Shown here: positions 1-64,000 of the stretch, piece by piece | Numbering within the stretch: the first letter of the stretch is position 1 | Layout of the letters: every line of letters starts with the position of its first letter | Origin: Cliona cf. orientalis | Lineage: Eukaryota; Porifera; Demospongiae; Clionaida; Clionaidae | Assembly (NCBI GenBank): GCA_963930775.1 | Contig: OZ005705.1 | Span: 5,270,001 to 5,334,000, forward strand | Length of the DNA stretch: 64,000 nt | Direction: 5' to 3' | Notes under the pieces: model-generated | The model's database searches: none | What the model was told of the DNA's origin: nothing | Seen by the model: only the letters and a program-made list of their open reading frames with translations | Made by a program: the position numbers and the translations under genes

Positions 1-57
1 TGTGGATCACCCCCCCCCCCCCAACCCTCTCCAACTTGTCTTCAATCATGCTTCAAC

Positions 58-838
58 TCACTCAATTAGTAGCTGTGGTAAATTTAAAAACTTGTGCTTG
101 TTGACGAGCCCCGCCTCCCTCCGCAGTTTGTGGATGGCCTCCATGAGCTCCAGTCGGTGACCCACTTTGACTATGCCCATTTCTTTGAGGTGGGACTCCT
201 CCAGCGAGAGGAGAAGACTACCACTGCGTATGGCATGATCAGTGAAGTTATGCTGCAGGGAGTTGATACAATGGCCATCTTTATTGAGCTCAATGTCGGT
301 ACACATGTGAAATCAGAGGGTTTCAATACTTGGGGCAGGATGGTGAAAGTGGCACAGTTTTCTAGTGATACAAAAGCAGGAAAGATCCGATCAGACCCCC
401 TCCCACAGGAGGAGAGGTGTCTGGCCATGCACACAGGTTATATAGGGCATAATAGCACTCTAATAGATTGGTGGGGAGATCAGTCCCTTTTGCATGAAAT
501 ACCGATAATTATAAGCATTTAGTGTAATTATTTTCTTGACTTAGTATTACCTTGTATAATTCTGCAAAGCCAATCTCATGAAGCCACGAGATCACCTCAC
601 TCTCGTCCCACTTGAGGATGGCCTCGTTGCTGCTGGAGCTGGGGTGGGAGCGACTCCAGTCCTCGCTGGATGTCGGGCTGCTCGTGTCGCTGGAGCGGAG
701 GGACCTCTTGGTCGAGCAGCCAGACCCAGACCTCTCCGAAATGAGGTGAAGTTCGCTTGGATGGCGGACGATCTTGCTTCCCTTACCGCCGATCGTCTTG
801 TAAGGAGACGCATACTGATCAACCGGCGAACTTGCCAT
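58..838 (-). CDS. SAM-domain protein, two exons
   Basis: Two minus-strand exons, 551-838 and 58-252, join in phase across a GT...AG intron and give about 160 residues ending in TGA at 58-60. The N-terminal ~70 residues are serine-rich and low complexity, starting MASSPVDQYASPYKTIGG. The second half is a sterile alpha motif. It runs from ILKWDESEVISWLHEIGFAE through the splice after ELYK to HNFTDHAIRSGSLLLSLEE, then the LKEMGI and VGHRLELMEAIHKLR helices, which is the normal SAM order and length. SAM domains mediate protein-protein oligomerisation, so a scaffold or adaptor role is likely, but no partner domain is visible. A further 3' exon could exist beyond the left edge if the last coding codons are really intron. 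The start ATG at 836-838 was chosen because it is the first in the open frame; no upstream exon was seen. Confidence 0.7.
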
Positions 839-1137
839 GGTTTGTAATTTTGACCAGACAAAAATTTTAGCATAGATTATAGTGCATGATCACACCGATC
901 ACCACGCCCAGCTAGCTAGGTAGGGAAAATCCCTACTTATGCACAATATGATCTGCTGCGCGCGCAATGCGCACTAGGAGAAATTGTGATGTCCAGGTGA
1001 CTCTTGCTACTAGGAGGGTTCAGTAAGCTTTGGAAGTATTAATTTCTGGCAGACTGCCATGTTTTCTTCACTTCACCAGGTGTTCACGAGACTAGGTGAC
1101 CATGCTCATTGCCCATTTCATCTATTACACTATGACC
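839..1137. other. Upstream flank of the SAM gene, no gene seen
   Basis: No coding frame or repeat is convincing here. It should contain the promoter of the minus-strand SAM gene, but no TATA-like element stands out at a useful distance. Confidence 0.4.
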
Positions 1138-1202
1138 TAGCCTCGTACCCAGGCCCTTTGAGGAGAAGGAGGAGAAAGGGCCTGGTACTGGGTACGAGGC
1201 TA
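1138..1202. mobile_element. 65-bp palindromic element with 9-bp target duplication
   Basis: Starts TAGCCTCGTACCCAGGCCC and ends in the matching inverse ...GGTACGAGGCTA, with only a short purine-rich loop (GAGGAGAAGGAGGAG). It is flanked on both sides by the exact 9-bp direct repeat ACTATGACC (1129-1137 and 1203-1211), which marks it as an insertion. Similar palindromes lie at 3659-3720, 4485-4551, 14464-14517 and 53140-53193. A 9-bp duplication is typical of Mutator-like transposases, but no transposase is present, so the superfamily is inference. Confidence 0.8.
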
Positions 1203-1296
1203 ACTATGACCAGTCTACCTCAAGCAATTCACTGAGCAAGAAGACGCACTCGTTTGAAAGTGATTCCAAGTCAGCGAGGGGCTAATAATATTACTT

Positions 1297-1527
1297 TACC
1301 GTATAGCCGGAAATATTGGCGGGAATTAAATTTGGCGGTTGAGCCCAAAATCGCTATATACTACAGGAATATTGGCGGATTTAAATTTGGCGGTTCGGTA
1401 CGGGATCGCCATATGTACATATGCGAGTAGGAAATTTTGGCGGATTTTAATTTGGCGGTCGTAATAATATTATAGACCGCCAAACCGCCAAATTTATTTC
1501 CCCGTCAAATTTTCCGGCTATATGGTA
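1297..1527. mobile_element. TA-flanked MITE with TACCGTATAGCCGG ends
   Basis: Terminal inverted repeats begin TACCGTATAGCCGGAAA and end TTTTCCGGCTATATGGTA. The interior is an irregular array of TTGGCGGATTTAAATTTGG-like units in both orientations. The TA ends suggest a non-autonomous Tc1/mariner-type element. There is no coding potential. Confidence 0.65.
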
Positions 1528-1639
1528 TTATTATTTTATTATTGTCACACACCACATAAGGTGCAATACAGGGTGCACAATTGCAAGATATTAAAAATAA
1601 AATAGTAATTAATTAGTTAGGCACAGCACATAATTATAC

Positions 1640-2020
1640 AAGTATAAAAACAATTGAAGGATGAAGTAGGGATGGCAGGATCAAAAAGTACACAAACAAG
1701 ATTTGTAAGTGATAATCGCATCTACTATACACCCCTACGCTTGCTTTTCTTTATTATTACGCACTTATTAATGTCAACATACTTGTCGAGTGAAGTATGT
1801 GGAAGATATTCAGGTTATTCCTAGTTGTCACGATGGTGGGATGGTCAGTTTGATTCAATCACATGCATTATTTCTGGTTATTTTTGCATCCCTCAACTAA
1901 AGCAAGCGTAGGGATGTATAATAGATGCGATTATCCCTTACAAATCTTGTTTGTGTACTTTTTGATCCTGCCATCCCTACTTCATCCTTCAATTTTATTC
2001 AATTGTTTTTATACTTGTCC
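1640..2020. repeat. Long inverted repeat, second copy at 40605-40965
   Basis: Left arm (about 1640-1760) begins AGTATAAAAACAATTGAAGG and runs through GGGATGGCAGGATC. The right arm (about 1895-2020) is its near-perfect reverse complement, with a spacer of about 130 bp. A closely similar arm-spacer-arm unit recurs at 40605-40965. The homology continues downstream of both copies, so this is the left part of a larger interspersed repeat. Confidence 0.75.
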
Positions 2021-3475
2021 CTGTTCTTTTTTTATTGCACATAGTGCATTTTATCAATGCCATCTTACATGGCTTGCTCACAACTTCTAATTAAGTGGAC
2101 AATGGGAGGTGCCGAAGTTTCGTAGCCACGCCTCTCGTTAACTTGCATTCATATTCCTATGTGATGAAGCAGGCTGATAAAGAAGGCTGTTTTAGGCGAC
2201 CCAAGTAGTGATGAGACTCTTCCGTTTAGGGAGAAAATCAAGTTCTAAATTTATTGCTAGCAGCAGCTACTCGGCATAATTCTCTGATCTGTACGTTACC
2301 GCTCCTCGAGCCTTGCGCCTTCAAGAGTCGCCGCCGTTATGATATCCGTATGATCTTTCCAGTGGAGCATTAGCGCTGCACGCGCTAGCGAGTAACTCGC
2401 CTATGCCTAGCCTAGCGCCTTACCGCTCCCCGAGCCTTGTGCCTTCTTATCCATGATCGATCCAGCGCGTTGCTGCACGCGCTTAGTAGCGAGTAGCTAG
2501 CTCGCCTCGGCCTCAGCTCGCGAGCTCGCCTGGGGGAGGGGGCGCTGTCACATGACTTCACCATGGCAACACATTCCGAGCATGCGCATTATATTATAAA
2601 ATGGCGTATCAGACACACCCAATTATCAATGCGCCGTACACACCCACTATTATGTAACTCAGGTCGAGATAAGGATTGCATAGTTGTTTCCCGTCCTGGC
2701 TGTTGATTCAATAGCATGCGGGCGGGCGGTTAACTTTCATTATTCATTATTCATTATTACCGGATGTGGTGTAAACCATAAATAGCCGCCGGGGGTACAT
2801 GACTCGAGCTAATGCCACAATCTTCAGCTGATATGGCGAGCACAGTCTTAGAACTATGAATGAAGCTACTCACAAGTATAGCGATCATCATGCAGAATGA
2901 GAACTGCAGTGAGCAAATACTGAATGAGCCATCAACATCATAACTCAGCTTGCAACTCGAGCGCACATGGAACAGACCGTAAATAATATTGAAATTTTCA
3001 ATTACGTCATCAATATTTTCGTTTTAATAGAAAATAAGTGCAATAATAGAAAAAGTAGGCGGTAGCTTGAAAGGCATGCGGGCGGTGGACGGGAAACTAT
3101 GATCCAATTTGTAGTGGCCTAATGCAGAACTTGCGTGCCACTGCACTGCGCGCTACAAAATGGAGTGGATTTATACTCAAACTAAGATGAGCGATTAAGG
3201 CAGTCTTGAGCTAGCCCTGATAATGAAAAAGAAAGAAAGAAAGAAAGATTGAGAAATGGCCACTTTTTTGAACATCTGGTTCTGGCATATACAATTGATT
3301 TGATAAATGATCTTGGTCTTATTAGATAGATAATTTGCTGGAGATTCTGATTTTCACACTTAGAAATTTCACAAAATTACCTATTTTGAGATATTTGGAT
3401 ATTTGCAATGTATTACATATATGGCATATCCGGGCCATCCCTACTTATAGAGTCTACCGACTCTATGATTAAAGT
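2021..3475 (+). repeat. Interspersed repeat, copy 1, palindromic 3' tip
   Basis: Homologous stretches recur at 40966-41645 (same orientation), 14090-14400 and 16335-16700 (opposite) and 19520-19700 (same). The 3' tip is a short palindrome, AGAGTCTACCGACTCT, followed by ATGATT at about 3450-3473, and the same tip recurs at 13705, 16338 and 43138. Inside are two GCGCTAGCGAGTAGCT-rich patches and an ATTCATTATTCATTATT microsatellite at about 2738-2758. No credible protein is encoded. The autonomous parent is not in the window. Confidence 0.65.
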
Positions 3476-3658
3476 AATTTCATCATAAATTTCATGATTG
3501 AGTTCTGGATACATTCTGGCATCCCGAATGAAGTTAGCACAGAGCTCACAGTCACTGTACTTTTTCCAATGCTGTTCTATATAAAAGGAGCTGTACCCTA
3601 CATTGGTGTACACCAAAGTTGACGCTTCCGAAAATATATCTCGTACCCACAGCACGTC

Positions 3659-3720
3659 TAGTCTCGCAGGCCAGCCCCTCCTACGCTACTTTGTGTAGGA
3701 GGGGCTGGCTCGCGAGACTA
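3659..3720. mobile_element. 62-bp palindromic element with 9-bp target duplication
   Basis: Begins TAGTCTCGCAGGCCAGCCCC and ends with the inverse ...GGCTGGCTCGCGAGACTA, with a loop of about 10 bases. It is flanked by the exact 9-bp direct repeat CAGCACGTC (3650-3658 and 3721-3729). The ends share TAGYCTCG with the palindromes at 1138 and 4485, but the arm sequence differs (CCAGCCCCTCC), so there are at least two sub-families. Confidence 0.82.
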
Positions 3721-3939
3721 CAGCACGTCCGATCGTGCAGACGGGAAATTCAGTGATTGTGATTGGTGTAGATCGCCACTGTCGTATACATCCGATTCTC
3801 ACCAACGTGACGGGTGTGATACACAGGAAACTGGCTGGAACCTCTTGAAAGGCGCTGAATATCATTTGCATCAATTCCTTCACACGTTCGCGCGCAATCC
3901 GCTCGCTCTATAGATCTAGCGCTAGCAAGCCACGCCCTA

Positions 3940-4960
3940 TAATAGTTCCGAGCGAAGCGAGAGTCATTTCGTATGGCTTCTGGGCGTATCTTTCGCGTGC
4001 GTCTAAATTTTCTTTCTTACTCTCTTTGACGACTCAGGCCACGTCGCCATGTGTTGCTGAGTCTAAAGCTGTGGCCTCCCTCAAGATGGTCATGCAAGGC
4101 CTACAAACTCTACCGTTCTGCTGGACTGTGCTTACCGGGCAAATCAATGTTCGCGCGGCCAAAAATGATCGCACCTTCTTGGCCCAAAGTTATTCGTCCT
4201 GTCGCTGATGGTAAAGATGTTGCTAGATGTGGCCTGTCAATTGGTCTACTCTCGGTTTCATTCTTCCAAGACTGACGACATAATGGAGCTCCTTTTGTTG
4301 CTAATACTTCAGCATAGACGAAAGAAACCCCTCCCTTGTCACGTGATCTACATGTGCAACACAAATTTAATTTACAGGGAAGGCGGGGGAACCCCAAAAT
4401 CATACAAATTCATCATGCATAAACAGGAAGTTCAGGATATTGGTTGGCATAGTGGCTAACGAGGACTGCTACGCAAAGTGTACGTAGCCTCGTCCCCAGG
4501 CCACTCCCACGTTAACATTGAAAACGTGGGAGTGGCCTGGGGACGAGGCTAAAGTGTACGTATAACTCTAGTCAAATTTGCAAATGGGACTTTCCCAGTC
4601 ACATGATCGATTTGCGGTTTTGGGCTTGCCTATAATTCCGAGCGAGCTCGAGAGTCGTTTGTTTCGTATGGCTTCATGGCGTATCTTTCGCGTGCGTCTA
4701 AAATTATTTTCTTTCTTACTCTCTTCGACGGGTGACTCAGGCCACGTGCCATGTGCTACTGCGCTCCTTTTGTTGCTAATGCTTCAGCATAAACGAAAGA
4801 AACCACTCCCTTGTCACGTGATCTACATGTGCAACACAAATTTAATTTCCAGGGAATTGGAATGCGGGGAACCCTAAAATCATACAAATTCATCATGCAT
4901 AAACAGGAAGTTCAATACAGGATATTGGTTGGCATAGTGGTTCGCTGAGCGAGGGCTGCT
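3940..4960 (+). repeat. Imperfect direct duplication of a ~300-500 bp unit
   Basis: About 3945-4455 and 4640-4945 share long runs in the same order. They start at CGTATGGCTTC...GGCGTATCTTTCGC and pass through CTCCTTTTGTTGCTAATRCT to the CATAAACAGGAAGTTCA...GGTTGGCATAGTGG end. The first copy has about 200 bp that the second lacks. Open frames in the unit are short and not conserved between copies, so it is probably non-coding repeat DNA. The 67-bp palindrome at 4485 sits just after the first copy. Confidence 0.65.
4485..4551. mobile_element. 67-bp palindromic element with 9-bp target duplication
   Basis: Arms TAGCCTCGTCCCCAGGCCAC and its inverse, extended by CTCCCACGTT/AACGTGGGAG, around a loop of about 7 bases. 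It is flanked by the exact direct repeat AAGTGTACG (4476-4484 and 4552-4560). This is the most perfect hairpin of the family, so it is probably young. Confidence 0.82.
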
Positions 4961-4989
4961 ACACAAGGTGTAACTCTAGTATTATAGCC

Positions 4990-5377
4990 TCGTTCTCGTT
5001 CAGTTCTGAGCCTCCGTAGCATTTTGTAATAGCTACTTGGGTGCACTTAGGCCGTTTGATTTAATCTCGGATTACAATCTTTCCGGGAATACTGTGGGAC
5101 GACTTATCCGACGGTAAGTATCACTATGTAACTAAATTATGTGAATAATTGCTAGTTGTTTGTTTGTATGTATCAACTCTTGGCGTGGCAGTACTGTCAC
5201 GAAATGGATAGTCCCCCATACACGGACGGTGTAAAAATAGGGATCCCCCAAATTGGGGACCCCGGGTTCCTATTTTCATAATATTTTAGGGACCCCTGGG
5301 TCTCCATTTTCACAGGATTTTGGGGACCCTCATATGGAAAATGGGGACCCCAGTGCAATACACTAGCAGGCATGTAT
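4990..5377. other. Non-coding stretch with GGGGACC-rich inverted repeats
   Basis: From about 5225 to 5350 there are alternating GGGGACCCC and TATTTTCATAAT-like segments in both orientations. A related patch lies at 12095-12185 (GGTCCCCATTCTCATGG...). No open frame is convincing. Confidence 0.5.
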
Positions 5378-6470
5378 GGGGGTGGATAGTGTCAAAAGTA
5401 CAGTCACTGTTTTGGAGGAGGGTGACTTCACTGAGGAGGGGGGTGGTTTCGACTGGAGGGGGTGCTTTTCAGTTGGAGGATACCACTTTTTGTGGAGGAG
5501 GGGTGCGTTTTGATCTCGAGGAGGGGGTCATACTTCGCTGGAGGAGGTGTGTTTTGATCACGAGGAGGGGATCATACTTTCGCTGGACTAGGGGTAATTT
5601 TGATCTCGAGGGGTCTGCTACCTCCACTGGAGGAGGGGCATATTCGAAGCAATGGAGTGGAGCTAGTAGTTGCCGATAGATGCCGTTTGTGTGTATTATA
5701 ATTATGTGGGTGTGGCACATTTCGCGCATGCGCATCAAAAATCCTCACGTCACGTGGCATGGCCTGTGTGCTTTGAATTTGGACGTGGCTATAGCTATAT
5801 AGGCTGGGAAGCTAGTGGCGTTATTCTGGACTGCTGTAGATGTATTACCAGTGTCTCTTGTACAAAGGTGCTACATTTATTCAATGAAGCACAGATATTT
5901 GGTAATTTATTCGTAGCACATACAATTATTTAACCTTTGTACGACAGGAGACACCACCAGCATATTTATACTAGTCCATAACAACTCATTTTCAAGTGAC
6001 TTGCTTCCCAGCACACGTTCCGTACTGTCATGGTACCAGCACATAGCGCGAAGACAAAAAAATATGTTAACGGATTTGCGCATGTGTAAAAATGTGCCAC
6101 ACCCACAATAATATTCCGTTCAGTAGTCGGCCCCTCGATATCAAATGCATCCTCGTCCAACCAGAGTATCACCCCCTACTTCAGATGAACTAGAGCCCTC
6201 CTTGAGATCAAAAGACACCCCTCCCCCAGCGAAGTATGACCCCCTACTCCAGATGAGCTTGACCCCCTCCTCGAGATCAAAATGCATCCCTCCTACAGCG
6301 AAGTATGACCTCCTACTCCGGATGCACTAGACCCCCTCCTCGAGATCGAAACGCACTCCTCCACAAAAACTGGTATCCTCCAACAGAAAGTACCCCCTCC
6401 AGTCGAAACCACCCCCCTCCTCAGAGAAGTCACCCTCCTCCAAAACAGTGACTATACTTTTGACACTATC

Positions 6471-6599
6471 TGTAACGTTATTGACCGAGAATACAATCAG
6501 TTCTTGGCAAGATCAGCAAAACATTAACACACACGAGGTAGGTAGGGTATTGCACAATAATGACACAAATCACGTGATAATCATAATATAATCGTTACA
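6471..6599 (-). repeat. 3' LTR of the Gypsy element
   Basis: 129-bp LTR with TGTAACG/CGTTACA terminal inverted repeats. It appears identical to 10882-11010. The polypurine tract is adjacent at 6600-6610. Confidence 0.92.
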
Positions 6600-6764
6600 T
6601 CTCCCTCGTTATAATAAAAATTATAATTATGAACAGAAATAATAATAAGAATACATTAAACAATAATAATAACGCAAGCAATTTTAATTACTTAAAGATA
6701 ATATAGTAGTTAGACACAAATTAAGGTTAACTAAACAATTCCGTATCTCAGTTCAATATCAGTT

Positions 6765-9700
6765 TCAAGTTTTAACGTACTTTGTGAGCCAATTGGGAGG
6801 TTTACGATTCCGTTGTGACCAGCGTGGTCCGGGTGTTTCATCATGATCAGGTGCTTGTGGTGCAGCCTGTGTCTTCGTCCCATGAGAGTCGGCCTGCACC
6901 ATCTCGTGCTCCGTACTGGGCTCAACCTCCTCGTCTGGAATATCTAACTCAGGCGGTTCGTTACTTTGAATTAAGTGTCTGCGATTTCGGGTAAGTACCT
7001 GTTCTCCCGTAGTGACCTCGTAGCTTCTTGGCCCTACAGGACCAGAACAAACAGCAGAACTCCATGTCCTCTGACCGGGTAGACGCACACGTACTGTTTC
7101 TCCAGCTTTGAGGGGTTTGAGTGGTTTAGCATGTCGGTCATAATAGTACTGCTGGCGTTCCTTTTGATTGTTGATTGCACGAGCGTCATCTTCCACAGGG
7201 TATCGAGGCTGGAGCAGTGCTCTAGACATGGGCAACAGAGTCCTACAACGACGGCCCAGGAATCTCTGTGATGGACTTGTGCCAATACCCTCTGACGGTG
7301 TGTTTCGCCAGTCAAGTAAGGCTAAGAATTCGGACTGGCCTGTTTCACGGCACTTGGTAAACAACCGTTTGACTGTCTTCACGGCATTCTCCGCCTTCCC
7401 ATTCAACTGTGGGTAGTGAGGAGACGAAGTGGTGTGTTCAAAACCCCACTTTCCTGCAAAAGTTGCAAATTCTGCCGATGAAAACTGAGGGCCATTATCC
7501 GACACCAAGACATCTGGTACTCCATATCTAGAGAACATACTTTTCAGGGCTTTGGCAACTCCACCTGTATTTGCTCTTGTGACGTTCTCCACCTCAATGA
7601 AATTGCTATAGTAATCACAGACTACCAGCAGTGTACGGCCATAGAAGTCACAAAGATCTGCACCGACCTTACTCCAGGGGCAAGGGGCAAACTCGTGTTG
7701 CTGGAGTGGTTCCTTGCTCGGTGAAGCACGATGAGACATGCATGTATCGCATTTCGAGATATACTCTTTCAATTCTGTCGACATCCTTGGCCAGTACAGG
7801 GACTCTCGGGCTCTTCTGACACAACCTTCAATGCCAATATGCGACGCATGGCATGTGTGCATCATCTCCTTACGCAAAGCCACCGGTACTACCACTTGCT
7901 GTCCCTTAAAGACCAGGTCATCTTGGATGGTTAATTCGTCATGGACGTCGTAGTATGCGTGTACAATTGCAGGCACTTCTGTCTTGCTATTTGGCCATCC
8001 ACGCAGAATTGTTTCTCTTAGTACTTGCAGCACTGGATCACTAGAAGAGAATTGCTTGAATCGGTCTAACTGTTCGGCAGGCATGACAAGCAAGTCGGCT
8101 GGGTTAACAGCTTCCAACTCTCGAGAAAACTCGCAAACATGAACTTCCGGCGGGTGGGCGCGACTGAGTGTGTCCGCTAGAAACATATCTTTTCCCCTCT
8201 TGTACTTCACGTGTAGGTTGTACTTCTGGAGCCGAAGCAGCATCCTTTGTAGTCGACTGGGTGCACTGTTTAGGGCTTTCAAGACAATGGATACAAGTGG
8301 CTGATGATCTGTCTCGACCTGTACAACATCTCTGCCATAGACATACGACTCAAAGTGGGTACAAGCAAACACAATTGCCAATAGCTCTTTCTCAATTTGT
8401 GCGTAGCGTGTTTCCGTAGCTGTCAGTGCCCTCGAGACATATGCGACTGGCTGACCATTCTGCAATAGGCTAGCACCAAGGCCCGTCTGAGAGGCATCAC
8501 ATTGCAGTGTAACTTCCTCATTGACGTTGTAGTACCGTCGTATTGGTGTACTGGACACAGCTGTTTTGAGATTCTTCAAGGCTTCTTGTTGAGCTGGGCC
8601 CCAGACCCAAACTGTGTCCTTCTGCGTAAGCTCTCTCAAAGGTTTCGTGATGTCCGACAGATGAGGAAGAAACTTACTAAGGTATTGTGCTAAGCCCAAC
8701 AAACGTTGAACGGCTGCTACGTCCTGGGGAGGAGGCATGTCCTGTATAGCCTTTACTTTGGAAGGATCAACGCACAGACCGTCCGCTGTTGCGACATGCC
8801 CAATGAAGGGTACTTCTCTCTGTCTGAGCTTCAACTTTGCATCGTTTAATTTCAAATTTCGTTCTTCGCATCTCTGCAGGAATGCCTCGAGACTCCGGTC
8901 ATGATTCGCTATTGCCTCATCCTCTGTATCTCCAAATCCAACTGTCACGAAATCATCGGCCACCACCTCAACTCCCTGTAAGCCTTCAATCACTTCATGC
9001 ATTCGTCGTTGGAACACCTCAGGAGCTGACGAAATTCCGAATGGCATCCGTCTCCATCGATATCTGCCAAAAGGAGTATTGAAGGTGGTTAGGAGTGAAG
9101 ACTCCTCATCGAGTGGGACATGCCAAAATCCATTTCTCACATCCAATACTGTGAACACTTTCGCCCCATACAGGCGGGTAGCAATCTCTTCGATAGTTGG
9201 CAGCGGATAGTGTTCCCGCTGAATGGCTTGGTTTAGGTCCTTTGGATCTAGGCATATTCGGAGTCGTCCATCACTCTTCGGTACTGCCACCATCGAGCTA
9301 ATCCAGGGTGTCGGTTCTGTCACGGGAACCAAAATTTCTTCCTCAACCAGTTGGTCTAATTTCTCCTTCAGACAATCTCGGAATGCTACATGCACTCTTC
9401 TTGGGGCATGTTGAATAGGAGTGCATTGTGGGTCGAGTCGAATGTGGTACTCCCCTTTCAGACAACCAACTCCAGGACTGAAAACCTTGGGGAATTTCTT
9501 GAATAGCTGCTCTTTTGTCATGGGTCCACCCTTTGTACTCACCGCGTAGACTTCTGAGTCCCCAGTGTTTGACTTGTTCAGCTGGTCATTGTCTAAGTAC
9601 GTGACGATGTTCATGCCAATACATGCTTTCCTCCCCAGCAATGGTCGGATATTTGGGGTATCCACAATGCGGCAGTCCAACCGGCATCGGTAGTCTCCAC

Positions 9701-10751
9701 GCCAGACTCGCAGTAGCGTTTGTCCAATGACTGGGATTGTAGTGCCTCCATACGCAGTGATTCGTTGCTTTGCTGGTTTGATGTGTTGCAACTTGTGGTC
9801 ACGAGTAGCTTTCTTATACAGGTCTAGAGGCACGACGTTGCACTGCGCTCCAGTGTCAACTTGGAAACGAAGGTAGCTACCATTTTCGAGCCTCAGAGTC
9901 ACACACTGGGAGTCATCTACGCCAGAACCATCGACGTGTGTCTGGAACACTTCATCATCTTCGACAGCCTTGACTGTCTGAGCGGCAGGTTTGCTACGGC
10001 ACTTGGCTGCAAAATGGTTCTGCTTATGGCACTTGTTGCAGGTTTTGCCATAGGCAGGACATAACTCCCTCTTATACAGCTCATGTCGTCGTCCACAGTT
10101 CCAGCACTCTCTGGGGGTCTTTCCTTCTTTTGAGGTTTTTGGAGGTGGATGATCATCGGTCTTGACCGCGTTCACTGCAGTGCTTAAACTATCATCCACG
10201 ACCTTCACCTGTGCTACCATGCTCTCTGCTGCATGACAAATTTCGTCTGTTTTCTTCAGTGTTAGGTCGGACTCACGCAGCAATCTCTCCCTGGCCTTGG
10301 CATCTCGGATGCCAAAGACAAGTCGATCGCGAAGAACCTGGTCGGGCGTTATCGTTTCAAATTCACAACCTGCAGCTATTTTCCTTAGCGCTGTTCGGTA
10401 CTGATCGTAGGTTTCACCGGGTTCCTGGATGCGGCGGTTGAATCGGTACCGCTCGAACGGCACATTCTTTCGTGGCTGGCAGTACGCCTCAAACTTGGCT
10501 AGTACTGGGGCTATCTTCGAGTCATCGCCCTCTGTTGTCCAATCTGTGAACGTCGAAAACACCTCCCGCGCTTCCTCACCGATCACTGTTAAAAGCGTTG
10601 CTACTTACACGGCTTCTGATTTTTTGTTGAGCTCTGTAGCCAACGAATAGTTATTCCAGGCTCGCTTAAATTTCTTCCATTTTGCGGCCGCTTGCGAGTC
10701 GTGTATCTCTAAAACAGGAGGCGGTGGTAGCATATAGTTGCTCGTGGCCAT
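6765..10751 (-). CDS. Gag-Pol polyprotein of the Gypsy element, one in-frame stop
   Basis: One frame of about 1328 codons from the ATG at 10749-10751, interrupted only by TAA at 10605-10607. Without a gap it then encodes, in order: a Gag-like helical region; a zinc knuckle (CWNCGRRHELYK... and CNKCHKQNHFAAKC); an aspartic protease (VDTGAQCNVVPL); reverse transcriptase (FGRYRWRRMPFGISSAPEVF, with VADD in place of the usual YxDD at the active site); RNase H (LQCDASQTGLGASLL); an HHCC integrase finger; an integrase core (DFYGRTLLVVCDYYSNF, VSDNGPQFSS); and a C-terminal tail. The order PR-RT-RH-IN is classical Ty3/Gypsy. Whether the stop is read through or simply kills this copy cannot be told from one copy. 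No frameshift separates gag from pol. Confidence 0.9.
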
Positions 10752-10863
10752 GACGCGTGTACATTCGGCTCATTGAAATTACTTTATCTCTCAGTTATAG
10801 TTTACTCAGACCACGTACTTACTTCGGTTTGTTTCTTCCTCTGAAAAGGAGAGCGGGGAAGCG

Positions 10864-10881
10864 ATCCCGCCGCTGCCACCA
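10864..10881 (-). other. Primer-binding site of the Gypsy element
   Basis: Minus-strand TGGTGGCAGCGGCGGGAT starts immediately after the CA end of the 5' LTR, the usual place for tRNA priming of minus-strand DNA. It would pair with a tRNA ending in CCGCTGCCACCA; which tRNA that is was not determined. Confidence 0.7.
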
Positions 10882-11010
10882 TGTAACGTTATTGACCGAG
10901 AATACAATCAGTTCTTGGCAAGATCAGCAAAACATTAACACACACGAGGTAGGTAGGGTATTGCACAATAATGACACAAATCACGTGATAATCATAATAT
11001 AATCGTTACA
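10882..11010 (-). repeat. 5' LTR of the Gypsy element
   Basis: 129-bp LTR, the upstream copy for the minus-strand element, identical by eye to 6471-6599. Very short for a Gypsy LTR. The 5-bp duplication CTATC follows at 11011-11015. Confidence 0.92.
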
Positions 11011-11060
11011 CTATCCACCCCCCATAGGGCATGAACATTGACTAGATCTATAGACAGCAC

Positions 11061-11669
11061 AGGGCAAGTGGAAACGGAGGAAGCGGAAAACGGTAACGGA
11101 ACCGGAAAGCTGAAGCGGAAATCGGAAACGGAAAAGCTGAAATTGGGAAATGATCGTCAACATTCGTTGCGCTAATGGCACCTTTTGCGCATGCGCGATC
11201 TGTTTGGGGGGCTAAGAAATGGCATTGCCAGCGTCTTTCAGCTTATCCTGACAGCTGGATACAAGATTCCTGGCTCGACCTAAGCTTGAGGATTAGGTTA
11301 TACTTGTTGCCAGGCCCCCAGGGACTAGGCTAGTATTAATATTAACTAAATTTTTGCTACAATTGCATGGTACTATTATCATGGCTCTCAGACAACGATG
11401 ATCACCGACAATACATTTATTAAATTAATGTCACTTGGATGTTTTACGTGGTTTTTACACTAGCTTCAGGGAACGAATAATACATCAATCTTCATTAAAT
11501 TTCTTATGCATGGCCAGATATCAAAGATACTAGCTCAATGCATGCTCAATACCGTTTATATTTCTGACGACCACTACCAATTTTCAGCTTTTCCGTTTCC
11601 GCTTTCCGTTTCAGTTTTCCGTTTCAGCTTTCCATTTCCGTTTTCCGTTTCCTCCGTTTCCACTTGCCC
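11061..11669. mobile_element. MITE with CGGAAA-rich ends and 8-bp duplication
   Basis: Left end GGGCAAGTGGAAACGGAGG and right end CCTCCGTTTCCACTTGCCC are reverse complements. They continue as about 100-bp arms of degenerate CGGAAA/GGAAAC units (11062-11160 and 11576-11669). The direct repeat GACAGCAC occurs on both sides (11053-11060 and 11670-11677). The 8-bp duplication suggests the hAT superfamily. The interior of about 400 bp has no gene. Confidence 0.7.
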
Positions 11670-12402
11670 GACAGCACGTGACTTAGCCTGCATGGTATCC
11701 ATTAGCTAATTTTGTAGTACAACTACTATCATGCAAGCTCTGGTTACATGCTTAAATAATATCTGGCCATCATGGAGTCCACTTTTATGTTTCTAGCTAT
11801 TAGCTACTCTGCCAACAAGCAGTAGCAGCTGTATGTTACAAGCCAGAGTAGATTTATACGCAAGAGATACCCTGGCACAGTCATAAAACACTGTATCACT
11901 ATAATATAAACTTGAATGTCTGAAGAGAGATCGCTAAATCGATACTCATGATACTACAGCCTTGTATACAACTTAGGCTAGCCAAACTGTTTCTAGCCAG
12001 CCACTAACTTCTTCTGACAATAATGAGCTCTGCTGACCCCAGTAAACTCATGGTAACCGCTGATTCTTCAAGTTCTACTATGAACATCGAAGTGCACTGG
12101 GGGTCCCCAAAATCATAATGAAAATGGGGACCTGGGGTCCCCATTCTCATGGAGTCCCCAAAATTTTATGACAATGGTCCCCCTTACACAAGCGTTGGAG
12201 CATTGATTATATTAATCTATGGTTGCCATGGAGCATGTTAAAGGTTGAGCATGATGAAAGGCAAGTTTTATGTATCAGACTATAGCGTTATCTTTGCTTA
12301 ATTGGGCACCGCTCTAAAGCCAGGATAGGACATAATCGCAGCAGAGGACTAATCTGGCGCGCCACACCCCTTGAGATTGAAGTGCGTAGCTATTGAGATG
12401 GC
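11670..12402. other. No gene seen
   Basis: No supported coding region. 12095-12185 carries GGGGTCCCCA-type inverted patches related to those at 5225-5350. Confidence 0.4.
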
Positions 12403-13077
12403 TAGTCTTGAACCCAGACCCCTCCCTTTTCCGCAGCACTGGAAGTATTGCATCACCAGCGCACTGAAGGAATGGTCTGGCAACTCTTGCATAGTTTTCG
12501 TGTTCTCTAGAGGAATTTGCATAGAGCCAATGGATGCTAGATATCATGTGATTTTTGAATTATGGACCGCAGGAACACGCGATCGTGGTTGATATGGCAT
12601 GCACTGATACGGCAATACTGTGATTGAAAAGTTATGGCGGAGTTTATCGATGCAGTAGACAACTAGAGAACACGGTGAAGGAGATGGGTTACACAGCACT
12701 CCGTGATAAGCCCGAGAAAGAAGCTGTTTTTCTAAGAATGTCTGTGTCTATGTTCAGCGATGGTCCTGACTCAACGAAGTGCTGTGTTAGTAGTCTACGT
12801 TTGCTCGAGTCTCCAGGTAGTGAGCAACTGCATAGCGAGCACCATTTCATGGCTGTGAAGTTGATATATGAGTCGCGCGAATTTTAATAATGCCAAAGAA
12901 CGAAGTTTTAAATTTTGAATTATAATGAAATTCCAATCATGTGACTATAGCTTTAATTGCATACCAAACTCACACGAAAACCGTGCAAGAGTTGCCAGAC
13001 CCTTCCTTCCACGTGCTGGTGATGCAATACATCCAGTGCTGCGGAAAAGGGGGGGGGGGGGTCTGGGTTCGAGACTA
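12403..13077. mobile_element. 675-bp inverted-repeat element with 9-bp duplication
   Basis: Starts TAGTCTTGAACCCAGACCCC and ends GGGTCTGGGTTCGAGACTA. The arms run about 100 bp (12403-12505 and 12965-13077) and the right arm holds a G12 run. It is flanked by the exact 9-bp repeat TGAGATGGC (12394-12402 and 13078-13086). Ends and duplication length match the tiny palindromes (TAGYCTCG, 9 bp), so this looks like a longer relative. The interior (about 12625-12890) has a broken frame with VKEMGYTALRDKPEKEAVF. It resembles the start of RecQ-like helicase cores only faintly, so no function is assigned. Confidence 0.75.
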
Positions 13078-13089
13078 TGAGATGGCGAT

Positions 13090-13700
13090 TCATAGCAGGA
13101 GAAGCAGCAGATCAGTAGCACTAAGATCATAATTATTATTATAGCTTCATTGCTGATCTACTATAAAATACCGCAATCCATGCACTGATGTTGAGAGGGG
13201 GGACCTTCAATGTTCAGGAGGACTGCTTGTGGTATGTAGCCACATCCACAGAAGGTCTGGGTGTCGCAGCAGTATTTCCGCTACTATACTTGAAAAGGGG
13301 CGCCCCGCCCTGTTCATGAGTGGCTGGTTGCAAAAATGCTGACAGCTGCAACAGTGGTTTGCAGTACAGTAGTAGCTCCCAAGTGTTGTGGGTATCTTTG
13401 GCTTCCCACAATCAGCTCAGAGACACGCTACTAGTGGTTGAAATGCGGTTGTACTAGTGTACACAGCACATGCACACATAATAATATTATTATAACAAAA
13501 TTATAGTACATGTAGATTGTGCATACACAGTGACTATCCAAAAGCACATTGCAAAAGTAAGCCCTGCAGAAGCAAATTATTCCCTCTTCATGGCCAGTAT
13601 ATATCCCATAATAATATTCAATGATAGTAATGTCAACCACCCTGTTTGAATTCAGTCCTATACAGAGGAAACACTGCACAGTATATTTGGCACCCCCATT
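13090..13700. other. No gene seen
   Basis: AT-rich stretch with short open frames lacking recognisable domains or splice support. Confidence 0.4.
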
Positions 13701-14400
13701 CCATCATAGAGTCGGTAGACTCTATAAGTAGGGATGGCATGGACACTCCCATTATATATACAGGGGTGGATCCAGGATTTATCAGAGGGGTTCTTAGTTT
13801 AACAGTATGTGCGCAAATTTTCAAGCCATGCCAACTTTGCTCGTTGACCATGCCCATTTCTCGCTAGATTGCGTGTTCGAGGTCTTGTGATGTGCTCCAA
13901 GACTTCAAATCGACCTAAGAAAAGTCCAAGTAGGTGAGCTAAAGATAGAGGCTTTAGTACTGTAGCTAGCTAAAGGCATGGGGGGTTCTATGAAGCCACT
14001 AGCTACTATACAGGCTAAGTACTAGATAGCTGCTAGTCAGAAAGCGGGGTTTGTCCGAGCCCATCGAACCCCCTCTGGATCCGCCCCTGATGTATTACAT
14101 TACAAACACTCAAATATCTCACTAATTTTGTGAAATGTTTATGTGTCAAAGTCAGAATCTTCAGCAAATTATGTATCTATTGAGACCAAAATCATTCAAT
14201 AAAACAATTGTATATGCCAGAACCAGATGTTCAAAAATACAACCTTTCTTATAGTCTTTCTTTCTAGTTTCTTGGGCTAGCTCAAGACTGCCTCCACCTC
14301 TCATCTTAGATTGAGTACACCATTTTGGAGTGCACAGTGCAGTGGCACGCTATTTTTCTTACTTTAGACAGGTAGCTATGGAGATGTTATCTCATTTGGC
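13700..14400 (-). repeat. Interspersed repeat, copy 3, split by a MITE
   Basis: The palindromic tip AGAGTCGGTAGACTCT (13702-13720) and GGGATGGC are followed by the insertion 13761-14089. The repeat then resumes at TGTATTACATTACAAACACTC and carries on with the same order of blocks as the reverse complement of 3220-3475. The nesting shows that the MITE inserted after the repeat. Confidence 0.65.
13761..14089. mobile_element. CAGGGG...CCCCTG MITE, relative at 55518-55888
   Basis: Ends CAGGGGTGGATCCAGGATTT and ...CCTCTGGATCCGCCCCTG are inverted repeats. Internal sequence (CTAGATAGCTGCTAGTCAGA, GCGGGGTTTGTCC) is shared with the element at 55518-55888. Flanking five bases are ATATA and ATGTA, consistent with a decayed 5-bp duplication. 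Non-coding. Confidence 0.75.
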
Positions 14401-14463
14401 TTTGATCAACTTGAACTGCTTTGAAGGATCCAAACACAGCAAATGCTAGTGCAAATGTCACAC

Positions 14464-14517
14464 TAGTCTCATGTGCCAGCCCCTCCTTTGCGTAGGAGAG
14501 GCTGGCATGCAAGACTA
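14464..14517. mobile_element. 54-bp palindromic element
   Basis: TAGTCTCATGTGCCAGCCCC and inverse ...GGCTGGCATGCAAGACTA around a short loop, same sub-family as 3659-3720. No clear target duplication remains. A further half copy (TAGTCTCATGTACCAGCCCC) starts at about 15237 without a right arm. Confidence 0.65.
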
Positions 14518-14519
14518 CG

Positions 14520-16330
14520 CACAGTCATTGATCCCACTCCGATGCTGAACTGGTGGGACATGCACCATGAGATGAGCAGGAACTACTTTTATTTCACCCT
14601 CTTTTTTCCTCTGGGTGTCAGAAAGTGCAGGATAGCTAGGATTTTTTTCTTATTAACCTCAAGCTCAACCTGTATTGATCGGTACTGTGCACGAGAAGGG
14701 GGTTCAATATTTCCTGAGGGGTACCGTTGGGGATACCATATTATGTGTGACTGTCCCTGAGAAAACCCGGCGTATGGGATTTTTGTGAAAGTTGAGTTTT
14801 ATGTATAGATGTCGCTGCATTATCTATGCACTATCAGATGTTGAGAGGGGGGACCAGTATCAAGAGGGGAATGCTTGTGGCAGGCACTGCTTGTGGCAGG
14901 CACAGATGGTCCGGGGGGACAATTTATTCTGGCACCAATGGTCCGGGGGACCATTTATTCCCAATGTGGATGGTCCGGGGGACCGATTATGGGGGACCAT
15001 CAGTGGCATGACACTACTATCTCAAACGGTGGTCTGGCCAGTGTTCGGGCCAAGAAGCAGATAGTAGCTAGGCTAATTTTATTCGCATAGCATACTACTA
15101 CTAAGTGGCAAAGGGTGGTCACTAATGTTATACACAGTTTATCCATGACTGGGATCAACTTATTGTGCATTAATATGGCGCATTTAGTAGCAATTTGCGA
15201 ACATTTCACATGCGTGTCAGTATAATACCAACCCTATAGTCTCATGTACCAGCCCCTCCTATGAAAAGAGAGAGTGGGTCTGGTGAATTAACCTACTTCC
15301 GTTTGTTCCATTAGAATGTACATTACGTCAGTTTGTGATGTGTACCTAACCACACTGCACTTTGCGATGATATAAATAATAAGCTTGCTATTTCTCTCTG
15401 CGCCGTTAATTAGCAGAAGAAATCCGAGATCAAAGCAGTGGACACTGTGGACAGGCAGCAATTGCCAAAAACAGCCGATAAGTGATGATATAGCCTTTGC
15501 ATGGATGATGCTATATCAACTATGGTACAAACAGACTCTCAGGTAGGCACTGGCCGGCCTACAATAATCTTATGCGTGTACATTAACTGGTCACATGACA
15601 TGTGTCTGCAAATAAACCCCTTTTCAAGAAATGGCTGCATCAGATTGGAAGGAAGAATGCTCTAGTAAACAAAAACAGCCAGGTATGTAGCAAGCATCAA
15701 CAGAATATCTATGGTACCTAAGCTAGCCACAAGAGTAACAACAGCAACTCCAAGAAGGCCATTATAGTTTATAGGCTATTGCAAGAAAATGAGGATGATG
15801 AGAGTGATAATAGTGATAGGATAGAAGAGTCACCAACACGGGAGAATCGTGATTCAATTTGGTGTAAATGCTGATGATGACCAACAGATGAAACAGCTAG
15901 AAGCTAAAGTATGTGAACTAGAGGAGATCAGAAAGCATGAAAGTTCTGGGTCAATTTATGATATATAATGGCATCAGAAATACCTTAACAAGCTCAGAGG
16001 AAGAAGCATAGTAAGGCATGTTCTACACCATTGTATCCTGTGCCGTTGACTCCAAAGACACCACAATCACTGCCATTTCTGGCTTTCAGAGTACAATAAT
16101 AGTTCAGTGCACAACAATATCTGATCATAGCAGTGTGCTGCTACAGAGGTATAATATTATGCTAATGTATACATAGTTTTATGTGTATCACTCTGGACTA
16201 GGTAGCTATCGTAATTCTGGACATTTTCATATCAATTTATTATGATAAGCATATTATATCTAAATGTGTGGCACGAACTATTGGAACTATTTTATAACAA
16301 TCATACTATATTATTATTATTATGCTTACA
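14520..16330. other. No gene seen; tandem GGTCCGGGGGACC-like units
   Basis: At 14870-15000 there are several short direct repeats of GGTCCGGGGGACCA-type sequence with TGTGGCAGGCAC. The rest shows no long open frame and no domain. Confidence 0.45.
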
Positions 16331-16334
16331 TAAT

Positions 16335-16990
16335 CATAGAGTCGGTAGACTCTATAAGTATAGCGATGGCACGGACACTCCCATATATATAGTACATTAT
16401 AAACACCCAAATATATCAAAACAGGTAATTTTATGAAAATTTTAAGTGTCAAAATCAGAATCTCCAGCAAATTATCCTTCTATCAAGACCAAGATCATTC
16501 ATCAAAACAATTGTACATGCCAGAACCAGATGTTCAAAAAATAGCTATTTGTCAATCTTTCTTTCTAGCTCAAGAATGCCTAGCTCCACCTCCCATCTTA
16601 GTTTGAGTATAAATCCATTCCATTTTGTACCACGCAGTGCAGTGACACGCTAATTTTGCATTATCTTGACAGTTACGTAATAGTGGGTGCATACGGCGCA
16701 TCGATAATTGGGTGTGTCTGATACGCCATTATGCTCAGAATGTGTTGCCATTGCACTGTTGGCAGCAGCTACCATAACTTTTATGATCTGTGCGTTACAG
16801 CTCCTCAGTGGTGCCTTTCATGCGCCTTCATGTCGGCTACACTTAGTCTATTATATGATCGATCTAGCGGAGCACAAGCAGTAACTCACTGCTCCTCTAA
16901 CTTTAAATCTTTATATCCATGATCGATTCAGTGGAGCATTAGCGCTGCACGTGCTGGTAGTAGCTCGCCTATCCCTTAACAGTGGCTTCT
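16335..16990 (-). repeat. Interspersed repeat, copy 4, rearranged
   Basis: Begins with the tip AGAGTCGGTAGACTCT (16338-16353) and follows the reverse complement of 3475-3120. After about 16750 the matching blocks switch to plus orientation (TTGGCAGCAGCTACC..., GAGCATTAGCGCTGCACG), so the copy is internally inverted or joined from two copies. Confidence 0.6.
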
Positions 16991-17475
16991 GGCAGATTCC
17001 CCTCACACAATCCTCCTGCCTTCTTACCACATTATAACCCCATCAGGACAGTACTGCTTCAACAAACTACCATTTGGCATCTCGAGCACTCCAGAACATT
17101 TTCAGAAACGGATGAGCCTCATATTGCAAGGCATGGATGTTGTTCTTGGTAGACTGATGATGTGCTGGTATTCGGAAAAGATCAAGCCAAATATAACACC
17201 AGAATTGCAGCAGTTCTTGAACAAATTCAGGCTGCAGGAGTAACTTTAACCCCGACAAGTGTGAGTTTGGGAAAACCTGTCTAAAGTTTCTGGGGCATAT
17301 ATGATCGATCAGGATGGAATACGGGCCGACCCGATAAGACTGCAGCAATCATGCAGATGAAGGCCCCAACAACAGTTTCTGAGTTCCGGAGATTCATGGG
17401 GATGGTGAACCAACTTGGCAAGTTCACTCAAATCTCGAACATGGACTTGGAGTGCTGTACAGGAATAAGCATTCA
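16978..17475 (+). pseudogene. Decayed Gypsy reverse-transcriptase fragment
   Basis: Conceptual translation in shifting frames gives typical Gypsy RT blocks in order: NSGFWQIPLT, then FNKLPFGISSTPEHFQKRM, a degraded DDVLVFGKD, and KCEFGK...FLGHM. These are followed by the thumb-like FRRFMGMVNQLGKF. At least two frame changes and one stop interrupt it. No LTRs belong to it. It ends where the LINE at 17530 begins. Confidence 0.75.
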
Positions 17476-17529
17476 TCAAAGTCAAGGAGGATGATGAGGG
17501 TACTAATTATAAAGTGGCCAAGTTGAAAA

Positions 17530-19462
17530 TGGGTTAGAATTAATAGCTTAATGGCTGATAAATGTCAGCTCAAGTTATATAAATCAAATTACTTCAAACA
17601 TTTGCAAAACAAAGGATCAAAAGAATTTTGGAAGGCCATTAAGCTACTGAGCAAGCAGACGTCTTCAATCCCAACCCTGATATCGAATGGATCCAAAGTA
17701 GAGAACAGCAAAGAGAAGGCTACTCTGTTGAATTGTTTTTTTCATGACTGTTTTAACAAAGCTCTACCCCCGCTCACTCCACAGTCTTCCCCTCTGTGTC
17801 CTGGAAGCTGTCCTCCCGACTTTCTCTGCAGCGATGAGGAGGTATTCGATCTTATCACTCACCTTGACATTTCAAAATCAACGGGTCCAGATGGTGTATC
17901 GGCTATAATGTTGAAGTCAGTTGCCAGTTCCATCTCTTCATCCCTCACCAGGCTTTTTAACTTGTCACTGTCTTCTGGTGTCGTACCTGATTCCTGGAAG
18001 CGAGCGCATATTGTTCCCATTCCTAAATCTTCACAGAACAAATCATCTCCCAGCAATTATCGACCTATCTCTATTTTACCACTAGTTAGTAAGCTCCTGG
18101 AGTGTCATGTACACAAGCTTTTGTTTCATCACCTTTGTGAGAACTCTCCGATCTCTGGCAGACAATGGGGCTTTCTACCGGGAAGATCGGCACAATCTGC
18201 GCTGCTATCAGTAACTTATGATTGGCTTCAGTGTCTTGAAAACGGCAATGAAGTATGTTGTGTGTTCTTTGACCTTAGAAAAGCCTTCGACAGTGTCCCT
18301 CACTCTCTCCTGCTCCAAAGACTCAATGTGATTGGAGTAAATCCTTTCATTATCCACTGGGTCCGTAATTACCTTACCTGTAGGTCTCAGTTGGTGGTTG
18401 TTGATGGTGAGAAATCCTGTGCGTTACCTGTGATCTCTGGTGTTCCCCAAGGATCAGTTCTTGGCCCCCTTTTGTTTCTAATGAAGTCACCAATCAGGGT
18501 TCATTGGATAGTTTTATGTCACTGTTTGCTGACGACATCGCCTTGTATCGATGCATCAAATCACCTGTTGACTACTGGAAGCTCCAACTTGATATTAATA
18601 CTCTTGTTGACTGGATATGCCAGCAATGCCTCTCTCTCCAACCTGTGAAATGCTGCTACATGTTGGTATCAAGGAAGAGAACCTCCAGCCTTCCTCCACC
18701 CATTCTCTATGTGTCTGGAACACCATTGCAGCGTGTGATAAGTGTAAGATATTTGGGAGTTAAACTAACTCAAGATCTTTCATGGTCTCTTCATGTATCC
18801 CACTTATGTGCCAAAGCCAGACAGCTTATTGGGTTACTTTACCGTCGTTTTTACAAGCATGCTGACACAGCCACTCTCCTCCAACTATATAAGTCATTTA
18901 TCAGACCACATCTGGAATATTGTGCAATTGTCTGGGATCCACACCTCTCCAAGGACATAGAGGCCCTGGAGAAAGTCCAGCGATTCGCTCTGCGTATGTG
19001 CTTGAAAAACTGGTCTCTTGACCATAGTCAGTTGTATTCACGGTCGATGATACCTCCCCTTACTCTGAGACGATCTAATGCTAGGCTGGAACATCTATTC
19101 AAAATTGTAAACAATTTGTGTGACTTTCCTGAGAATCCCATCCAGCAAAGAGATATTGTTTATGTCAACAGGCACACCAATCCCCTGCAGTTAGTCAACA
19201 TCCAGGCTAGAACTAACCAGTTTTATAATTCTTTCTTCCCAAAAACTATTGCTCTCTGGAACTCTCTTCCCTCATCACTTCTGTCATCTCTCTCCCTCAA
19301 TTCTTTTGAAGTCAGGCCTCAGTCAGCATTTTAATTTTTAACTCATTCTTATTTGCACTCCCTCCATAGGTTACATGCTAGTTTTAGCTATCTCCAGCTA
19401 ATCATGTTAACCACTGTTCTGTTTTTTGAGCAGAAATTATTATAAATAAATAAATAAATAGA
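17530..19462 (+). mobile_element. 5'-truncated LINE (non-LTR retrotransposon), inactive
   Basis: The reverse transcriptase starts upstream of the palm (KEFWKAIKLLSKQ) and passes KSTGPDGVSAIML, NYRPISILPLVSKLLE, CCVFFDLRKAFDSVPH and SGVPQGSVLGPLLF. A small deletion near 18480 then shifts the frame. The second frame resumes with the FADD active-site box (SLFADDIALY) and runs to about 19334 with the usual C-terminal LEYCAIVWDPHL region. The endonuclease half is absent. The 3' end is a (TAAA)n-type tail, AAATAAATAAATAAATAG at about 19445-19462. The family resembles CR1/Jockey-type LINEs. It is related to the LINE at 47796-50503, but is too different to be the same subfamily. Confidence 0.85.
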
Positions 19463-19519
19463 TATTATGCTAGTGGTTAATAGGCCAAGGCTTTGCTAAA
19501 TCCCTTAGTTGATGAAACT

Positions 19520-20040
19520 GTGGTAGAATGAAAGAAGATTGATAATTTTGAACACCTGATTCTGGCATGTACAATTGTTTTGTAGATGTTGGTCTCAATA
19601 GATAGATAATTAAATTTGCTGGAGGATTTTGGCACTTAGATAGTTTATAAAGTTACCTGTTTTGAGATATTTGGGTATTTGTAATGTATTATGTATAATA
19701 TTATGTCTACCAAAATTGAGATCAACCAGATATGGCACGTTACTATAGTATACATGTAAAAAAAACAGTCTACCGTTTAGGGTAGATATCCTCCTTTTTT
19801 GGTCACTTCATAGGCCATGTCACTACATCTACCAATGTTTACTCAACCAGATATGGCACATTACTATGGTACCATAAATTCTACCATCTTTGGTAGATCC
19901 CCAAATCTACCGAATTTGGTTCCACAATCTACCTCGTACATGTTTAGTAAACCCACATGTACATGTACACGCAAGTGGCTAGGGTAGGTAAAGGTCATAA
20001 TGTCTATATTGAAGCGGCCAAGAGCGAGTGAGCAAAGCGA
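19520..20040 (+). repeat. Partial interspersed repeat and CTACC/GGTAG inverted motifs
   Basis: 19520-19700 matches the 3' part of the repeat at 3240-3430 but lacks the palindromic tip. 19724-19750 and 19844-19870 are near-identical (CAACCAGATATGGCAC...). Between and after them are short complementary pieces such as CTACCATC and GGTAGAT. Non-coding. Confidence 0.5.
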
Positions 20041-20158
20041 GCTCACTCCTTGTAATCATAATAAATTTGTACACGATCACTTGTGATTAGTGTACTAATG
20101 GTTCTATGAAATCAAATTTTGATTATCCATACCAGATCTGTAACATTGTCAACTAATC

Positions 20159-21127
20159 ATGGAGAATACTATTCAAGGCATTTTAACTAAAATTAGAAAT
20201 AAGTACCTGAATATAACTACTCATCAGCTAAACCAGTGTCCTTTCCGCTCGAAAAAGTTGCCACTGTTGGCTACATTGGAACTAGTTACTAATGACTAAT
20301 GAACATACTGAACGTGTCAAAAGAGATGAGATAATTGTTGGTAGTCAGAATTATTACGATCTGTTTAAGGGTCGGAATGAAGTAAGTAAACAAGTCTTGG
20401 TGATTGAGGGTGAAGCTGGGATAGGTAAAACCATTCTATGCACATCGATCGTTGATGACTGGGCAAGTGGGATGCATTTTCAAGACTTTCTTATCACACT
20501 TCTAGATCTGCTACCTCTTGATCAAATAAATCTGGCTTCAGTTTCCTCGATCTTAGATCTCTTCAGAATGTTGTACGATTTAGAAAATGATGATGCTTTT
20601 TGCCTGGTTAAGTACTTGAGGAGCCATCCAAGCAACATTATCATTGTTATGGATGGGTGGGACCAATGCTGTGAGGCTAGTTATCAGCAGGGATCTTTCT
20701 TGAATTCTCTTATCTTTGATAATCCCTTCCCCATAAACTCATCAGTAACTATGCTTCTTGCCAGTAGACCAGGTTGTCGTCTACCACAGTTTCATCAATT
20801 TATTTCAATTATTAAGGGATTTAGCAAAGAGACTATAAGTACCTGTATTACTTCAGAATTTAGTTGTGACCCAGGAAAGATGGAATATTTTTCAGAGCAG
20901 TTAAAAAGCAATAATATGCTAGTTGGAAGTATGTGCCATGTCCCATTTAATCTTGCTCTCATCCTCAATCTTTGCCAGTCTGATGTACCACTACCAGTTA
21001 CTTGGACTGAGTTGTATACAACATTTGTTTGGGGACTTGCTCGACTCAGTGTTAAAAATAGTGGCAAATATGAACATGATATTGATCATTTATCATGCTA
21101 TGATGATCTCCCTAGAGAATTACAGTA
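20159..21127 (+). pseudogene. NACHT (NLR-type) NTPase fragment, frameshifted and truncated
   Basis: The ATG at 20159 opens a frame (MENTIQGILTKIRNKYL...) that runs into LVTN. There a tandem duplication of the 7-mer ACTAATG (20288-20294 and 20295-20301) shifts it. The rest reads on from the ATG at 20292 as a NACHT domain: Walker A GEAGIGKTILC, Walker B IIIVMDGWDQC, and a sensor-like motif MLLASRPGCRLP. The helical part ends at LPRELQ with a stop at about 21126. Known NLR proteins follow NACHT with winged-helix and LRR parts; here the sequence instead joins a truncated LTR element. NACHT-bearing receptors are innate immune sensors and are greatly expanded in sponges. With the frameshift and the missing C-terminus, this copy is probably dead. 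Confidence 0.8.
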
Positions 21128-21129
21128 GT

Positions 21130-22921
21130 CTACGAGGTAGAAAGACCAGGGCGAAGGCAGGAGAAGAAAATCTACCATGTCAATCTCCTGAAGAAATGGC
21201 ATTCTAGCTCCAAAGCTTTTATTGCCATGGCTGCAGATCGAGGTCGAGGGGAATGATCTTGAGGAGCTTGATACAGAGTACTTGTTTGAAACCAGCAGCA
21301 CACAACAGAAGCTCACACCCGAGGCACTATCTCACCTAGCTACCAGTCAAGCTGCCCAGATAGAGCAACTTCTGCACGAGTGTTCCGATGCTGCAGGAGC
21401 TCAGCTGGGTCGTACCACAGTGACTGAGCACACGGTCGAGGTAGGGGATACCCCTCCCATCAGACAGCACCCCTACCGAGTCCCTCTGGCGATGAGAGAA
21501 ACAGTGAGAAAGGAGATAGACAAGATGTTGGAATTAGGAGCAATAATTCAGCCTTCATCCAGTCCCTGGGCATTGCCTGTAGTCCTGGTCGAGAAGAAAG
21601 ACGGATGTTCGCTTCTGCGTCGACTACCGCAAAGTCAACCAGGTAGCCAAGTTTGACGCCTACCCTATGCCCAGAGTAGAAGATGTCCTGGAAGACTTAG
21701 GCCCAGCCAAGTATATATCTACTCTTGACTTGGCAAGAGGGTACTGCGGGTGTCCATGGCACAGGAGTCAAAGGAAAAAAACAGCCTTCACAACCCCCTT
21801 TGGTCTGTATGAATTCAATGTGATGCCCTTCGGACTCCACACGGCACCTGCTACTTTCCAGAGGCTGATGAACTGGGTGCTCAAGAAATGTCGAGGATTT
21901 GCTCAATCCTACATCGATGACGTGGTAGTCTACAGCAACAGCTGGGAAGAGCACCTACAACACCTGCGCGAAGTACTCTGCTGTCTGCAGAAGGCAGGTC
22001 TGACGCTCAAGCTATCCAAGTGCCAGTTTGGGCTGAACAAAGTCCACTACCTTGGTCATGTCATTGGCAATGGGAGCTCCTTCCCGACCCTCGGAAATTA
22101 GAAGCAGTGCAACACTTCCAGAGACCCGAGACGAAGACACAGGTCAACTCCTTCGTCGGTCTCACCAGCTACTATCAGAAGTTCGTCCCTGACTATGCCA
22201 GCATTGCTACACCACTCACTGATCTACTCCGGAAAAAACAACCAGAGAGGGTCACCTGGTCCGATGAATGTGAAGCAGCATTTCAGAAATTGAAAGCCTC
22301 TCTCACGACAGCCCCAGTATTGATAGTCCCTGAGGCGAACAAGCCATTCATAGTCCATTCTGATGCCTCGGATGTCGGTCTAGGAGCAGTGCTGAGCCAG
22401 GTGGGGGAGGATGGTGAAGAACACCCCATCGCTTACGCCAGTCGAAAGCTCAAACCCAGAGAGGTCCGCTACTCTACCATCGAAAAAGAGTGCCTTGCAG
22501 CAGTATAGGTTCTGAAGTACTTTGAGCACTACCTCTACGGACAGCCCTTCACACTGATCACTGATCACAGACCGCTGGATTGGCTGAAAACTATGAAGAA
22601 CTCTAACCAAAGACTGACTAGATGGGCAGTATTCATGCAGCAATTCAAATCTGAAGTCCATCACAGACCAGGCAGCCAGCACAAGAATGCTGATGGTTTG
22701 TCTCGAGGTGGGAGGGATGTAACGGAGCCACGGAATCCTAGCCCTGGCCAGCCAATCCAGTCCTGAGAACACTAAACTGTCTAATTAGAACTGAATAGAT
22801 GTTGTGTGAATATGCTATTGTACATAGACAGCTAGGGCTGTTGCACTACTTGCACTACTATTTAAGCTGCTTCCATATTGTGCAATGAAGGCAGAATAAT
22901 ATAACATTCTTCCAAGTCACA
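21130..22921 (+). mobile_element. 5'-truncated Gmr1-like LTR element (IN before RT)
   Basis: It opens with an integrase C-terminal tail (YEVERPGRRQEKKIYHVNLL), ends that frame, then encodes reverse transcriptase ([34 protein letters not shown]) and RNase H (VHSDASDVGLGAVLSQ, LITDHRPLDWL). RNase H ends at NADGLSRGG, directly against a purine tract GGTGGGAGGGA and an LTR start TGTAACGGAGCCACGG (22718). With no integrase between RNase H and the LTR, the order is IN-RT-RH, as in Gmr1-like Ty3/Gypsy elements. Two frameshifts (about 21605 and 22075) and one stop (22506-22508) break it. The LTR is about 200 bp and runs into a MITE end (22935-22958). Confidence 0.8.
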
Positions 22922-23154
22922 CAACTCATGACAGCACTTATTAACCAGACTTTACGGTACTTGATGTGCATGCATACCAAATATAAATCTTAGATATACT
23001 TAATATTTTAACCTAACCATGTCACCTTAGCATCTGATTCTAATTCCCAGGAGAGAGGCACTAATATTATGGAAGCAAAGGTTGGGTTCCTGTGCTACCT
23101 ATATGAAACTATTGAGAGTATTTGAACGTGCTGGTTATAAACAGTATGCTGACA

Positions 23155-23554
23155 ATGTCAGAAAGATCTCAAGATTATGGTACAGAGATGGATGATTCCA
23201 GCAGTGATAAAGATCCTTTCCCACCCCAACCGCAAACATTCCTTTGCCCATCATCCCCAGTTGATGTGCAACCATCTTCATATAATGAAACATATCTACT
23301 CATAAATGATTCATCAGCAATAAAAGCTGATCCTGAAGGTGACAGGATATTACTATGAATTTATGGACTTTAATTTGTTATTTTACATGCTAGATTGCGT
23401 TTATGATTTTGAGAAAATGGCTCCTTATGATGCAACTTTTGTACCCAACTTGTCTTCTAAAACGGAAGAGTCTTCTAAAACGGAAGAGTCTTCTAAAATG
23501 GAAGTGTCTTCTAAAACGGAAGAGTCCTCTAAAACGGAAGAGCCCATGGCAAAG
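23155..23554 (+). CDS. Possible 5' exons of the Tec-like kinase gene
   Basis: Two candidate exons, 23155-23338 and 23394-23554, are separated by a 55-bp GT...AG intron and joined in phase. They would give about 115 residues: an acidic, proline-containing start (MSERSQDYGTEMDDSSSDKD, PFPPQPQ), then YDFEKMAPYDATF, then five SSKTEE-like hexapeptides. The exon ends in phase 0 before GTATGT, which fits the phase-0 start of the SH3 exon at 32932. Against this, the intron would be 9.4 kb and hold a whole LTR element. There is no PH or Btk zinc motif, which many Tec kinases have. It may instead be an unrelated small gene or chance. Confidence 0.4.
23453..23542 (+). repeat. Five 18-bp tandem repeats
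   Basis: Unit TCTTCTAAAACGGAAGAG repeated five times in frame, encoding SSKTEE, SSKTEE, SSKMEV, SSKTEE, SSKTEE. Only the third unit has amino-acid changes. Confidence 0.9.
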
Positions 23555-23757
23555 GTATGTGATAGGTAGGGACAGTCAGAGATAGGTTATTGTTTGCATC
23601 AGCTAGCTAGCTACATGTAGGTATGCACTCTTAATATGCACCATTAATCGGTACCAGGAGTACATTACTAGGAGTATGCAACACACACAGTAAGTAGTAC
23701 AAATATCTCTTTCCAGATTTGACATCACAGCCACCCTTGTACATTGGCCTGAATATC

Positions 23758-23850
23758 ATTAACGCTCGGTGCGCATGCGCACGAGGGTTACGGTAGTCTG
23801 TTTGTTTGTCTGTTTGTTAGTTTGTTACCAGTCTACTGCCTGCGTAAGAC
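23758..23850 (+). repeat. GCGCATGCGC-capped repeat with GTTT run
   Basis: ACGCTCGGTGCGCATGCGC followed by ACGAGGGTTACGGTAGTC and a TGTT-rich run. The same arrangement occurs at 47395-47480 (CCCTCGGCGCATGCGCGAGG, then GGTACGGTAGTC and a TG run), so this is a dispersed repeat. Confidence 0.6.
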
Positions 23851-25339
23851 ATTTATGCAACAAAATGAACATACCAGTCAATTTTACGCCAAATTCCAAA
23901 GGTTTTCAACTAAGGGATTTTGCTAAAAAGCTTTCTTTCACGAGTTATAGCTTATTCTTCATTTTTTTGCATAGCGAAGTCAGCCATTTTTCATTCCCAG
24001 TACCGTAAACTTGGGTTAAATCCCCTCCGTATACTACTTGTGGTAATGTCTATAACCATATATGGCTACAAGATACAGTTCATAGGCCAGGCTATATAGG
24101 GCAAACTCAATAATTGCGCAATCTGTAGTTGCCACGTGGCAGTGCCAGTGTGTAATAAATGCTCACCATTCATCCTGATCACATGTACGTACACCTGGGT
24201 TCTAGACTAGATCATAGCTTATGGTCTCATCATAGAATTGAGTGAGTTGCATACATATTAGTCACCATCCTGTCGTAGCTTTATAATAGTGCATGAGGCC
24301 AAGCTCAGTTGTACGTGTATCTTTAGATGACAGTAGCTATCCAGTGCAATCTAAGTACCTGGCCAGTATTGCTGTTTTAAATTATCAGTGTGTCTGCTGA
24401 TCGGTATTTCAGAGCCACACACTGCATCAGCACAATTATTATTGTAGCACGACAAGAATAGCCAAAATATCGTCTTCATCACAAAACTACTGGTATATTT
24501 ACTACCAATCCTGACTTGTAATCTTAGTGCCATATCAAGGGTGCCCGCACTATATACGCACAGTACGCACGTACGTACCATTATCACCACAGTAACCATC
24601 AATCATACAGCCTATCTCTCCGAAATAGTGTAATTTTTCAGACCTTTGCTGGGCTTTAGGCCACATTATGATCACAAATAAGCAGAATGATAATCTCACC
24701 AGCTCGATCTACGAAGTGTGAGGTCAATGATGGGCGTGGTCAATGTATTGAACGAAATTTCCGTGCGCGCTTCGCGCGCAATTAACATTATGCTTACCTA
24801 TTCAGAAAATTCTGCGGGCGCCCTTGCGTATCTACCATCAACATGACTGTTAAATGCTGCATTTGCACTGAGCGTTCTGCACTTTAGTGCTCTAGTTAAA
24901 AGTTGCAATCACTGAGTTACATTCTGTATAGCTGCAGCTGCTGCTAGTTACTATCAAAATACTGATAGGACAGTGCAAACACAACATTCATGGCTTCATG
25001 GGTTTAGTCTCCGGATTGTGTGTTAATGATATGAGTCTATGATGCATGTCGAATCTGGAAAGAGATGTTTGTACTACTACTGTGTGCATTGCATACTCCT
25101 TGTAGTGTACTCCTGTCGGTACTCTCTGAATTGAACTGCAGCCAAGTATATTGTCCTCGTTTGGTGCAAAATCGTATGGGCATGGTTTGAAGAAAATTAA
25201 TGTGCATGTTGATAGGTGCCAACTGTCCCAGAATGTCCGGGACAGTCCCGAAGTTTGAGGCCTTGTCCCATGTCCCACACAGAACCTGCTTCTTTGCTTA
25301 AATATCCCAGAAACTCTGCCTGACCGAGCTGATGACAAT
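23851..25339. other. No gene seen
   Basis: Scattered short frames without domains. A GC palindrome GCGCGCTTCGCGCGC lies at about 24765 and recurs inside several MITEs of this window. Confidence 0.4.
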
Positions 25340-25738
25340 TATCGTATTTATTCGAATGGAAGTCGCATCCCAATTAGTAGCCAGACATGGAGCTCTGTGA
25401 AAGAAATAGTAGCTGCCCTCGAATAGTAGCCACACGTAGCGCGAACACAATTAAGTGGGCATGGCCACGATTGCAAGCCATGAATGATTGTTAGTTTAAG
25501 GCAAAATATGGCAGAAAACGTCCTTGGCTTGATTCTGCTGCTTATTTATCGATCATCTATCTCAAATATTCGAAAATTGGTCATGAAAAACGAGTCTATC
25601 GTGTCAATATCACCAAGAGGAGTCGCTCCAAAATTAGTAAAACTCACACTTGAATAAGAGCTACCCTCGATTAGTAGCCGCACTCCAGCAAGGTTGAAAT
25701 TAATAGTAGCTACGGCTAGTATTCGAATAAATACGGTA
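25340..25738. mobile_element. TA-flanked MITE with TACCGTATTTATTCGAATA ends
   Basis: Left end TATCGTATTTATTCGAAT, right end TATTCGAATAAATACGGTA. Next to each end is a subterminal copy of an ATTAGTAGCC-type motif. About 400 bp, non-coding, Tc1/mariner-like by its TA ends. Confidence 0.7.
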
Positions 25739-25739
25739 T

Positions 25740-26794
25740 ACTATGTGTAGCTTACCAACAATTTGCACTAGTAAACGGCTGAGCAACTTTCAAAACTACT
25801 AGTAAATTGCTATAAAATCTCTCTATACTGGATTGATTTTTGACTTGTGCCGAACAGCTGGCTTGGGGGTGGAGTCAGCCATTAATGAATGATTAGTGGC
25901 ACTAATTAGTCCTAGTAGGTGTGGTATGGGCATTAAATGGGTGTGTTTGGGACTGTGGTCATTAGGTCCCTGATGTCCACCAAAAAAATGTTGGCACCTA
26001 TATGTGGGATAGTTGTAAATCAAGAAACCAGGAAACTAGAAGCGAAACAAAAACGAAACGGAACTTTGTATTAAATGTTTGTGATCTTTAAGTATAGTAT
26101 TCTACAATCAGTGGACTGGACTAGCTACTGGAATTTCATTTCTGAGACACTCCATAACGTTACATAAAGTACCATACACCATAGTAGGCATGGTTGATAG
26201 GCAGGGCTGGTAAAACTAAGATCGTTTGAGTGTTAAAGTTTCTACAAATGGCACAATTTCCCATATACATATTCTCAGATGCTATCTACATGAAACAAAT
26301 GAATATTCTTTGCGGACAACTGTACTTAACTGTTCGGTAAAACTTGCCGACGTTTCGACTAGATGCTCTAGTCATCCTCAGGGCAGAAGTGAAGCGAGGT
26401 GCGAAAAGCTGGTGCTCTTGTAGGCGTGGCTATTCTCTCAGCCTTCACCCAACACCATCCCCCCGTTGGTTACCTCCCCACCCGTCAGGTCGCTTGGGGG
26501 GAGGAGGAGAGGGATGGGGAGGGGGAGGAAGGCGTGCCCACAGAGGACCCCTCCCACCAACTCCGATGGATGAACTCGCTCCTTCCTCTTCAAACCAGCT
26601 GAAGCCTCCTTCCTCTAGAAAAAGCTATTTTCAGAATACCGCGGACCTCGACCCAATCCACCCTATAGCTACGAACATTACGACCCCCAAGGGGAGCCAC
26701 CTGTGGGCCACCGGTCTGGCCGAAACCTCTCCCCTGATCCCACCCCTCCCCTGTACTCGGAAGTAGACAATACATTGTATGTGTACTATACATG
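25740..26794. other. No gene seen; one hairpin-bearing motif at 26347-26385
   Basis: The GC-rich open frame at 26344-26766 has proline/glycine low complexity and no domain. GACTAGATGCTCTAGTC at 26357-26373 forms a short hairpin beside GACGTTTC, a motif seen in many animal repeats. Confidence 0.4.
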
Positions 26795-27082
26795 TGTAAC
26801 GTGCAGCAGCGATAGCTCGCGCTTAGAGTTCTTTGGCAACAATATAGTTCTGAATACTGGAAAATGATTCCACAGAATACTGCGGTAGGGCTTAGATAAC
26901 TGTACCCTTATATAGGAAAGTTAGGGTGGATCACATAAGGTGAATCAGACATACAAAAATTAGGGATGGTGACATGAAACAATACAAAGTGATAATTGTT
27001 ATGACTCAAGTCAATAGTAGTTCAGTGCGAGTCGGGACCAACTATTCCAGGGCTAGGGCCGTCACATCTGGTTGTCGTTACA
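26795..27082 (-). repeat. 3' LTR of the second Gypsy element
   Basis: 288 bp, TGTAACG...CGTTACA. It contains a TATA-like CTATATAAGG on the element's coding strand near 26908-26916. Differs from 31915-32202 at roughly two positions. The pol C-terminal frame reads into it. Confidence 0.9.
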
Positions 27083-30000
27083 CCACTCCCCTCCCTTGAA
27101 ACGGCACGTCCTCGTGCCGATATTGCATGAGTCACGTACTCCCCGTGTCGATCCGGAGGTCTCCTGTTGCGTGTTGAACGTCTGAGTTGGGGCTGTTGTG
27201 GAGGAGTCGGAGGGTTTGCATCAGACGCCGGTGGCGAATCTTCAGCTGAAGATGCTGGCTGCACATTTGATTCCTCGCTGGACAGCAATGAAGAATAGTG
27301 CGATAGTGGTGGAGTCGGCTGCTCTTTCTCACTACGGCCCTTGTAGTGTTTTAGCCAATCTGAGTGAACCACCAGCCGTTTTCTTTTGTTGTTTGCACTC
27401 CGGATTCTGTAGACGACATCACTCAAAACTTTGATAATTTCGTACGGCCCTTGCCATGGTCAGTGTAGCTTGCGTGACTTGCCCCTTCGAACTGCTGGTG
27501 AATGAAGCCAGACTTGGTCCCCAACAGTGTAAGGGCTGACCTGTGTTCGTCTATCATACAGCAGCTTTTGTCTTTTCTGCTCCACATCAGTGTTGTTTCG
27601 GACCAATTTGTAGGCATCTGCGAGTCGGTCTCGTAGCTTTAGTGCAAATTCGCTTGGAGACTCAAAAGTTTCGTCAGGTGGGGAACCGTACACAACATCA
27701 ACCGGTAGCCTCGCTTCACGTCCAAACATTAAGCTGAAGGGGGTGGCTTTTGTTGTTTCGTGGATGCTAGTACGATAAGCAAGCATAGCGGTTGGTAGCT
27801 GAAGGTCCCACCCGTCTTCCTTCTCTGTAGCAATAATGCTGAGCATGTTAAGCAGAGTACGGTTAAACCGCTCAACAAGGCCATCTGATTGAGGATGGTA
27901 GGGGGTCGTACGAGTCTTTTCTACACCCAACAGTCTGCATACTTCCTTGAGCAACATGGAATCGAAATTTTTCCCCTGATCGGTGTGCAAGGAGTCGGGT
28001 GCACCGAAACGAGAGACAAATTCATTCACAAAAATCCTAGCCACAGTAACAGCCTCCATATTTTGCATTGCATAGGCTTCCGTCCACTTGGTGAAGTAGT
28101 CCCCAAGCACAAGTATATACTTGTTGCCACGAGACGTTTCTGGGAGTGGGCCCAGGATATCCATGGCGACTCGCTCAAGTGGATTTCCCACCCTTTCTAT
28201 CTGCATTGGGGCTCGCAAAGCTTTCGAGGGTTACTTCCTAGCTCCACACTTCTCACACTTTCGACACCAATCTTCCACATCTCGCCGTTGCCCAACCCAG
28301 TAGAATCGCCATTTTACTTTCTGCAATACCTTGGTGATTCCGAGGTGGCCTGCTGTAGGACTATCATGGAATTGTTGGAGAACATCAGGGACTTGCTTTT
28401 TAGGAAGGACTAGTTGCAGATGTGAATCCTTTCCTCCTCCTCTTGCATCTTCCCACTTTCGATAGAGAATTCCATCCAGAAGGACCAGTTGCTGACGTTG
28501 TGCCCACAGATTTTGCAGTGTACGGCTGACCTGGCGAGGGTAGGAAAGGGGCATTGTATTACTTATCCAGCCAATCATTGTGCCAAGGTCCGTGTCAGCA
28601 TTCTGTAGTTGTCGTATGTCTGCTGGTGTCCACTGGGGGAACAAACTATCTTGCTGGGCTGAAAAGCTGCCTTGGCTGCACTGATTCACTGTAATAGTCG
28701 AACTGTCATCCTCGGGCTGTGAGCACAGGTGCCGTGACAGAGCATCTGCGTTTCCATGCTTCCGGCCTGGTCTGTGTTCCACATCAAAGTTGAACTCAGC
28801 CAGTTGTTCAAGCCATCTAGCTACCTGGCCTTCTGGCTCACGAAAGCTTCTTAGCCACTGCAAAGCACTGTGATCTGTGCGAACAATAAACTTTCGGCCA
28901 TACAGGTATGGGCGGAAGTGTCTAACAGCCCACACAAGTGATAGCATTTCTCTTCGAGTTGCAGAGTATTTCCTTTCTGCTTTAGACAGTGTACGACTGG
29001 CATACGCCACTACTTTCTCAGAATCTGACAGCTGGGACAACACTGCTCCCAGGCCATTGTTGCTGGCATCACAATCTACAACAAAAGTGCAGTTAAAATC
29101 GGGGAATGCCAATATTGGAGGTGAAACGAGCTTCCTCTTTAGCAATTCAAATGCTTCCTGGCATTCATCTGTCCAGTTCCAGGGTTTTCCTTCTTCTGTC
29201 AGGCAGTATAGAGGGGCAGCAGTGCAAGCAAAATCCTTGACGAAACGACGGTAGTATGAAGTGATGCCCAGGAACTGTCTAAGTTCCTTGAGCTTTGTAG
29301 GTGTGGACCATGCATTGATAATTTTTGTCTTCCCGGGATCTGTCTCGACTCCATTACTAGACACGATGTGCCCTAGATAGTGCACACTTTTCTGCAACAA
29401 ATGACATTTTCCGGGCTTCAGCTTCAGGCCCGCTTCACGCAACCGATCAAACACTTCTTTCAACCTTTGGAGGTGTTCTTCAATGGTATGGCTAAAGATG
29501 ATAATGTCATCCAGATAGACTAAACAGGTTTCCCACTGAAGTCCGCGCAGCACTAGCTCCATAAGCCGTTGAAAGGTGCTTGGGGCATTGCAAAGGCCAA
29601 ACGGCATTACTCTAAACTGGTACAGGCCGAATGGAGTTGAGAAAGCCGTTTTTTCCTTGTCAGAGGGATCCACTTCAACCTGCCAGTAACCGCTGGCTAG
29701 ATCCTAAGTCGAGAACCACTGGGCTCCGCTGAGGGCATCCAAAGTATCGTCGATTCGGGGAAGTGGATGTGCATCCTTTTGGGTCACTCCATTGAGCTTG
29801 CGGAAATCGACACAAAAACGAGTACTTCCATCCTTCTTTCGCACTATAACGATTGGCAAGGCCCAAAGGCCATGTGCTGGCTCTATTACATGCTGCTCCA
29901 GCATTTTATCCAAAAGCTTGCGTACTTCCTCGCGACGACTCCCTGGCAAACGTCGGGGTGGTTGCTTGATCGGTGCTGCTTGTTGTGTATCAATCTTGTG

Positions 30001-30905
30001 CTGCACTTTGTTTGTTCTCCCAACTTCACCATTGATCGAAATTATGTCTTAGTATTTATGTAGCAATGCGGTTAGCTGAGCTTTCTCCAGTGGGACCAGT
30101 GTGCTCTCAGCTTTCTCCTCCAAACTCTTGATGGCGGCTTCAATTTCCATCGAGGACTGCCGATTAGGAGTGTCCAGAGTACACACAACCGCAGAGGCCT
30201 CCTCCAAGCTAGTAAATTTTCCTATCCGTTCACTCTTTCGGAGTGTGACTGCATCAGTCGAGGGGTTTAGAACCTGCACAATAGTTTTACTGTGGTTAAC
30301 ACAAGATATCGAGTGAGCAACTAGTATACCACGGCGGTCCACAAAATTATATTCTGGTTCTACAACCCCTACATAACTCACATCGTCCCTGCCTCCTAGG
30401 AGTTGGACAGGAAGAAGAGCTTGGTGTTGTGCTGGAATGGTGGTCGTCTCCGAGATGCACAGATGACATACCAATGGAGCTGGGCTATCCATAGGTTTTA
30501 GTGGTGTAGACATCCCTCCTGCAAAGAGTGTCTCCTGCTGAAATTCCACTACACATCCATGCCGTTGTAGAAAATCAGCTCCTAACAGGCACCTTTGTGT
30601 TAGGCCAGTGGCCACCAGGACTCCATGGTATGCCTTCACCCCTCCCACATGTATGGAGACGTCTGCCTTCCCCAACAAATTCAAATTCTGTCCATTTGCT
30701 GCCATCACTGGGTAGGGTGGCTCTTCCAAGTCACAGTCTCATCCCCTAGTTGCTTCTCTCCAGAGGTCATCTCTTATGAGCGTTGCAGCTGATCCTGTAT
30801 CCACAAGCATAGAAGTTGACTCTCCCTCTACACTCCCTTGCACCATGGTAGCCATTCCCATAGCAACACTGCTCACGATTGCTCCATCTTGGCTCATTGT
30901 AGAGG
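27083..30905 (-). pseudogene. Pol region of the second Gypsy element
   Basis: From 30905 downward: a short leader, then a protease with LVDTGSAATL, stopped by TGA at 30739-30741. The frame reopens through the protease flap and the LLGADFLQRHG strand. RT follows (SRREEVRKLLDKMLEQHVIE, FCVDFRKLN) to a TAG at 29701-29703. It then continues with FGLYQFRVMPFGLCNAPSTF, YLDD, and RNase H (VVDCDASNNGLGAVLSQLSD). The integrase zinc finger ends at a frameshift near 28225. The core (MDILGPLPETSRGNKYILVL, HTDQGKNFDS, YHPQSDGLVERFN) and a C-terminal part follow, with a TGA near 27457. Classical PR-RT-RH-IN order. Several independent lesions make it inactive. Confidence 0.85.
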
Positions 30906-30908
30906 TCT

Positions 30909-31868
30909 TTATTGAGACGGCCGGCGGTTGACCTCTCCCACCGGCCCATGGTAGTTTAAAGGTTGCTGTCCTTGGGAATCGGATGGTTGCTGAGGGGGTT
31001 CAGGGCAGTTGCGTCGTAGGTGCCCTGGCATCCCACAGTTCCAGCACTTTCCTCGCCACCCAGAAGTACGTCGTCCAGGTGGACGGGAAGACACTTTCTG
31101 TTGCTCACTACGCAGAGCTGCCAGCTCTTCAGTTAGCTTCCTAACTTGGGCAGCAAGCTCCTGGACACTAGTATCTCTTGGTCCAACAGGTGGTCGTCTG
31201 GGTTGGGTAGCATTGGCTTGGAGGACATCTTCGGAGCTTGTGTCATCAATAGCAATGCTGCATAGCTCTGCCTGCTGTCTGCTTCGCTGAAGCCTTTTCT
31301 GTGATTCCTCTACTATTTCCAGTTTCCTGGCCAATTCTAGCGCAGCGTCAAGGGTTGCAGGCATCTCTCGCATGAGCTGCAATTGGATAGATGATGACCT
31401 CACCCCTCGAATGAACTGGTTTCGAACTAAGTCGTTGCGTTGGTCATCTGGCCAGCGGGGGTACGCTTTAGCAACCAGTACCCTCAGCTCTCCTGCGAAT
31501 TCTGCCAATTTCTCACTCTGCTTCTGCGTGCGATTTTGTAGAAGAAACTGCCACTCTAGCTCACTGCCATCGGGGGCAAAACGTTGTAGTAAGCAGGCTT
31601 TCACAGCGTCGTAATCCTCTGATCCCACTAGGCCCTGCTGATTCACCACTCGAAATGGTTCATCTTCCAGAAGAGGTAGCAGCTCTTTCACTCTCTGTGC
31701 AGCCGAAATGTTTGCTTCTCGGATGTATAATTCGAACCTCAGTAGCCACAACTGTAGATCAGCTGAAGCAGAGAATTTCGATGGAGGTCGAACACTCATT
31801 CGCACAGGGGCTGTGGGGGCGGTGGATGCTGCTGCAGTGGGTGGTTGAGGCTCTTGATCGTCAGACAT
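30909..31868 (-). CDS. Gag protein of the second Gypsy element
   Basis: Intact frame of 319 codons from MSDDQEPQPP to a TAA. It has a proline/alanine-rich start, then a capsid-like helical domain (FSASADLQLWLLRFELYIRE, ALELARKLEIV). A coiled stretch (VQELAAQVRKLTEELAALRS) and one CCHC zinc knuckle (CWNCGMPGHLRRNC) near the C-terminus complete it. Gag packages the element RNA. It is separated from the pol frame by a stop, so pol would need its own start or readthrough. Confidence 0.85.
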   Translation of the reverse strand: MSDDQEPQPPTAAASTAPTAPVRMSVRPPSKFSASADLQLWLLRFELYIREANISAAQRVKELLPLLEDEPFRVVNQQGLVGSEDYDAVKACLLQRFAPDGSELEWQFLLQNRTQKQSEKLAEFAGELRVLVAKAYPRWPDDQRNDLVRNQFIRGVRSSSIQLQLMREMPATLDAALELARKLEIVEESQKRLQRSRQQAELCSIAIDDTSSEDVLQANATQPRRPPVGPRDTSVQELAAQVRKLTEELAALRSEQQKVSSRPPGRRTSGWRGKCWNCGMPGHLRRNCPEPPQQPSDSQGQQPLNYHGPVGEVNRRPSQ

Positions 31869-31895
31869 GTTGCTAAATCACCAATTGGCGAGTGG

Positions 31896-31914
31896 ATCCC
31901 ACTCCTGACACCAG
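31896..31914 (-). other. Primer-binding site matching tRNA-Leu
   Basis: Minus-strand CTGGTGTCAGGAGTGGGAT directly after the 5' LTR. TGGTGTCAGNAGTGGGAT is the well-known tRNA-Leu complement used by many Gypsy elements. Confidence 0.75.
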
Positions 31915-32202
31915 TGTAACGTGCAGCAGCGATAGCTCGCGCTTAGAGTTCTTTGGCAACAATATAGTTCTGAATACTGGAAAATGATTCCACAGAATAC
32001 TGCGGTAGGGCTTAGATAACTGTACCCTTATATAGGAAAGTTAGGGTGGATCACATAAGGTGAATCAGACATACACAAATTAGGGACGGTGACATGAAAC
32101 AATACAAAGTGATAATTGTTATGACTCAAGTCAATAGTAGTTCAGTGCGAGTCGGGACCAACTATTCCAGGGCTAGGGCCGTCACATCTGGTTGTCGTTA
32201 CA
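31915..32202 (-). repeat. 5' LTR of the second Gypsy element
   Basis: 288 bp with TGTAACG/CGTTACA ends. Nearly identical to 26795-27082. Confidence 0.9.
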
Positions 32203-32931
32203 CATGCATTACTACTCTGTGTACCAAAACGGTTTGGATACCACTCAACGTAGGTGCCTTTTCAGCTTACATTAATAGGGCCATAATGATGATAATGAGA
32301 CTAGGTCCCTCCACTTTGGACACCGGCCCTTTCACATGCTCATATTTTAGCTCTATGGAAAGTGCCTATTGAATAATGAAGCATCCAAGTACATCTGCAG
32401 TACATATATTGTTATACTATACCTAATACAAAACAGTGTGAGCCCATATGGACATGAGCTATTGCACATATTAAACTTTGTCCTTTACCAGTTCCAACTA
32501 CATGTATACTGCCCTGCAGTGTACTTATTTTGCCTTGATGGTTGAACTTGTGTAAGTTGCTTGTAGCTGTCGTGTGTGGTGGCTTTGCCCTGATAGTGTT
32601 TTCAGTGGGCATTCTTCTGATTGTCAGAATTGAATGAACCGTAGTGTGCGCATACTTTTGAATCGCTGTACATTCAGCCAATGTTTCTCTGTGTTCGTAT
32701 GTGTATGTAGCAGCCTTAGAATGTGTAGTTACTTTACACCATGCAAGCTAGCTATATATACAGCTATATGTGGCTGAGTAGTCTAACCGTACACACTGTA
32801 TAGCACATCGTCCTCTCTCATCTCTCTCTGTCTCTCTTCCTCTCTTCACTCTCTCTCCTTACCTCCCCCTCCTCGTGCACCCTCCCTCCCTCCCTCCCTC
32901 CCTCCCTCTCTCCCTCCCTCCCTCTCTCTAG
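32203..32931 (+). other. Intron sequence ending in a long pyrimidine tract
   Basis: No exon recognised up to 32931. From about 32812 the strand is almost pure C/T (TCTCTCTG, CTCCCTCC runs) and ends in the acceptor CTCTCTAG at 32931 for the SH3 exon. Confidence 0.6.
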
Positions 32932-45789
<12,858 letters not shown>

Positions 45790-46215
45790 CCTTAATTCAC
45801 TGTGATCACTCTCTTCTTTCTCTTTCTCTCTGAGAACTCGGAAGCTGATCACGTGGAATATTATGTGTATGTGTATTATTTGTATATTATTACAATATTA
45901 TGTGGTGTGTGTATGTAGGTATGTCCACTGTATGTTCATTGTGTGGTTCCTATATGCACTGTATAATAATGTAATTGATGTAAGATTGGATAATGTACCA
46001 GTAGGCAGTGATTGTATATTATGTAATTATTATACTACAATGTCATGCTCTATAATTATAATATTAAATTTTTGTATTTGTGCGTATGAGAGTTTTTGCT
46101 AATAGTCATAATAATAATTATTATTTAATATTGTTCTTTTTTGTAGTCACTTAGTTGACATAACGAAGTATATGCTGAATATTTTGGAAAGTGAAATATG
46201 TAACCATTTTAAGTG

Positions 46216-46221
46216 AATAAA
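46216..46221 (+). promoter_or_regulatory. Likely polyadenylation signal of the Tec-like kinase
   Basis: AATAAA 427 bp after the kinase stop codon and before the next gene, the first canonical signal seen downstream. Confidence 0.5.
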
Positions 46222-46291
46222 GTCTCGCGCTCTTACTTGTGTTATGAATGGTAAATCTTTTATACTGTAACAACATACACCCTATGCAAAC

Positions 46292-46478
46292 TACCGTAGG
46301 TCGGGTTTTAATTGCGAGTCTTTCTACGTTTTGCAATTAATAGATTGGCAAACATAAACTTGCACGTATACTACAGTACGGTACGGGGTCGTCCATCGCA
46401 ATTATTGGATTCGCAATTTTGCCTGACTTGACTAGAACGCAATTATTAAACTACGCAATTAAAACCCGTCCTACGGTA
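46292..46478. mobile_element. 187-bp TA-flanked MITE
   Basis: TACCGTAGGTCGGGTTTTAA and ...TTAAAACCCGTCCTACGGTA. Interior words TTGCAATTAATAG and CGCAATTATT alternate. A fragment occurs at 39129-39162. Confidence 0.8.
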
Positions 46479-46654
46479 TCAGATATTAATTCACCTCGAC
46501 CGTTTAACCATAATAATACATACAGACAGTAGAAAGGGGAAGGGGACTGGAAACGTCCATATATTATTATTATATAATACAAGGAGTCTAATTATAAGAT
46601 ATAATTATTATACTGGAGGGCACAGAAACTTTCAAGTGAAACTGCATTGGTCAT

Positions 46655-47059
46655 ATGATGACATTAGCCGCAGTCAGCACCGTAACAGTTTTACTGAGTG
46701 TTCTCATGACACTGAAGAATGCTCAAGCAAAGTGTAGCGGTGTCCCTGGGTATATTTACATTATGCAGGAGAGAACCACGGGGGCAGACGCAGGCACACT
46801 TTACAAGGTTGGAGGAATGGAAGCGAGCGGCACTGAAGTAGAAAGCGATTTACAAACTGGCAACTTTCGTCAGCTGATCATACGTGAATGGTACAGTGTT
46901 GATAACTATCATGACGCAGAGAGAGATGTACTTGCTGCAATAAAAGGCTACAGTGTTGACTTTGGTGGAGGGACTGAGTGGCATAGAGTGACAAACTATG
47001 ATAAATTTAAGGATGCCATTGAGAATGCTATTGCAAGCCATAAACCACTGATACTGTGA
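46655..47059 (+). CDS. Small secreted GIY-YIG-like protein
   Basis: Intronless frame of 134 residues. The first 25 (MMTLAAVSTVTVLLSVLMTL...AQA) look like a signal peptide with cleavage after AQA. The rest resembles the GIY-YIG nuclease fold of the T5orf172/MUG113 type: GYIYIMQE as the first strand, YKVGGME as the YIG strand, RQLIIREWYSV, a helix YHDAERDVLAAIKGY with the conserved AE, and EWHRV at the end. Members of this fold are usually DNA nucleases or nuclease-like proteins inside cells, so a secretory signal is unexpected. Whether it is catalytic is uncertain, as the family's Arg and Glu can only be guessed here. The first of two adjacent ATGs was taken as start. The gene stands alone between the kinase and a LINE. 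Confidence 0.65.
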   Translation: MMTLAAVSTVTVLLSVLMTLKNAQAKCSGVPGYIYIMQERTTGADAGTLYKVGGMEASGTEVESDLQTGNFRQLIIREWYSVDNYHDAERDVLAAIKGYSVDFGGGTEWHRVTNYDKFKDAIENAIASHKPLIL

Positions 47060-47223
47060 ATAATTCTCAGCCTTGGAATATTGTGAAGCAGTTGATAAAA
47101 ATACTCGGCTGGTGCTGTCATGGATAAGTGGATGGGTCTCATGATCTCCTTATGCAGATTCCATGCAAAATCAACAGAGACTGCACTTAAACATTATACT
47201 TTATACTACATACCCTGGCTAAG

Positions 47224-47330
47224 GAGAACAGCTAGTACCACATGTTACCAGAACCCTGTTTAGGTGCAGGGTATGTAGTTCAGTAGTACCACAACCTTGT
47301 TCAGGTGCAGGGTATGTAGTTCAATACTTC
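47224..47330 (+). repeat. Two tandem ~50-bp units
   Basis: GTTTAGGTGCAGGGTATGTA and GTTCAGGTGCAGGGTATGTA blocks repeat with the same neighbours (TAGTACCACA...CC). Probably non-coding. Confidence 0.6.
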
Positions 47331-47394
47331 TGGCATTGTACATACATAGTATTATGCACAGTGAGTAAGGCCTTGCCCAATTATGCTAGTATAA

Positions 47395-47795
47395 TTAACC
47401 CTCGGCGCATGCGCGAGGGGTACGGTAGTCGTTCTGTGTGTGTGTCTGTCTGTGTGTGTGTGTGTGTGTCTGTTACTGCGCTAGCTGCTACATACCTGTT
47501 TTATACGTTGAAAACAAGGTACCATTAGGCTTTTCGTGGTAGTTTCAAGATCTGAATTGTGTGGATTTCGTTGAAAACGCTTCGTTCAAAAGTTCTGGCG
47601 ACATTTGCTGACCACCATGGCCTTCTTCGCTTCTTGACGAGCTCTCGATCGATGAAAGAGATAGCGATGGCTTCATTTCAAGATTAGTAGTGTGTAGCTC
47701 TAGCGATAGTTCTTGGAACTTAACTGACTCATCACAGATCACAGTAGGCTATCAACTACGCTTCTTGGCTTTACTGTGTACTAAATCTGCTGACC
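47395..47795. repeat. GCGCATGCGC-capped repeat with TG run
   Basis: CCCTCGGCGCATGCGCGAGG, GGTACGGTAGTC, then a TG microsatellite to about 47475, as at 23758-23850. The minus-strand frame at 47545-47742 is open but has no domain and is not called a gene. Confidence 0.55.
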
Positions 47796-50503
47796 TTTTT
47801 TTTTTTTTTTTTTCTCTATGAAATTTTAATGCATTTGCATAGTGGTTGGACAGATAGCTGAAAAGCTAGTATTGAAGTCCTCCCACAGGACAAACATACA
47901 CAAAGTTAATATGGGGTGACAGAAAGGGCTGAGCTTAACAATGGGAACGTAAACAGGATTTGAAAACATTGGGGGAAGGACTGTTAACAACAAATGAGGA
48001 CAAGGAGTTCCAGATAGGGATGACATCAATAAAGAAGGAGTGGCGGTGGGAGAGGGTAGAGACGTAGGGTTGGAAGAGAATTTTGTTGTGGGGGTGTCGG
48101 GGGGAAGGGGAAGGGTGATTAATAAAAACTGTTGGTGGAAGGCGAGAGAGCTTATTGGTAATGTTGTACACTATCTTTAGTTTGATGTTTCTTCTGCGAG
48201 TTTGGAGAGGTTGCCAGTTTAGTTTTGACTGCAGCTCAGTCTTGCTCATGGACCAGTTCCTTGTGACAGTTCTCCCGGCAAACTTTTGAACATTGTCAAG
48301 GTTGGCTATGTCCTTCTTGAGGTGGGGGTCCCATACGGCGGCACAGTATTCCAGTTTTGGCAGTATGGTAGAGTTGATGACTTTCAGACGAACCTCAGGT
48401 GGTGCCTGATGGAATTGTCGGTGGATAAGTCCTATCTGCCGTTTGGCTGCTTTGCATGTTGAGTTGATATGGTCTGACCATGTCAGGCGAGAGGATAGAG
48501 TGACTCCAAGGTACTTTACAGCCTGGGAGGGTGGGATTTGATGACCTTCCACCTTGAGGTGGATGGGTACAGGTTGCCTGCTTCTGGTGATGGTGAGAAG
48601 CTGAGTTTTTGAGTGATTCGGTCTAAGACCATGAGACTTGATCCATTGCAGTATGGAGTCAACATCATTTTGCAGAGAGTCACAGTCCTTCTCCGAGTTT
48701 ACAGGCTTGTACAGGAGTATATCGTCAGCATACAGGACTAGTCTAGCTCCAGAAGAGAGTGTAAGTTTGGAAATAGAATTCATGAATATGATGTAAAGGA
48801 GTGGACCGAGGATAGAGCCTTGAGGTACTCCTGAGGTCACTGGTTGATAGCTAGATGAGAAGCCATCCAGAGCGACTCGTTGATATCTGCCAGAGAGGTA
48901 ACTGGCGAACCATTGGTGGAGTTGACCGGTTATACCGATATTTGCAAGTGACTGCAGCAGGTGGTTGTGGGGCACGGAATCGAAGGCCTTCTTGATGTCG
49001 AAAAATACTGCAGCTACTTGCCGATTGGTGGACAGAGATTGGTGCCAGTCTCTAGTAATGGTCAGGAGAGCGTCCTGTGTGGAGGACCTCGGTCTGAATC
49101 CAAATTGGCAGTCTGAAAGGAGGTTGTTTCGGAGTAGGAAGTCCATTATCCTGTTGTGGATGCATCTTTCAAGAATCTTGGAGATTAGTGATAAGAGAGA
49201 GATTGGACGGTAGTTGGAAGCTTCAGAGGGGTCTCCAGATTTGAAGATTGGCGTGATGTTTGACCTTTTCCAATCGTCTGGTACTGTACTCTTCTTGAGC
49301 GAGAGGTTAAATAAGGCTGTTAAGGCTGGAGCGATTGAAGTTGCTGTTCCGCGTAGCATGATGCTAGAGATCCCGTCAGGCCCGGAGGCTGTGTTGATCT
49401 TGTGGGTTGACAGCAATTTTAGGACCTCATCATGGCTGCAGGTGACAGTTGATAGCATTGGGCTGGGGGGTGAGGGAAAGTTGATGTGAGGCAAGGCATC
49501 ATTCTTGGTGAAGCAGGAAGTGAAAAAGTTGTTTAGTAAGTTTGCTTTCTTGGTGGGGGTGCTGGCTTTAGTGCCACTGTGGTTGAGACTGGCTGGCGTC
49601 CGGGTGTGTTTGGGATTGAGCTTATGGAGTTGTGACCAAAAGTCGCGTGGTGTGCGAAGATTCGTAGCAAGCTGGTTGAAATAGATCTTTTTGGCTGAGC
49701 GTAGGGCACTGGTCACACGATTCCGGAGTTTAGTATACTTAGCCCAGGCTTTAGCGGTTCCAACCCTTTTTGCGAGCCTGAAGAGGCGGCATTTTTTCCT
49801 CACTAGGTGTATGAGGTCATCTGTTAGGTAAGGAACCTTGGATTTTGGCTTGATGCATTTCGTGGGGATGGTGTCTGCTATGACAGTCATGAACACATCC
49901 GACCATTCTGCCCAGAAGTTGTTCACGTCGTCTGCTGAGTACATTGATGTAGGTAAGCACTGGAGCGTAGCATTGGCGGTGTCAAAGTCAGCTTGTTTAT
50001 AGAGCCAGACTTTCCTACGACTTCTCTTAGGATGGGGCACACTATTGTTTGCTAGAGAGATCTGAAGGATGTTGTGATCTGATCCCAAGAGAGGAGGTAA
50101 GTCTGTGCAGTGGGAGTGAGTAATGTTATTTGAGATGTATATGTGGTCAATAATGGTGGAGGAGGTGGAGGTGGTGCGGGTAGCGGTGGTGACTACTTGT
50201 TTTAAACCCAGTTTATCCTCGATGGAGTTGAGGATGGGTAGGAGGGGGTGGCTCGATGTAGGGGAGCGGTCTATATTGAAGTCACCGAGGAGAATAAGAG
50301 ACTTGAGCCTGGAAGGTGATAGCTGTTCCAAAGCGGATTCCACATCGGATAGTAGAGAAGCATCAGCTGAAGGTGGGCGATACAGAAGACCACAAACCAC
50401 CTTGGAGCTTCGTAGAGGGAGTTCGACGATGAGGAGTTCTGCGCTATTGTGGGATAGGAGGACGTCAACATGTAGATGGTCTCTAATGTGTACTATTACC
50501 TAA
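47796..50503 (-). mobile_element. 5'-truncated LINE with poly(A) tail
   Basis: On the minus strand: a partial endonuclease, a full reverse transcriptase, a short 3' UTR and an 18-base A tail (T run at 47796-47813 on the plus strand). Truncated at about 50503 within the endonuclease. The intact frame and the unbroken tail suggest a young copy. It belongs to the broad CR1/Jockey group and differs from the 17530-19462 LINE in tail type. Confidence 0.88.
47935..50489 (-). CDS. LINE endonuclease (partial) and reverse transcriptase
   Basis: Open from the truncation at about 50489 to a stop at 47935. It starts in the endonuclease (HIRDHLHVDVLLSHNSAELL), with the catalytic-core blocks LGDFNID and SDHNIL. 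The RT follows: TASGPDGISSIML, NYRPISLLSLISKILERC, VFFDIKKAFDSVPHNHLL, SGVPQGSILGPLLY and the active-site box LYADDILLY. The thumb/C-terminal LEYCAAVWDPHLKKDIANL and NWQPLQTRR end it. More than 820 residues are free of stops and frameshifts. The N-terminal endonuclease residues and any ORF1 are missing, so it cannot transpose alone. Confidence 0.88.
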
Positions 50504-50681
50504 TTGCATGCAATCGTATAACTGCACTGCATTCTTGTGGTTACTCTCTACAACAGTTAACTAGAGCTGTACACTGTACACTAACAGTGTTGCTTGAACA
50601 TGCAGACTAGCCTGGGTTCAGGCTATACAGACTAGCTATTGCTCTTGCGCCGAGGGTTTTGCACTATAGTGCTTCATTTGA

Positions 50682-52050
50682 ATAGGTAATAGGTAGGTTG
50701 TTTGTTCAATTAGGGGAAAATAGGGGCTTGAAATAGGTATTTGGTCGACAAAATTGTACGAGCGATAGCGAGTACGATTTTGTCAACCAAATACCTACCT
50801 ACCTATCACATGTTAATGTTACCTATCACATGTTAATAGTTAATAAAATTAATACACAGCAAGAGCTTTTTCATAGAGAACAAGTGAATGGCATAACAGT
50901 ACTATAATAATGATTATTATGCAAGATATACATGTACATAAGATACGTTTGAATAAGTCACTCCTGGCCCGTTACAGTTTTCATGGTCAGCTTTCATCGT
51001 CAGAATCCAAAATCCTTGCCCGTTTCTTACAGGGTAGATCAGAATGGTAACAAGATTGTTGTGACGATGATCCCTGCATCTGCATCAAACTAGATGACGT
51101 GCTGCTTGCACTGAAGTAGACGGTGCAATTATTAAAAACACAGGGAGGAATTTTTTGGCTCAGCGGCTGGAGCGGCTGACGCATGGAAGCCTGAGGGACT
51201 GACTGTACTGTATTACAAGGGACACCCATTGCTGGCTTTACACTTAGTATGTTGCTGATCTTCTTGTGGTCTTCCATGTCTGTAGCCGCATAGTCTCGAA
51301 GGGTCTCTTCACTTTTGTGTCCAGTAATCGATGCTATCTTATCATTGGAAATACCAGCTTTTTGCAGTTTACGAACGGTGGTCTTTCGGATACTGTGATT
51401 GGTGAATCGACGCCCATCTGTGTCAATACCACCATTTCGAGCAATGGTTTTCATGTACGTCTTAATAGTCGCCTCACCGACCTTTTGAACAGAATACCAA
51501 AGGCTTTCTCGTGGCTTTCTGAGTGGTGTTAGATACAACGGCCCTGTTACACGAAGTGAAGATGGTTGTTTCGAGACAAGCTTCTCGAGGAATCGGACAG
51601 GGCAACGATCAGTTTTCATTTGGAAATATTCGCTGGGGAACTCGTCTTTCAGGCTTGACTAGTCCTCCGTGTCTAGTCTTTGTGAGCCCTTCTGTCCACT
51701 CCACATATCACACCTGATTAGTCTGTGGCACTCGGACCCACTTCAAATCTTCCATCATGATTTCTGTATGCTCCTGGTTGCCTCGCGTTCCAAATTGCTG
51801 ACTCAGCAAATACCATATTGTGTGGTTGAGAGTCGAGGGGTTATCACCACCTAGGGCTCCACTCTCCCACAAGGCCTCTTCATCTTCTTCCGTTAAAGGA
51901 TCCACCTTGTTTTTACGCTTTCCCATGCCTCGCTCACGTAGCTCTATGGCTTTTCCGTTCAGAATTTTTCTGCGTACAATTTTTGAACCAAATACCTATT
52001 TCAGAATGCTATTTTACCCAAATTCAACATACAACCTCACTATTACCTAT
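50682..52050. mobile_element. Inverted-repeat element enclosing a tyrosine recombinase
   Basis: A 79-bp left arm (50682-50760, ATAGGTAATAGGTAGGTTG...ATTGTACG) matches the reverse complement of 51973-52050 at roughly four bases in five. Between them lies the recombinase remnant. Next to the left arm a second internal hairpin (GTACGAGCGATAGCGAGTAC, with CAAAATTGTAC...) repeats part of the arm. No clear target duplication. The inverted ends are seen directly; that they are transposon ends is inference. Confidence 0.55.
50987..51926 (-). pseudogene. Crypton-like tyrosine recombinase (DUF3504-type), broken
   Basis: Two open segments: 51708-51926 (TEEDEEALWESGALGG, FGTRGNQEHTEIMM) and 50987-51619. 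Between them is a stretch with in-frame stops and a frame change. The second has the tyrosine-recombinase catalytic region: TNHSIRKTTVRKLQKAG (HxxR), ITGHKSEETLRDYA (GH...Y), preceded by LYLTPLRKPRESLWYS and YMKTIARNGG. This pairing matches the DUF3504 domain of Crypton-derived proteins such as ZMYM2, QRICH1 and KIAA1958. The C-terminus is a low-complexity tail ending KKRARILDSDDES. R, H, H and Y of the catalytic set are visible. The breaks make this copy inactive. Confidence 0.75.
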
Positions 52051-52059
52051 ACTAATAGG

Positions 52060-53139
52060 TAACAAAGAGCATTGAGAATAATGCCAAGACTAATTAATAG
52101 GCACTATTTCCCCAAAAATTCGAATAATTAGAACAGCTATGACCTTTGCACCGGAAAAAAATTTGCTAAGTAGCTAAAAAAAAACAAAATTCCAATAGCT
52201 ATGACCTTGTGCTTGCGTATTTTTTTTTTTTTTTTTTTGTCTATAATATTCCTTGCTTCATAAAAGCAAAGGATGCACAATAGCCAGAAGTATATATATT
52301 AAATAATGCTAAGCTAAGGCTAATCAGGTGTGCACCTTGGTACATAAACACAGTGACAAAAAGGAATAATATGAAAAACAGGTATAGCTAAATATAATAG
52401 TTTAAAAGTTAAGTTGAGCTGCTTTTAAGAGCCAGCTTAAATCAAAATGACTGGAGACTTGGGGTAAGTACTAGGTCCTCCTTTAGCGTATTAATTTTAC
52501 ACCACAATAATTAATTTTTCGTGCAGCACATGAAGAAGGCCTGGGGACAAGGCTACGTTATAAACTACACACTACTGAGGTTATCACACATAATATACAC
52601 ACGAGGTGGTTATGTATTTGCATAATCCACCTCGTGCATCTATTACTGACTAAGCATTGTGTACAACTGCCAATTGGACTACACCTTGGTGGTCTATGCT
52701 AGATAAACACTAGCTAGGTGGTGCCTTTGATGCACCCACTCACTATAGTATCATAATATTATAGGGATGCACCTTAGTGGAATATTAATTTTATGCACAT
52801 AATAATATAATAATTATTATAGTCTTGTTTGCTATCCCAGTTCACAACAGCTGCAGTATGATTAAGTTTAACTGTCCACCAGTGACAACTGATTGATGTT
52901 CATCATGTATTCTCACCTGGTATAGCTACATGCCATATCAATATGTGTTTGATTCAATTCTTGACTCGTTATTGGTCTTAAGTGAATTGTTATCTAGGCC
53001 TCTACGTATACAGATTTGATTTTGACTCTTGGAGTGCAACAGAATTAATCTCAGAGGACCTATAGGTCAAAATTTCAGGGGAGGACTCCCAGACCCCCTT
53101 CATTATGTTGCATGCCCAAAAAAAGTTGCGTTCAGTCAC
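52060..53139. other. No gene seen
   Basis: A-rich and T-rich stretch with a T18 run at about 52221-52238 and a CCTGGGGACAAGGCTA half-palindrome at about 52541. No exon recognised. Confidence 0.45.
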
Positions 53140-53193
53140 TAGTCTCGTCCCCAGACCCTCCAGTGCGCACTGAAGGGTCTGGGGACGAGACTA
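53140..53193. mobile_element. 54-bp palindromic element
   Basis: TAGTCTCGTCCCCAGACCCT and inverse ...GTCTGGGGACGAGACTA around CCAGTGCGCACTG. Same family as 1138 and 4485. No target duplication visible. Confidence 0.75.
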
Positions 53194-53589
53194 ATCATAT
53201 TATTCATTATAGTGTATTTGTATACCAATAGATTATATTATATTCCCCTCCCCGATAATGAATAATGAATAATGAACTGCCCACCCGCATGCTCCAGGCT
53301 TTCTGATGGAAGGAGAAACAGTGAATCATATTGGAGTGGCCTTAAAACCTGAGTGCTACTTTCTCCGATAATTGCAAGTCCCGCTGGCCGAACTTCATGC
53401 ATTCTCTTGGCTGACGAAATCCCATGGATATGCTGCAGTGCTTGCTATGTGGTCAAGTTTGACTAGTCACTACTATAAGTAGGTATATTGTGAACAAAAA
53501 ATAGTCATATAATATTATATCACTTTTGTCTACACCTCTAATGACACACACCATGTATAATGAATGAGTCCCGGCTGGTCTGGGATCAA

Positions 53590-61829
<8,240 letters not shown>

Positions 61830-62050
61830 CTTCACACCGAATGTCTAAATAGCGAGAGCAGCTTCAAAGTTTAATAACTGCTTCTTCGAGTCTTTGTGGT
61901 GAGCACCGCCCAAGATATTTGCAGGGTGACGCCCCCGCGGTATGGAATGGAAGTTGCGGAACAGAAACACAAACTTAGTCTCGTTCCCACGCTAGCTGTA
62001 ACAATCAAAGGTCACGCCCAAACTCGTGGCTGTCAGGCCACGGCGTAGCA
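61830..62050. promoter_or_regulatory. Shared upstream region of PI3K and MFSD8-like genes
   Basis: Only 221 bp separate the two divergent start codons. The interval is moderately GC-rich with a TAGTCTCGTTCCCACGCTAG stretch near 61977. No TATA box. A bidirectional promoter is the simplest reading, though transcription starts are unknown. Confidence 0.6.
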
Positions 62051-63331
<1,281 letters not shown>

Positions 63332-63584
63332 GTCCGAATACGGTTGTGTGTACATTATGTACATGTATGTGCTCCATAGTCACCCATCAATAATTTCACG
63401 TATAAGTAGCTGTTATAATATGACACCAAAATCTATTTCTTGTGTTTTACATTTGATATGTGGTCCTCCCCTTGGACTTATCTTGAGCTTTGGTTGCCCC
63501 TTTCGCATGTATTATGCTGTCAAGCTTTGATCCTAATTCTGTGAAGTGAGTACAATGATACAATGTCACGTGTATACAAGTTAT

Positions 63585-63654
63585 AGTTATATGACAGGCA
63601 TCTGTCTTGTATTGGCCTGAGGGCCAATACAAGACAGGTGGCTGCCATATAACT
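63585..63654. mobile_element. 70-bp palindrome
   Basis: AGTTATATGACAGGCATCTG...TTGTATTGGCC, short loop, then GGCCAATACAAGACAGGTGG...CATATAACT. Left flank CAAGTTAT. Confidence 0.75.
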
Positions 63655-63859
63655 GACTTGACATAGGAATTTAATTAGTACCTATTTCTTTTTACATGTT
63701 GCCCACAGTGTCACTGTGTACACTAACATGAACCTGTTTGAGACTATAATATTGATGTTCCTCTGTATTGGAGAATATTCTGTCACTAGTTACCTAGGTA
63801 ACATCTAACAAATAATAGTTATCTGTCAGTGTGTGAGCAATATGAGCCCTGCAAGTTAT

Positions 63860-63928
63860 AGTTACAAGACCTTAATTGGGGTGCATGAGATGCATGGTCG
63901 AATGCACCGTAATTAAGGTCTTGTAACT
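63860..63928. mobile_element. 69-bp palindrome
   Basis: AGTTACAAGACCTTAATTGG, GTGCAT, loop, ATGCACC, AATTAAGGTCTTGTAACT. Left flank CAAGTTAT, the same as for 63585-63654. Confidence 0.75.
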
Positions 63929-64000
63929 GTCTTATTGGCCCATGACCCCCTCTCATCATTGGTCTACCCTATGATCACCCACACCCCTGTGGTGGCCGGT

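What the first reader, a model, noticed from the sequence alone, without database searches (positions are those of the whole stretch)
1129..4560. Tiny 62-67 bp palindromic transposons with exact 9-bp target duplications
Three elements (1138-1202, 3659-3720, 4485-4551) are almost nothing but two inverted arms starting TAGYCTCG, yet each is flanked by a perfect and different 9-bp direct repeat (ACTATGACC, CAGCACGTC, AAGTGTACG). Three different exact 9-mers cannot be chance. This makes them some of the shortest elements with clear insertion marks. Two more palindromes (14464, 53140) and half copies (15237, 52541, 11310) share the ends. A 9-bp duplication points to a Mutator-like transposase working in trans.
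Basis: partly seen in the sequence, partly recalled or inferred. Interest (0 to 1): 0.75.

Follow-up and report, generated by a model that had tools for sequence, protein, structure and literature searches.

The report
Scars of collapsed helicase-encoding transposons
The three tiny palindromes are real and still carry exact duplicated target sites, but they look like collapsed leftovers of larger DNA transposons that carry a helicase gene, rather than self-standing miniature transposons moved by a Mutator enzyme.

Summary
Palindromes 1138-1202, 3659-3720 and 4485-4551 have exact, different 9-bp flanking duplications. Genome-wide there are 675 such palindromes of 22-52 bp, 760 of 52-82 bp and 313 of 84-114 bp, against 5, 2 and 4 for reversed-pattern controls. 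Among 20 short ones tested, a 29-mer, two 32-mers and a 33-mer keep exact 9-bp duplications.

The Mutator reading fails. Mutator genes exist here, but the two elements whose ends I could define (of four fetched) begin GGG. The same TAGYCTCG ends and 9-bp duplications bound 6-9 kb elements encoding a DUF6589 protein and a RecQ-like helicase. With 9-bp duplications this fits AcademH, though the transposase could not be compared with a named Academ protein. Most ends carry their own subterminal hairpin, CCAG...CTGG.

The tiny copies tested are nearly unique: within three mismatches the three window palindromes have 0, 0 and 1 other copies, while a 64-nt end of the long elements occurs 95 times. 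My best reading is scars: a longer element inserted, then lost its interior in place, leaving both tips and the original duplication. A mobile tiny element is not excluded.

The parts
1129..1137 (.). left copy of 9-bp target duplication ACTATGACC (right copy 1203-1211)
1138..1202 (+). 65-bp palindromic remnant; its left part matches a long-element end through the hairpin and, by eye, 2-3 nt beyond (CTGGTAC), then comes the other tip
   Evidence: no other genome copy within 3 mismatches
3650..3658 (.). left copy of 9-bp target duplication CAGCACGTC (right copy 3721-3729)
3659..3720 (+). 62-bp palindromic remnant of the TAGTCTCGC..GCCAGCCCCTCCTAC subfamily
   Evidence: no other genome copy within 3 mismatches
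4476..4484 (.). left copy of 9-bp target duplication AAGTGTACG (right copy 4552-4560)
4485..4551 (+). 67-bp palindromic remnant of the CCCAGGCCACTCCCACGTTTTCAATGTT subfamily (the subfamily of the long elements L041, L043, L044, L045)
   Evidence: one other copy at 3 mismatches
12403..13077 (+). 675-bp element with the same kind of ends (left tip TAGTCTTG) and exact 9-bp duplication TGAGATGGC (12394-12402 and 13078-13086); its subterminal sequence nearly matches the left end found beside a DUF6589 gene in L105
   Evidence: no match to transposase pieces in the window
14464..14517 (+). 54-bp degraded palindrome of the family, no duplication seen
53140..53193 (+). 54-bp palindrome of the family, no duplication
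52541..52555 (-). single family-like end (TAGCCTTGTCCCCAG)
11310..11332 (-). single family-like end (TAGCCTAGTCCCTGG)
11160..11267 (-). uninterrupted (empty) paralogue of the target of the 81-bp palindrome L020/L021; shows an 8-bp duplication GGCAATGC
1638..2036 (.). inverted-repeat element; two aligned stretches (1638-1717, 1929-2036) are empty paralogues of the target of palindrome L012 (9-bp duplication CCCTACTTC)
34658..34727 (+). empty paralogue of the target of palindrome L037 (9-bp duplication GAGCGAGCC)

Best explanation
The palindromes are in-place remnants ('scars') of longer cut-and-paste DNA transposons of the helicase-encoding AcademH type. A parent element, either a full 6-9 kb copy or one of its 0.3-0.7 kb non-autonomous derivatives, inserted and duplicated 9 bp (8 bp in some members of one subfamily). 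Later its interior was lost at the same site, leaving about 13-42 bp of each end joined between the original duplications. Most parental ends are themselves hairpins (tip TAGYCTCGNNC, then CCAG...CTGG). So inner-arm sequence of one end lies in direct orientation with outer-arm sequence of the other, and a break or slip rejoined through that short homology leaves a single hairpin with a tip on each side. I think the trigger is imprecise or abortive excision by the element's own transposase, perhaps helped by its helicase. Shown: ends, duplications, empty sites, candidate parents, hairpins, and near-single-copy state of the four palindrome sequences tested. Inferred: loss in place, the excision trigger, and the helicase's role.
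For: Uniqueness: within 3 mismatches the three window palindromes have 0, 0 and 1 other copies, and the L016/L049 64-mer has 2 copies in all. A 64-nt end of the long elements, searched the same way, occurs 95 times. Among 53 tiny sequences 8 have a neighbour within edit distance 5; among 83 long ends 60 have one within 4 more than 20 kb away. Size series without a fixed unit: 675, 760 and 313 palindromes in 22-52, 52-82 and 84-114 bp, with exact 9-bp duplications down to 29 bp. Paired tips in tiny elements are no more alike than the two ends of 30 longer copies, as expected if both come from one parent. Loops often follow one parental end in linear order: 40 of 53 match a long end over more than 60% of their length, and 42 of 53 have a centre that is not palindromic by my threshold; 1138-1202 runs 2-3 nt past the hairpin into parental interior sequence. 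Intermediate: L098, 123 bp, keeps both hairpins and an exact 9-bp duplication. Among the tiny palindromes the 8-bp duplications occur only in the long-loop subfamily (8 versus 7 at 9 bp there, 0 versus 15 elsewhere, Fisher p = 0.002, unchanged when the duplicate L020/L021 is counted once), as if set by the parent.
Against: L016 and L049 share the same junction, differ at 2 of 64 bases and sit in different targets, as two copies of one mobile 64-mer would. L009 with window 4485, and L028 with L040, are also close (edit distance 5 and 4). No locus was found with a long copy in one duplicate and a scar in the other. 23 of 53 tiny palindromes and 7 of 20 shorter ones have no clear duplication. Symmetric perfect palindromes (L057, L059, L060) show no break point. 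The 40-of-53 loop count also includes some symmetric palindromes, so it overstates one-sided loops. The whole-genome uniqueness test was run on only four tiny sequences, and its control counts ends, of which each long element has two. One of the 21 longer copies also has an 8-bp duplication outside the long-loop subfamily (L084).
Confidence: 0.62

Rival explanations
1. The palindromes are self-standing miniature transposons: tip + one hairpin + tip is a complete substrate and is inserted in trans by the DUF6589/AcademH-type transposase, making its own 8-9 bp duplication.
For: Both tips and exact duplications present. L016 and L049 share a junction at two unrelated targets. Strong single-strand hairpins, z -6.4 to -13.4 for the three window elements. 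Empty paralogous targets prove insertion of something with these ends.
Against: No amplified family seen: the three window elements are single-copy or nearly so, while a long-element end occurs 95 times. Sizes form a series down to under 30 bp. Paired ends are no more alike than in longer elements.
Confidence: 0.22
2. A Mutator-like (MULE) transposase mobilises them in trans.
For: 9-bp duplications are usual for MULEs (recalled), and MULE genes are present (58 matches).
Against: Two MULE elements here have GGG termini with their own exact 9-bp duplications (L103 484-5740, L104 1225-6266); the ends of the other two fetched loci were not found. 0 of 20 MULE loci have TAGYCTCG ends on both sides within 1.5 kb. 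TAGYCTCG ends bound DUF6589 + helicase elements instead, whose 20 scanned open frames gave no MULE match.
Confidence: 0.03
3. Ordinary internal deletions by replication slippage or cruciform processing between the hairpin ends, with no part played by transposase.
For: The hairpin architecture supplies direct and inverted short homologies; the L049 junction can be explained by a 4-bp homology (AGGA), read by eye.
Against: Nothing tested separates this from imprecise excision; the large number of scars with both tips intact favours an end-directed process but does not prove it, since the search pattern required both tips.
Confidence: 0.13

Closest known systems
AcademH (Academ superfamily DNA transposons encoding a helicase; Kojima 2020, not held, known here only through passages of PMC10045372 and PMC10799480)
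   Same: helicase-encoding DNA transposon with 9-bp duplications
   Different: 8-bp duplications also occur here, 10-bp was not seen; a hairpin in each end and the scars are not mentioned in the passages I could read; transposase kinship not tested
MITEs (non-autonomous inverted-repeat elements)
   Same: the 0.12-0.7 kb members have ends and duplications, and several of their end sequences recur many times
   Different: the palindromes tested are nearly unique, so they do not behave as an amplified MITE family
Excision products of P elements (long staggered cut, repair involving Bloom helicase; PMC7776569, passages)
   Same: an end-directed break could leave part of both inverted ends between the original duplications
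   Different: the stagger of this transposase is unknown and retained ends here reach about 40 bp; that P scars are palindromes with the duplication is my recall, not in the passages read
Mutator/MULE elements
   Same: 9-bp duplication
   Different: different termini (GGG... in the two defined here) and different transposase in the same genome
REPIN palindromes of bacteria (recalled)
   Same: short dispersed palindromes with hairpins
   Different: REPINs are amplified families; the palindromes tested here are not

Membership tests
AcademH | encodes a helicase besides the transposase | tested here: met
   DEAD helicase in L041, L042, L044, RecQ-like against solved structures (E 4e-25, L042), tblastn relatives in L043 and L045
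AcademH | 9 or 10-bp target duplications (PMC10045372) | tested here: met
   L041, L044, L045 exact 9 bp, L043 one mismatch, L042 none; of 21 longer copies of 0.12-0.64 kb 13 exact 9 bp, 3 with one mismatch, 1 exact 8 bp, 4 none
AcademH | Academ-type DDD/E transposase | tested here: inconclusive
   DUF6589 protein found; no Pfam match there is labelled Academ, no solved structure matched at E up to 1 (one open frame), the AcademH paper is not held, and the term DUF6589 occurs in no held paper
AcademH | clusters with Academ in a transposase tree | not testable with these tools
Mutator/MULE | MULE transposase inside elements with these termini | tested here: not met
   (20 open frames, no PF10551)
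Mutator/MULE | 9-bp target duplication | tested here: met
   not discriminating, since two true MULE elements in this genome share it
MITE | inverted ends and target duplication without coding capacity | tested here: met
MITE | amplified, near-identical copies | tested here: not met
   for the three window palindromes; recurrence of longer copies' ends:

The most novel reading that the evidence does not exclude
A single subterminal hairpin with a tip on each side, as little as about 30-65 bp, is a complete mobile unit for a helicase-encoding transposase, and the genome keeps generating such units afresh from each of its many subfamilies rather than amplifying one of them.
Probability: 0.15. 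Interest if true: 0.7.

Novelty: new variant of a known kind. Interest (0 to 1): 0.45.

Why it matters
If the scar reading holds, one genome holds over a thousand candidate records of how a helicase-carrying transposon leaves or collapses, for a group whose chemistry, as far as I know, has not been worked out: repair homologies and duplication length can be read from sequence alone. It also warns that a palindrome with a perfect target duplication is not by itself proof of a tiny mobile element. The hairpin inside the ends, with arms that tend to vary together, is a concrete, testable feature that may be what the transposase or its helicase recognises.

Tried and rejected
Rejected: a Mutator source. 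Rejected for lack of support: birth of the palindromes by fold-back copying of a single end. It predicts that paired tips match better in tiny than in long elements, and they do not: identical outer 16-mers in 23 of 53 tiny against 20 of 30 long, or 22 of 36 tiny when both ends carry CCAG. Considered and left open: replication slippage against imprecise excision. Species not identified: Eunapius fragilis was considered, but its longest scaffold is 24.99 Mb against 37.5 Mb here (passages). Paper searches for AcademH, Academ with helicase, Academ in sponges, short palindromic MITEs, Academ MITEs, hairpin origin of MITEs and excision footprints listed no title or abstract start that describes these elements; I saw passages of PMC10799480, PMC10045372, PMC9587614, PMC8290104, PMC12616128 and PMC7776569 only, and most subscription papers are not held. 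No structure prediction was run, because its stated rule does not cover genes taken from this genome.
Full report
WHAT IS THERE. The window is a 64-kb piece of a 216.8-Mb eukaryotic assembly (species not established). The three palindromes are exactly as described: 1138-1202 (65 bp), 3659-3720 (62 bp) and 4485-4551 (67 bp), each with an exact and different 9-bp flanking repeat. A loose scan of the window for TAG-ended inverted pairs with matching flanks returned these three plus one more, a 675-bp element at 12403-13077 flanked by TGAGATGGC; the same scan with the right flank shifted by 20 bases returned none from 1,089 pairs.

GENOME-WIDE. The pattern TAGYCTCG...CGAGRCTA gives 675 palindromes of 22-52 bp, 760 of 52-82 bp and 313 of 84-114 bp, against 5, 2 and 4 for the reversed-pattern control. 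I examined flanks of 53 distinct palindromes of 50-90 bp, all from the window and from stretches of contig C1 that the tool listed first: exact 9-bp duplication in 17, exact 8-bp in 5, with one mismatch allowed 22 and 8, none in 23. A nested 45-bp pairing and one identical repeat copy were dropped before that count. Wrong-partner flanks matched in 0 of 200,000 draws once same-locus and same-flank pairs were skipped; the unfiltered control had 14 in 20,000, about what two loci entered twice would give. Twenty palindromes of 24-50 bp gave 11 exact 9-bp duplications, 2 with one mismatch and 7 without. Joining the flanks of 31 insertions and searching the sequence in hand found uninterrupted targets for L012 and L037 (9 bp), L020/L021 (8 bp, one event in two duplicate loci) and L022 (9 bp, one mismatch between its two copies); three of these four have an empty target in this window. 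L032 matched only with gaps near the site and is not counted; the other queries had none in the sequence in hand.

WHO OWNS THE ENDS. From the first 100 places of a stricter end pattern I fetched five pairs of facing ends 5-9 kb apart. L041 (8,835 bp), L044 (6,081 bp) and L045 (8,683 bp) have exact 9-bp duplications, L043 (5,976 bp) one mismatch, L042 none. All five contain DUF6589 (PF20231) sequence by profile or by tblastn. On the opposite, convergent strand they carry helicase sequence: Pfam DEAD in L041, L042 and L044, tblastn relatives in L043 and L045, RecQ-like against solved structures for L042. PF20231 has 122 matches in the genome, with 102 of 338 candidates scored. A search with a 64-nt end returned eight facing pairs 4-9 kb apart, three of them already fetched; in five of the eight a PF20231 match lies between the ends, a sixth is L041, and two have none listed. 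One DUF6589 locus chosen without regard to its ends, L105, has a TAGTCTCG end on its left with nearly the same subterminal sequence as the window's 675-bp element; its right end was not found within the 7 kb fetched.

NOT MUTATOR. The genome has 58 MULE matches. Within 1.5 kb, 0 of 20 MULE loci are bounded by TAGYCTCG ends on both sides. Four MULE loci were fetched at 8 kb. In two, inverted ends beginning GGGATTCACTTTG and GGGTTATTGCATAAGG with exact 9-bp duplications bracket the gene; in the other two no ends were found. So the MULEs whose ends are known here use other termini, and the 9-bp duplication does not discriminate.

ANATOMY OF AN END. Nearly all ends read TAGYCTCG (TAGTCTTG at window 12403), a few bases, then CCAG, arm, loop, arm, CTGG; the right end of L043 lacks the inner arm. 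The pattern TAGYCTCG-N2-6-CCAG-N20-50-CTGGT occurs 2,857 times against 4 in the control. Over 28 distinct outer arms drawn from the 100 rows listed, the eight positions inside CCAG/CTGG pair with their own inner arm 53.6% of the time, against 43.6% (sd 2.4) when inner arms are exchanged, 0 of 5,000 shuffles reaching it. The shuffle ignores relatedness and the effect is modest, so this is support rather than proof. A stricter scan for ungapped stems passed 9 of 53 non-tiny ends against 0 shuffled; many stems have a bulge or mismatch. As single-stranded DNA, the L044 end is matched or beaten in folding energy by 1 of 200 shuffles and the L010 end by 6 of 200.

WHAT THE TINY ONES ARE. Against 96 long ends, 40 of 53 tiny palindromes match one end, starting at the tip, over more than 60% of their length. 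Some of these are symmetric palindromes whose second arm also counts, so the figure overstates one-sided loops; 42 of 53 have a centre that is not palindromic by my threshold. Window 1138-1202 includes CTGGTAC, running past the hairpin as in L042, L048 and L078. L098 (123 bp, exact 9-bp duplication) keeps both hairpins with 30 bases between them. Longer copies look like normal insertions: of 21, 13 have exact 9-bp, 3 one-mismatch and 1 exact 8-bp duplications, 4 none.

WHY SCARS. Searched over the whole genome with up to three mismatches, the three window palindromes have 0, 0 and 1 further copies, the L016/L049 64-mer has two copies in all, while a 64-nt end of the long elements occurs 95 times. 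In the sampled set 8 of 53 tiny sequences have a near relative (edit distance up to 5) against 60 of 83 long ends (up to 4, more than 20 kb away). A transposing 65-mer should form families; remnants of many different parents should not. The paired tips are as alike as the two ends of longer copies and no more, which argues against a special single-end origin. Among tiny palindromes the 8-bp duplications are confined to the long-loop subfamily, as expected if the parent set them; one longer copy of another subfamily, L084, also has 8 bp. Against this reading, L016 and L049 share one junction at two targets, and I found no site with a long copy and a scar side by side.

MECHANISM. Shown: insertion with duplication, candidate parents, hairpin ends, near-unique remnants in the four cases tested. 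Inferred: the interior was lost in place, most likely by imprecise or abortive excision, with rejoining through the short homologies that hairpin ends provide. P elements, which cut 17 nt inside the element and whose breaks are repaired with the Bloom helicase homologue (PMC7776569, passages), are a precedent for end-directed breaks; that their scars keep palindromic ends with the duplication is my recall. The helicase's role is speculation.

NAME. PMC10045372 (passages) states that AcademH generates 9 or 10-bp duplications and links this to its helicase; KolobokH also encodes a RecQ helicase (PMC9587614, passages), but Kolobok inserts at TTAA (recalled). AcademH is therefore the best fit. That DUF6589 is the Academ transposase is my inference; the defining paper is not held.

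Noticed in passing
   Followed up: yes
window 1647-1999 and 40601-40958: Two copies of another inverted-repeat element (arms of 101 and 112 bp); a further copy elsewhere is the target of palindrome L012.
   Followed up: partly
window 6768-10586 and 27463-31868, minus strand: LTR-retrotransposon-like open frames (reverse transcriptase, RNase H, integrase, zinc knuckle).
   Followed up: no
window 47938-50400, minus strand: LINE-type endonuclease/reverse transcriptase open frame of 821 aa.
   Followed up: no
window 20292-21125, plus strand: NACHT-domain open frame.
   Followed up: no
window 50990-51619, minus strand: Tyrosine-recombinase-like open frame (phage integrase/DUF3504), possibly Crypton-like (recalled).
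   Followed up: no
L103:484-5740 and L104:1225-6266: Mutator-like elements with GGG termini and exact 9-bp duplications.
   Followed up: partly
L020/L021, L050, L054: Palindromes with two different arms (TCTCCCC and GGCC types) and 8-bp instead of 9-bp duplications.
   Followed up: partly
L092:21-342 and 345-975: A 322-bp member appears inserted within the tip of a 631-bp member of the same family; ATCGCTCAG stands on both sides of the composite.
   Followed up: partly
L041-L045: Transposase pieces of L041, L043, L044 and L045 are about 36-70% identical to each other (L042 less), while their outer 64-95 bp are 88-97% identical in DNA; the ends are far better conserved than the genes.
   Followed up: no
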